64,000 bases of DNA from Oryzias latipes. Taxonomy: Eukaryota > Chordata > Actinopteri > Beloniformes > Adrianichthyidae. Where the stretch lies: the NCBI RefSeq assembly GCF_002234675.1, contig NC_019860.2, forward strand, positions 10,042,586 to 10,106,585, given 5' to 3'. Of this stretch, positions 1 through 64,000 are shown piece after piece. Position numbers and translations under genes: made by a program. The number at the start of each line of letters is the position of its first letter. Position 1 is the stretch's first letter. Below the pieces are notes generated by a model. It did no database searches, was not told the origin of the DNA, and saw only the letters and a program-made list of their open reading frames with translations.

Positions 1-478
1 AGGCTTAGACCTTTCATCCTTAACTTCTTTAAAACTGTCAAACATTCTCTTTGTGGACCAAAAGTACATCCAAGATGCCAGAATTGGGCAGTCTGTGCTA
101 CACATGCCTAACATCTTTATTCAGTCTGTTGGGAAACTCTTCCACAACAACATGAAGTACTGGAACTTACATTAAACTGTAATTATTGTGCATTCATTCA
201 TGTACACTAAACAATGAGTACTTCAATGTGTATTTCCTACCACAAGTCCAAGGGCAGAGTGAGTAATAACGGTTCCCTCACGGCATACATTACTCCTGGT
301 GCTGTACAGAAATGCAGTTTTGAGCCCATACCAAACTAAATAAAAGATAGTTTTTGGAATTTTCTTGTGAAAGATGTATGTGTGTCATAAAGATTTACCA
401 TGGTCTTTCTAACTGTGGGCTAACCAAAAAGTCATGGAGAGCAACAAAGACTAGAACTATGACCACTGGCACTTCTCA

Positions 479-550
479 GCTGTGATCGTATAGTGGTTAG
501 TACTCTGCGTTGTGGCCGCAGCAACCCCGGTTAGAATCCCGGTCACAGCA
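479..550 (+). tRNA. tRNA-His(GTG), array copy 1, T arm damaged
   Basis: The 72-nt cloverleaf has acceptor arms GCTGTGA/TCACAGC, discriminator A, and anticodon GTG in the loop TTGTGGC between CTGCG and CGCAG. The T loop reads TTAGAAT instead of TTCGAAT, and the 3' T stem reads CCCGG instead of CCGGG. The B box and T stem are therefore broken, and this is probably a pseudogene. Confidence 0.8.
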
Positions 551-1061
551 AAAGGTACAGATAAACCAAAAATGCAGTTCTTTGCAGGCTTAGACCTTTC
601 ATCCTTAACTTCTTTAAAACTGTCAAACATTCTCTTTGTGGACCAAAAGTACATCCAAGATGCCAGAATTGGGCAGTCTGTGCTACACATGCCTAACATC
701 TTTGTTCAGTCTGTTGGGAAACTATTCCACAACGGCATGAGGTACTGGAACTTACATTAAACAGTAATTATTGTGCATTCATTCATGTACACTAAACAAT
801 GAGTACTTCAATGTGTATTTCCTACCACAAGTCCAAGGGCAGAGTGAGTAATAACGGTTCCCTCACAGCATACATTACTCCTGGTGCTGTACAGAAATGC
901 AGTTTTGAGCCCTTACCAAACTTAATGAAAGATTGTTTTTGGAATTTTCTTGTGAAATATGTATGTGTCATAAAGATTTTCCATGGTTTTATAAACAGTG
1001 GTCTGACCAAAAAGTCATGGAGAGCAACAAAGACTAGAACTATGACCACTGGCACGACTCA

Positions 1062-1133
1062 GCTGTGATCGTATAGTGGTTAGTACTCTGCGTTGTGGCC
1101 GCAGCAACCCCGGTTCAAATCCGGGTCACAGCA
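1062..1133 (+). tRNA. tRNA-His(GTG), array copy 2
   Basis: All four stems pair. The only difference from the array consensus is TTCAAAT in the T loop; A replaces G57, which is still a purine. Probably folds normally. Confidence 0.88.
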
Positions 1134-1647
1134 AAAGGTACAGATAAACCAACAATGCAGTTCTTTGCAGGCTTAGACCTTTCATCCTTACCTTTTTTAA
1201 AACTGCCAAACACTCTCTTTGTGGAACAAAAGTACATCCAAGATGCCAGAATTGGGCAGTCTGTGCTATAAAGGGCCTAACATCTTTATTCAGTCTGTTG
1301 GGAAACTATTCCACAACGGCTTGAGTTACTGGAACTTACATTAAACAGTAATTATTGTGCATTCATTCATGTACACTAAACAATGAGTACTTCAATGTGT
1401 ATTTCCTACCACAAGTCCAAGGGCAGAGTGAGTAATAACGGTTCCCTCACGGCATACGTTACTCCTGGTGCTGTACAGAAATGCAGTTTTGAGCCCTTAC
1501 CAAACTTAATAAAAGATTGTTTTTGGAATTTTCTTGTGAAAGATGTATGTGTGTCATAAAGATTTACCATGGTTTTTCTAACTGTGGGCTAACCAAAAAG
1601 TCATGGAGAGCAACAAAGACTAGAACTATGACCACTGGCACTTCTCA

Positions 1648-1719
1648 GCTGTGATCGTATAGTGGTTAGTACTCTGCGTTGTGGCCGCAGCAACCCCGGT
1701 TCGAATCCGGGTCACAGCA
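1648..1719 (+). tRNA. tRNA-His(GTG), array copy 3, consensus
   Basis: Full consensus copy: acceptor GCTGTGA/TCACAGC, A box around TAGTGGTTAGTA, anticodon loop TTGTGGC, B box GGTTCGAATCC, discriminator A. No intron and no encoded CCA, as expected for a nuclear gene; the extra 5' G of tRNA-His is added after transcription in eukaryotes. Confidence 0.93.
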
Positions 1720-2232
1720 AAAGGTACAAATAAACCAAAAATGTAGTTCTTTGCAGGCTTAGACCTTTCATCCTTAACTTCATTAATACTGCCAAACACT
1801 GTCTTTGTGCACCAAAAGTACATCAAAGATGCCATAATTGGGCAGTCTGTGCTACACATGCCTAACATCTTTATTCAGTCTGTTGGGAAACTCTTCTACA
1901 ACGGCATTAGGTACTGGAACTTTCATTAAACTGTAATTATTGTGCATTCATTCATGTACACTAAACAATGAGTACTTTAATGTCTATTTCCTACCACAAG
2001 TCCAAGGGCAGAGTGAGTATTAATGGTTCCCTCACAGCATACGTTACTCCTGGTGCTGTACAGAAATGCAGTTTTGAGCCCTTACCAAACTTAATAAAAG
2101 ATTGTTTTTGGAATTTTCTTGTGAAAGATGTATGTGTGCCATAAAGATTTACCATGGTTTTTCTAACAGTGGCCTGACCAAAAAGTCATGGAGAGCAACA
2201 AAGACTAGAACTATGACCACTGGCACTTCTCA

Positions 2233-2304
2233 GCTGTGATCGTATAGTGGTTAGTACTCTGCGTTGTGGCCGCAGCAACCCCGGTTAGAATCCGGGTCAC
2301 AGCA
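2233..2304 (+). tRNA. tRNA-His(GTG), array copy 4, B-box variant
   Basis: Stems are intact. The T loop is TTAGAAT, so the invariant C56 and the B-box core are lost. This variant is shared with the copy at 479, three units away. Confidence 0.8.
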
Positions 2305-2817
2305 AAAGGTACAGATAAACCAAAAATGCAGTTCTTTGCAGGCTTAGACCTTTCATCCTTAACTTCTTTAAAACTGTCAAACATTCTGTTTGTGGACCAA
2401 AAGTACATCCAAGATGCCAGAATTGGGCAGTCTGTGCTACACATCCCTAACATCTTTGTTCAGTCTGTTGGGACACTCTTCTACAACAACATGAAGTACT
2501 GGAACTTACATTAAACAGTAATTATTGTGCATTCATTCATGTACACTGAACAATGAGTACTTCAATGTGTATTTCCTACCACAAGTCCAAGGGCAGAGTG
2601 AGTAATAACGGTTCCCTCACGGCATACATTACTCCTGGTGCTGTACAGAAATGCAGTTTTGAGCCCTTACCAAACTTAATAAAAGATTGTTTTTGGAATT
2701 TTCTTGTGAAAGATGTATGTGTGTCATAAAGATTTACCATGGTTTTTCCAACAGTGGTCTGACCAAAAAGTCATGGAGAGCAACAAAGACTAGAACTATG
2801 ACCACTGGCACTTCTCA

Positions 2818-2889
2818 GCTGTGATCGTATAGTGGTTAGTACTCTGCGTTGTGGCTGCAAATACCCCGGTTCGAATCCGGGTCACAGCA
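2818..2889 (+). tRNA. tRNA-His(GTG), array copy 5, anticodon-stem variant
   Basis: The 3' anticodon stem is TGCAA instead of CGCAG. This gives a G-U pair and a C27-A43 mismatch, and the variable region is changed to ATA. The acceptor, D and T arms are consensus. The same variant occurs at 5160 and, with more changes, at 7503. Confidence 0.82.
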
Positions 2890-3402
2890 AAAGGTACAGA
2901 TAAACCAAAAATGCAGTTCTTTGCAGGCTTAGACCTTTCATCCTTAACTTCTTTAAAACTGTCAAACATTCTCTTTGTGGACCAAAAGTACATCCAAGAT
3001 GCCAGAATTGGGCAGTCTGTGCTACACATGCCTAACATCTTTGTTCAGTCTGTTGGGAAACTCTTCTACAACAACATGAAGTACTGGAACTTACATTAAA
3101 CTGTAATTATTGTGCATTCATTCATGTACACTAAACAATGAGTACTTCAATGTGTATTTCCTACCACAAGTCCAAGGGCAGAGTGAGTAATAACGGTTCC
3201 CTCACGGCATACATTACTCCTGGTGCTGTACAGAAATGCAGTTTTGAGCCCTTACCAAACTTAATAAAAGATTGTTTTTGGAATTTTCTTGTGAAAGATG
3301 TATGTGTGTCATAAAGATTTACCATGGTCTTTCTAACTGTGGGCTAACCAAAAAGTCATGGAGAGCAACAAAGACTAGAACTATGACCACTGGCACGTCT
3401 CA

Positions 3403-3474
3403 GCTGTGATCGTATAGTGGTTAGTACTCTGCGTTGTGGCCGCAGCAACCCCGGTTCGAATCCGGGTCACAGCA
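3403..3474 (+). tRNA. tRNA-His(GTG), array copy 6, consensus
   Basis: Identical to the consensus copy at 1648 across all 72 nt. The first run of four or more T residues downstream on this strand is near 3858, almost 390 nt away. Confidence 0.93.
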
Positions 3475-3511
3475 AAAGGTACAGATAAACCAAAAATGCA
3501 GTTCTTTGCAG

Positions 3512-3832
3512 GCTTAGACCTTTCATCCTTAACTTCTTTAAAACTGTCAAACATTCTCTTTGTGGACCAAAAGTACATCCAAGATGCCAGAATTGGGCAG
3601 TCTGTGCTACACATGCCTAACATCTTTATTCAGTCTGTTGGGAAACTCTTCCACAACAACATGAAGTACTGGAATTTACATTAAACTGTAATTATTGTGG
3701 ATTCATTCATGAACACTAAACAATGAGTACTTCAATGTGTATTTCCTACTACAAGTCCAAGGGCAGAGTGAGTAATAACGGTTCCCTCACAGCATACGTT
3801 ACTCCTGGTGCTGTACAGAAATGCAGTTGTGA
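3512..3832 (+). pseudogene. A2M exon 26-intron 26-exon 27 fragment (representative array unit)
   Basis: This is the clearest unit for comparison with A2M gene 1. 3512-3666 matches exon 26 (36090-36246) and is preceded by a retained TTTGCAG acceptor. 3667-3763 matches intron 26 (shared TTCATTCATG). About 3764-3832 matches exon 27 (GAGTGAGTAATAACGG against GAGTGAGTAATGACGT). The exon 26 part is 155 nt against 157 in the gene, and it begins with a diverged stretch where the parent encodes LTTFVMKSF. The same fragment recurs in every unit, about +109 to +430 from each tRNA start. Keeping the intron shows that it came from genomic DNA and not from a retrotransposed mRNA. Confidence 0.88.
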
Positions 3833-3988
3833 GCCCTTACCAAACTTAATAAAAGACAGTTTTTGGAATTTCTCTTGTGAAAGATGTATGTGTGTCATAA
3901 TGATTTTCCATGGTTTTTCCAACTGTGGTCTAACCAAAAAGTCATGGAGAGCAAAAAAGACAAGAACTATGACCGCTGGCACGACTCA

Positions 3989-4060
3989 GCTGTGATCGTA
4001 TAGTGGTTAGTACTCTGCGTTGTGGCCGCAAAAACCCTGCTTCGTATCCGAGTCACAGCA
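3989..4060 (+). tRNA. tRNA-His(GTG), array copy 7, degenerate
   Basis: The anticodon GTG is kept, but the anticodon stem has the C27-A43 mismatch. The T arm (CCTGC, TTCGTAT, CCGAG) has two mismatches and a G-U pair. Probable pseudogene; it shares its changes with the copy at 5746. Confidence 0.75.
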
Positions 4061-4574
4061 AAAGGTCCAGATAAACCAAAAATGTAGTTCTTTGCAGGCT
4101 TAGACCTTTCATCCTTAACTTCATTAAAACTGCCAAACACTGTCTTTGTGGACCAAAAGTACATCAAAGATGCCATAATTGGGCAGTCTGTGCTACACAA
4201 GCCTAACATCTTTGTTCAGTCTGTTGGGACACTCTTCTACAACAACATGAAGTACTGGAACTTACATTAAACAGTAATTATTGTGGATTCATTCATGTAC
4301 ACTAAACAATGAGTACTTCAATGTGTTTTTCCTACCACAAGTCCAAGAGCAGAGTGAGTAATAACGGTTCCCTCACAGCATACGTTACTCCTGGTGCTGT
4401 ACAGAAATGCAGTTGTGAGCCCTTACCAAACTTAATAAAAGATAGTTTTTGGAATTTTTCTTGTGAAAGATGTATGTGTGTCATAAAGATTTACCATGGT
4501 TTTATAAACAGTGGTCTGACCAAAAAGTCATGGAGAGCAACAAAGACTAAAACTATGACCACTGGCACTTCTCA

Positions 4575-4646
4575 GCTGTGATCGTATAGTGGTTAGTACT
4601 CTGCGTTGTGGCCGCAGCAACCCCGGTTCGAATCCGGGTCACAGCA
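4575..4646 (+). tRNA. tRNA-His(GTG), array copy 8, consensus
   Basis: Consensus in every arm, with intact A and B boxes. Confidence 0.93.
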
Positions 4647-5159
4647 AAAGGTACAGATAAACCAACAATGTAATTATTTGCAGGCTTAGACCTTTCATCC
4701 TTATCTTCTTTAAAACTGTCAAACATTCTGTTTGTGGACCAAAAGTACATCCAAGATGCCAGAATTGGGCAGTCTGTGCTACACATGCCTAACATCTTTA
4801 TTCAGTCTGTTGGGAAACTCTTCTACAACGGCATTAGGTACTGGAACTTTCATTAAACTGTAATTATTGTGCATTCATTCATGTACACTAAACAATGAGT
4901 ACTTCAATGTCTATTTCCTACCACAAGTCCAAGGGCAGAGTGAGTATTAATGGTTCCCTCACAGCATACGTTACTCCTGGTGCTGTACAGAAATGCAGTT
5001 TTGAGCCCTTACCAAACTTAATAAAAGATTGTTTTTGGAATTTTCTTGTGAAAGATGTATGTGTGCCATAAAGATTTACCATGGTTTTTCTAACTGTGGT
5101 CTGACCAAAAAGTCATGGAGAGCAACAAAGACTAGAACTATGACCACTGGCACTTCTCA

Positions 5160-5231
5160 GCTGTGATCGTATAGTGGTTAGTACTCTGCGTTGTGGCTGC
5201 AAATACCCCGGTTCGAATCCGGGTCACAGCA
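5160..5231 (+). tRNA. tRNA-His(GTG), array copy 9, anticodon-stem variant
   Basis: Same TGCAA anticodon-stem variant as the copy at 2818; the acceptor, D and T arms are intact. Confidence 0.82.
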
Positions 5232-5745
5232 AAAGGTACAGATAAACCAAAAATGCAGTTCTTTGCAGGCTTAGACCTTTCATCCTTAACTTCTTTAAAA
5301 CTGTCAAACATTCTCTTTGTGGACCAAAAGTACATCCAAGATGCCAGAATTGGGCAGTCTGTGCTACACATGCCTAACATCTTTATTCAGTCTGTTGGGA
5401 AACTCTTCCACAACAACATGAAGTACTGGAACTTACATTAAACTGTAATTATTGTGGATTCATTCATGAACACTAAACAATGAGTACTTCAATGTGTATT
5501 TCCTACTACAAGTCCAAGGGCAGAGTGAGTAATAACGGTTCCCTCACAGCATACGTTACTCCTGGTGCTGTACAGAAATGCAGTTGTGAGCCCTTACCAA
5601 ACTTAATAAAAGACATTTTTTGGAATTTCTCTTGTGAAAGATGTATGTGTGTCATAATGATTTTCCATGGTTTTTCCAACTGTGGTCTAACCAAAAAGTC
5701 ATGGAGAGCAAAAAAGACAAGAACTATGACCGCTGGCACGACTCA

Positions 5746-5817
5746 GCTGTGATCGTATAGTGGTTAGTACTCTGCGTCGTGGCCGCAAAAACCCTGCTTC
5801 GTATCCGAGTCACAGCA
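5746..5817 (+). tRNA. tRNA-His(GTG), array copy 10, degenerate, U33 lost
   Basis: It has the same broken T arm as 3989. The anticodon loop also reads TCGTGGC, so the universally conserved U33 before the anticodon is C. Probable pseudogene. Confidence 0.72.
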
Positions 5818-6331
5818 AAAGGTCCAGATAAACCAAAAATGTAGTTCTTTGCAGGCTTAGAACTTTCATCCTTAACTTCATTAAAACTGCCAAACACTGT
5901 CTTTGTGGACCAAAAGTACATCAAAGATGCCATAATTGGGCAGTCTGTGCTACACATGCCTAACATCTTTGTTCAGTCTGTTGGGAAACTCTTCTACAAC
6001 AACATGAAGTACTGGAACTTACATTAAACAGTAATTATTGTGCATTCATTCATGTACACTAAACAATGAGTACTTCAATGTGTTTTTCCTACCACAAGTC
6101 CAAGGGCAGAGTGAGTAATAACGGTTCCCTCACAGCATACGTTACTCCTGGTGCTGTACAGAAATGCAGTTGTGAGCCCTTACCAAACTTAATAAAAGAT
6201 AGTTTTTGGAATTTTTCTTGTGAAAGATGTATGTGTGTCATAAAGATTTACCATGGTTTTATAAACAGTGGTCTGACCAAAAAGTCATGGAGAGCAACAA
6301 AGACTAAAACTATGACCACTGGCACTTCTCA

Positions 6332-6403
6332 GCTGTGATCGTATAGTGGTTAGTACTCTGCGTTGTGGCCGCAGCAACCCCGGTTCGAATCCGGGTCACA
6401 GCA
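6332..6403 (+). tRNA. tRNA-His(GTG), array copy 11, consensus
   Basis: Consensus in every arm. The following unit has a T6 run near 6463, about 60 nt downstream, which could act as a Pol III terminator. Most other units lack one. Confidence 0.93.
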
Positions 6404-6917
6404 AAAGGTACAGATAAACCAACAATGTAATTATTTGCAGGCTTAGACCTTTCATCCTTACCTTTTTTAAAACTGCCAAACACACTCTTTGTGGACCAAA
6501 AGTACATCCAAGATGCCAGAATTGGGCAGTCTGTGCTATAAAGGGCCTAACATCTTTATTCAGTCTGTTGGGAAACTATTCCACAACGGCTTGAGGTACT
6601 GGAACTTACATTAAATAGTAATTATTGTGCATTCATTCATGTACACTAAACAATGAGTACTTCAATGTGTATTTCCTACCACAAGTCCAAGGGCAGAGTG
6701 AGTAATAACGGTTCCCTCACGGCATACATTACTCCTGGTGCTGTACAGAAATGCAGTTTTGAGCCCTTACCAAACTTAATAAAAGATTGTTTTTGGAATT
6801 TTCTTGTGAAATATGTATGTGTGTCATAAAGAATTTCCATGGTTTTTCCAACAGTGGTCTGACCAAAAAGTCATGGAGAGCAACAAAGACTAGAACTATG
6901 ACCACTGGCACTTCTCA

Positions 6918-6989
6918 GCTGTGATCGTATAGTGGTTAGTACTCTGCGTTGTGGCCGCAGCAACCCCGGTTCGAATCCGGGTCACAGCA
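6918..6989 (+). tRNA. tRNA-His(GTG), array copy 12, consensus
   Basis: Consensus in every arm, with intact A and B boxes. Confidence 0.93.
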
Positions 6990-7502
6990 AAAGGTACAGA
7001 TAAACCAAAAATGCAGTTCTTTGCAGGCTTAGACCTTTCATCCTTATCTTCATTAAAACTGCCAAACACTGTCTTTGTGGACGAAAAGGGCATCAAAGAT
7101 GCCATAATTGGGCAGTCTGTGCTACACATGCCTAACATCTTTATTCAGTCTGTTGGGAAACTATTCCACAACGGCTTGAGGTACTGGAACTTACATTAAA
7201 CTGTAATAATTGTGCATTCATTCATGTACACTAAACAATGAGTACTTCAATGTGTATTTCCTACCACAAGTCCAAGGGCAGAGTGAGTAATAACGGTTCC
7301 CTCACGGCATACATTACTCCTGGTGCTGTACAGAAATGCAGTTTTGAGCCCTTTCCAAAATTAATAAAAGATTGTTTTTGGAATTTTCTTGTGAAATATG
7401 TATGTGTGTCATAAAGATTTTCCATGGTTTTATAAACAGTGGTCTGACCAAAAAGTCATGGAGAGCAACAAAGACTAAAACTATGACCACTGGCACTTCT
7501 CA

Positions 7503-7574
7503 GCTGTGATCGTATAGTGGTTAGTACTCTGCGTTGTGGCTGCAAATACCCTGGTTCGTATCCGGGTCACAGCA
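7503..7574 (+). tRNA. tRNA-His(GTG), array copy 13, variant
   Basis: It has the TGCAA anticodon-stem variant, a G-U pair in the T stem (CCTGG/CCGGG), and TTCGTAT in the T loop. It may still fold, but it departs from consensus in two arms. Confidence 0.78.
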
Positions 7575-8088
7575 AAAGGTCCAGATAAACCAAAAATGTA
7601 ATTCTTTGCAGGCTTAGACCTTTCATCCTTACCTTTTTTAAAACTGCCAAACACACTCTTTGTGGAACAAAAGTACATCCAAGATGCCAGAATTGGGCAG
7701 TCTGTGCTATAAAGGGCCTAACATCTTTATTCAGTCTGTTGGGAAACTATTCCACAACGGCTTGAGTTACTATAACTTACATTAAACAGTAATTATTGTG
7801 CATTCATTCATGTACACTAAACAATGAGTACTTCAATGTGTATTTCCTACCACAAGTCCAAGGGCAGAGTGAGTAATAACGGTTCCCTCACGGCATACAT
7901 TACTCCTGGTGCTGTACAGAAATGCAGTTTTGAGCCCTTACCAAACTTAATAAAAGATTGTTTTTGGAATTTTCTTGTGAAAGATGTATGTGTGTCATAA
8001 AGATTTACCATGGTTTTTCCAACAGTGGTCTGACCAAAAAGTCATGGAGAGCAACAAAGACTAGAACTATGACCACTGGCACTTCTCA

Positions 8089-8160
8089 GCTGTGATCGTA
8101 TAGTGGTTAGTACTCTGCGTTGTGGCCGCAGCAACCCCGGTTTGAATCCGGGTCACAGCA
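8089..8160 (+). tRNA. tRNA-His(GTG), array copy 14, B-box variant
   Basis: Stems are consensus. The T loop is TTTGAAT, so C56 is T and the B-box core is weakened. Confidence 0.82.
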
Positions 8161-8674
8161 AAAGGTACAGATAAACCAAAAATGCAGTTCTTTGCAGGCT
8201 TAGACCTTTCATCCTTAACTTCTTTAAAACTGTCAAACATTCTCTTTGTGGACCAAAAGTACATCCAAGATGCCAGAATTGGGCAGTCTGTGCTACACAT
8301 GCCTAACATCTTTATTCAGTCTGTTGGGAAACTCTTCCACAACAACATGAAGTACTGGAATTTACATTAAACTGTAATTATTGTGGATTCATTCATGAAC
8401 ACTAAACAATGAGTACTTCAATGTGTATTTCCTACTACAAGTCCAAGGGCAGAGTGAGTAATAACGGTTCCCTCACAGCATACGTTACTCCTGGTGCTGT
8501 ACAGAAATGCAGTTGTGAGCCCTTACCAAACTTAATAAAAGACAGTTTTTGGAATTTCTCTTGTGAAAGATGTATGTGTGTCATAATGATTTTCCATGGT
8601 TTTTCCAACTGTGGTCTAACCAAAAAGTCATGGAGAGCAACAAAGACTAGAACTATGACCGCTGGCACGACTCA

Positions 8675-8746
8675 GCTGTGATCGTATAGTGGTTAGTACT
8701 CTGCGTTGTGGCCGCAGCAACCCCGGATCGAATCCGGGTCACAGCA
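8675..8746 (+). tRNA. tRNA-His(GTG), array copy 15, T54 variant
   Basis: Stems are consensus. The T loop starts ATCGAAT, so T54 is A. This is shared with the next copy at 9259. Confidence 0.82.
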
Positions 8747-9258
8747 AAAGGTCCAGATAAACCAAAAATGTAGTTCTTTGCAGGCTTAGACCTTTCATCC
8801 TTAACTTCATTAAAACTGCCAAACACTGTCTTTGTGCACCAAAAGTACATCAAAGATGCCAGAATTGGGCAGTCTGTGCTACACATGCCTAACATCTTTA
8901 TTCAGTCTGTTGGGAAACTCTTCTACAACGGCATTAGGTACTGGAACTTTCATTAAACTGTAATTATTGTGCATTCATTCATGTACACTAAACAATGAGT
9001 ACTTCAATGTGTATTTCCTACCACAAGTCCAAGGGCAGAGTGAGTAATAACGGTTCCCTCACAGCATACGTTACTCCTGGTGCTGTACAGAAATGCAGTT
9101 GTGAGCCCTTACCAAACTTAATAAAAGATAGTCTTTGGAATTTTTCTTTTGAAAGATGTGTGTGTCATAAAGATTTTCCATGGTTTTTCCAACCGTTTTC
9201 TGACCAAAAAGTCATGGAGAGCAACAAAGACTAGAACTATTACCGCTGGCACTTGTCA

Positions 9259-9330
9259 GCTGTGATCGTATAGTGGGTAGTACTCTGCGTTGTGGCCGCA
9301 GCAACCCCGGATCGAATCCGGGTCACAGCA
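9259..9330 (+). tRNA. tRNA-His(GTG), array copy 16, last in array
   Basis: It shares the T54-to-A change with 8675. The D arm reads TAGTGGGTAG instead of TAGTGGTTAG, which damages the A box. The array stops about 210 bp after this copy. Confidence 0.8.
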
Positions 9331-9541
9331 AAAGGTCCAGATAAACCAAAAATGTAGTTCTTTGCAGGCTTAGACCTTTCATCCTTAACTTCATTAAAAC
9401 TGCCAAACCCTGTCTTTGTGGACCAAAAGTACATCCAAGATGCCAGAATTGGGCAGTCTGTGCTACACATGCCTAACATATTTATTCAGTCTGTTGGGAA
9501 ACTCTTCCACAATGGCATGAAGTACTGGAACTTACATTAAA

Positions 9542-10560
9542 CTTGTCTTTCAGAGAGCACACTGCTGTCAAGCCAGCCGTCAGTCAGATCTGCGGTGTCA
9601 AATGAGCCGCTCCTGAAGTTTCAGTGCTCTCGCATTCTCAGCTTTACGGGAACTTAGCGACCGTGGCTGAAATCCCTTTCCGGTTTTCAAAATAACTTTA
9701 CAACACTGAAAAGCCAAATGAATGATTAAGGGAAAAAATACACACTCTTCTTATATTAATCAAATGAAGAATGATTATGAAAAAGGCTGAGATAGGTTTA
9801 GGTGTGTATGAACATACTCCCAACCATATAGCCCATTCATTTTATTTTAATTGTAAATTTAACTTATTTTTCACATGTGGACATGTTATGATGTAGGATT
9901 TTTGAGAATCAGTGCAAACACTTCATAATGAAATATAGAAGTGTAGACTTGATCTAAATGTCCAAAACTGTTTGGTATTTGTCACAACATACCATCTTAT
10001 GACAAAGATGCCATGTTTGAGACACTGTAGAAAAATACTTTACCATAATCCAGGCCAGTTGCTCCTTTAATTCTCTTCAGGACAATGTTGGCTACTCAGA
10101 AAATCATTTCCAGGCACTTTTACTGTAGAAAATTTGAGTTATTTATGTTTGAAATCCTCAATATTTAACATTTTCACAAGTGCTGAGCGTTTTTTTATTG
10201 ACAAAGATGCTACGTTTGAGACACTGCAGTTTAATATTTTGCCATAATCCAGGCCAACTGTTCCTTTTAGTCTCTTCAGGACTATGTTCGCTACTGAGAC
10301 TGTCATTTCCAGACACTTTTACTCTAGAAAATTGGAGTTATTCATGTTTGAAATCCCAAGTATTTTATTACTCTGTTGGATACACAAACTGACATTTCCG
10401 AAAACAGAGCTGAAGCTTTAACTGTCTCTACCAATCATTCTTGGAGGCTTAATCTTACGTCATCAGTCTGACCAATCAGAAGTGGTTAAAGTTTTCACTT
10501 CATTTAGCTCAAAAAGTCAAATTTCCCCAAACCCATCCTCAAACACGATCTGAAGGATCT
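9542..10560. other. Non-coding sequence; contains a direct repeat
   Basis: No gene seen. About 10001-10170 and 10200-10368 form a diverged direct repeat, about 199 bp apart. Both contain ACAAAGATGC, GTTTGAGACACTG, CATAATCCAGGCCA, TCTCTTCAGGAC and TTTGAAATCC. The segment could be the leader or LTR region of the retroelement remnant that follows, but no TG...CA ends or primer site could be fixed. Confidence 0.5.
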
Positions 10561-10583
10561 GCTGGTGAGTAGCTTGGTGAAAA

Positions 10584-11763
10584 TTGGTGTGGTGTGTTTG
10601 CCTGTCGCTGTCACTGATGTGCCTGTGTTGTCCGCGGACGGCGCCTCAGGGAGAGATAGCCGCGAGCGTGACTGCTGTGCCCCCGAGTGTGGGTGGCTGC
10701 GTGCATGCGGAGACACCTCCCGCACTAGGAGCCCCTGTCAGAGAGAGCTCTGAGAGGCTCAATCAGGGAAAACCACCTTTCAGCCTCCCTCGATATGATC
10801 CGTTCTCTCCAGGCAGCGGTGGGTCACGGGATGAGGCCCGACTGAAAGTTCGGCTCGCCCATCTGCAGCTGGAAGCGTAGGAAAAGGCGCAAACCCGCCA
10901 GATGCAGCTGGAGATCAAATGGATGGAGATCGAAGCCGAGACAGCTGGCAGGATCAGACAGCTGGAGCTGGAGGCAAAAGCTCACATTCCTGTAAACCCC
11001 GGTGACGATACAGACAGACCCTTTTCCGGTTTACCCACTAGCTCACTGGACCTCAGTAAATTGATTTGTCTCGTTCGCGCTTTCATGGAAGCGGAGGTTG
11101 GTTCATAATTTCGCATCATTTGAAAGAATCGCTGGTACTTTGAAGTGGCCCCGTGAAATGTGGCCTTTGTTGCTCCACTGCAACTTGAGTGGAATAGCCC
11201 AAGATGTTGAAGCGTCGCTCCCTTTTGAGGATTTACTAAATTATGATTTGGTTAAAAAGGCTCGTTTGCGGGCATGTGAACTCGTGCCTGAAGCTTTTCG
11301 CCAAAGGTTCAGAGACAGCAGAGAAAAAGTCTGTCACAAACTCATGTGGAGTTTGTTCGCGAAAAGAGCATTCTCTTTGATAAATGGTGTTCAGCATCTA
11401 AAGCTGATGATTTTGTTTCTCTTTGGGAACTTATGTTGTTGGAAGAGTTCAAACAAAGTTTGCCCGAAGGTTTTGTGGTCTACCTGAATGAGCAGAAGGT
11501 TAACTCTGTGACGTCAGCCAGAGTATGTGTTAACTCACAAAACATCCTTCCCTGTGCCAAACAACCACCTGAGAATAAGTCAAGTGCATCCAGAGAAACA
11601 CGCAAATGTTTTTTACTGTCACAAAACTGGACATGTCATCGCTGACTGCATTCTCCTGCAAAATAAAGCTGAACACGCCCAACAGGGTACTTGTCCAAAA
11701 GGGGTAGGAGTCATCTTAAAGTCAGGTAAAGGTAAAATCAGCGTTTCAATATTCTGCAGCTAA
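10584..11763 (+). pseudogene. Gypsy (Gmr1-like) retrotransposon gag remnant
   Basis: A gag-like protein is readable only across several frames. 10584-10880 and 10902-11108 share a frame, interrupted by TAG at 10878. They encode a charged helical region (LKVRLAHLQLEA, IRQLELEAKA). After a shift near 11100 comes a capsid-like region (FERIAGTLKWPREMWPLLL, LVPEAFRQRFRDSREK), then another frame from 11346 (EFVREKSILFDKWC, LLEEFKQSLPEG, YLNEQKV). A further frame has a zinc-knuckle-like motif (FYCHKTGHVIADC). This order matches the fish Gypsy gag family to which the SCAN domain has been traced. No protease, reverse transcriptase or integrase follows; a LINE tail begins at once. It is dead, with at least three frameshifts and one stop. 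Confidence 0.7.
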
Positions 11764-12066
11764 AATCTGGAACAGTCTCTCTGAAGTCGTAAGACAGGCC
11801 TCTTCTGTGTTCATGTTCAAATCTAGACTTAAAACATTTCTGTTTAGCCGTGTATATGACTGAAAGGTCCTATCTGCACCTTTCTTTCCTTTCCTTCCTT
11901 TATTTTTAAATCAATTTTCAAATTTTTTCTTTTCTTTTAAAGTAAATTTTACGTTGATTATTTCTATGATGTATTGTGATTTTAATGCATTTTTTCTGTT
12001 TTGTGAAGCACCTTGAATTTCTTTGTGTACGAATTGTGCTATACAAATAAACTTGCCTTGCCTTAA
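11762..12066 (+). mobile_element. L2/CR1-like LINE 3' end
   Basis: The segment ends in the pattern typical of fish L2-type LINE tails: GTGAAGCACCTTGAATTT, then GTGCTATACAAATAAAC, then a short CTTGC-type tandem tail. Upstream, TTCATGTTCAAATCTAGACT and the T-rich stretch also fit. It is a 5'-truncated copy without reverse transcriptase. Confidence 0.6.
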
Positions 12067-12618
12067 AAAACATCCAGCCTCCTGCTTTAAACCTGTTCTA
12101 CTTGAAGGTCTTGTCTCGCTGAGCGGCAAACGCACGGATGAGCGCTCAGTGCGCATTTTGAGGGACACAGGTGGTTCCAGACCTTATTTTGGCTAATGCA
12201 CTACCGTTTTCAGATCCATCCTCCTGTGGAAATACCTGCATGCTTCGTGGTATCGGCATGGGGTATTCTCCTCGCCCCATCCACCTCGTCCACCTGAGGT
12301 CGAAGTTAATTACAGGTATTTTCCCCATGGCCGTTTAGAGGGATGGACGGAATGGTGGCTGCTTCCGTGTCCTCTTTGTGTGTTGAAAAAACGTAGAGCC
12401 ACTTTAATCACACTTTAATCTTTATATCTTAACACCCCCACTCGAAATTAGCTCACTGTGTTACATTTTGATTCACTTTATCAGTTTCACATTAACACAG
12501 TAAACACCAAACAAATTCTGGGAAAACCTTCGTAATTTCAGCTTTGCTGCTGGATTAGTCATCACACCGGCCGTCATTTTATCAGTTGGACAGTAGTTCA
12601 ACAGAACTTTACCACTTG
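12067..12618. other. No gene seen
   Basis: Mixed sequence between the LINE tail and the BEL/Pao remnant. Part of it may belong to the BEL/Pao element in minus orientation, but no LTR ends could be defined. Confidence 0.4.
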
Positions 12619-14955
12619 TCACGATCTCTCTGATGAAACGGTATTTAAAGAAAACTGTTTAGTTGGGGTTATGAGAAATGGATTATCTGAACCGATAAGA
12701 ATATGGGGTTGAACCTTAGAAAAGGAGTTCACTGGAATATCATGCAGGTATGAGTACCGTTGCTTCAGTTTATCTACAGGATAACTCTGTTCAACTGGCA
12801 TTATCTTGTCTGATGTGAATGCACCTTCTATTGAGAACCTTTTCTCTGGGTTTGAAGCAGCTGAAATCTTAAGGTTTACAGCTCTCCCTTCTAGTATTTC
12901 AGTTTGCTGTCTCACTGTACATAATTTAAGGTTTTCTGGTTCACCCTTCAACCCAAGATACTTAGCTGCACCTGGCAACAACATAGTACGCTCAGATCCA
13001 TCATCTAAAATGGCATATGTGTCAAAGGTTTGATCCTTATTACTCAATCTCACTTTCACCACTTTTAGCAGTACTTTGGGGTATAGGCTCTGTGGATTCA
13101 TATACAGAACTCTCGATGTTCGAGCCCAGTTCGCGTCATGCAATATTCCTAAATGTTGGCCATTACACTTAGGACATGGCTTTCTCAAAGTACAATCTAC
13201 AGCTTTATGGGTTCTACCACACTTCCAACATCTATTCTGCTCCTTTAACCATTTTTTAACTTCATCTGCATTCCTTTTCCTGAGTAGGACACACACCTGA
13301 AACCTTTCCATCAGCTCCATGAAGAATGTTCGCAAATGGCATCTTTTGTCTTTGGCTCACTTCCTTTCTATGCATTTGAGGTACAACATGCAAGGTACTC
13401 GTTTGTGCTACAACAGCCTGACATTCAGCTTCAACTTCAAGCCATGCAGCAAAATCGACCAAATTATAAAAAACAACGGGCATCGTTGAACGAGCATGCC
13501 GAAAAAAGTTGGAAACTATCTCTGTAGGGAGCTTACTTAACAGTCGTTGTACATGTGAAGCGCATGCCAACTCTGCATTACCTTCTCCTGTTCCAAGAGA
13601 CTGTAACAGACCAACCAATGACCTCACTCTAACAGCAAAATTCTGAAACCCTTCTGCATCTCCACGAGCAACTCTAGGAAGACTCAAAATAGTTTGAATC
13701 TCTTTTAGGGCTAATTGATGCGGTTGGCCAAACTGTTGCTCCAAAGCAACTAAAGCTCTGGTATAAGGTTGGGGATGATGAGCATAAGACAGTGCAATGT
13801 GCCGTGCAACAGGATAACGCAAATGATCTAACAAAATATGGTATTTGCACATTTCTGACTCGTCAGCTGGTAGTAAGTTCATAAGAGCCTTTTTTAACAG
13901 TATAAATTTATAGGATCATTATGACTGAAATAAGGAAATTAAGGGTCCTCAACACGCATTGAATCTCTAGAGCCTATCATTTGCTGCTGCATAGGATGCT
14001 GTACAGATGGAGCCACATTACCTGAGGAGGAAACATTTGGTGGAAAACTGGAGGAAAGTTGAGGTACTGCAATGGCTGGTGGTTGTATTGCTTGTATAGA
14101 TGCAAACATCTACTGTGGTTGTGGTTGCTGGCTGGTAAGAGCATAGTTTGCATGAACTGCATTTAATCCTTGGCTTGGAAATTGTGGCCTTTGATCCAAT
14201 GATAAATAAAGCTGTGGTGGCTGAGTTGCAGGCACGGACCAAGGAGGTTGGTTTAGTGGAACATAAGGAGTGACAGCTGACGGCAAATGTACACTTGTAG
14301 ATGTAGAGGTAACAATTCCATGAGGTGATACTGAAGTAGAAGAGGTGTATGGGACAGCAGCTGGATTTAAGGACACAGAAATTGTTGGGAGGGATCATGC
14401 TTTAACTTGAGTTTGTGTAATATGGGGAACTGCAGCCGGTTCCTTCGGTTTGCATGGTAGAAAGGCTGTATGAGCATGGCTACAGGGATAGAGTGTTTGA
14501 GCAGACTGGGATATTTTCCCAATATCTGGGATAGCAGCCATTTCAGATATAGTGGGCTCAGAGTGGGCTTTCTCACATGGGATATCACTGGCATGACTTA
14601 CTTGGTCTGATGCAGGCTGAGGTACCTGGAGTCTGTCGCTGTCCACCTCTGATTCACTTTCAGTTGAGGTGTGCTCATACTGCTCAACCCTACCAATCAG
14701 GTCTCTGACCATGCCCTTTAACTCAGCCACTTCATTCCTCAATGCACGAGTCTCTGCGGCCTCTGCAGCAAGTTCCATCTCCTCTGTGGTTTGCTTTGAG
14801 GTTTGTCCATAGAATTCAGTTTGATAGTCTTGTAGGTACTTTGGTGGTCTCCTCACTTGTTTAGGTCTCTCTTTATGCTGCTCATCCTTCCAAATACCAT
14901 GGGTATTTGGAAGCCATAGTCCACCATAGATGTTACTTCCGGCACGAAGGACCAT
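12619..14955 (-). pseudogene. BEL/Pao retrotransposon gag-protease remnant
   Basis: Reading 5'-3' on the minus strand, three blocks are visible. 14955-14395 is a gag N-terminal region with RPPKYLQDYQTEF and a coiled-coil-like RALRNEVAELKGMVRDL. 13882-13262 is a BEL/Pao gag core (LLDHLRYPVARHIALSYAHH, ALVALEQQFGQPHQLALKEI). 13335-12619 carries a zinc knuckle (CWKCGRTHKAVDC) and then an A17-type aspartic protease-like region (YAILDDGSERTMLLPGAAKY). The last two blocks overlap in different frames, so there is a frameshift near 13300. The protease active-site DDGSERT stretch is recognisable. No reverse transcriptase or integrase follows, so this is a 3'-truncated remnant. Confidence 0.75.
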
Positions 14956-15366
14956 ACAGAAAACTGTTTAGTTGGTGTGGGTCATTGAACATCTTAGGTG
15001 GGGTGCACATTCAAACACTGAACTCCCAAATCTCCACAGGCATCTTATTTATTTGGATTGAGTTGATGAGTTGTGGATGATTTTGCCTGTAATTAAATGC
15101 AGAAACAAATGAATACAATGACACATCATTCATTGTTGGTTGAAGATAATAAAACATACGTCTATGGTGCATCCACTTAGCTGGACATGGACTGATCTGT
15201 GGTAGCAACTGGCTGGGACTGCTTCTTCTCCTGGTAGAGGTTGGAGGGGGGAAGGGAATGCAAGCTGGCTGAGTTAAGTAAGTTCCTGGCTGAGTCTCAC
15301 AGGTGCTCACTATTGCGCTGATAGTGGGTGTGGCCTGCTGGTGGTGCTGGATGACAACTAGTATTT

Positions 15367-17983
15367 TTAACAGTATTTGATGTCAATGTGCTTGCACCTT
15401 TGTCTGTTAACAGGATTTTTAGCCAGAGCTATGGTGCCTTGATTGTCTTCAAACACTTCAGTCTTTGCATAGCTGCATCCATCTAGGCCAGTGAATAACT
15501 GCTCTAAATAAATGACTTCTTGTAAAGCTGCTGCAAGAGATATGTATTCTGCTTCACATGTTGAGTGCCACCGTGGGCTGTCTTTTTGTTTTCCAAGAAA
15601 TGAGTGAGCTTTTCTCACTCAGACTCACACAGTACCCTGAAACACTGTGCCCATCCTTTTCATTGGATGCCCAGTCAGCATCACAATAAATCTGGAGTTT
15701 TTTTTAAAGAATAACTCCTTTTCCTGAGTACCTTTAAGATACCTGAGAACATGTTTAACATTGTTCCAGTATTGTTCTGTAGAATCTCCAAAATGATGAG
15801 AGAGTCTGCTCACAATATAACTCAGGTCCGGCGTAGTAGAAACTGGCAAGAAGATTAGGCTTCCTACTGCTTCCCTGTACTTTCTCACATCTGTCATTTT
15901 CTTTCTGTTGTCAAAATAGACCAGTTTCTGTTCACAACGGGTCTCCCTTGGTTTGCAGTATTCCTTTCCAAATCTTTCTAAGATGTTATTTTATGTATCT
16001 TTTTTGCGAGAAATTTTGTATTGGCATTGGGGAGATAACATACTGCTCTGTAAAAGAAATCTACAACCACTTTGGAGATTGTCATTACATTCAGTGTCAT
16101 GGTCTTGGAGATAAGCTGGTTTCCCTTTGGTTTGAATCGGATTCTTTCTTTGAGCTCTCTCTCGGGGTTTTCCCACACAGGATTGCTCTTCCTCTTCTGA
16201 GAGAGTTTTCAGGACCTGACCTCCGAGTCAGTGTCAACATTTTTACCTATCTATTTTTCCATCTCTGTTGGATCATCATCATTTGTTTCTCTTGGAAGCA
16301 TTCCATCAACACACTCCAAAAAGGGCTCTGTTGTTTGTGTTCCTTTTTCACTTGTAGCCCTATTAATGAATTTTACCAGTCTGTGCTTCTGGATTTTACT
16401 CTCATTCGGGCAGTAGACCAGGTAAGCTGGGCTATACTTGTCATTTCCAACAAAAACTCCTTCACTATATCTTGACTCAAACTTCCCTTTTGCTTCTTTG
16501 TAAGCCAAACATGTGGAGCCAAATTTATGGATGTTTGCAATATTTGGTTGCTTTCCTGTTAACATCTCATCCGCTGTTTTCTTTGTGCATCTGCTGTAAC
16601 ACCTGTTCCTGATGTAAGCTTCTGTCTGTATCGCATAGTTCCAAATCTTACCTGGCAAACCGCTTTTACATTAAGGCAAATTTCCTTCGTTCTGTCATGC
16701 TGCCTCATCATCACACTTTATTGTTTCTGGAAAGGATCAGTGTGCCCTTCCCCACCTTTTATTTCTGAAGCACCATTCAGGCTCCTGAACTATTTAAAAG
16801 TAATGGAGAAGCGTCATTACGCAATGCAGAAAATAAACAGCACTTCATTCCACCAATAGAAACTTATTGATTAAGGCACATTCAGTCTTTGTTTTTTCTT
16901 AGACTGAAAAATATTCTGTTGTGGAAATCAGACAATGTTGACTGTTCCCTTTCTATATATTAACTTAACAAAATAAAAGCACTATGAATTTGCTTTGGTA
17001 AATGCAACTTATGTATGAGATACAATTGCAGTGCTTAACATTGTGAAAATTAAATTGTAAAGGTTTCAGTTTCTTTCCTTTTGTGTTTGGTTCTTTGTTG
17101 GTTCTTGTTCTAGGTTGTGTTAACTTCCTGTTTTATTTTTCAGGGTTTCCTGTCTTGTTGTAGTTTTGAGTTTTATTTTGGTCCCCATCTTTTCTGATTG
17201 TGTTCAACTGTGTCTCGTTTGTCTGTGTGTATTTAAGTCTTTTCCTTCCTCCTGTGCTGCTCCATAGTTTGATGTCCCCCTTTTTACGAGTGTCAAGTTT
17301 CGAGTCTGTCTAGCCTGCTCTGCAGTGGTTATGGTTGTAGATTTTGTTTATTTTATTAAAGCCTTTTCCTGGAACCTTCTGCTTCCTCATCCTCTCTGCG
17401 CCTGGGTGCTTTTTTCTTCCCCCTTCGTAACATAAATAAACTGAATTTGACCTTTTTATTACAGTGGAAGACATTCAAATTCAGGTAGAGTTTTTTCAAA
17501 GTCACATAAAAAAAAGAAAAGAAAATATGTTTCAGTGAAATATTGGGATACGTATCGTATCACCAGACTCTTGCCAATACACACCCCTACTGTGTAGTCA
17601 ACAGTAAAAGACTGTGCGTATCTGCACCAATCTAAACTAGTTTGCATAGGACCAGCTAGATCTGTATGTACTAGTTGTAGTGGTTTTTCAGCCTTTTTAT
17701 CTGGCTCCTTGTTTCTTGTCTGAGTGGTTTTACCTTCTGTACACCCTCTGCATGGGTTCATCTGTTTATATATATCCCCTTTTACATCCATTCCTTTCAC
17801 CACACCTTGCAACTTTCTTATGTTGTCAAAATTGCAATGACCCATGATTTCATGCCAACCTTGAATAACGTGAACAGCTTTACATTTGTCATTGTCATCT
17901 TCAATAGTGGGTAAATAGTACAGTTTTTCATTTTCATGAATGTCAAACCTTGTGCCACATCTCGAGGTACCACCAAAAACCAC
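15367..17983 (-). pseudogene. Ty1/Copia retrotransposon remnant (integrase, RNase H)
   Basis: On the minus strand, 17983-17459 encodes the GAG-pre-integrase zinc region (WHEIMGHCNFDNIRKLQG, CRGCTEGKTTQ) and the start of the integrase core (LQLVHTDLAGPM). 16658-16251 encodes the integrase C-terminal part (AYIRNRCYSRCTKKT, FGSTCLAYKEAKGKFESR). 15897-15625 encodes the region after the RT palm (YREAVGSLIFLPVSTTPDLS, HVLRYLKGTQEK). 15618-15367 is RNase H (STCEAEYISLAAALQE, EDNQGTIALAKNP). The RT palm with its YVDD motif would need several hundred bp between 16250 and 15970 and is missing. About 0.8 kb of unrelated sequence (16670-17440) splits the integrase. Copia elements are a minority class in fish. 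Confidence 0.82.
16670..17440. mobile_element. Insertion within the Copia remnant, probably LTR-derived
   Basis: This stretch separates two parts of the Copia integrase. 17040-17440 is T-rich, with a TATA-like GTGTATTTAAGTC and a later TTATTAAAGCC, the layout of a fish Gypsy LTR (compare the solo LTR at 60477-60806). It sits next to similar pentamers (TAACAT near 17036 and 17430), but clean TG...CA ends could not be confirmed. Confidence 0.4.
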
Positions 17984-18501
17984 CCTAATGCCTCCGAAAC
18001 GTTAGCACAAAATACAAGTGCGCAGGTCGTACCCAGCCTGTGGCATTCCGTTTGCGCAGCCACAAAAAGGCTTGTCTAACAACTCTTCTGTGCCTATTCT
18101 TTCAGGTGCTAACCGTGTCACGACGTTGTGTGAACGTGACAGGTTTTCTTTAAAACAGGTCACAATAGGGAAGGATCAAAGGGATCCGTCTGATTCGGTG
18201 TCCGTGCTCCCCGTGTGCGCAAAGCAACGTGCCGCGCAGAGAGCTGATCCAATTTAATGCACGGGTTGTTTCGTTAGATGTTCTGCATGTGATCCTGTGG
18301 AAGGGGCACTAGTATTTAGACCGGAAAAATTAGGGAGCATTCACACCCCGCGACGATTTGTAATTTTGATGTAAACTGGGGAAGTTTAATTCATTTTTGG
18401 CGAGTTTCGGCGGGAAAAGCCAGACCGAAAGTATCTGTATAGTATAGAGTATAGAGCAGGTTTAGTTGAAGGTTAGTTTGTAATCAGAGAGGTGAAGCAG
18501 C
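17984..18501. other. No gene seen
   Basis: Short open frames only, none with a recognisable domain. It may contain the upstream part of the Copia element (minus strand) and the left part of the Harbinger fragment that follows. Confidence 0.35.
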
Positions 18502-18620
18502 ATGGCGTGTCCATTTGAAGATGATTTAGTTGATCAAGAAGCTCAGATAATACTTTTTCCACCATGAGAGGATGATAAGACCATGTTTGGATGTTGCAGA
18601 TATAAACTTTTTTACTTTGA
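18502..18620 (+). pseudogene. PIF/Harbinger transposase N-terminal fragment
   Basis: ATG at 18502 opens MACPFEDDLVDQEAQIIL, the characteristic start of fish Harbinger (HARBI1-like) transposases. The frame is then lost: a stop follows FPP, and downstream residues recur only after a shift. The rest of the transposase is absent, so this is an internally deleted or truncated element. Confidence 0.55.
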
Positions 18621-18904
18621 GCTAACCTAATTATTTGCTTCAGTTAGATCATTAAAAATCTTTTTTTTTTGTTAAGTCAGTTTAAAAATAACATAGTTTT
18701 CAGACAGTTATTTTACTTTCATTCAAATTAATTCAATTAAGTAGGTGTAACTTTGGTGCTGCTGTTAGATCGGCACCGCAAGGTATTGTGGGATGCCATT
18801 CCAATGAGTTATATCGCTAGAGGAGACACCTCCGCTTTGGAAGCCTGGCCGAGGGTGGCGGAGCGCGACGCCATCTTGCCTTTGTTGGCATCTAAGTAGC
18901 TTTT

Positions 18905-19400
18905 AGATAATTTATATATATTCATATTTCTATATATTTAAACATACAAATAAATATATAATATATGTATATAAGTTTATATAAATATACATTATTAGTT
19001 GCTGTTAAATAAGAGAAACAGCCTTATAAGGTCAAACTTTAATGAAAAATGCATTGTTGCTGGACTTCTTATAAATAAATATAAATTACAAAGAATTTGT
19101 AAAATTAATTTTTAAAAATTTCGAAGTTTTAGACCTCTTTGACATGTAATTTAAATTATTTAGAAAAGCCCAACAATAAGTCAATAATAATAATAAATAA
19201 TAACAATATATAAATAATAAGTCAATAATACTTAATAACAATATATAAACAAGTCAATAATAATGATGAATTAAAAAAATAATAATAATAAATCAATAGT
19301 AAGTCAATAATAATATTAAATGATAACAACAAATCAATAATAGGCCGATAATAATAAATGATAATAATACATCCATAATAAGTCCACAAGTCAACAACAG
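18905..19400. repeat. AT-rich low-complexity tract with AATAATAAGTCAAT-type repeats
   Basis: First a TATAAATATA-rich stretch, then irregular tandem repeats of AATAATAAATAAT and AAGTCAATAATAAT. No coding potential. Confidence 0.8.
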
Positions 19401-20273
19401 ATTTTCCCCTTTAGAAAACAAAAACAAAGAAAAACAATTGATTTACCCTACTGATTCATGTCAGTCATCAATGTTACTCAGATGGTATGGTGCTGGGTTT
19501 CAAGCAAACAGTCTAGCCAGTCTTATCAAAATATGTTTCCCCAAAATGTTTTGAACATAGCCACACTGTATTGCTAATTGGTAACACAGTGATCCATCTG
19601 GGTTTGCTCTTGTGATAGCTAAGGCCCACTTTTTCCTTAAGTCTGAGTCCATTGGAAACCTGCAAGAAAAAGTTCAGTCACTGAGTCAGAAAATTATAAA
19701 TCTATATTACTATAATAGCCTAGTCTTAGTTTAAAGACTAGGCTATTATTACGTACAAATTATACGTACATCATGCCTACATGTTAATAATAGCCCTGCA
19801 GCATCATGCATGTCAACATGTGTACGATTAATGACGCCCCTGCAGCATTAAAAGGAAAGAATTATAGTCCTTACCTGTCAAATGTTGTGCTTTCGTGGAC
19901 TCATTTCTCTGATTTTGGCAGTTGAAACCCGCACAATGAACTGCAAAAAATGTGTTCACATGCATGCACTGCAGCGATGCAACTCATTGTACCATTCCCT
20001 TTGCCTGTCTGGATGGATTTGGGTTTAAGTGTGGCTTTTTGACCAAATGTGTTTAGCTGTTTTACTGTGTTTTGCTGAGTTATTTTGTCCTACTAGGCTT
20101 AAGTCTCTGCACCATGAGTGAGAGGATGATGAGTTTATATAGCACCCCTACGGTCAATTGCTGTAATGAAAATGTCAGAAAGTTCGTAAATTAATGTATG
20201 CACTCAGTGCATATTGTTTCGTTCTTTTTATTGTTATAAAATGAGCATATCTGCCGGCTCACACTTAGACATA
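19401..20273. other. No gene seen
   Basis: Non-coding. About 19720-19750 contains a short inverted match (TAGCCTAGTCTTAGTTTAAA then GACTAGGCTATTA) that could form a hairpin. Nothing else was recognised. Confidence 0.4.
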
Positions 20274-21890
20274 CAGCGGGAAAATAAGTATTGAACACGT
20301 CAACATTTCTGTCAAAAAACATATTTCTAATCGAGCTATTGACAATAAATTTTCACCAGATGTCGGCATCAACCCAAGTAATGCACACATAGAAAGAAAT
20401 CCAAACATTCATGTCCATAAATGAAGATATGTGTAATAAAGTGAAATGGCACAGGGAATAAGTATTGAACACATGAAGAAAAGGAGGGGTAAACAGGTCT
20501 GGCAAGCCAAGAAAGCAGCTGGAGTTTGTCAGTATTCAGAAGGTTAACCTGCCCCCTATTAGTGCAAAGTAATATCAGCTGGTATAGTCCTGACTGATGC
20601 CATTTAAAAAGGTTTCTCACCAGCAAGGTGTTAGACAAGAAATATTGCATGATGGGTAAAAGCAAATAGCTGTCCAAAGACCTACACAACCTTATTGTTG
20701 CAAAACACACTGAAGGCATTGGTTACAGGAGTATTTCTAAACTTCTGAAAGTTCCAGTGAGTACCTTCGGGGCCATCATCCGGAAGTGGAAAGAACACGG
20801 CATTACCATAAACCTGCCACGGCCAGGTGCTCCTCGCAAGATTTCAGACAGAGGAGTCAGAACAATCATCAGAAGGGTTCTCCAACAGCCCAGGACAACT
20901 CGTGGAGAGCTTCAGAAAGACCTGGAATCAGCAGGTACCGTTGTTTCAAAGAAAACAATAAGTAATGCACTCAACCGCCATGGCCTCCATGCACGCACAC
21001 CACGCAAGACTCCATTTTGGAAGAAGACGCATGTTGAAGCTCGTTTGGAGTTTGCGACACAACATTTGGATAAACCCATGACATTCTGGGAGAAGATACT
21101 CTGGTCAGATGAGACCAAAATTGAACTCTTCGGATGTCATAAGACACAACATGTTTGGAGGAAAAATGGCACCGCACATCACCCCCAAGACACCATACCA
21201 ACAGTCAAGTTTGGAGGTGGGAGCATCATGGCGTGGGGCTGTTTTTCAGCATGTGGTACTGGTAGACTTCATATCATTGAAGGAATAATGACTGGAGAAA
21301 AGTATCGAGACATTCTTGATCAGAATCTGCTGTCTTCTGCCAGGCTGCTGAAGATGAAAAGAGGGTGGATCTTTCAGCAAGACAATGATCCCAAGCACAC
21401 AGCCAAGGTAACACTCAACTGGTTGAAGAAAAAGAAAATAAAGCTGCTAGAATGGCCCAGTCAATCACCAGACTTGAATCCAAATGAAAATCTTTGGAAA
21501 GAACTGAAGATCCGGTTTCACAGAAGAGCTTCCCGGAACCTTGAAGATTTGAAGGCAGTTTGTGTGGGTGAATGGGCCAAAATCACACCTGAGCAATGTA
21601 TTCGACTGGTTTCTCCATACAGGAGGCGTCTTGAGGCTGTAATCACCAACAAAGGTTTTTGCACTAAGTATTAAATGAATTTCAGTAAGCGTGTTCAATA
21701 CTTATTCCCTGTGCCATTTCACTTTATTACACATAACTTCATTTATGGACATAAATGTTTGGATTTCCTTATATGTGTGCATTACTTGGGTTGATGGCGA
21801 CATCTGGTGAAAATTTCGTGTCAATAGCTCGATTAGAAATATGTTTTTTGAGAGAAATGTTGACGCGTTCAATACTTATTTTCCCCGCTG
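20274..21890 (+). mobile_element. Tc1/mariner element, Sleeping Beauty-type (IR/DR)
   Basis: A 1617-bp element flanked by TA dinucleotides (20272-20273 and 21891-21892). The ends begin CAGCGGGAAAATAAGTATTG and finish with the inverse, CAATACTTATTTTCCCCGCTG. The terminal inverted repeats are about 200 bp long. Each holds an inner copy of the AATAAGTATTGAACAC motif (near 20457 and 21690), which is the IR/DR layout. The two arms are still very similar, so the copy is fairly young. Confidence 0.93.
20652..21674 (+). pseudogene. Tc1-like transposase, one stop at codon 6
   Basis: From ATG at 20652 the frame is MGKSK, then TAG (20667-20669), then LSKDL, and it stays open to 21674. Without that stop it would be 340 residues, the usual length for the family. 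Features in order are a paired-like helix-turn-helix region (GIGYRSISKLLKVPVSTFGA), a basic stretch (RPGAPRKISDR), and the catalytic core. The core has D153 (LWSDETKIELFG), D244 (FQQDNDPKHTA) and E279 (DLNPNENLWKELK), the DD34E spacing of Sleeping Beauty. The only visible lesion is the codon-6 stop, most simply a G-to-T change from GAG. Initiation at an internal codon (the longest open stretch starts with GTG at 20757) would lose the first DNA-binding helices. Confidence 0.9.
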
Positions 21891-21892
21891 TA

Positions 21893-22540
21893 TGAGAGGT
21901 GGCAAAATTTGATAAGTTATATATATATATACAAGGAAAATGGAAACAAGATCAGAAACTTGTGCGTTTACTTTGTCTGTTCTTCTACTACAAGCAGAAA
22001 CTCTTTCTTTTGCTGATGCAGCCGTGTTACTTTTTTGATGGACGTATAATCTTCATACACCGTCATTAAAACCTCAGACTCTGTCTCACTTCCGTCTCAC
22101 TGAAATGTAGCGCTCTCTTTTTTTCACCACGCGTTTCCATGGTGACTCCGGAAATCGGCGATCCATTGAGAATGTATTTGTCTTTGTCTGTGTACCTGCT
22201 GTGCACGTGCATTAACCCAGGGTTACCAAGTCGAGCGTTATCACGGCAACTCATATCCGGTCTTTTCAGGTGGATTTCAGCCAGAGTTCAGGGTTAAAGT
22301 CAGGGTAGGTTAATCATGCTTCCTGGAATAGCCCCCAGGTTATGTTCAGAGCATGAGTTCCTATGGGAACTAAGCATACCCTGAAACATACCTCTGTTTT
22401 TGTAACAGAAAGGTGAGGTTATCCGCTTCCTTAGCCTCAAACTTACCTATCTAGCATAACCTGCTCTCTGGAATACCCCTAGCACTGGATCATGCTCACC
22501 CGGAAATGATGCCACAGGAACAGGAAGGCTGTGCCGGTAG
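21893..22540. other. Unclassified non-coding sequence upstream of A2M gene 1
   Basis: A short (TA)n run at about 21919-21931, then mixed sequence with phrases such as CTGGAATAGCCCC and CTGGAATACCCCTAG that recur about 130 bp apart. It may be a non-autonomous DNA transposon, but no ends were fixed. Confidence 0.35.
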
Positions 22541-23125
22541 AATATGTAGCCATTGGCTAATCTGCTTTAGAAGCCCGTCTACAGCTGGATGTCAGTCTCG
22601 CAAAATTCTGGATGGAAGAAATATAATGACCAGAAACACAGAGGCCAGATTTAAACCAGTCACTGGGCAGATCCAAAGAAACATTTATTTGAGGTAATAA
22701 TGAGAAAAACCTGACTGATTGAAGGTCCAAGGTAAGTCTAAAAAGATTTACATGTCAGGGTTGGTGCTTGGGAAGCACAACAAAACAGGAAAAAATGCCT
22801 CACATCTCTATGTCAAAGATGTCAAAACAGCATGGTCTACCTGCAGCGAACATATCTGGTCTACCTGCAGCAAACCAAATGTCTTCATGCAGCCTGCAGG
22901 GTATCTCAAAACTCAGTTGTTTTGACATCGGTGTTGTTGTCAGACGTGTTCTGCTGAAACTCTGTAGTCTCTGTGTCTCCAGATGTTTATCCTACCACCT
23001 TCATACTTTTGCTAAACTCCAAGAACAGACCTTTGCTTCTCAGAAATTATGCAGAGCCCGCAGGTTGTCCCCCAGGCGCTGGCAAGATTGTTATTCTGGA
23101 ATTAGTCTAGTATTGCTGAAGAAAA
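22540..23125 (+). repeat. A2M gene 1 distal 5' flank, duplicated at gene 2
   Basis: 22540-22870 matches 53060-53380, and 22860-23125 matches 54940-55200 (for example CTACCACCTTCATACTTTTG and CTAGTATTGCTGAAGAAAAG). This shows that the duplication unit carrying the A2M genes began at least 1.1 kb upstream of the coding start. At gene 2 the two parts are separated by 1.55 kb of inserted DNA. Confidence 0.85.
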
Positions 23126-23695
23126 GGGAAGGGCCTGAAGGAAAAAGACCTGTCCGCTTTTGCATGTTTTCCTCAGCGTGTTCAATAAGTCGGTAGGAAG
23201 AAATGACCATTATTCAACCGGATAAAGATTAACAAAGTTTATTCCCTGATACAATATTTCTAAGACAGAGAGCGAAAAACACAGAGCTATAGCGAAGGAG
23301 AAAAGCCCCCAAGAGAAGAAGGAACATTTCCTAAAGTAAGAGTTTTATAGTGGAGTTTGTGCGTTGCTGAGTTCTTCTTCCTCTGTGCAGCAGCCAATCT
23401 TCTACCTGCAACTTGACATTGTCCTATTTTAGTGCGTCAGCCGTTCAAATGTGGGTTCCTTTTTTCAGAGAAAGAGGCTTGACCTTTTGCTGGCCCCAAC
23501 TGCTTCGAGTCTGCAACGTTTGCCTTTTACTCGGTATAGCGAGGTACATTTCTTGCTGAGTGTGTGGGTGCCTGAAGTGTACCTGTGGCCTACATCCGCT
23601 TTTCTGCCTGAAAGCGGGGTCCTTATTTCCTGTTGTTCTAGACAGGCTCGGCGGTGCTTATCTGCAGGAGGAGAAGTAAGTGTCCTGTTTATTCT
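23126..23695. mobile_element. Insertion replacing the proximal promoter of A2M gene 1
   Basis: Homology between the two A2M 5' flanks stops near 23125 and resumes just before the start codon (GCCTGACATG against GCTGACATG). The intervening ~570 bp is absent from gene 2. Its first ~130 bp resemble 47260-47370 (shared GTGTTCAA, AAGTCGG and ACCGGATAAAGAT). It is thus a repeat-like, possibly LTR-derived, sequence. It contains a TTTTATAG motif near 23342 that could act as a TATA-like element. Ends and target duplication were not resolved. Confidence 0.55.
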
Positions 23696-23719
23696 CAGCG
23701 CAGCCTGCACGAGCCTGAC

Positions 23720-26700
23720 ATGAAATCTCACCTGCTCATGCTCGCTGCCATCATTGCTGGATCCTACCTGCACCATGTGATGCCAGCCAGCCTCAATGAA
23801 ACGTAAGTAGATTTCTACATGACAGTCAGAGTTGATTGATTTGTTTCACCTGGTTCTTTAGGTACGTGTTTCATCTGTTTAGCAGCAGACTTTTGTGCAG
23901 AAGAGCTGAAAATCACTGCTGAAAAATGATCTGAATGTGAATATGTTTCTTATTCTGTCCTCTGGTTACAGAACCTATTTGGTGACTGTCAGCTCCCATC
24001 TGACAGCAGGAAACAAGGAGACCTTGTGCGCTCTGATCCAAACCCCTACAGAGCCCGCCTCCTTGACCATCACCCTGGATCTGGACTCTTCTAGTACGAA
24101 GATCGGGCAGCTGTCTTTTAGAACTGAAATCTACCACTGCTTTCCGCTTCTGGTTTGTTTTTTAATTTCTTGAAGTCTTTTTAAATTCAATGCTACATCA
24201 GCAATTCTCAATTGATATATTTCTCATGAAGTGACCTTCAGAGGCAGAAAACAAGATAATAAAAGTACTTGTAATCCATAATGATTGTTAAAATCTGTCC
24301 TTTCTTTGTCCAGGCGGATTTTTTTTTAATGTGTTTGAAGCAAGAGCTGACATTAACCCATCAACACCGGCGCTTTTGGTCCAGAATTGGCGTTCTTTGA
24401 ATAGCTATAAGTCTTCAAGTTTAACTCAATAAATGTAATTCCAACAGATTCTGAAGCTTAGAAAAAGCAGTGCATTGTTCCTTACAGCCACAAAGAAATT
24501 GTCTCCGCTTCTGAATCTGTTGGAACTACGTTAAATGTGTCAACATTTGAAGAGTTATAGTAGTTCTAAGTGTGTTTATTATTTTCTTTCACTGGCGACA
24601 GCTCCAGTGTTACAGGGTTAAGTACGTATGATTTCAGGTTTAAGATTCCCATCCAACAAAAAAAGTTGGTCTGTAAGAACCAATTTGAGACTAACCATCC
24701 AGGACATAAATAAAATAACAAAGAAGTATGTTGATTTATTATTTCAGCCAATAGGGTGAACCAATAAAAAACATCTTGCTGGTTTTGCAGTGTAGATGTT
24801 TGCATTCTATGGTTGTTGTGTTTGTTTTTGGAAAGATTTAGCTACAAAATTTTTTTTTGTGTGAATCTACCACTCTAATGTTTTAAATGTTTGCTGGTTT
24901 TGCAGGTCCCTATAGTGTCCAGCACAACTGTGGCATCCATCAGTGTGAAAATTCAGGGTAAGATGGACTCACTGAACCAGGAAACCAAAGTCCTGATAGA
25001 ACCTCCTGCTTTTGTCCACATTGTCCAGACAGACAAACCCATCTACAAGCCTGGACAGACCGGTGAGTGAGTTCTGAACTTTATACAGTTTTTTGTTTTA
25101 ACCCTGTATGTAAACATGTGAGTGTGATGCCTAACTGCTTTCAGACTTCCATCTCCTACATTATGGCCCAATAATTGGTTTCCCAGTGACATACAAATGA
25201 CACAATGTTTGTCGAACCAATAAATACATTTTTTATTGTTGAAATAACTAAACCTCAAACCAGCAACACCATTAACAAACAGTTGACAAACCTGTTGAAA
25301 AATACATCCATGTAAAACTTGCCAATGATTCATCTGTGCAGTATTTTATTTATAATGATGAGATTTTTTCTTTTTCTTTCTCTAAAGTTCAGTTCCGGAT
25401 TGTCTCCATGGATACCAACTTTATTCCCGTCAACCGCATGGTGAGATTTTGGCTTTTATTTTGAGTGTTTTTTAGTATGGGTCTGTTACTGCTGCCCAGG
25501 GGCGGAGCTAGAACATTTTATATGAAGCCGTCTGTGATTTGTAACCAGCTTAAGGTGCTTGACTGTACTTTAATAAGTTATATAACGTTAAATGTTGTTT
25601 TTGTTAACTGATGGTGTATATTGGTTAAATAATGACTAATTTATTTCTTCTCTTTCAGTATAAAGAAGTCACAATTGAGGTAAGAAATTGCATCCAGACA
25701 GTACAGCCATAACTGGGGTGACTAGATGGGAAGATCTGACCAGAGTTTTCCAGGCCAGACATGAACAGATAGAATTTGAGTCTATGTAGGGCACGTACAA
25801 AAGTAGCCTAAGCAAAGGATATTTTAACAAACTGCAGTATTGCTAAAATCACATTAAGGTAAAATATATATATATATATATATATTTAAATGTGTGCAAT
25901 CTACTTATTGTTGATAATCTGCTGTGCTTTTTACAAAGAGAAAGAATGAGTTTGCTTTCAGTCGAGTCGGTGAAAATTTCCCAGAATCACGTTTATTAGA
26001 TTGATGATAAAGTGGGCAAATGAAGTGAGATGCAAAGTGCATCAATATCTGTAAATAATACTAAAGTTTAATTTGTGAGAGTTGGTCTAAAAATCTTTAA
26101 AAACGTTTTTTAAAATAATAATATATTTCCGATCCAGCTAAAAAATGAACAGATGTTTCTGTGTAAAGGCCAACTGATCTGTTTAGAAAATTTGAGAATC
26201 ATCTCTCATCACTGAATCAACTTGAAAAGACAAACCGACTAAGATACTTGAACCATCAGCACATCTGTGCACATTTGCGTCATGCTGTACTTTATACATG
26301 ATCTAAAAGACTTCTTTAATCACAGGTCACATTTGTAACTAGTTAGTTCTTGTTTAACTATCAATTGAACTTGCTTAACAATGTGGTTCCATAACTTACT
26401 TGATTGGACCTAGTGGTTTTATCAAAAATCTGTACCGGCTCCAGTTACTTTCATTGCTTTAGCCTTCCTGGCAAAGTTAACTTAGTGCTGCCCTACTGTG
26501 TTAGTGTTGATCAAAGATGCACAAAGGGCTTAGTACACATTTAAAAACACAAAAACTCGAAATTTTTGATTGAACATTTTTTTATAAGCATTCATTTTTT
26601 AAAACAGGATCCCAACTCAAACCGCATCGCTCAATGGTTGGACAAGTCCATTGACAGAGGCATTCTTGACCTTTCTCACCCCACCATTGCTGAAGCTGCA

Positions 26701-29700
26701 CAAGGAATCTATGTGATATCTGCTAAGACAGACAAAGGAGAAACGATTTCCCACAACTTTGAGATCAAAGAATATGGTAAAGACTAGTGAGAGGTATAGT
26801 CTAGCAATAAAATGCCATCAGTTTCCTCAATCATAACTTTTATGTTTTGTCTGCAATAGTTTTGCCAAAGTTTGAAGTGACTGTAAACCTGCCCAGTGTG
26901 ATCACCATCCTGGATGATGAAGTAACACTGAAGATCTGCGGAAAGTGAGTGTCCGTCAATAATTAAAAATGCTTAATGGGTTATTTTTGTATATAGGTAA
27001 TTTAAAACAAAATGTGTTAGCGCAGATACACCTATGGGAAACCAGTTCTGGGCTCAGTCAAAGCTGAGTTTTGCAGACATTTAAACCAGTATTCTTGGTT
27101 GCCGTCCCCAAAACAGGATTACATCTGCAAGACATTCGAACTTTCTGTGAGTATTCATATGAACTATTTTACTTAATGTCCTTGAACGTCACATATCTGA
27201 AAACTCACCTTTTTAAAAAAAAAATCTGCAGACTGCTAAAAATGGATGCGCCACACAAAACGTAGCCTTGGCAGGCTTTGCCATGAATACATACAACGAT
27301 TTTGACTCATTTGAGGTGAAGGCTGAACTAGAGGAGTTTGGTACAGGTATGTTGTGGCACACCTGGGTTTTGCTGTTCGAGCTACTAGCACTAACTCCTA
27401 ATAAGCTTTGATCTGTCTGCTGTCACACAGGTGTCATTCTTAAGGCCAGTGGAAGTGCCAGCTTCACCACTCAGATCAGAACCGTCTCCTTTGAGGACCT
27501 ACCCTCTTCTTACAAGCCGGGCCTCCCGCTCGAGGGAAAGGTAATCATTAGCATGCAAGTATATTTTGAAAATCACACCAGATGACTTGAATTAGGTCAC
27601 ATGTTTTACTAGAATGTTTGATACTTTGTACAAGATGACTCCCTTTGTACAAAACCCTGCTAGTTGTTTTTCCCATTTTACTTTTCAACAACTCAACTTG
27701 TACCCTGCCTTTGTCAAACAGAGGCTGGGATAAAGCTCTAGCAACCCCATGAACCCAAAAAGAATTAAGCAGATGTGGAAAAGGGCTGGATGGGTTTTAG
27801 CTATCCTCTGGGGGAGAAGTGGGCTGCAACTGTTCTTAGGAACCATTTGGTGGGTCAACAACCCCATCCAACCTATTAATCAGGACTGTCAATCACAGAA
27901 GCATTTTGTTCTGTTTTTAAAGTTTGATGTTTCTCTGGGTTTACTTCAGCATTGAAGCTTTGGAAAATCAGTGTGCTGCTAACACCTTTGGTTCAGAACC
28001 TTGTTAGTTAATCCATCTTTTGACCTTTGACACCTGGAATAATCATGAAGGCCCACATGTTTACCTAACAAATAACCCTCACCCCTTTGTGAAGCATTTA
28101 GCTTCAAGTAATTATGTCAAAGCAATCTCTTTTTTTACTTCAATCTTTCTTTCTTTTTTTGCAGATCAAAGTGACTGGTGCAGATGGCAGTCCCATCGCA
28201 AACCAAGCAGTCTACTTGTATGTTGTAGACTCACTAGAATTCACCCTCTATACAGATCAGAAAGGAATCGCTGTGTTTTCTCTGGACACATCCTCGTGGT
28301 CGGAATCAGTCTCTCTGTCGGTTAGTGGTGACCTTTTGCAGTTGCTTGTTGCTTTCTGCACTAAACGGGTCTGATGTTGGACCAATAATCCAAAAGGAAG
28401 ATATGAAAGGAGTATATCACAGTATAACTCTAGTGTTGGATCTTGTTGTCTTAACAGGCAACCACCATAATAAAAAGAAAAAATGAACAAACTGTTCCTG
28501 AAGTACGGTTTCCTGACTATGGGACGGACTACCAGTGTGTTAAAAGATTTTACTCTCAGAGCAAGAGCTTTGTGGGGTTTAGTGAGAACACCGTGGATAT
28601 ACCATGCAAGAAAAATGGATTCCTGCTGGCTCAATACATCATCCAGGGGGAGGATCTACAGAAAGGGCAACGATTTCTTAACTTCTATTACCTGGTAAGT
28701 TCATCTCATTTTGTTATTTTAGAGTTTAACCAAGTGATACAACATCCCATAATGTAATCTAGAACCTTAGCTAAAAGGTTCAATTACTATCAAAACATGC
28801 ATTAAATCCCAAGTCATTTTTGTCGTGTTGTTTTTCTCTGTAGGTGCAGTCCAAAGGTTCCATTGTGCAGCAGGGCACTGTCCAAGTGGCGGTTAAAGAT
28901 AGAACAGGTACAAACCTAAGTTTTGAGTCTAAGATTATATTCTAACATCAAGCTAATGATAAGTTTGAGCAATTTGAATGACAAAACTTTACCTAATGTA
29001 TTGCATCATAGTGTTGGGAGAACTCAGATAGATGGCTTTATTTTTAAATGTTTCTCCAGTCATCAAAGGAACGATAAAGATCCCCCTCGCCAATGTCACA
29101 GACCTGGCTCCAATTGCCCAGGTGGTGGTTTACACAATGATATCAAGTGGAGAAGTTGTTGCAGACAGCAGGGACTTCCCCATTCAGCTTTGCCTCAACA
29201 ACAAGGTACTGAATGTCATTTTAAACTGGACTCCTTAAAAGTCGGGACTTGATGTGCTGTGTTTGAACTATCTTCTTTGTCTCCTGTGCAGGTGACCTTG
29301 AAGTTCTCGGCTGTCCAGGAGCTTCCAGGAGCAAAGACCACATTGACTCTGCGGGCTCGGTCTGGCTCCCTCTGCTCTGTCAGAGCCATTGACCAGAGCG
29401 TCCTCCTTCTCAAGTCAGAGGAGGAGCTCACAGTTGACTATGTACGAATTTCCCCCCAATATTTCTGCACTTTGACCTCAGAGTTAGTACTGTTTTCTCC
29501 AGATTCATGGTCTGGTTTGCTTACAGGTCTACAACCAGCTGCCCATCAAGAAAATGTGGGGATATGACTATCAGGTTAAGGACCACCCCTTCAACCACTG
29601 CTTTTCTAGACCATGGCCAAGACCGATTCCACTGGAGCCCGCACTCCTGCCCAGAGGTCGACGTGATACGGTTTCACACCATTCTCCCTTTAAAAAGGGC

Positions 29701-32700
29701 AATGATGTTTACACCATCTTCAAAGTAAAGTCATTTACTTTTCTTATTAATTTCAGCAAATATTACTAAGGTTCAAGCATAATTATTCAAATTTTTGGAG
29801 TTTCATTTTATTTTATGCAGTTTTAGATCAAGTTGAGTTTGCTTTCGGACTCCCTTTCCTTTTCTGATGTGAATCACAAAATGTGATCATATTGTTTATG
29901 TATCTTTTGATGTCAAAACATGTCCATCCAATCATACCAGTAACGTTTGAGTCCTGCTGTTTTTTTACTCTGTGCCTAATTTCAAGTTGATTCATATAAG
30001 CGTTCTTGACCCTTTGCTGTTCTTTTGGTTTTTTCTTCTTCAGAACATTGGGATCAAAATAATTACAAACTCTGATGTGAGAGCACCCAGATCTTGCTGT
30101 ACCTATGCACCTGGTAGGAGACATTTTTTTGAAGTAATGGTAAACGGCGCAAAAATATTTGAATAGTAATTCTTGAAACATGCAAAGATGCTTGTTCATC
30201 AACCAACAAGCAAACCAAAAATGTGTTGAGCTTCTTCTTAAAGTGGGTTTATTGTTTTCTTTTGTGCTCTTTCAACTTGGCCTTTAGAGATATTTGGTAT
30301 GCAGTCAGGGATGAGCATGCCAGCCCCAGCACCAGAGGGAGAGAAAACGGAGACCATAAGAACATATTTCCCTGAAACCTGGATCTGGGACCTGGTTTCT
30401 GTGGGGTAAAAGAAACTCTAAATTGTCTAATTGTTGCTTATCATCACCTTCTTAAAATAATTGCATGAGTCATGTTTTCACATATTTCAGGAAATGCAAA
30501 AACCTAAACAGCTATTTGAATATATAATAGTTGCTAAAAACTTTAATCAAATTTAGCTATGAAAACAGATGCCTGTTGACATACAATCAACAAAGTTACC
30601 CAAACATGGAACATGGGAGAATTAAATGACTTAGGCCAATTTTTAATCATGCCTTTGTGATTCAGGCAATTTGAAGCCTTCTATTCTATTATGAATAAAA
30701 CATTACTAACAAACTAAGTGAACATAATGCTTAGGAGGAATGAGCAATTATTCAATTCTCTTTCCAGCTTTTCATTGTGGGGTTTTTGTCTAATGCCTAT
30801 TAGTGTGGGAAATTGTGAAAGAATTGATGGGTTTCATTGACTGGAGATTCTAGAACTTTCTTCTTGATCGTCAAAGCACACAGAAACAATTGTATCCATA
30901 CCAATGACCCATTTGACATCTGTATCCTTTATGGCAGTTCTTTTCACACAGAGGCTTCTGAGAGGGACAGTCTCAATGGACCTTGCCATCACTGCTAAAT
31001 TGAACAGTTGGATATCAAGCTTTTTCGCCTGTCGCCTGAAGAAAGATCTATTAAGTTACAGGAACCCATTGTGCTTGCGCACTTTCACATGTTAAGGGGT
31101 TAGGCTTATACTTGCAATTATACTTACTTACTTGGAAATGTAATTACATTGGGGTGAAAATATCTGCTATCTATTTTTTTTCAATAGTATTATGAATTAT
31201 TTCACACTTCATTCGGAAGACCCTCAACAAGGTATTTCTGAGTTATTAGTACCCCATATTTCTTTGCAAGCTCAGAGTTTGCTTTCGCCACACACGCATT
31301 GGGATTGTGATAACGGCAACCATCACTTCACACCATGATCTCCTTGAGTTATGGAAAGCCTTTGATGAGACCTTCAAAATGACAATACTAAAGATGAGCA
31401 AATACCTCACTACACTGGTCACCTTCTGATTTGTCCCAAATGTAGCAGTAGCTTTCTTTGAACCCAAGTTAAACAGGATGAAGGTATGGCAGTTTAGATT
31501 AGCATTTTAGACTGCTGGCTTGGGTTTTTGGACACAGTAGCACAGCTTGCAAGTTCATTGCCCAAAGAAAGTTCTCATCATTGACAGAATCCTTGCCCTG
31601 AGACTTCTCTTGCCTTGCTTCATCTTCTTGGAGACACATCAGTCAAATACATCCCTACTAATATTCCTGTGTTTTAATGAAACACAAAAGTCCCAATGAT
31701 CTTTTCGCAAAATAAATACACAATAGTTCTCACAGAAAACGTTGTGAAATATTGGACTCCAACAGCCCTCACTCAAGAAGCAGCCTTCTGTTAGTACTCA
31801 CAATGTGGTTTGGAGATGGTTTTACCTGGGTAAAGGAACTTCTAGCTCTGCTTCTGCAGTATAGTGTGAATCAACACTGGGCAGGTCCCTCAAGCCATTT
31901 TTAATGAAATCCTTGACTTCAGGTTCAACCTTTATCTGCTTGTCTCTGTTATGTCCAGGTTTAGATGGGGCCGGTGCATGTTTTTCACACTCAGTGAGAT
32001 TGTTCAACCATTTTTTTTCATGTTTTTTTCCATCTTTAAGCTTCAGTTGGTAGAAAAATGTTGATCTGCACCAGGAACCCTCAACAACATCTTTTGTTTT
32101 ATGTTAATTTTTGTGACCTAAGTGGTGACGTAAGACTGGCCGTATGACTCTTTAAAAAGGTATGATTACTATGAGAAACATTATCTTGCTATCATCTTGT
32201 CTATTTTATTAAGCTACATTTAGGATTCCCATAATGGTTTGCAAGTTGCCTTAAGACATAGCAGAAAAGCTTACTATTACACCAGTTAAATCATGTTATG
32301 GTAACTCATATAACATCTAACTAAAAAGCACAGATATGAACAGGGTCTTTTGGGATTCTTTTCAGCTTGTAGATTGTAATACAGTATGAAAATGATAATT
32401 GAATTATGTACTGCTGAGAAAATGAGACATCAAAATCCTACTGTTCATTCAAACATTGTTTGATAAGTCATAATTTCACTTCTAAAAGCCACTAAAAGCT
32501 ATTTTTACTTTTTTCATTTTTAACAAAAGAAATGATCAAAAGATGAAATCTTATGGAACATTTTTAGCCTAGTGTTTAGCATAGTAACAGTTTTTACCTA
32601 CCAATATGGGAAAAGCCCTAAATAATGGAAATAACCGCGAAATCTGAAAAAAAAGAAAAAATATCTAATTCACGAATCAGCATCCATCATGAAATGCTTA

Positions 32701-35700
32701 TAAAATTGCCTAAATCCCATTGACTCATTACTTAGGCACAATAAAACGGCCTAAGTCACACTCTTGAGATGAAAAATTCTATTTTAGGGGTAGAATAGCA
32801 TGTTTTGTTTAACTGAGGATGGTGGTGGAGGATTCATGGTATGGGTTTGTGTTTGCTGCAGCAACACTTTAACTCCCTATAGTCAATGAGGAGATCACAG
32901 CCAACTTGTTGTGCCATTATATTCTTGCATCAAAACCACAAAGGGTGTCATGTTTAATGTAACTCTGTTTAATGTCTTAAACAAGAAGGGCCAATATGAG
33001 TAAGTCAAAGGTTTGATGCATGATTTTCTTCATGAAAGGAATTGGGAATCTATCTCCATTTGACATCTTGTTGGTTCTTTGATGCAGATCCAGTGGATCG
33101 ACCAGTTTGGTGAAGTCCGTCCCTGACACCATCACTAAGTGGGCAGCCGGAGCTTTCTGTGTGTCTCCTGCTGGCTTTGGCGTTGCTCCCAACGTTAGAC
33201 TAACAGCTTTCCAGCCTTTCTTTGTCAGCCTCACTCTGCCCTACTCTGTCGTCAGAGGAGAGGTGTTCACTCTCAAAGCCACCGTCTTCAACTACCTCCC
33301 CAAATGCATCATGGTAAACAGTTTCCTCGGTTCTCAAAAAAGAATCTGTTTTTGTTTTGATCAATTCTTGAATCTGTGTATTCTTCTTCTGATCTGAATT
33401 TTTTCTTTCCTTTGCAGGTGAAGGCAACTTTGGTCAAGTCTGATCAGTTCACCTTCAAGAACTGTGATGGCTGCGTCTACAGCAGTGTGTGTCTGTGTGC
33501 AGAGGAGAGCAAGACCTTCTCCTGGATTGTGACGCCAACTGCTCTAGGTAGTGTTGGATGGACAAACACGAGTACAATCTCCAAACAAACACTCCCCCTT
33601 TAGTTTTAGTCCTTCAAGGTCCTGTTCTTGAAGATCTTTAGAGAATGTGTGAAGGAACCACCAAACTGCAGGGAAATGGAAAGAGGCTTTCCTGTGTCTG
33701 TGACTGAGAAAAGGACATTCATTGGCAAACAATGCTTTTGTGCCAACAGGTGATGTGACTCTGAAGGTTAGCGCTGAGGCTGAGAAGAGCAACAAGAAAT
33801 GTGGCACAGAGGTGGTCACAGTCCCCACCATGGGTCAGGTCGACACTGTGATTACCACGCTTCTGGTAGAGGTTAGTACCCTCCCTAAAAAATCAGGTTC
33901 TTACAGCTAAACACCAATAATCCCAAATGTGCGCTGAATTTCTTTTTGAATTTGAATTTGAATTTGAATTTCTATCTATTGATAGTTGAACTGATAGTAT
34001 TCTTACATGAAGGTCTGATTTTTCATTCTTTCTGCTAGGCTGAAGGAGTCCCACAGATGGTCAGCCACAACGCTCTCCTGTGTCCTGCAAGTAAGACGGA
34101 AATGGATCATTTGGACATTTTCTTAAAATGATCGCAATTTTGACTGTATTTGGGAAAAATACATACATTTTTTAAAGTCTTCTGATTTTTTTCTCTCTCT
34201 CTGCTCTTGTTAGAAGGACCAGTGAGTAAGAAAATCTCTCTTGAGCTTCCTGAAGATTTTGTGAATGGATCAGAGAGAGCATCTGTGTCTGTTGTGGGTC
34301 AGTAAAACATGTTCAGAAGTGGATGGAGAGAGCCAGAACCAGTCTAGGATTTTCTGACGTCTCTTCTGGGTTTTACAGGTGATCTGATGGGCCGGGCCAT
34401 GAAGAACCTAGACAAACTCTTGGCCATGCCGTATGGCTGTGGAGAACAAAACATGTTGCTGTTTGCTCCGAACATCTTTATCCTCGACTATCTGAAGAGC
34501 ACTGGTCAGCTGAAAGAGTCAACTTGGAAGATGGCTGTAGGCTACTTGGAGAGCGGTGAGAGTCACCAAAAACTCCTCCATATGTTTTTATGTTTTGATA
34601 GAAATGTCAGAAAAAGCAGAATAACAACTGAATTTTTACTTGTGTGCATTTAGGATATCAGAGGGAGCTCAGTTACAAGCGTTATGATGGTTCCTACAGC
34701 CCTTTTGGAATGAGTGACCGATCTGGAAACACCTGGTGAGGAAGTTTCTGTGTTTATTTTCATTGTATCTTTTTTACTGTGTGACTTCACTGACATTATT
34801 CAACCATCAAGGCTCTATGGAGGAGGCAAGAAAGTAGTCATGTCACATTTTGAAGCCCTAAGTTATGTACACAGCAGGCATGTGACATGTTCAAGAATGT
34901 GCTAAACACGGGTCCTTGAATGTGTTTATAACCCCTGTATACACTGGACAAACAGGGAGGGCCTTCATCTGATTTTTCTACTGTTTACTAGCACATGTCC
35001 GCCACCTACTGTTGAAAGGGTTAAATGTTGAAGTGGATCTTGCTCCAGGCTTTTACTTTCAAAGCTCTATTCAAGTATACGAAAGACTTGGTGTCATAGA
35101 ATTCTGTCTGGGCACAAACCACAATCAATAATAATCTCTCCTCTAATTAGGAAATTAGACAATCAGATGGTAGTTTGTGTGGACATCCTACAGGTACGTG
35201 CATAACACCTTCACAGCATGTGCAGGTAGCCTTTGCCTGGGGTCATTATGGGCCAGTACTTGCACTTTACCAATGACTAGAGTGTGATGTAAGAGGATCA
35301 TACAGCAGCATCACCAACTTACTTTAGGCTTACAAATACTTCACAATACATTCATCACACACAACAATGGTACTTTCCATTTTCTTGTCCCTTGAGGTGT
35401 CCATACGAGCCTCAAGGGAACTGCAAGACACACCTGCGGTTCCCTTAAGATGAAGCTGCTCTGCTCCATGACCCTCCATGGGCCCGGAAAACCCCCAAAC
35501 CCTCAGCACTTGTATGGGACAACACCCGAACAGGTGCAAGTGACTAAGGATTAGGGTTCAAATGTTGTTAAAAATAAAAGCCTAAAAATGAAACAAAATC
35601 CATTTGAGATTGATATCTGAGCACCAAAATAAATACAATAAACTAATGTTGATGTTAGCATTTGTGATCTTAACTTCTTTGGAAATAATTCAAGAATAAG

Positions 35701-38700
35701 ATTTGATGTAAATCACAGATGTAGTGACAACAGTAATGATTGAAATGAACATGGTCTTTGCTTCAACAAGTAAAAACTTAATGGGGCCTGACACAAAGCC
35801 TTGTGGAACTCCACATGACAGATATGTTGTCCAATAAATATGTTGCAACAAATGAATATAGAATCCCAGTTAGATCAAAAATGCCATAGTTACAAAGTCC
35901 TTCCTTGAATGTTAAGGTTTTATGGTATTGTTTAAACTTATTTTTTTGTTTGTTTACTATCCAGGAGATTTCAATATTCTGTTAGCCTGTCATGAGCTGA
36001 GGATGTTGGACCATCATATTTTCTGATGCACTTGCTTTCCACTTTAACCACCTTTCGTGTGATGTGTATTTTGACTTCTCTTTCTGTAGGCTCACCACTT
36101 TTGTCATGAAATCCTTCAACGCTGCAAAACAGTACATCTTTGTGGACCAGACGTACATCGAAGATGCCAGAACTTGGCTGTCTGGACTCCAGAAGCTTGA
36201 TGGATGCATTCAGTCTGTTGGGAAACTCTTCCACAACGGCATGAAGGTTTGGAACTTCAATTAAACTGTGATTGTTTTGGGTTCATTCATGTAACTAAAA
36301 AATATTTTCAAAGTATATTTTGTCACGCCTGTCCCATTTCCAGGGGGGAGTGAGTAATGACGTGTCCCTGACGGCCTACGTTGCTGCTGCCATGCTGGAG
36401 CTGGATGGAAACGCCACAGTGAGCCCTAAACCTAACCCCTACTAACTCAACTGGAAAAAAAGTCTTTGAAATATTTGTTGTGAAACTTGAAAAGCAATAA
36501 TTTCTTATCATTGTACAAAAAAAGAAACAGAATGTTTAAAATATCTTACAAGCTCAAAAATGTCAGTTTCAGTACATTGAGCCTGCTAAATAGTTAGAAG
36601 ATTAATTCTTCTTTAGAGGCATGACTACAAGGGTCCATATATTTAAAATACAATGATGCAAATCCTCAAAGTGAAGTGTCAAATTATAGAAAAATCCCAT
36701 TTTAGTTTCTTCAGATGTTGTTTGTTTCATGTTGGGGTTTTATTAAACCCTATCTGTAGAGATTGTCCATTGAAAATTACTATTAACTCTCACATGGGGT
36801 TGTTATTCCTTTACAAAAAATATACTACCGTTCCTGAAATCTCACAAGGTTAAAATCTGTCCAATCAGGTGTTTAATGAGGGCCCTTTTAAATTATTGTA
36901 ATTTTAGTCTTTAATCTATGTGATTAAACAACTAGACTGGCAGTGTAGAATTCTGTTTTGTTCATCTGGTATTGATGTCAAGGGACTGACATGAATGGGA
37001 TGCAAGTTGCAAGACACAAGTACACATAATCTGTATAAATATAATGCATTATTCATTCACTATTGTTAATCTTCATGGACTAAACTTCACCTTGTCGTGT
37101 GCATTTTTACCCAGAATCCAGTGGTTCAGAACTGCCTGAAATGTCTGAGAACTGCAGTGTCGGGTAAAATAACCAATCTGTACACCGTCGCCCTGCTGTC
37201 CTACACCTACACCCTGGCTGGAGACCAGGACATGAGGAGCAAACTCGTCACCCTCCTGGACCAGAAGTCCATCAATGAAGGTAAGACAGAAGATCAAGAC
37301 TTTCAACAGTGGCAAAAAGCTGCTTAAAAGACATGTCGCAGACAATGTGATATTGGTAAAATGGAAAAAAAAAATAACTTGGCTCTGAATTATAAAGTCA
37401 TCTGCCCAACTCTAAGAAGTGGCTAATAAAAAGAATCATCACAAATATGACCCCCACCTTGATGGAGCTCTGCAGATTTTATACTGTTTTATTTGTTATT
37501 TAATACTATGACTTCAAATGAAAGCAGGATAGATGGGATGACCCACATGAAAATCATTTGTTTTTGGATTCCAGGAGGTACTCGTCACTGGAAGAGAGAT
37601 GGTGCTCCTGAAACAGGACTGGACTCAGTGGAGGTGGAGATGACATCCTATGTGCTCTTGGCTCTGCTTTCCGGTCCATCTCTGCCAGGCTTTGGTTTGG
37701 ATTATGCCGCCGGCATCGTGTATTGGCTCGCTCAGCAGCAGAATCCGTTTGGCGGCTTCTCGTCCACACAGGTAGCTCCTCCTACATTCATGTGGCGCTA
37801 ACAAAGAGGCTTGAAGAGCAGTCCCTCACTGCAACTTTTTTGCTGCACAGGACACAGTCGTGGCCCTCCAAGCTCTGGCCAAGTATGCTACTGCCACCTT
37901 CAGTCTGGAAGGCAGTACTACAGTCACTGTGACTTCAGTGGGTGGTCTGAACAAATACTTCACTGTAAATAAGGACAACAGACTGCTTTACCAAGAGGAG
38001 AAACTGACTGAGATTCCTGGAGAGTACACAATTAAAGCTGAGGGTCAGAGTTGTGTGCTGCCACAGGTACAGACAAGTAGAAATCAATCACAGTCATGGA
38101 AGTCCATGTGTTCAGAGAATGTGCTGTTGATGGTTTAAATGTTGTCTTTCCAGATCTCTTTGTTCTACAACATCCCCCCTCCTTCCGACTTTTCTGCCTT
38201 TCAAATCTCTACCAACACTAGTGGTCGATGTGACATTCCCCGACCAGAGTTCATGCTCTTTGTGCACGTTGAGTAAGTAGAAATCATCTTTAAACCCAAA
38301 GTGTATCAAAAGCATAATGCCTCTTTAGATGTTCTGGTTCTGTTTGAGAGTTCTGCTGGGTTTGATTCCCACAGGTTTCAGGGCAGACGAGAGGAAACCA
38401 ACATGGTGGTGATCAACATTAAGCTGCTGTCTGGTTACATTCTGCAGGACAACTCTTTGAAAATGGTGAGACAACATCCTTGCTAGTCCAGACTAGCTTT
38501 TCTTATTTGTGTTGACAACATGTGTGTTTGTGTCACAGCTGAAGGAAAGCCGCTTGGTGAAGCGTGTGGACGTAGAGGAAGGTTACATCAACATCTACCT
38601 GGACGGGGTAAGAAGCTTTGAAGCTTTGTGGTTCATGAAGCATTTGGTTGTTTTGTATTCTCATGCATGTGTCCCTGTTTGTACTTTGCAGTTAAAGAAG

Positions 38701-39027
38701 GGTCAGAAAGAGACTTTCGATGTGATCCTGGAGGAGGATCAGCAGGTCGGAAACCTGAAACCAGCCGTGGTCAAAGTCTACGATTACTATCAGACAAGTA
38801 CGACTCTCTGCTGACTCCATCTTTGACTGTTGTTGTTTCCTTTCTGATGTTTTTCACTTTACGTTTCAGGTGATGAGGCGGTCACTGATTACACTTCTCC
38901 CTGCAATAAGTGAGTAACACTGCACTTATTATGAAATGTAGAACCTCTCATTATCTCACATAATGAATCATTGTTCCTCTTTATCCATTCAGTTTTAATG
39001 TTGGTGTATATTTTTTTCTGCAGATGA
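23720..39027 (+). CDS. a2m: Alpha-2-macroglobulin-like protease inhibitor, gene 1 (36 exons, complete)
   Basis: Secreted broad-range protease trap of the thioester (A2M/complement) family. Exons: 23720-23802, 23972-24152, 24906-25062, 25388-25440, 25659-25679, 26608-26776, 26860-26944, 27026-27146, 27232-27346, 27431-27540, 28165-28320, 28458-28694, 28844-28907, 29060-29205, 29292-29441, 29527-29724, 30044-30113, 30288-30405, 33088-33313, 33418-33547, 33750-33871, 34039-34090, 34214-34297, 34379-34555, 34654-34735, 36090-36246, 36344-36418, 37115-37280, 37575-37771, 37851-38066, 38154-38272, 38375-38465, 38539-38607, 38692-38797, 38870-38909, 39024-39027. All joins are GT-AG and in phase. The total is 4347 nt, 1448 residues plus TGA, close to the vertebrate A2M length. 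Residues 1 to about 24 form a hydrophobic signal peptide ([17 protein letters not shown]). Hallmarks are [22 protein letters not shown], the bait region, [10 protein letters not shown], the thioester PYGCGEQNM (C970, Q973), and the receptor-binding C-terminus. The exon list is by eye; exact A2M subtype is not assigned. Confidence 0.93.
27420..27834 (+). repeat. Exon 10 and intron 10 tract identical between the two A2M genes
   Basis: 27420-27834 and 59021-59433 are identical by eye over about 410 bp, of which about 295 bp are intron. Intron 9 just upstream has three differences in 84 bp. The sequence after 27834 diverges abruptly (TTCTTAGGAACC against GTCCATCCAGTGG). This is consistent with a gene-conversion tract. 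Confidence 0.7.
29527..30405 (+). other. Bait-region exons 16-18 of A2M gene 1
   Basis: Exons 16 (29527-29724), 17 (30044-30113) and 18 (30288-30405) encode the stretch between [11 protein letters not shown] and [10 protein letters not shown], where family members carry the protease-cleaved bait. Gene 1 has [36 protein letters not shown] and a Met/Pro/Ala-rich segment ([14 protein letters not shown]). Basic residues around RGRR would suit trypsin-like proteases. Confidence 0.75.
30436..32800. mobile_element. Unidentified ~2.4-kb insertion in intron 18 of A2M gene 1
   Basis: Intron 18 is 2682 bp in gene 1 but 961 bp in gene 2, and in gene 2 about 630 bp of that is its own insertion. Shared intron sequence stops near 30435 (AACTCTAAATTGTCTAA) and resumes near 32810 (GATGGTGGTGGAGGATTCATG). 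The extra DNA has scattered minus-strand open stretches (31467-31246 and 32007-31822, the latter with [20 protein letters not shown]) that look like a decayed transposase, but I could not name the family. Confidence 0.45.
33943..33971. repeat. (TTTGAA)n microsatellite in A2M gene 1 intron 21
   Basis: Four to five tandem TTTGAA hexamers. Confidence 0.85.
34379..34555 (+). other. Thioester exon (exon 24) of A2M gene 1
   Basis: It encodes the invariant PYGCGEQNM, where C970 and Q973 form the internal thioester that covalently captures proteases after bait cleavage. All required residues are present, so gene 1 looks functional in this respect. The matching exon of gene 2 is outside the window. 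Confidence 0.93.
34736..36089. other. A2M gene 1 intron 25
   Basis: A 1354-bp intron. The middle (about 35180-35540) contains phrases resembling repeat X (ACAGCAGCATCACC, TTCACAATACATTC, GACCCTCCATGG), which suggests an old diverged copy. Nothing else was recognised. Confidence 0.35.
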
Positions 39028-39426
39028 AAGCTCTGATATCCATCTGTGATGGGAGTTACAGCCCTGGAGGAAGTGTTTAAACCAAAATAAGAAAAGCACA
39101 TACAGTAAAAAACATGTCACTCTGTTGTGAAGAAGTAACAGCAGTAACAAAGTTGAAATCTTTTTGGTGAATTTTTCCTTTTTGGGTTGTTCTTTTAAGC
39201 CTCTTTCTTTTTTGTCATTTCCTTTTTAGACGTTGTGTGATGTGCTGGCCTTTTAAGCTTTTTCTGCTAGGACTCAAAACCAGCAGTTGGAGTCTGTTGT
39301 TAAGTTTGTGGTGGACAGTTTGTCTCATCATTAACAGCATTCACTGATAAGCTGTGTTGATCAATATTTCTCTTGCTTCCACATTTTTTGGTGGTCCAAC
39401 TTCATCTGTTTCTGTGGAAATATTTG

Positions 39427-39432
39427 AATAAA
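39427..39432 (+). terminator. a2m: Polyadenylation signal of A2M gene 1
   Basis: AATAAA about 400 bp after the TGA at 39025-39027, followed by a GT-rich stretch (GTGTTGTTATTTC), a standard cleavage and polyadenylation layout. Confidence 0.8.
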
Positions 39433-39625
39433 AACTTTTAAGCGAAAAGTGTTGTTATTTCAGGAATGTTCAATCTGCTCGGACATCTCAGAATCTCTCA
39501 AGTCCTCCATTGGCCAATCTGAGTTCATCTTCAGGGATTGTTGGGGTTGATAATGCTTATGGCTTCATCAAAACTTCCCCTTTAGGTGGGTACAGGTGGG
39601 CAAATCAATTACAAGCCCGTATAGG

Positions 39626-40197
39626 GTACTGTAAAGGAAGGTCTAAACAGTGCTTTAATTACAATGTGGCTTAAGATCTCTGTACAACAGCATCATGAGT
39701 ACATTAACTTAAAAGAGAATACCTGACAATACACTATACGCTCAACAATTATAGCTTCTGCTTTCAACAAGCTTAAAGGGACCTCTCAAACACACCTCTA
39801 CACTCCTTATGATTGCAGCCACTAATCTCTATGACCCTCCACGGAATTGGACAAACCAAAGTGCCACAGCAACCATATAGGAACACATGATTATAGCTTT
39901 AATCCTTGTGCTATCTTAGATGACCCCACCCTTATATTGATGTGTTCTCCATACCATAAAAAGGTTGGATAATGGTGGAAAGATTTCATGTATTCCTTGA
40001 ACACCAGTGAATATAAAAACTCATTGAAGAAAAAAGGTTCAGGGCACTGTCTAGTGGCTCTAGATGACCCAACTCCCAACGTTAAAAAGGCCTAGGATAG
40101 CACAAGGGTTACAAATCTATGGCCTTTAGTCACCAAGTTCCCATCCAAGTGTCAAGGCAACACACAATTGTGTGCATTTGTGTTCATCTCAGTGTCA
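39626..40197 (+). repeat. Repeat X, copy A (with a MITE inside)
   Basis: 39626-39902 plus 40109-40197, interrupted by the MITE at 39903-40108. It matches copy B from about 40674 (GTAAAGGAAGGTCTAAACAG, CTTTAATTACAATGTGGC) through CTATGGCCTTT and CAATTGTGTGCATTTGTG. It passes directly into A2M-derived sequence at 40198. Unclassified family; it serves as an empty-site reference for both hAT insertions. Confidence 0.75.
39903..40108. mobile_element. piggyBac-type MITE (206 bp)
   Basis: Terminal repeats TCCTTGTGCTATC... and ...GATAGCACAAGGG, flanked by TTAA on the left (39899-39902) and TTAC on the right (40109-40112; one change from TTAA). The uninterrupted copy B reads AGCTTTAAACATCTATGG at this point, confirming an insertion into a TTAA site. 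Confidence 0.75.
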
Positions 40198-40555
40198 GAG
40201 TCTTTGTGGACGACAAGTACATCCAAGATGCCAGAATTGGGTATTCTGTGCTACACATGCCTAACATCTTTATTCAGTCTGTTGGGAAACTCTTCCACAA
40301 TGGCATGAGGTACTGGAACTTACATTAAACTGGAATTATTTTCGGTTCATTCATCTACACTAAACAATGAGAACTTCAATGTGTATTTCCTACAACAAGT
40401 CCAAGGGCAGAGTGAGTAATAACGGTTCCCTCACGGCATACGTTGCTCCTGGTGCTGTACGGAAACGCAGTTGTGAGCCCTTACCCAACTGAATAAAAGA
40501 TAGTCTTTGGAATTTTTCCTGTGAAAGATGTAGGTGTGTCATAAAGATTTTCCAT
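40198..40555 (+). pseudogene. A2M exon 26-27 fragment, solo, ancestral-like
   Basis: The same fragment as in the array units, but without a tRNA in front. It begins inside exon 26 at TCTTTGTGGAC. At diagnostic sites it agrees with the A2M gene where the array does not: TTTTCGGTTCATTC (gene TTTTGGGTTCATTC, array ATTGTGCATTC), TACGTTGCTCC (gene TACGTTGCTGC, array TTACTCC), and GGAAACGCAG (gene GGAAACGCC, array AGAAATGCAG). It therefore looks like an intermediate between gene and array. Confidence 0.82.
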
Positions 40556-42340
40556 GGTTTTAATCCTCCAATCCTGTGGACTGTTCAGGTGCTGTTCGTG
40601 TGAACAGTGCATGTTTTTTGTGCTCACCGAACTCGGTTTTCCATTTTTTTTTTCTGCAAAGATCCTCTGTATCCGTAAAGGAAGGTCTAAACAGTGCTTT
40701 AATTACAATGTGGCTTAAGAGCTCTGTACAACAGCATCATCGGTACATCACCTTACAAGAAAATACCTCACAAGACTCTTACCATACGCACAACGATTAC
40801 AGCTTCTGCTTTCAACAAGCCTAAAGGGAACTCTCAAACACACCGGTACTCTCTTTATGATTGCATTCATTCCTCTCTATGGCCCTCTCCCTGGGAATGG
40901 TTCACCCAAAGAGCCACAGCAAACGTATAGAAACACATGATGATAGCTTTAAACATCTATGGCAGGGGTCGGGAACCTATGGCTCGCGAGCCATATATGG
41001 CTCTTTTGATGGTCACATGTGGCTCGCAGACAAATCTTTAATTATTCTTTTTTTTTTCATTAGACCAGTCCTTCTCGGGCGCGATGCAATGCCAGAGGCG
41101 CGCAGTAGTACCGGTGCTTGGAGAGAAAACTATCAGTTTACAAATATCCAGTATTTCACAGAGTTTGAACCATCCGGAAACCTGTGAATTGCCGTGCCTA
41201 AAACTGCGCGCTCCCGTCTCTGAGAAAGAGCGCGCAGTTGCGGAGACGGGATGTGTGAGGAAGAAAGCAGAGGGTGGGGGTGGAGTTGTGGGCAAAGGTA
41301 GCAGGTGAATCGCGTAGGGATTGTAATAACGTAAAACCCGCTGCCCGTCACTCACTGCAGTGTGTGAGTGTGTGTTTGTCTCCACGTCTGCATGTGAGCC
41401 GTCTTTGTCACATCTACAGAACATTCAGACCTACGATCCCGTTTAAAGTCTCAACGCCTGCACGAAGCAGAAACTCACCACGTATCAACCAGACTAGACA
41501 ATCAGCAAAACTACCACGAGAAACACTCATCATTTATCAGCAACAGCATAACAATGTTATTCAAAATAATCCACAGACTTATTGTACTTTAAAAATGTTG
41601 AAATTACATCAAATCCACACATTCACTTGTATATTTAGTTTTAAACATATTGTCGCGGACTGAGTTTAACTTGGCTGTTGAGCCGCGTTAAAAGTTCTGG
41701 AGTTCATTGAACGCATCGATCAAGCAGAGATCTGATTGGCCCTCAGTTTCTGTCGCTCAGCCTGTTGTTAGGTAGTTTGGACCAATGGGGTTCAGCTATG
41801 GGCCGAATAAGGGAAATGGGAGGGCTGGAGCGGGAGGGGGGGAATGTAAAGTTGGGAGAAGCGCTCTCTCTCGTCTCGGCGGCAGAGATTCAGGAGTTGC
41901 TGAATTAATTGTTCGCCGTTTATTGCGGTCTGCAGTCACCAGAATAAAGAACCTTAAAAGAGGTTAAGTCTCCGTTGCTCAGTGTGGGAAAGGGACACTA
42001 CATTATTGTATGGCTCTTTCGAAATTACATTTAAAAATATGTGGCGTTTACGGCTCTCTTGGCCAAAAAGGTTCCCGACCCCTGATCTATGGCCTTTCGT
42101 CACCAAGTTCCCATCCAAGTGTCAAGGCAACACACAATTGTGTGCATTTGTGATATCTCAGTGTCAGATTCCTCTCTCAGTGAAAACATGAATGAATAGG
42201 TAATAACGTATACTACTTGTGCAGTGCTTTGCTACCTCCTTAGACGGCTTGCTTTAAATTCACAGTCCCATTCACCTATGGACACACACATTCGCACACT
42301 GCTGAATATTGGCACCAACCTTAAAGTACCAGGACCTTAA
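40556..42340 (+). repeat. Repeat X, copy B (interrupted by a hAT and cut by piggyBac)
   Basis: Starts TAATCCTCCAATCCTGTGG. It continues to the hAT element at 40963-42084, resumes at 42085, and is cut at the TTAA at 42337-42340, where the piggyBac left end begins. The same family lies inverted at 48420-52083. No coding function was recognised. Confidence 0.75.
40963..42084. mobile_element. Non-autonomous hAT element, 1122 bp
   Basis: Terminal inverted repeats CAGGGGTCGGGAACC...GGTTCCCGACCCCTG with a perfect 8-bp target duplication ATCTATGG (40955-40962 and 42085-42092). Empty sites exist in repeat X copies A (near 40115) and C (near 48935). There is no transposase frame inside, only short open stretches. 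Confidence 0.92.
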
Positions 42341-44746
42341 CCCACTATGGCATGGCGTTGCCCTCAGGCAACAAACCACTATCTTGGCCCACACTCCACC
42401 CCTTTAATTTTTTTAAATCAAAACACTACACTGAAAGTCTGCTGATATATCTGTGACCAATGAAATTTGAGCTGGGTGTGGCTTTGACATTTCGTCTTGG
42501 GGTGAAACAGTCCTTTTTGGGACAACAGCCGACTTGGACACACTGCTAGCAGAAGGTAAGATAAAGTTCACTTTTTAACATGTTTACATTTAAATTACTT
42601 TGTATAAAAATATCTATGATGTGCATAATTAAGTAGAGAACCATATTTGATTGAGTAAAGATACTTTTTGTCTTCATTTATACACTAAAATGGCAGTTTT
42701 TCATTCATTGCCTCAGGGCAACATTGTGCAGTTAGATCACTTTTGTGTGAACTATAACATGCTAATGGATGGAGATGTGCAGGGATGCATAGTTATCAAC
42801 ATAATCCTTTTTTTGCTGTACTATCTACTATTATTCACAGGAAATGGATGCACAAACATTTTATCGGTCTAAGAAACATGATCAAGAGGTTAGGCCCATC
42901 CCTTCCGACAGTGAGGATAGTGAGCTCGAGGAGTTTGACAGTGAGGAAGAGTGGATTCCAGAATCAGGTTTGAGGGAGAGTTAGGAGATCAGGGTTCAGT
43001 CAGCAGAGTAATATACTGTATGGAATGAACATATGTGTGCGTGTGTGTGCGCGTGTGTGTATTTGTGCGTTTAGAGAGGTATATATGACTTATTCAAATT
43101 TTATGCTTACTGGTTTCTTTTGAAAACATATAGCTGGCATGCCTGATGACAATGAGTCACTGTATGAAGAGGAAAATGAGGATGAAGCATCACAGGAAGA
43201 TGTTCCACGCTTACCCCGTTGGAGAACACCCCACAATGCCAACATCAATAATTACCCAGAATGGCAGGCCGGCCTTCCAAAATCAGACGATATCAAGTCC
43301 CCCTATGAATACTTCAAGATGTTTTTTTCTGAAGGCATTCTGGAAGTAGTTGTAGAGCAGTCAAATTTATATGCCATTCAGTGTAACACCAACAAGCCCC
43401 TTAACCTCACAACTAAAGAGCTGGAGCAATTCATGGGTACAGCAGTGTACATGTCATTGTTTGGATTACCAGGCACCCGGATGTTTTGGAACAAAGCCAC
43501 CCGAGTTTCCCAGGTAGCTGACACCATGGCACTGAACAGATGGGAGATCATAAAAAAATGTCTGCACTTCAACACCAATGAAGTGAGACAAAGAGAAAAT
43601 GTTGATCCCATCCACAAAATCAGACCACTGGTCACTCATCTCACCTCAAAGTTGCAGACAATCCCAATGGGTGAGAAGTTGGATGTAGATGAGCAGATGG
43701 TCCCTTTCAAGGGAAGAAACAGACTCAAGCAATACCTGCCAGCAAAACCAAAAAAATGGGGCTACAAGATACTTGTCTTGGCTGGCTCTGATGGTGTCCC
43801 GCACAATTTTGAGATCTATACAGGGAGAGTTGTGCAACCCCCTGAGCTGCCAGATGTAGGAGCAAGTGGCAACGTTGTCCTCCGCCTGGCCCAGCCAATA
43901 CCTAAACACCAGAAACACAAGCTTTTCTTTGACAACTGGTTCACGAGTGTTCCTCTCATTCTCACACTTGCTCAGCAGGGAATTCACTGTCCTGGCACTG
44001 TCTGTAGCAACAGACTACCAGGTGTGAGCATGATGTGTGATCCTGAGTTGAAGAGAACTGGACGTGGATCTTTTGACCAGAAGACGGCCATGGTTGGAGA
44101 AACCACCTTGCATGCTGTGAAGTGGTATGATAACCATTCAGTCAGTCTTCTCAGTGATTACATTGGAGCACACCCGGTCACTGATGTTGATAAGTGGGAT
44201 GGCAAGCAAAAAAAAGTCATCAGAGTTCCCTGTCCTGCTGTGGTGAGAGAGTACAACAAGAATATGGGTGGAGTGGATCTGCTGGACTCTCTCATTGCAC
44301 TGTACCGCACCAAAATCAGGTCGAAGAAGTGGTACCACCGACTGATGTTCCACTTTATTGACATGACCACCGTGACTGCCTGGCTGCTCTACAAGAGAGA
44401 CTGCAGCAGCACTGGGATGAGTAAAGAGGAACAGATCAGGCTTTATACGTTCAAGTCATATATTGGAGAAAGCTTATGCAAAAGTGGCAAGAATCTGGAG
44501 CATAAGAGAGGTCGTCCCAGTTCCACAATTGCTGGGGAGTACAAAGAAAAGAGGAGAAGAGGACCCGCTACACCTATTCCAGTCGCTGATGTGCGTCTGG
44601 ATGCCACAGCCAACTGGATGGTCATGGATGAAAAGAAAGGGAGATGCAAGGTACCAGGATGCAAAGGTACACCAAAAGCCAAGTGCCAAAAATGTGAATA
44701 TTTCAGTCATTCAGTCATGCACACTGTTAATGCAAAGGTGAGCTAA
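42341..44746 (+). mobile_element. piggyBac element, left end and transposase gene
   Basis: The left terminus CCCACTATGGCATGG abuts TTAA at 42337-42340, inside repeat X. No inverse terminus (CCATAGTGGG then TTAA) is visible downstream to 48.1 kb. The expected continuation of repeat X (CGGGATTCGATGGC, present at 48680 on the other strand) is also missing. The 3' end has therefore been lost or rearranged. Confidence 0.7.
42844..44746 (+). CDS. piggyBac transposase (PGBD-like), spliced, 578 aa
   Basis: Catalyses precise cut-and-paste at TTAA. Coding exons are 42844-42967 (acidic start, MDAQTFYRSKKHDQEV, EDSELEEFDSEEEW) and 43134-44746, joined in phase as GCT. An upstream acceptor (TTCACAG at 42840) and a donor (AGAAG/GTAAGA near 42556) suggest an extra 5' UTR exon. 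The DDD triad is complete: D227 in DVDEQMVPFKGR, D308 in FFDNWFTSVP, and D423 in NMGGVDLLDS. The C-terminal cysteine motif (RCKVPGCKGTPKAKCQKC) is present, but the frame then ends in FSHSVMHTVNAKVS at a possible donor (AAAG/GTGAGC). The natural tail may therefore lie in another exon or be lost. The frame is undisturbed over 535 codons, which suggests youth or constraint. Confidence 0.85.
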
Positions 44747-44762
44747 CACCTGTGCTCAGGTG

Positions 44763-45416
44763 AGTGTTTATGTTCTACTAAAATGGATGGTGGAACGTGA
44801 AAAGAAGGAGGGAGAGTGCCCAGCCATCCCCACCCCAAGACCCCCGCCGCAGCAGCAGCGGCAGCCGGAATCCCCCCAACGCCACACGGGAACAGGCAGG
44901 GAACAACCGCCCCCCGGGCGACCAAGACCGCCACCCAGGCCGGGGCCAGCAGGACCGCCGCGAGGCCCCCAGAGCCAGAGAGCAGGGAGGCGCAGAGGGA
45001 AAGAGAGCTCCGCCCCAGCCCAACCAGGAAAGCAGCTCCCCCGCCGCGCCGGGAGAGCCCAACGCAGGGCCCCATCGGAGAAGGACGCCCACAGCCCCAG
45101 ACGAGCACCCCACCACCACCCAGGAGTTCCGGGCATCCCCCCGCCCCAACCCCAGGTACGAGCCAGGACCCCCCAAGGGAGACCCGCTCCGCACTCCAGG
45201 CAGCCACCCACCCGGCACACGGTTGGTCCAGGGAGGAGCAAGGCAGAGGCCCGCCGCCCCCGCCCAGGAGGGGGGGAACCCCGGGGAAAAAAGGGGGCCC
45301 ACAAGGGGTGTTGTAAATATGGCCCGACCAGGCTCGGCCACTGTTGGAAGTTTGGCGGGGCCCAGCGCTCAGGGGCGAGGACCAGGACCCACCCCCCAGA
45401 GACACGAACACCCCCG
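44763..45416. repeat. GC-rich block of unknown family
   Basis: About 650 bp very rich in C on this strand (CCCCGCC, CAGCAGCAGCGG, CCCCAGAG). It sits in otherwise AT-rich DNA and starts right after the piggyBac frame. A 9-bp direct repeat GCTCAGGTG borders it (44754-44762 and 45417-45425) and could be a target duplication. The long open frames on both strands (around 44743-45510) are low-complexity Pro/Arg/Gly products of base composition and are not called as genes. Confidence 0.5.
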
Positions 45417-45421
45417 GCTCA

Positions 45422-45469
45422 GGTGTAATGTGAACCCCCCCACGCGGTGGGGGGGGTTCACATTACACC
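45422..45469. repeat. Near-perfect hairpin at the end of the GC-rich block
   Basis: Arms 45422-45443 and 45447-45469 pair over about 22 bp with one bulged G, around a 3-nt GCG loop. The outer part is GGTGTAATGTGAA against TTCACATTACACC, and the inner part is C7AC against GTG7. It could be a transposon terminus or a cruciform-prone site. Confidence 0.85.
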
Positions 45470-46639
45470 CCACCACCCCACTGGAAAAACAAACGACCCC
45501 CTACTTTTAGGAAATACCTTGTTGATCTTATGTGCCATCTTACCTTAGAAAATATCTGATTTTCAATGAAGGGTTGTACCGCAAGTTCTTTTTAATGTCT
45601 GGCAGCCAGTTCTGAGCAAGATCAAAGTTTTTGATCCATCGCTTCTTTCTGAGGGGTAACACTGTAACCCCAATCAGTAAAATTCTTGTTTATTGTATTG
45701 AATTATTTTTCTTTTATGGTGCAACAGGGTGGGTTTGTTTGTTTGGGGTATAAAAAAAAGTTTGAATGTCTTTTATTCTTTTATGCTGTATATGTTGCTG
45801 AATACTTAAAAGAAACTTGAGTAAAAAAAAAAATTCTGTCAGTTCTTTGATTCTGTGTGCTTTACAGGGTTGAATGCAAGAAAATACACAGTATTTAACC
45901 AATTAGATCGAAATGTTAAGCCCCTTACACTGAGTAAAAACCTTATTTATAAAAAGTTTGTATTGACCTATTTGGTATATAGTTTACTGACTTTGCCACC
46001 ACAGACCAGATGATCTTTTAAAGTGATGGTGACTTCTTAAATTCAGGTTCCTAAAGTCTAACTCCGATCATCTTTGGATTCATTGTAAAATCATTCCCAA
46101 TTGTCTTTTTATTATGATTTTGCAGTTTTTAACCAGAAATTAGAAACCCATGTCATCTTCTAGGACACACCTTCCCATTCATTTGAATGAGTGTTCAAAC
46201 TTTAGGTCTGTACTGTAGTTTCTGGAGAACGGCAGGAGTTCGTTAGAATTCACCTCTAAGTTGTGGGTGGGACCGTTGAGAGTAAGCCTGACCCTATTTC
46301 CCATTAACCATCTTTTTACTTACTTCCAGCCCCTTACATCCCCAACCTAACAACTTTAGTGCAATAAAAATAGGGCGATCGGAGCGATCCAGCTGTAGAG
46401 TTTTGAGCAAGATTCCACCTCAGACAAGGAAACACAGGCATCTGTGTCAAAACTACAAGCTTTTTCCAAAGAATTTTTTTGTCTGCTCCGGGTTTACAAA
46501 AAAACTCAGAAATGCAATTTTAAACTTAATTTTCTTTATAGTAGTCTTCCATCACAATGAAAATGGCACAAGAACATGTTTAGAAACAAAAAAAACGGAT
46601 TTTCCGCTGAATGGGTTTTAAAAGAGGGAAAGAAAAGAA
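45470..46639. other. No gene seen
   Basis: AT-rich non-coding sequence. About 46490-46610 shares phrases with 52890-53000 (CATCACAATGAAAATGGCAC against CATCATGAGAATATGCCAC, then AAGAACATGTT), so it probably contains an unclassified dispersed repeat. Confidence 0.4.
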
Positions 46640-46870
46640 TTTAAATTCAATTCAGTTTTATTTATATAGGCAAAAATCACAACTGTCGTCTCAATAGGCT
46701 TCATACCCGTACTTGTAAAGTAAAGATAAAATCAAAAGAATCATGAATACATATAATTCAATCGGTAATTTCTAAACGGAACTAACTAAACAGACTAAAC
46801 TAAACTGGGCATCCCTGCCCTTAGACCCTCCTTCGTGATCTAAGGAGGATCTTAGTTATATCAAATGGTT
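46640..46870. mobile_element. Teleost interspersed repeat (TTTATTTATATAG type)
   Basis: Begins AATTCAATTCAGTTTTATTT and TATATAGG, then ATCACAACTGTCGTCTCAA, and later GGGCATCCCTGCCCTTAGAC. This phrase order is common to a very abundant fish dispersed repeat. Class was not assigned with certainty. Confidence 0.5.
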
Positions 46871-47259
46871 ATATAGTTATAACTGTAACAATAACTATAA
46901 CTAAGTTCGAAATTAGAATTATGCATGTATTTTATGGAAATACATGTTAAATTTAGAAAAAAAAACAGAAAAAAAGTTATTAATTTTTTTAAGAAATGAA
47001 AAAGAACCCCACTCTCTTGACTAACATCTACACTTGATGATAAACCTCCAGCAACTTGCTTTGTGGTTCTACCCCTCCTACTTTCTTACCCTTCTGCCTT
47101 TTTTTCTTCCTTCCCTTTCTTTTGTTCCCTTATCCCCTATCTCTAACTTTTTCTGTCAAGTCCAACAAGAAACGTAATTAACATAAAGATAGTTTAGACT
47201 CTAATACAAAAGGGGTTTATACAAATATACACCTCGAATGTCAGAAGATTCATAAGCCT
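46871..47259. other. No gene seen
   Basis: AT-rich, with A runs and a pyrimidine-rich tract (about 47090-47150). Nothing else recognised. Confidence 0.4.
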
Positions 47260-47920
47260 GTAGGAAAAAATCTGTTCGCTTTTCAGATCTTCCCATGCGT
47301 GTTCAAGAAGTCGGGAGAGGTCAAAGCAGACCAGGATTCGACCGGATAAAGATACACAAAGATCTAAACGAATTAAAACAGATATCTGGTTTCTCAATCT
47401 ATAAAGTCTACAAATGCACAAAAGTTAAATGCGTCTTAGAATGCAGACATATCGAGAAGAACAAAGGAAAAAGTTCTGCATGAAAGTTTTTATCATGGCG
47501 GCCAAATCTCCTCCCCCTGGATGCATGGATTCGTCGACAGCTGGGCCGCCCACTTCCTCCGGACCATATTCGAAGGTGCACACCGTTGCATCTGTAAAAT
47601 GATTCCCTTTGTTGTTTATAGTAACTCAAATGGAAGAAGAGAAGCCTCCGAGCAGTTTTTGGAGCAAAGGTCAGCTTTGTCCTTAGCATGAGAATGGTTT
47701 TATAGTTCGTTTCCAATGGATTGGATCTTCAACACAGATAGTTTAAATCTGGTCCATGGCATAATTTATTATGTCTCAACACACCTTCATGGCCTAAAGG
47801 AATGTCAAAGGGGGTGAGCCTTTAGAGTGCAAAAGACGGTCAACACACTGAACATTAACACTTCAACGTAATAAAAATAAGACAGAAAACATATATTTCT
47901 TCTAGCCCCTGTCGTAACAG
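47260..47920. mobile_element. Repeat related to the A2M gene 1 promoter insertion
   Basis: Its first ~130 bp resemble 23150-23230 (GCGTGTTCAAGAAGTCGG against GCGTGTTCAATAAGTCGG; ACCGGATAAAGAT in both). The remainder is unclassified. Both are interpreted as copies of one LTR-like or DNA-transposon family; ends are not resolved. Confidence 0.4.
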
Positions 47921-48119
47921 TAAAATATGTCCAATACAAGAGGCCTTCAGCTCTGATCTGTTTGCTCAGCTGTTGGACAGCAGAAGAAAAAAAGGAAAAA
48001 CGAATAAATAAACCCCTGGAGTGCTTTTATTCACCGCTGAAATTAAACATATGGCTAATTAGAACTTAAGGGACCTACATATCTAACTGTCCAATTCCAG
48101 TTTAATGTAAGTTCCAGTA

Positions 48120-48274
48120 CTTCATGCCGTTGTGGAAGAGTTTCCCAACAGACTGAATAACGATGTTAGGCATGTGTCGCACAGACTGCCCAATTCTGGC
48201 ATCTTGGATGTACTTTTGGTCCACAAACACAGTGTTTGGCAGTTTTAAAGAAGTTAATGATGAAAGTTGAAAGC
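48120..48274 (-). pseudogene. A2M exon 26 fragment, inverted solo copy
   Basis: Minus-strand match to exon 26 of A2M, with an intact CTGCAG acceptor-like start at 48275-48280 and the end at ATGAAG (48120-48125). It lies 3' of the minus-strand tRNA-His at 48311-48382 in the same order as the array units. It stops shortly after exon 26, near 48095. Confidence 0.82.
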
Positions 48275-48310
48275 CTGCAGGGAATTACATTGTGGTTTGT
48301 TTGGACCTTT

Positions 48311-48382
48311 TGATGTGACCCGGATTCGAACCGGGGTTGCTGCGGCCACAACGCAGAGTACTAACCACTATACGATCACAGC
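48311..48382 (-). tRNA. tRNA-His(GTG), inverted solo copy 1
   Basis: The minus strand reads GCTGTGATCGTATAG..., anticodon GTG, intact D, anticodon and T arms (TTCGAAT), discriminator A. The 3' acceptor is TCACATC, so there is one C2-T71 mismatch. The A and B boxes are consensus. Confidence 0.87.
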
Positions 48383-49211
48383 TGACAAGTGGGAGCGGTC
48401 AGAGTTCCAGTCAAAAACATTTTCCCATCCTCTCTTTACTAAGTATCAGCCTAGCACGGCATGTGGGTAGAAACTGGCTTTGCTTACCATACAGAGAACA
48501 CCAAATACATCTTGGTACACCAAGGTGTGAGACAAGACACCAACCTTCAAGAAGAAAACTCTATCATTGCAGCTGTCTTTACTGAGTCTGAAAGTTACAC
48601 CAAAATGAAGACAAAAACAACAGGTTCATTCTCACCTTGCCTTCCCATGTGTCCAAGTGTCCTTGGGCAAGCCATCGAATCCCGTTAAGGTCCTGCTACT
48701 TTAAGGTTGGTGCCAATATTCAGCAGTGTGTGAATGTGTGTGTCCATAGGTGAATGGGACTGTGAATTTAATGCAAGCTGTCTAAGGAGGTAGCAAAGCA
48801 CTGCACAAGTACTATACGTTATTACCTATTCATTCATGTTTTCACTGAGAGAGGAATCTGACATTGAGATGAACACAAATGCACACAATTGTGTGTTGCC
48901 TTGACACTTGGATGGGAACTTGGTGACGAAAGGCCATAGATGTTTAAAGCTGTCATCATGTGTTCCTGTACGTTTGCTGTGGCTCTTTGGTGGAACCATA
49001 CCCAGGGAGAGGGCCATAGAGAGGAATGAATGCAATCATAAAGAGAGTACCGGTGTGTTTGAGAGTTCCCTTTAGGCTTGTTGAAAGCAGAAGCTGTAAT
49101 CGTTGTGCGTATGGTAAGAGTATTGTGAGGTATTTTCTTGTAAGGTGATGTACCGATGATGCTGTTGTACAGAGCTCTTAAGCCACATTGTAATTAAAGT
49201 ACTGTTTAGAC

Positions 49212-51943
49212 CAGGGGTGCCCAAACTTTTTTCCTCAAAGGGCCAAAATCTAAATGTGATCGTGGACCGTGGGCCAAATACAAAACGTTTTTTGTATGTC
49301 ATTAAATAAAAGCAGAAAACAAAGAATATGCTTTAATGTGTTTATTTTGATTCTGTATTCATCAAGGTAACATACAAAAATAAACATTCTTTCAAACCAT
49401 CAAACATAAAAGCAAGGCCTCACTGGCAATTTTCAACTAAAAAACAAAAACAAACTAAAACTAACTTTTTTCCAATGAAAACAGCAAACTGCGATCCTTA
49501 ATGAGAGACATGGAGCTGGTCTTTTGACTTCATCAGTGACTGAATGTTGGGCTGCAGCTTACTCACTGATAGTGTTAGTATGTCTTGCAAGTGTGAGTCT
49601 GTGAGGATCCCCCTGAGTTTGATCTTGTTCAGGTTCATGAGACTAAATGTTTGCTCACAAATGTAGGTGCTGCCAAACAGAGATAGCATCACTTGTGCAT
49701 TTTTTCTCATCTGTGGGTATCTTTGTTTTGACACATGTGGATAAAAATCCCTCAAGGGTAGTGATACAAATTTGCGTCTTAGCTCTGTGTCACATTGAAA
49801 CTCAATCAACTCCATCTGCAAATGCTCTGGAACTGAGTCGGGACTCACGCTGAAGGGCTGAGAAAAAAGCTCCATGTCACCTGCAGTCTTCTTAAAGTCC
49901 ACAAAGCGCAAATCAAACTCCTTATTTAAGTTGCTGAGAAGTTCTCCATATTCTGGCAACCTGTCCACCTCCACATTCACGTCTCTCAGGCTGGGGAAGT
50001 GTGCCAAGTTTCCTAAAGAGACAAAGTCAAATAAGAATGTGTCCATTAGTATAATTGGCCCTACTATGAGGCACATAAGCTACAGGACACAAAAGACAAC
50101 AGAGCAATGAAAGCAAACCCACAAAGACAAACAGTTACGTTTTCTGTCAAACAGGCGTAAGCACCACGGACAGCGACACATCACAGCGACGGACACACAT
50201 GGAGCAGCACGTGTTACAATCACAAATAACAAACAGCCAAAAGTCTGTGTGCAGCATGTCATTGACTTACCTGCTGAAAGATGCCGGCAGAGTAGTTGCA
50301 GCTTCATTTGGAAAGCCTTGATGTGGTCAAACAGCTCCGTTATGATCTGTTCTTTGCCTTGAAGTTTAACATTCAGATTGTTGAGCAGGTCGTTGATGTC
50401 CACCATAAAGGCCACGTCGAAAATCCATCTTTTATCGGAGGGGATTTTTGTGTCCCTGCTCGCACTCGACAGAAACTCCGCGATAAGTTGGCGCAACTCA
50501 AAAAATCTTTTGAGCACAGTCCCCCTGCTCAGCCAGCGCACCTCCTGATGGTAAAGAATATCTTTGTATTGCGCATCAACTTCATCCAAAAATGCTCTGA
50601 ACTGGCGGTGTGAGAGTGCCTTTGAGCGGATGCAGTTAATGATTTTAACGACATCGCGCACAACGTCTGCCAGTCCGATCGTCTTTGCACACAGCTGTTC
50701 CTGGTGCAGGATACAGTGGTATTGCGCTACCTTTCCCCCACACTCTGAAACTTTTTGGGAAATGAGAGCAGTGAGGCCAGCTTTTTTCCCAATCATGGCA
50801 GGTGCACCATCAGTTGTTATTCCAAGCATTTTGTCCCAACTCAAGTTATATTTGTCCAGGACTCTTGAAACCGCCGCAAACAAATCTTCGCCTTTTGTCG
50901 TCCCTCGCAGCGTCTCAAGTCCCGCCAACTCCTGTGTTATTTTCATGTCAGCGTTAATTCCCCGAACAAAAACCAAAAGCTGCGCTGAATCAGAAATGTC
51001 TGTGCTCTCATCACATGCCAGTGAGAAAGCAACAAAGTCTCTTGACTTTACTGTTAACTGATCTCTAATGTCCCGAGACAAATCTTCAACGCGGCGGGTC
51101 ACTGTGTTGCGCGAGAGGCTAATTTGGGAAAAAACTCTTTCTTGGGAAGGGCACATTATTGAAGCAGCTGTGGACAGGCACTCCTTAACAAAATCTCCCG
51201 TTGAAAACGATCTCCCACTCTTTGCAATTAGCGCCGAAATTTCGTAGCTGGCCCGTGTGGCGCAGTCTTGTGCTGTCGAGGGCCTCTTGAGGGTGGCTTG
51301 CTGTGACCGAAGTTTCGATAGCAGCTCGCTCGATTTTTTCTTTCGCGCCTCACCTTTGTATCTGGAGAAGACCGCATGTTTAGTTTCGTAGTGGCGACGT
51401 ATATTGTACTCTTTCAGTACAGCCACGGATTGCTGGCAAATAAGACAAACAGCCTTAGAAGAGATTTTCTGCAAAAAAATAATCATCCTCCCACTTTTGT
51501 TTAAAATGCCTCTTATCCGTGTGCCATTGCCGTTGTCGTTCCATCTTAACAAACTGAAAAAGTCTTAGAGTCGTAAATCTTCTCCAAAATGTAAGGATTG
51601 CCCTATGGTGCGGTGCGCTTTATGTGTTTGTGAGACTTCGGTAAAGAGGACGTGAGAGAGGACAGCACAAGAACGGTATGCAGAGCAGTGAGGACGTAAA
51701 AGAAGACACTCAGTGCATGGGGTTGAGAGGGGGTGGCAGCGGTGGGCAGCAAAGGTGCTAACAGCGCCATCTGGAGAACAAAAGTAAATTACAGTCATAG
51801 ACTTTTCACCATCATAGACAATGGATGTGAGGTTAAGGGGTTTTACAAAAACACGGCGGCTTGCGCAGCCACGACTCGGCGGGCCAGAAGAAAACCTTTG
51901 GCGGGCCAAATTTTGCCCGCGGGCCCCACTTTAGGCACCCCTG
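49212..51943 (-). mobile_element. Autonomous-type hAT element, 2732 bp
   Basis: Terminal inverted repeats CAGGGGTGCC...GGCACCCCTG with a perfect 8-bp target duplication GTTTAGAC (49204-49211 and 51944-51951). The same spot is uninterrupted in repeat X copies A (near 39640) and B (near 40687), both reading GGTCTAAACAGTGC on the plus strand. It carries a two-exon transposase gene on the minus strand. Confidence 0.95.
49498..51544 (-). pseudogene. hAT transposase (BED finger, ZBED/GTF2IRD2-like), one frameshift
   Basis: Minus strand, two exons: 51544-50271 and 50012-49498, joined GCAG/GTAAGT...TTTAG/GAAAC in phase (SAGNLAHFPSL). Order: ATG at 51544 (MERQRQWHTDKRHFKQKWED), BED zinc finger (CLICQQS, HYETKH), RNase H-like core (LACDESTDISDSAQLLVF, ITTDGAPAMIG, CILHQEQLCAK), and a C-terminal hAT dimerisation domain (MLSLFGSTYICEQTFSLMN). 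A T7 run near 51475 puts the first ~23 codons out of frame with the rest, consistent with a one-base slip from T6. No other interruption was seen over about 600 codons. Confidence 0.85.
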
Positions 51944-52146
51944 GTTTAGACCGTACTTTACGGATACAGAGGGTCTTTGCAGAATAAAAAATGGATAACC
52001 GAGTTCGGTGAGCACAAGAAAACATGCACTGTTCACACGAACAGCACCTGAACAGTCCACAGGATTGGAGGATTAAAACCATGGAAAATCTTTATGACAC
52101 ACCTACATCTTTCACAGGAAAAATTCCAAAGACTATCTTTTATTCA

Positions 52147-52480
52147 GTTGGGTAAGGGCTCACAACTGCGTTTCCGTACAGCACCAGGAGCAACGTATGC
52201 TGTGAAGGAACCGTTATTACTCACTCAGCCCTTGGACTTGTGGTAGGAAATACACATTGAAGTACTCATTGTTTAGTGTACATGAATGAATGCACAATAA
52301 TTACAGTTTAATGTAAGTTCCAGTACTTCATGTTGTTGTGGAACAATTCCCAACAGACTGAATAAAAATGTTAGGCATGTGTAGCATAGACTGCCCAATT
52401 CTGGCATCTTGGATGTACTTTTTGTCCACAAAGAGAGTGTTTAGTAGTTTTTAAAGAGTTAAGGATGAAAGGTCTAAGCT
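52147..52480 (-). pseudogene. A2M exon 26-27 fragment, inverted, ancestral-like
   Basis: Minus strand: exon-26-like 52480-52326, intron-26-like, then exon-27-like 52240-52147, directly downstream of the tRNA-His at 52517-52588. It shares gene-like states with the 40.2-kb copy (ACGTTGCTCC, GGAAACGCAG) and leads into repeat X at 52083 by the same junction (CCATGGTTTTAATCC). Confidence 0.85.
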
Positions 52481-52516
52481 TGCAAAGAATTACATTTTTG
52501 GTTTTTCTGTACCTTT

Positions 52517-52588
52517 TGCTGTGACCCGGATTCGAACCGGGGTTGCTGCGGCCACAACGCAGAGTACTAACCACTACACGATCACAGC
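52517..52588 (-). tRNA. tRNA-His(GTG), inverted solo copy 2
   Basis: The minus strand reads GCTGTGATCGTGTAGTGG..., with one A-to-G change in the D arm. The anticodon stem-loop, T arm (TTCGAAT) and acceptor GCTGTGA/TCACAGC are consensus, discriminator A. Likely foldable. Confidence 0.9.
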
Positions 52589-53050
52589 TGACAAGTTTTA
52601 CAATCATTAGATTTATGAAATATTTTGTCTTTCCCGGAAGTGGGGTCCTCAGCGCCCACATATTGCTAAAAGTTCCAAATGCTGCAGTTCCTAAAATTGC
52701 CACAAGAGGCTGGTTTCAGGAAATTCCTATTGACTTCAATGTTGAAAAGTTCAAATTCACACCAAAAACTAAACTGATGTACAGCCAGCCAGGTTTGAAA
52801 AACCTTTCAGATTTTTTATGACTTTCTATTTAGAACATTGAGTTGGGAACTGTTGTGCTATGAAGGGTCTTTTTGAAGACCAATTTGAAAAGAAAATTCT
52901 CAGAGATTCAATTCTGAGCCTAACTTTCTTAACCTATGTTCTCCATCATGAGAATATGCCACAAGAACATGTTAAAAACACCACTGTCATTAAAATGGGT
53001 GTTTAAGGCTTTTGCTTTCATCTCAGCCAACTGGTACTTTGACCAAATTC
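52589..53050. other. No gene seen
   Basis: Non-coding. Contains the dispersed phrase also found at 46490-46610. It ends where the duplicated A2M 5' flank begins (about 53060). Confidence 0.4.
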
Positions 53051-53059
53051 AAATCTCCT

Positions 53060-53380
53060 TAGGGAGCTAATGGCTAATCTGCTTCAGAAGCTCGGCTACA
53101 GCTGGATGTCAGTCTTTGGGTCGCAAAATTCTGGGTGGAGGAAATATGATGACCAGAAACACAGAGACCAGATTTAAACCAGTCACTGGGCAGCTCCAAA
53201 GAAGCATTAATTTGAGGTAATAATGAGAAATTCCTGACTGATTGAAGGTCCAAGGTAAGCCTGAAAAATTTTCACTTGTCAGGGTTGGTGTTTGGGAAGC
53301 ACAACAAAACAGGAAAAACAGTCTCACAGCTCTGTGTCAAAGATGTAAAAAGAGCACACTACCATATCTGGTCTACCTGT
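53060..53380 (+). repeat. A2M gene 2 distal 5' flank, first part
   Basis: Matches 22540-22870 (AGCTGGATGTCAGTCT, GACCAGAAACACAGAG, GACTGATTGAAGGTCCAAGG). The match stops at CATATCTGGTCTACCTG, where inserted DNA begins, and homology resumes at about 54940. Confidence 0.85.
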
Positions 53381-53716
53381 GTGACAGACATGGCTGTGGG
53401 GGGTAGTTTGTCCCTCATGGTGTACCATAGGTTAACATTCATGGCCAGCACCTGTCTGTTGAGCTGTGATTGGCCCATAAGGCTGATAAATAGCAGCTGT
53501 GGGAGTCTGGGCTAGATGCAGGTTTTCTGGTTTGGCCTTGGTGAGTGATCTTGACATGTGGACCTTTGTTTACCAAAGTTTTTAATCATTTAGCTCCTTT
53601 TACTACAGTTTTTAAGTATTTGAGATTGCAACATTTTACGTCATATTTATATTAACAGGTGGTGGCGTGAGTTCTGACCATGGAGCATGAGATTTAACAT
53701 AAGGATTTGTAAACAT

Positions 53717-54305
53717 TGGGGATGGTAATAGAAGCCCCATGAAGCCTCATTGGGGTTCATGTTATTGTGCTAGAAAAACGAACCACCCATTCCGGGCTTC
53801 GAAACCACACAGAACAGCGGCATCTGGTGGCGGACTGTATGTATATTGCCATATGTTTCAACAAAGCTCCTTGTAACATTTCAATGTGGAAATGATGATG
53901 AAAAAAGGTAAAACAGAAACATTTTGTTAATGATTTAAAAATAAAGTAAAACGACGCATGTGACGCTTTCTGTGAGAAGTGCTTGACACAGCAAAGTACA
54001 TATCACATGAAGAAAAAAATACTCAAAAAGAATATGTATAGTGCCAGACTCAAACCTAGAACCTCTAAATGTTTATGCCATTCACTATTCCACTGAGCTA
54101 TGTCTAATCGCAAGGCAACAGCATGTCATACATTCATTGCAGTGTTTGATATCTTAAGCGTGGCTCGACCAAACAAAGCATTTGGCACGTCATCCACCAC
54201 ATGATCTGTGCTAGTTGACACACGCCCTGAAACATTGTGCCGAAACACTCAGTTTCATGAAGGTGAACTGCGCGCCCAAGTGCCGTGTCAAACGGGCCAT
54301 CCCTA
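53717..54305. mobile_element. Non-autonomous hAT-like element, 589 bp
   Basis: Short inverted termini TGGGGATGG...CCATCCCTA, flanked by GTAAACAT (53709-53716) and GTAACCAT (54306-54313), an 8-bp duplication with one mismatch. No transposase. Confidence 0.6.
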
Positions 54306-54576
54306 GTAACCATGATGTGAATGTCCCAGGGGGAACTAACTTATTGGTCTTTTTTTTTCCCAGCAGAGTTGCTACTGCTGTTTTGCTTATACTCTTTTCA
54401 GTTATTGTTTTTAATGTTTTAATCGCGCTTGACACCTTTGCTTTTAACCATTTTTAAATTGTTTTGTGCCCACTTTGGTATCTTGGTGGTTGGAACTGGC
54501 TGGAGGTGGCTGGCAGGGGGGAGGTGGCTGGCTCCTCCCTTTATCCTTACGGTAGCTGGTGGGTGCCATATGTAGA

Positions 54577-54595
54577 CCCCCCCCCCCCCCCCCCC
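54577..54595. repeat. Poly-C tract (C19)
   Basis: Nineteen consecutive C residues; length is likely to be unstable or assembly-sensitive. Confidence 0.95.
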
Positions 54596-54939
54596 TGCTT
54601 TCGGCCCATAAATTAGTGTTGTCCTGCTCAAGTGCACCTCTTCTGTTTAGTATCATCTTTTAATCACTGTTAGGGTTGTGGTGTGTATTGGGGCCCTGAG
54701 CAGGGTACTCCTGGTGAGGATTTGGATCGGAGATCTCCCTTGGCACCGTTAATTGTCTACCCACCGGTGCAGTGGGGTTGAGTAGATCCTGAGGCAGCTG
54801 CCCTCATACAGTGTTGGAGTGCGTTCCAACTGTCAGAGTTTATTGTAACCTTCTCTTTCATGGAACTTGTGTCAAGTTTTTAATTGTATATTTTTAATCA
54901 CTACCAAATCCAGTCTCCATTTAGGATGCAAATGTAAGA

Positions 54940-55353
54940 GGGCATACGGTCACACCTGCAGCAAAGCAAATGTCTTTATGCAGCCTAAAGGGTATCTCAG
55001 AACTCAGTTGTTCTTACATCAGTGTTGTCAGATGTGTTCAGCTGAAACTCTGGTCATTGTGTCTCCAGACGTTGATCCTACCACCTTCATACTTTTGCTA
55101 AACTCCAAGAACAGACCTTTGCTTCTAAGAAAATATGTAGAACCCACAGGTTGTCCCTCTTGTTGTTCTGGAATTGGTCTAGTATTGCTGAAGAAAAGGA
55201 AAGTGGGCCAAAGAGGGTACACCCAAAGAAGTCTGGCCATAAAAGAGGCCACTGTGGATCTACAGAGCAATGAGTATCCCTCATCGTCAGGGATCTGTCT
55301 TGATAAGTATCTTAATCCTTGCATTCAGGAGTGGCTCCTGCAACCCTGCTGAC
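54940..55353 (+). promoter_or_regulatory. a2m: Proximal promoter and 5' UTR of A2M gene 2
   Basis: This keeps the ancestral flank up to the start codon. A TATA-like CATAAAAG lies at 55239-55246, about 108 bp before the ATG at 55354. That leaves room for a start site near 55270 and a 5' UTR of about 80 nt. The equivalent region of gene 1 has been replaced by the insertion at 23126-23695. Confidence 0.55.
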
Positions 55354-58300
55354 ATGAAATCTCACCTGCTCATGCTCGCTGCCATCATTGCTGCATCCTA
55401 CCTGCAGCGTGTGATGTCAGCCAGCCTCAATGAAACGTAAGTAGATTTCTACTTGACAGTCAAAAGTTGACTTTGTTTCAACTGGTTCTTTAGGTACGTC
55501 TTTCATCTGTTTAGCAGCAGACATTTGTGCAGAGGAGCTGAAAAATTGTATGAATGTGATTGTTTCTTATTCCGTCCTCTGGTTACAGAACCTATTTGGT
55601 GACTGTCAGCTCCCATCTGACAGCAGGAAACAAGGAGACCTTGTGCGCTCTGATCCAAACCCCTACAGAGCCCGTCACCTTGACCATCACCCTGGATCTG
55701 GACTCTTCCAGTACAAAGATCGGGCAGCTGTTTTTAAGAACTGAAATCTACCGCTGCTTCCAGTTTCTGGTTTGTTTTTGAGATTTTTTTTCTTGAAGTC
55801 TTTTGAAATTCAATGCCACATCAGAAATTCTCAATTGAAATATTTCCCAGGAAGTGACTATAGAGGCAGAAAACCAGATAAAAAGGACTTATCAGTCAAT
55901 GTTAAAATCTGTCCTTTCCTAATCCAGGTTGACTTTTTTTTTTTTAAATGTGTTTGAAGCAAGAGCTGGCATTAACCCGTTAACACTGGAGCTTTAGGTC
56001 CAGAATTGGCATTCTTTGAATTGCCATAAGTCTACGAAGTTTAACTCAAATGTAATACCAACAGATTCTGAAGCCTAGAAAAGCAGTGCATTGTTCCATT
56101 AAGCCACAAAACAATTTTCTCTGCTTCGGAATCTGTCGACCAACTACGTTAAACGTGTCAACATTTGAAGAGTTACTTCTAAGTGTTTTCTATCACCAGC
56201 GACGGCTTCAGTGTTAAAAGGTTAATGTGAGTTCAGGTACAAGATTCCCATCCAAAAAAAGAAGTTGGTCTGTAAGAACCAATTTGAGACTAACAAACCA
56301 GGATATAAAGACAATAACAAATACCAAAGAAGTGTGTCGATTCATTATTATAGGGCGAACCAATAAAAACATTTTGCTGGTTTTGCAATGTAGACATCTG
56401 CATTGTATTGTCCGTTTAAGGAAAGATAAGCTACAATAGTTTTTTTTTTTTTTTGTGAATCTACCACTCTAATGTTTTAAATGTTTGCTGGTTTTGCAGG
56501 TCCCTATAGTGTCCAGCACAACTGTGGCATCCATCAGTGTGAAAATTCAGGGTAAGATGGACTCACTGAACCAGGAGACCAAAGTCCTGATAGAACCTCC
56601 TGCTTTTGTCCACATTGTCCAGACAGACAAACCCATCTACAAGCCTGGACAGACCGGTGAGTGAGTTCTGGACTTTATACAGTTTTTAAATCCATTTTAA
56701 ATTTGGTACATTAACCCTGTATATAAACATGTGAGTGTGATGCCTAACTGCTTTCAGACTTCCATCTCCTGCATTATGGCCCAATAATTGGTTTCCCAGT
56801 GACATACAAATGACACAATGTTTGTCGAACCAATAAATATGTTTTTGGGGTTGAAATTACTGAACCTCAAACCAAAAACGCCATTCATGAACCTGTTGAA
56901 AAATGCATCCATGTAAAACTAATGTTTCGTTTTGTGTAGTATTGTATTTATAATAATGGGATTTTTTTTCTTTTAAAGTTCAGTTCCGGATTGTCTCCAT
57001 GGATAACAACTTTATTCCAGTCAACCGCATGGTGAGATTTTAGCTTTTATTTTTAGTGTTTTAGTATGGGTCTGTTACTGCTGCCCAGGGGCGGAGCTAG
57101 AACATTTTATATGGGGCTGTCTGTGATTTGTAATCAGCTTAAGGTGCTTGACTGCACTTCAATTTTTTAAGTTAAATGTTTTTTTAACTGATGGTGTAAA
57201 TTGGTTAAAAAAAATGACTAATTTATCTCTTCTCTTTCAGTATAAAGAAGTTATAATTGAGGTAAGAAGTTGCATCCAGACAGTAGAGCCTTAACTGGGG
57301 GTGACTTGGGAAGATCTGACCAGTTTTTGCAGGCCAGACATGGCGCTGACTTCAAAATTGATCCTATGTAGGGGATGAACATACGTAGGATAAGCAAAGG
57401 ATATTAACCACATTGTAGTATTGCTAAAATCGCTTTAAGGTAAAAAAAAAAAATCAAATGTGTGCAATCTACTTCATGTTAAAGATCTGCGGTGCTTTCT
57501 ACAAAGGGAGAAAAAGTTAGTTTCAGTCGAGTCGGTGAAAATTTCCCAGAATCACCTTTATAAGATTGAGGTTAAAGTGGGCTAATGAAGTGAGATGCAA
57601 AGTGCATCAATATCTGTAAATAATACTGAAGTTTAAGATGTGAGAGTTGGTCTAAAAAATCTTTAAAAGCGATCCAGCCACAAAATGAACAGATGTTTCT
57701 ACTGTGTGAAGGCCAACTGATCTGTTTAGAAAATTTGAGAATCATCTCATCACTCAATCAACTTGAAAAGACAAACCGACTAAGATACTTAAACCATCAG
57801 AACATCTGTGCACATTTGCGTCATGCTGTACTTTATACATGATCTAAAAGACTTATTTAATCACAGTTCACATTTGTAACTAGTTAGTTCTTGTTTAACT
57901 ATCAATTGAACTTGCTTAACAATGTGGTTCCATAACTTACTTGATTGGACCTAGTGGTTTTATCAATAATCTGTACCGGCTCCAGTTACTTTCATTGCTT
58001 TAGCCTTCCTGGCAAAGTTAGCTTAGTGCTGCCCTACTGTTAGTGTTGATCAAAGATGCACAAAGGGCTTAGTACACATTTAAAAAAACAAACTCTATTT
58101 TTGAACATTTTTTTTATAAGCATTCATTTTTTAAAACAGGATCCCAACTCAAACCGCATCGCTCAATGGTTGGACAAGTCCATTGACAGAGGCATTCTTG
58201 ACCTTTCTCACCCCACCATTCCTGAAGCTGCACAAGGAATCTACGTGATAACTGCTGAGACAGACAAAGGAGAAACGATTTCCCACAACTTTGAGATCAA

Positions 58301-61300
58301 AGAATATGGTAAAGACTAGTGAGAGGTATAGTCTAGCAATAAAATGCCATTATTTTCCTTAATCATAACTTTAGTTGTGTTTTGTCTGCAACAGTTTTGC
58401 CAAAGTTTGAAGTGACTGTAAACCTGCCCAGTGTGATCACCATCCTGGATGATGAAGTAACACTGAAGATCTGCGGAAAGTGAGTGTCCGTCAATAATTA
58501 AAATTGTTTATAGGTTGTGTGTGTGTATATAGGTAATAAAAATTGTAAACAGCCTCTTTAACATTCATACAAGCAGTACAACCAACAAAATACACAACTG
58601 TGTGCATATCCCTGCAGATACACCTATGGGAAACCAGTTCTGGGCTCAGTCAAAGCTGAGTTTTGCAGACGCGCGAACCAGTATTCTTGGTTGCCGTCCC
58701 CAAAACAGGATGACATCTGCAAGACATTCGAACTTTCTGTGAGTATTTCTTATGAACTGTTTCTTGATGTCCTTGAACGTCACATATCTGCTAGTTTTCA
58801 AAAGTCACCTTTTTCAAAAAATCTTTCTCCAGACGGATAAAAGTGGATGTGCCACACAAAACGTAGCCTTGGCAGGCTTTGCCATAAATGCATACAACTA
58901 TTTTGACTCATTTGAGGTGACGGCTGAACTAGAGGAGTTTGGTACAGGTATGTTGTGGCACACCTGGGTTTTGCTGTTCGAGCTACTAGCACTAGCGCCT
59001 AATAAGCTTTGATCTGTCTACTGTCACACAGGTGTCATTCTTAAGGCCAGTGGAAGTGCCAGCTTCACCACTCAGATCAGAACCGTCTCCTTTGAGGACC
59101 TACCCTCTTCTTACAAGCCGGGCCTCCCGCTCGAGGGAAAGGTAATCATTAGCATGCAAGTATATTTTGAAAATCACACCAGATGACTTGAATTAGGTCA
59201 CATGTTTTACTAGAATGTTTGATACTTTGTACAAGATGACTCCCTTTGTACAAAACCCTGCTAGTTGTTTTTCCCATTTTACTTTTCAACAACTCAACTT
59301 GTACCCTGCCTTTGTCAAACAGAGGCTGGGATAAAGCTCTAGCAACCCCATGAACCCAAAAAGAATTAAGCAGATGTGGAAAAGGGCTGGATGGGTTTTA
59401 GCTATCCTCTGGGGGAGAAGTGGGCTGCAACTGTGTCCATCCAGTGGATCACCCACCCCCATCCAACCCATTAATGTGGACTGTCAGTCACAAAAGCATT
59501 AGGTTCTGTTTTTAAAGTTTAATTTTTCTCTGGGTCTACTTCAGTGTTGAAGCTTTGAAAAATCAGTGTGCTGCTAACACCTTTGGTTCAAAACCTTGCT
59601 AGTTAATCCATCTTTTGACCTTTGACACCTGGAATAATCATGAAGGCCCACATGTTTACCTAACAAATAACCCTCACCCCTTTGTGAAGCATTTAGCTTC
59701 AAGTAATTATGTCAAAGCAATCTCTTTTTTTACTTCTTTCTTTTTTTGCAGATCAAAGTGACTGGTGCAGATGGCAGTCCCATCGCAAACCAAGCAGTCT
59801 ACTTGTATGCTGTAGACTCACTAGAATTCACCCTCTATACAGATCAGAAAGGAATCGCTGTGTTTTCTCTGGACACATCCTCGTGGTCGGAATCAGTCTC
59901 TCTGTCGGTTAGTGGTGACCTTTTGCAGTTGCTTGCTGCTTTCTGTACTAAACGGGTCTGATGTTGGGCCAATAATCCAATAGGAAGATATGAAAGGAGT
60001 ATATCACAGTATAACTCTAGTGTTGGATCTTGTTGTCTTAACAGGCAACCACCATAATAAAAAGAAAAAATGAACAAACTGTTCCTGAAGTACGGTTTCC
60101 TGACTATGGGACGGCCTACCAGTATGTTACAAGATTTTACTCCCAGAGCAAGAGCTTTGTGGGGTTCAGTGAGAACAGCGTGGATATACCATGCGACAAA
60201 AATGGATTCCTGCTGGCTCAATACATCATCCAGGGGGAGGATCTACAGAAAGGGCAAAGATTTCTTAGCTTCTATTACCTGGTAAGTTCATCTCATTTTG
60301 TCATTTTAGAGTTTAACCAAGTGATACAACATCCCATAATGTAATCTAGAAACTTGGCTAAAAGGTTCAATAACTATCAAAACATGATTGCATTCAATCC
60401 CAAAACAGTCATTTTAGCATGTTATATAAACGTCTAAAGAATTCCAAGAAATTCCTACAAGACAGTAACCATATTGTGTGAGGTTCAGGGGCCAGAGTGG
60501 GTTAGTTTGTTTCGCATTCTAGATTGGTTGTGGGGTTTCCGGGTTCTTTGGGCCTTTATTTTGGTTACTTCCGGTTTCTCCCGTTTGTGTTGTCTCCACC
60601 TTTACTTCTGTTTATGAATTGCACCTGTTCGCCCACCTGTTCATCATTGCTGTGTATTTAAGTTCCTCTACCCAGTGTCTGTCACGGGATCGTTTTGCAT
60701 TCTTTGTACTTCGAGTGTCTGCTTCGAGATTAAAGGGAAGATAGAAAAACTTTGATTCAACGTACCTCTGTGTTCCTGCTTTTGCATCCACGAGTCGAGC
60801 CTGACATATTGATGCCTTTTTTGGTAAACATAACTTGCCATACAGGTGTGCTGCTTCTGTGGGATTGTAGTCCACTGGTATTTTTGCCTTACATAAACAA
60901 AATTGTCAAATTTGACTTTTGTGTGAAATTTTCTTTTAAAAAAGAACAATTTAAAGAAATGGGAAAGGGTCAAGAAAACGGTGTCATGTTTTTTTTTTTT
61001 CTCCGTAGGTGCAGTCCAAAGGTGCCATAGTGCAGCAGGGCACTGTCCAAGTGGCAGTTAACCATAGAACAGGTACAAACCTTAGTTTTTTGTCTATTAT
61101 ATTCTAACATCAAGCTAATAAGTTTAAGCAATCTTTGACTGACAAAACTGTACCCACTATAATGCATACCAGACACTTCCATCTTTGTGACATTTTCATC
61201 TTAACAGAGTGTACAGCCATTGAAAAATATTTTTTGTTCATCAAAAAAACTATGTTGGAAATGTGTTTTGTATGAAATTGTTAAAGGATTATCTCTGTGT

Positions 61301-64000
61301 AGTAATTGCATCATATTGTTGTTAAAACTTAGATAGATGGCTTTATTTTTAAATGTTTCTCCAGTCATCAAAGGAAAGATAAAGATCCCCCTCACCAATG
61401 TGATCGACCTGGCTCCAATTGCCCAGGTGGTGGTTTACACAATGATATCAAGTGGAGAAGTTGTTGCAGACAGCAGGGACTTCCCCATTCAGCTTTGCCT
61501 CAACAACAAGGTACTGAATGTCATTTTAAACTGGACTCCTTAAAAGTCGGGACTTGATGTGCTGTGTTTGAACTAGCTTCTTTGTCTCCTGTGCAGGTGT
61601 CCTTGAAGTTCTCGGCTGTCCAGGAGCTTCCAGGAGCAAAGACCACAATGACTCTGCGGGCTCATCCCAGCTCCCTCTGCTCTGTCAGAGCCATTGACCA
61701 GAGCGTCCTCCTTCTCAAGTCAGAGGAGGAGCTCACAGTTGACTATGTACGACTTTCCCCCCAATATTTCTGCACTTTGACCTCGGAGTTAGTACTGTTT
61801 TCTCCAGATTCATGGTCTGGTTTGCTTACAGGTCTACAACCAGCTGCCCATCAAGAAAATGTGGGGATATGACTATCAGGTTGAGGACGACTCCTTCAAT
61901 CCCTGCTTTCCTGAACCATGGCCAAGACCGATTCCACTGGAGCCCACACTCCTGCCCAGAGGTCGTCGTGAAAAGCGTTCACGCATTGTTCCCTTTTATG
62001 AGGGCGGTGATGTTTACACGATTTTCAAGGTAAAGTCACTTAGGTTTTATTATTAATTTCAGCAAATATTAGTAAGGTTGAAGCACAATTTTTCCTATTT
62101 TGGGGGGGGGGTTGTTTTTTGTGCAGTTTTAGATCAAGTTGAGTTTGTTTTCGGACTCACTTTCCTTTTCTGATGTTAACAAAATGTGATCATATTGTTT
62201 ATGTATCTTTTGATTTCATAACTTGTCAAGCATTTGTTGCCTCTTTGCTGTTTTTTGTTTCAGAACATTGGGATCAAAATAATTACAAACTCTGATGTGA
62301 GAGCACCCAGACCTTGCTTTACCTTTGAACTTGGTAGGGGCATGTTTTTTTCCACAATGATAACTGACGCAAAGATATTTGAATAGTAATTCTTGAAAAG
62401 AAAAGCAAATATGCTTGTTAATCAACAAACAAGCAAATGAAAAATGTGAGCTTCAGCTTCAAGTGGGTTTATAGTTTTTGTTTTTCTTTTGTTCTTTTCA
62501 GCTAGGCCTTTAGCGATTCTCGGTGCCAATAGGCAGCCAGTGATTCCGCAAGTGCCAGCCCCAGAGGGACAGAAAACTGAGACTATAAGAACATATTTCC
62601 CTGAAACCTGGATCTGGGACCTGGTGTCAGTGGGGTAACAAAAACTCTAAATTGTCTAAAACTTCAACCTGGGGTAAAACTTTAAATTTCTCATATAGCA
62701 AGGCATGATGGTGGAGGATTCATGAGTTTGTTTGCTGCAGCAACACCTTAACTCATGTCTATGAAGACTCTCATTCATCCAGATTGGATCCATTGTAGTA
62801 GGTTTAGGAGATGTCATCTGGACTTGGTTTTAAAGTTGGAAGACGTTTCGCCTCTTATCCAAGAGGCTTTGTCAATTCTGAAATGGCTGGTCTAAGAGCT
62901 GGTATATACGCGCTCATGGGGGAGGAGTCAGACCTGAAACTGGAGGTGTTGTCCACTTAGCCTATATGGTTTCGGGTCGTTAATAGTCCTTTGTCCTCAG
63001 CTGGGGGTTGGGGAGTCAGTGACTCCCTCTTCAAATTGGTCGTCTCTTTCAGCAGTTAACGACTCAGGTGGAACTGGTTTGGTTTGTTTAGGTTTCAAAA
63101 CACTGCCGTAGATGGATGGAAGAATAAACCTGAGACCACCATTCTTATGGGAAGGTTTATCCTTCTTGACAAAGATGGCTTCTTTCACTCCTCGCTCAAA
63201 TCATCCTTTCTCTCCAGTTTCCAGTTACAGTTCCCTCCAGTTTCAGGTCTGACTCCTCCCCCATGAGCGCATATATACCAGCTCTTAGACCAGCTATTTC
63301 AGAATTGACAAAGCCTCTTGGATAAGAGGCGAAACGTATTCCAACTTTAAAACAAAGTCCAGATGACATCCCCTGAACCTACAACACCTTAACTCGTAGT
63401 CGAGGAGATCACAGCCACCGTTTATGCCATCATATTCCTGCATTAAAAACCAAAACTGTCATGTTTAATGTAACTCTGTTTGATGTATTGAACAAGGGCC
63501 TATATGATTAAGTCAAAGGTTTGATGCATGATTTTCTTCATGAAAGGAATTGGAATTCTATCTCCATTTGACATCTTGCTGGTTCTTTGATGCAGATCCA
63601 GTGGATCGACCAGTTTGGTGAAGACCGTCCCTGACACCCTCACTAAGTGGGCAGCCGGAGCTTTCTGTGTGTCTCCTGCTGGCTTTGGCGTTGCTCCCAA
63701 CGTTGGACTAACAGCCTTCCAGCCGTTCTTTGTCAGCCTCACTCTGCCCTACTCTGTCGTCAGAGGAGAGGTGTTCACTCTCAAAGCCACAGTCTTCAAC
63801 TACCTCCCCAAATGCATCATGGTAAACAGTTTCCTCAGTTCTTGAAAACAATCCGTTTCTGTGTTAGTCATTTCTTGAATCTGAGTTTTTCTTTCCTTTG
63901 CAGGTGAAGGCAACTCTGGCCAAGTCTGATCAGTTCACCTTCAAGAACTGTGACGGCTGCGTCTACAGCAGTGTGTGTCTGTGTGCAGAGGAGAGCAAGA
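55354..64000 (+). CDS. a2m: Alpha-2-macroglobulin-like protease inhibitor, gene 2 (exons 1-20, runs off window)
   Basis: Tandem paralogue of gene 1, same strand, starts 31.6 kb apart. Exons: 55354-55436, 55589-55769, 56500-56656, 56979-57031, 57241-57261, 58140-58308, 58395-58479, 58618-58738, 58833-58947, 59032-59141, 59752-59907, 60045-60281, 61009-61072, 61365-61510, 61597-61746, 61832-62029, 62264-62333, 62514-62634, 63596-63821, 63904-64000 (continues). Every exon length equals gene 1 except exon 18 (121 against 118 nt). No stop or frameshift was seen. It has a signal peptide ([18 protein letters not shown]), [22 protein letters not shown] and [10 protein letters not shown]. The thioester and receptor-binding parts lie beyond the window. 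Exon 18 could start at 62514 or, in the same frame, at 62502. It is probably functional as far as visible. Confidence 0.92.
60477..60806 (+). mobile_element. Solo LTR in intron 12 of A2M gene 2
   Basis: 330 bp starting TGTGAGG and ending CCTGACA, with a 5-bp target duplication TATTG on both sides (60472-60476 and 60807-60811). An internal TATA-like GTGTATTTAAG near 60651 fits a Gypsy-type LTR. It is absent from intron 12 of gene 1, so it inserted after the gene duplication. Confidence 0.85.
61832..62634 (+). other. Bait-region exons 16-18 of A2M gene 2
   Basis: Compared with gene 1, exon 16 has [17 protein letters not shown] and [20 protein letters not shown]. Exon 18 has [19 protein letters not shown]. 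The basic run RGRREKRSR makes this bait richer in trypsin- or furin-like sites than that of gene 1 ([11 protein letters not shown]). Confidence 0.75.
62755..63381 (-). mobile_element. Penelope-like fold-back insertion in intron 18 of A2M gene 2
   Basis: 627 bp flanked by a 14-bp direct repeat CAACACCTTAACTC (62741-62754 and 63382-63395). Gene 1 has one near-identical copy near 32864. About 150-bp inverted arms (62797-62945 and 63234-63382) share GAAACGT, CCTCTTATCCAAGAGGC and CTCCCCCATGAGCGC. The centre has a minus-strand stretch ([16 protein letters not shown]) resembling the C-terminal end of fish Penelope-like GIY-YIG proteins, elements known to carry inverted terminal copies. Family name is tentative; the insertion itself is clear. 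Confidence 0.6.

What the first reader, a model, noticed from the sequence alone, without database searches (positions are those of the whole stretch)
1..9541. A satellite-like array built from a tRNA-His gene fused to unspliced A2M exons
Sixteen tRNA-His(GTG) loci are regularly spaced every ~585 bp. The spacer in each unit is a degenerate genomic copy of exon 26, intron 26 and exon 27 of the A2M gene that sits 14-27 kb away on the same chromosome. tRNA clusters are common in fish, but a unit that joins a tRNA gene to a captured piece of a neighbouring immune gene is not something I know to be described. Five copies (1648, 3403, 4575, 6332, 6918) are perfect tRNA genes, so the array may supply tRNA-His. 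The rest may be passengers amplified by unequal crossing-over.
Basis: partly seen in the sequence, partly recalled or inferred. Interest (0 to 1): 0.85.

Follow-up and report, generated by a model that had tools for sequence, protein, structure and literature searches.

The report
Tandem tRNA-His array with A2M-derived spacers
A row of sixteen histidine tRNA genes alternates with worn copies of a piece of a neighbouring immune gene; it is a real but probably ordinary tandem tRNA cluster that happened to amplify next to a gene fragment.

Summary
Window 1-9543 is a head-to-tail array of ~585-bp units with sixteen tRNA-His(GTG) loci, five identical and perfect; it is cut by the window start, so sixteen is a minimum. 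The spacer is a decayed unspliced copy of an A2M exon-intron-exon stretch (36079-36485): 73% identity, E 7e-45; score 200 against at most 35 for 60 shuffles.

Three single pieces lie outside the array, between two A2M genes: 52075-52596(-) and 48093-48412(-) with tRNA, 40200-40692(+) without. So the fusion also exists as single copies and probably preceded the array.

Units are recombining mosaics (p = 0.0005). Inside the array the tRNA is as variable as the spacer (pi 0.052 and 0.054); nine of sixteen B boxes are altered; thirteen of sixteen have no TTTT within 260 bp downstream.

Best reading: a local tRNA/gene-relic fusion amplified by unequal exchange, mostly passengers, a few copies able to make tRNA. 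The spacer's origin is unusual; tandem tRNA clusters are known. The host genome and other animal genomes could not be searched.

The parts
1..9543 (+). tandem array of ~585-bp tRNA-His/A2M-like units; truncated at the window start, right edge at 9543
479..550 (+). tRNA-His U1, B box changed, one broken T-stem pair
1062..1133 (+). tRNA-His U2, stems intact, B box changed (G56A, numbered along the 72-nt gene)
1648..1719 (+). tRNA-His U3, perfect
2233..2304 (+). tRNA-His U4, stems intact, B box changed (C55A)
2818..2889 (+). tRNA-His U5, broken anticodon-stem pair
3403..3474 (+). tRNA-His U6, perfect
3989..4060 (+). tRNA-His U7, three broken pairs, B box changed, probable pseudogene
4575..4646 (+). 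tRNA-His U8, perfect
5160..5231 (+). tRNA-His U9, broken anticodon-stem pair
5746..5817 (+). tRNA-His U10, three broken pairs, B box changed, probable pseudogene, not called by ARAGORN or Rfam
6332..6403 (+). tRNA-His U11, perfect
6918..6989 (+). tRNA-His U12, perfect
7503..7574 (+). tRNA-His U13, broken anticodon-stem pair, B box changed
8089..8160 (+). tRNA-His U14, stems intact, B box changed (C55T)
8675..8746 (+). tRNA-His U15, stems intact, B box changed (T53A)
9259..9330 (+). tRNA-His U16, stems intact, B box changed (T53A), T19G
36079..36485 (+). A2M gene exon-intron-exon stretch (TED domain) homologous to the spacer
40200..40692 (+). single A2M-like piece without tRNA; about 90-92% identical to array spacers up to 40561, then a continuation that the array lacks
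48093..48412 (-). single composite copy: tRNA-His (48311-48382, one broken acceptor pair) plus the first half of the A2M-like piece
52075..52596 (-). single composite copy: tRNA-His (52517-52588, stems intact) plus the A2M-like piece, continuing into the same sequence as 40562-40692
49212..51943 (-). hAT-like DNA transposon with terminal inverted repeats and an 8-bp target duplication, inserted in the inverted copy of the 40.2-42.3 kb segment; uninterrupted site at about 40.69 kb

Best explanation
A tRNA-His gene came to lie about 30 bp upstream of an unspliced, partial copy of an A2M paralog in the A2M gene neighbourhood (fusion shown; how it formed is inferred). That composite also exists as single copies, and one such copy was probably duplicated head to tail. 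The join links a point ~515 bp into the composite to tRNA upstream sequence, and this gave the ~585-bp unit. Unequal exchange and gene conversion between units then expanded the array and shuffled variants (mosaics shown, process inferred). Most copies are passengers that drift; a few intact copies may still be transcribed by Pol III (inferred). The A2M-derived spacer has no function beyond being carried along and giving sequence identity for recombination (inferred).
For: Unit structure and A2M homology across exon, intron and exon. Single composites outside the array at 48.1 and 52.1 kb, and a tRNA-less A2M-like piece at 40.2 kb; 52.1 and 40.2 kb share a continuation of about 130 bp past the array's join. 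Near-identical units (U6/U9/U14, U7/U10), and incompatible site pairs rarer among neighbouring sites, 0.164 against 0.360 expected, p = 0.0005, the smallest value 2000 permutations can give (64 sites, 15 units). tRNA diversity equals spacer diversity, 0.052 against 0.054 (15 full units); 7 of 37 overlapping 72-nt spacer stretches have at least five consensus-identical units, as the tRNA has. The right edge unit U16 shares the upstream bases CTTGTCA with both outside tRNAs, as expected for a less homogenised edge.
Against: The tRNA was kept when array and outside copies diverged: 1 of 72 changes in each outside tRNA against 30 of 439 and 18 of 217 in the rest (p = 0.050 and 0.028; pooled 0.0028, the two copies being related). 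So at least the founding lineage was probably under constraint. Within the array, diversity inside the tRNA is very uneven (positions 1-38 and 64-72: 1 variable site of 47; positions 39-63: 12 of 25), which simple drift does not predict well (P = 0.00075 and 0.04 under random placement, B box P = 0.026; stretches chosen after seeing the data). That the single copies are ancestral rather than offshoots of the array is inferred, not shown.
Confidence: 0.72

Rival explanations
1. The array is a functional tRNA-His supply cluster: copies are kept for gene dosage, and the A2M-like spacer is neutral filler.
For: Five of 16 array copies are perfect and five more have all stems intact; the tRNA changed less than its surroundings between the array and the two outside copies; positions 1-38 and 64-72 have 1 variable site of 47; large tRNA clusters are common in some teleosts (PMC2888827, passages).
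Against: Overall tRNA diversity inside the array equals the spacer's; nine of sixteen B boxes are altered; no TTTT within 260 bp downstream in thirteen of sixteen units. In zebrafish embryos CpG methylation is near-complete for tRNA genes in the large clusters (PMC11574265, passages); this is only an analogy.
Confidence: 0.15
2. The composite is a young tRNA-derived SINE-like element: a tRNA-His promoter drives a read-through RNA whose body is the A2M segment, copied by retroposition and later caught in a tandem array.
For: tRNA head plus unrelated body; homology of the outside copies starts 8 and about 30 bp upstream of the tRNA; no early TTTT in most units, so a long Pol III RNA is possible.
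Against: The 52.1 kb copy runs on past the unit into sequence shared with 40.2 kb, and the outside copies lie together in one local inverted duplication. No target duplication or A-rich tail was seen by eye in the flanks printed; this was not tested systematically. Genome-wide copy number could not be tested.
Confidence: 0.06
3. The array is an assembly artefact, or has the wrong copy number.
For: Tandem arrays are error-prone in assemblies (general knowledge); no reads were available.
Against: Most unit pairs differ by 3-8% in ordered mosaic patterns, and composites with different flanks lie elsewhere in the window.
Confidence: 0.05

Closest known systems
Teleost tRNA gene clusters (stickleback, zebrafish; Bermudez-Santana et al. 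2010, PMC2888827, passages seen)
   Same: many tDNAs within 1000 nt, nearly all zebrafish pairs parallel, pseudogenes interspersed, clusters of fifty or more members reported in teleosts
   Different: here one isoacceptor only, with a regular 585-bp period and a spacer traceable to a protein-coding gene; the passages seen do not describe spacers
Arabidopsis tRNA clusters (PMC10701932, passages seen)
   Same: tRNA-Cys units of about 0.42 kb with variable copies and a pseudogene; low expression of one boundary copy. For tRNA-Pro clusters, genes and pseudogenes are said often to overlap introns of genes on the opposite strand, so contact between tRNA clusters and other genes is not new
   Different: no captured exon-intron-exon spacer in the passages seen; marks of transposable elements reported for tRNA-Cys
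Human 1q23.3 tRNA VNTR (Darrow and Chadwick 2014, PMC4041453, abstract and section list seen)
   Same: tandem repeat carrying tRNA genes, 9-43 copies, unstable
   Different: 7.3-kb GC-rich units that bind CTCF; no captured exon mentioned in the abstract
Entamoeba tRNA arrays (PMC2652664, start of abstract in the search listing)
   Same: tRNA genes in tandem array units
   Different: spacers are short tandem repeats; almost all tRNA genes are in arrays

Membership tests
tRNA gene cluster (homogeneous, as defined in PMC2888827) | neighbouring tDNAs within 1000 nt of each other | tested here: met
   583-586 bp spacing, 16 loci
tRNA gene cluster (homogeneous, as defined in PMC2888827) | same isoacceptor (parallel orientation is common, not required) | tested here: met
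   16 of 16 with anticodon GTG, all on the + strand
Tandem (satellite-like) array | head-to-tail units with concerted evolution | tested here: met
   15 full units, near-identical blocks and mosaics
Satellite DNA in the strict sense | long, abundant, heterochromatic arrays | not testable with these tools
   own genome could not be reached
tRNA-derived SINE | dispersed copies with target-site duplications and a defined 3' tail | tested here: inconclusive
   three local pieces, a flank shared beyond the unit by two of them; no target duplication seen by eye; genome not searched
Functional tRNA gene | intact cloverleaf with A and B boxes | tested here: met
   5 of 16 array copies perfect, Rfam 60.8 bits; 6 of 16 have a broken stem pair and 9 of 16 an altered B box
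Functional tRNA gene | Pol III terminator (four T suffice in humans, PMC5356446) shortly after the gene | tested here: not met
   first TTTT at +60 in 3 of 16, +266 in 2 of 16 and +353 to +395 in 11 of 16; TTCTTT at about +28 in 14 of 16, its strength untested
A2M gene copy (pseudogene fragment) | homology across exon and intron to an A2M gene | tested here: met
   226 of 309 columns; a 2-base gap in the first exon-like part and an 8-base gap in the second break the frame

The most novel reading that the evidence does not exclude
Because most units have no TTTT before about +353, Pol III starting at the intact tRNA-His genes may read through into the A2M-derived spacer and make a family of long chimeric RNAs, tRNA-His joined to sense A2M exon sequence, beside the A2M genes they resemble. 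The repeated hits in the B box would then be a way to quiet surplus copies.
Probability: 0.05. Interest if true: 0.75.

Novelty: new variant of a known kind. Interest (0 to 1): 0.36.

Why it matters
It gives a clear case in which the spacer of a tRNA array can be traced to a known kind of gene nearby, with single-copy composites still present outside the array. That makes the steps fusion, first duplication and homogenisation readable, and lets tRNA decay be compared with a neutral spacer inside the same unit. It does not by itself show a new mechanism.

Tried and rejected
Excess of perfect copies as a sign of selection: rejected, since 7 of 37 overlapping 72-nt spacer stretches have at least five consensus-identical units. 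Whole-tRNA purifying selection in the array: not seen, though diversity is uneven within the tRNA. A2M-like spacer as coding sequence: rejected because of gaps of 2 and 8 bases in the exon-like parts. Chance match to A2M: rejected. Joint unit in viral contigs: 28-base junction pattern, 0 matches; one unit against phage records, no match at E 1e-5; neither collection is expected to hold animal DNA. A2M exon numbering, species identity and genome-wide copy number were not tested. Papers: nine searches, with 20 of 55, 8 of 11, 15 of 80, 7 of 7, 6 of 6, 1 of 1, 8 of 320, 2 of 2 and 10 of 24 papers listed. Only named A2M (alpha-2-macroglobulin with tRNA gene, tandem and teleost); it listed one paper, on a ciliate genome, which I did not open. 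No listed title or abstract start described a tRNA/A2M unit. Five papers were opened, for passages or abstract only. Only open-licence papers are held and most lists were partial, so this is not proof of absence.
Full report
What is there. Bases 1-9543 hold a head-to-tail array. Sixteen tRNA-His(GTG) loci start every 583-586 bp on the + strand. ARAGORN finds 15 of the 16, and two more outside the array on the - strand at 48311-48382 and 52517-52588. Rfam finds 17 in the window, 15 of them in the array; the locus at 5746 is seen only by alignment. Five array copies are identical and perfect. Base 1 lies within a unit, so the array continues beyond the window and its size is unknown. The right edge, at 9543, falls inside the intron-like part.

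The A2M match. The spacer of the unit at 3403 aligns to A2M at 226 of 309 columns (73%, E 7e-45); the longer alignment spans 36079-36485. The other full units and the partial one at the window start match at 72-76%; after the last tRNA only the first 213 bp remain, 82% identical over 131 nt. The score of 200 compares with at most 35 for 60 shuffles. The A2M side is a real gene: 36088-36246 translates to a TED-domain exon that matches alpha-2-macroglobulin chains (PDB 7voo, E 3e-9). Of ten open frames scanned from 22.7 to 38.8 kb, six match A2M domains in order from the bait region at 29.3 kb to the receptor-binding domain at 38.8 kb, and four match nothing. The match covers exon, intron and exon, so the copy was made from unspliced sequence. 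Gaps of 2 and 8 bases in the exon-like parts break the frame.

Age and source. A second A2M gene lies at about 53-64 kb and is 88% identical to the first over their longest aligned piece, 5.2 kb; other pieces range from 81 to 92%. The spacer is about 27% diverged from the first gene. If clocks are similar, the captured piece is older than this gene duplication or came from another paralog. The matching exons of the second gene would lie beyond the window, so this could not be settled. Identity is uneven along the match: the longest exact run shared with A2M is 15-30 nt in array units and 39 nt in the copy at 48.1 kb.

Copies outside the array. Three more pieces lie between the two A2M genes: 52075-52596(-) with tRNA and A2M-like part, 48093-48412(-) with tRNA and the first half, and 40200-40692(+) without tRNA. 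The 40.2 and 52.1 kb copies share a continuation of about 130 bp past the point where array units join tRNA upstream sequence. They belong to an inverted duplication in which one side was later split by a hAT-like transposon (49212-51943) with an 8-bp target duplication; the uninterrupted site is visible at about 40.69 kb. The composite therefore exists as single copies, and the array's join looks derived; that order is inferred.

How the array evolves. Spacers differ pairwise by 0.4% to 9.4% over shared columns. U6, U9 and U14 are nearly identical, as are U7 and U10. Nearest neighbours change along the unit, and incompatible site pairs are rarer among neighbouring sites than expected (0.164 against 0.360, p = 0.0005; 64 sites, 15 units). 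This is what unequal exchange and conversion leave behind.

Is the tRNA under constraint? Between the array consensus and the outside copies, probably: 1 of 72 tRNA changes in each against 30 of 439 and 18 of 217 elsewhere (p = 0.050 and 0.028, pooled 0.0028); between the two outside copies 2 of 72 against 28 of 216 (counts, p = 0.008). These copies are related, so the tests are not independent. Within the array as a whole, no: pi is 0.052 in the tRNA and 0.054 in the spacer (15 full units). Five consensus-identical copies of 15 is not exceptional. Nine of sixteen B boxes are altered, and six of sixteen array tRNAs have a broken stem pair. Inside the tRNA, 47 positions hold 1 variable site and 25 positions hold 12; random placement gives P = 0.00075 and 0.04, and 0.026 for the B box, but the stretches were chosen after looking.

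Transcription. [quoted passage not shown] The first TTTT lies at +60 in 3 of 16 units, +266 in 2 of 16, and +353 to +395 in 11 of 16. A TTCTTT at about +28, in 14 of 16, falls where the A2M gene has the pyrimidine tract before its splice site. Whether it stops Pol III is untested. Read-through into A2M-like sequence is possible but not shown.

Comparison. Large, parallel tRNA clusters are known in some teleosts (PMC2888827, passages), and small single-tRNA tandem units are known in Arabidopsis, where tRNA-Pro clusters are also said to overlap introns of other genes (PMC10701932, passages). In zebrafish embryos, tRNA genes in the large clusters are almost fully methylated at CpG (PMC11574265, passages), which fits a silent-passenger reading here by analogy only. 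The host was not identified by any tool: a fish is likely from the transposon and A2M content, but this is inference.

Verdict. Observation confirmed; the fusion is real, lies in an A2M neighbourhood and probably preceded the present array. The best reading is a tandem tRNA cluster whose spacer came from an A2M relic, mostly passengers. Interest is moderate.

Noticed in passing
22548-33514 and 53065-64000: Two A2M genes in tandem, 81-92% identical in the aligned pieces, the second cut by the window end.
   Followed up: partly
39631-42341 and 48684-52596: Local inverted duplication between the two A2M genes that carries the single composite copies, with extra inserts on each side.
   Followed up: partly
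49212-51943: hAT-like transposon on the - strand: zf-C2H2_12 hit and a DUF4371 hit below its cut-off, terminal inverted repeats, 8-bp target duplication, uninterrupted site at about 40.69 kb. The type name is recalled.
   Followed up: yes
43124-44743: 540-codon open frame with DDE_Tnp_1_7 (E 2e-72), a piggyBac-type transposase (type name recalled).
   Followed up: no
20270-21894: Tc1/Sleeping Beauty-type transposon with an uninterrupted 334-codon frame and inverted ends 95% alike.
   Followed up: no
13265-13915: Weak DUF1759 hit on the - strand (26.2 bits, cut-off 25.4), perhaps a remnant of a BEL/Pao-type retroelement (type recalled).
   Followed up: no
10000-10365: Short tandem repeat, period 199 bp, 1.8 copies, just right of the array.
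   Followed up: no
1-9543, tRNA positions 39-63 of each unit: The 3' anticodon stem, variable loop and T arm form the most variable 25-nt stretch of the unit, while positions 1-38 and 64-72 are almost invariant; several different changes hit the B box.
   Followed up: partly
48093-48412: This copy shares a 39-nt exact run with the A2M exon although the match as a whole is far less similar; a later conversion is one possible reason.
   Followed up: no
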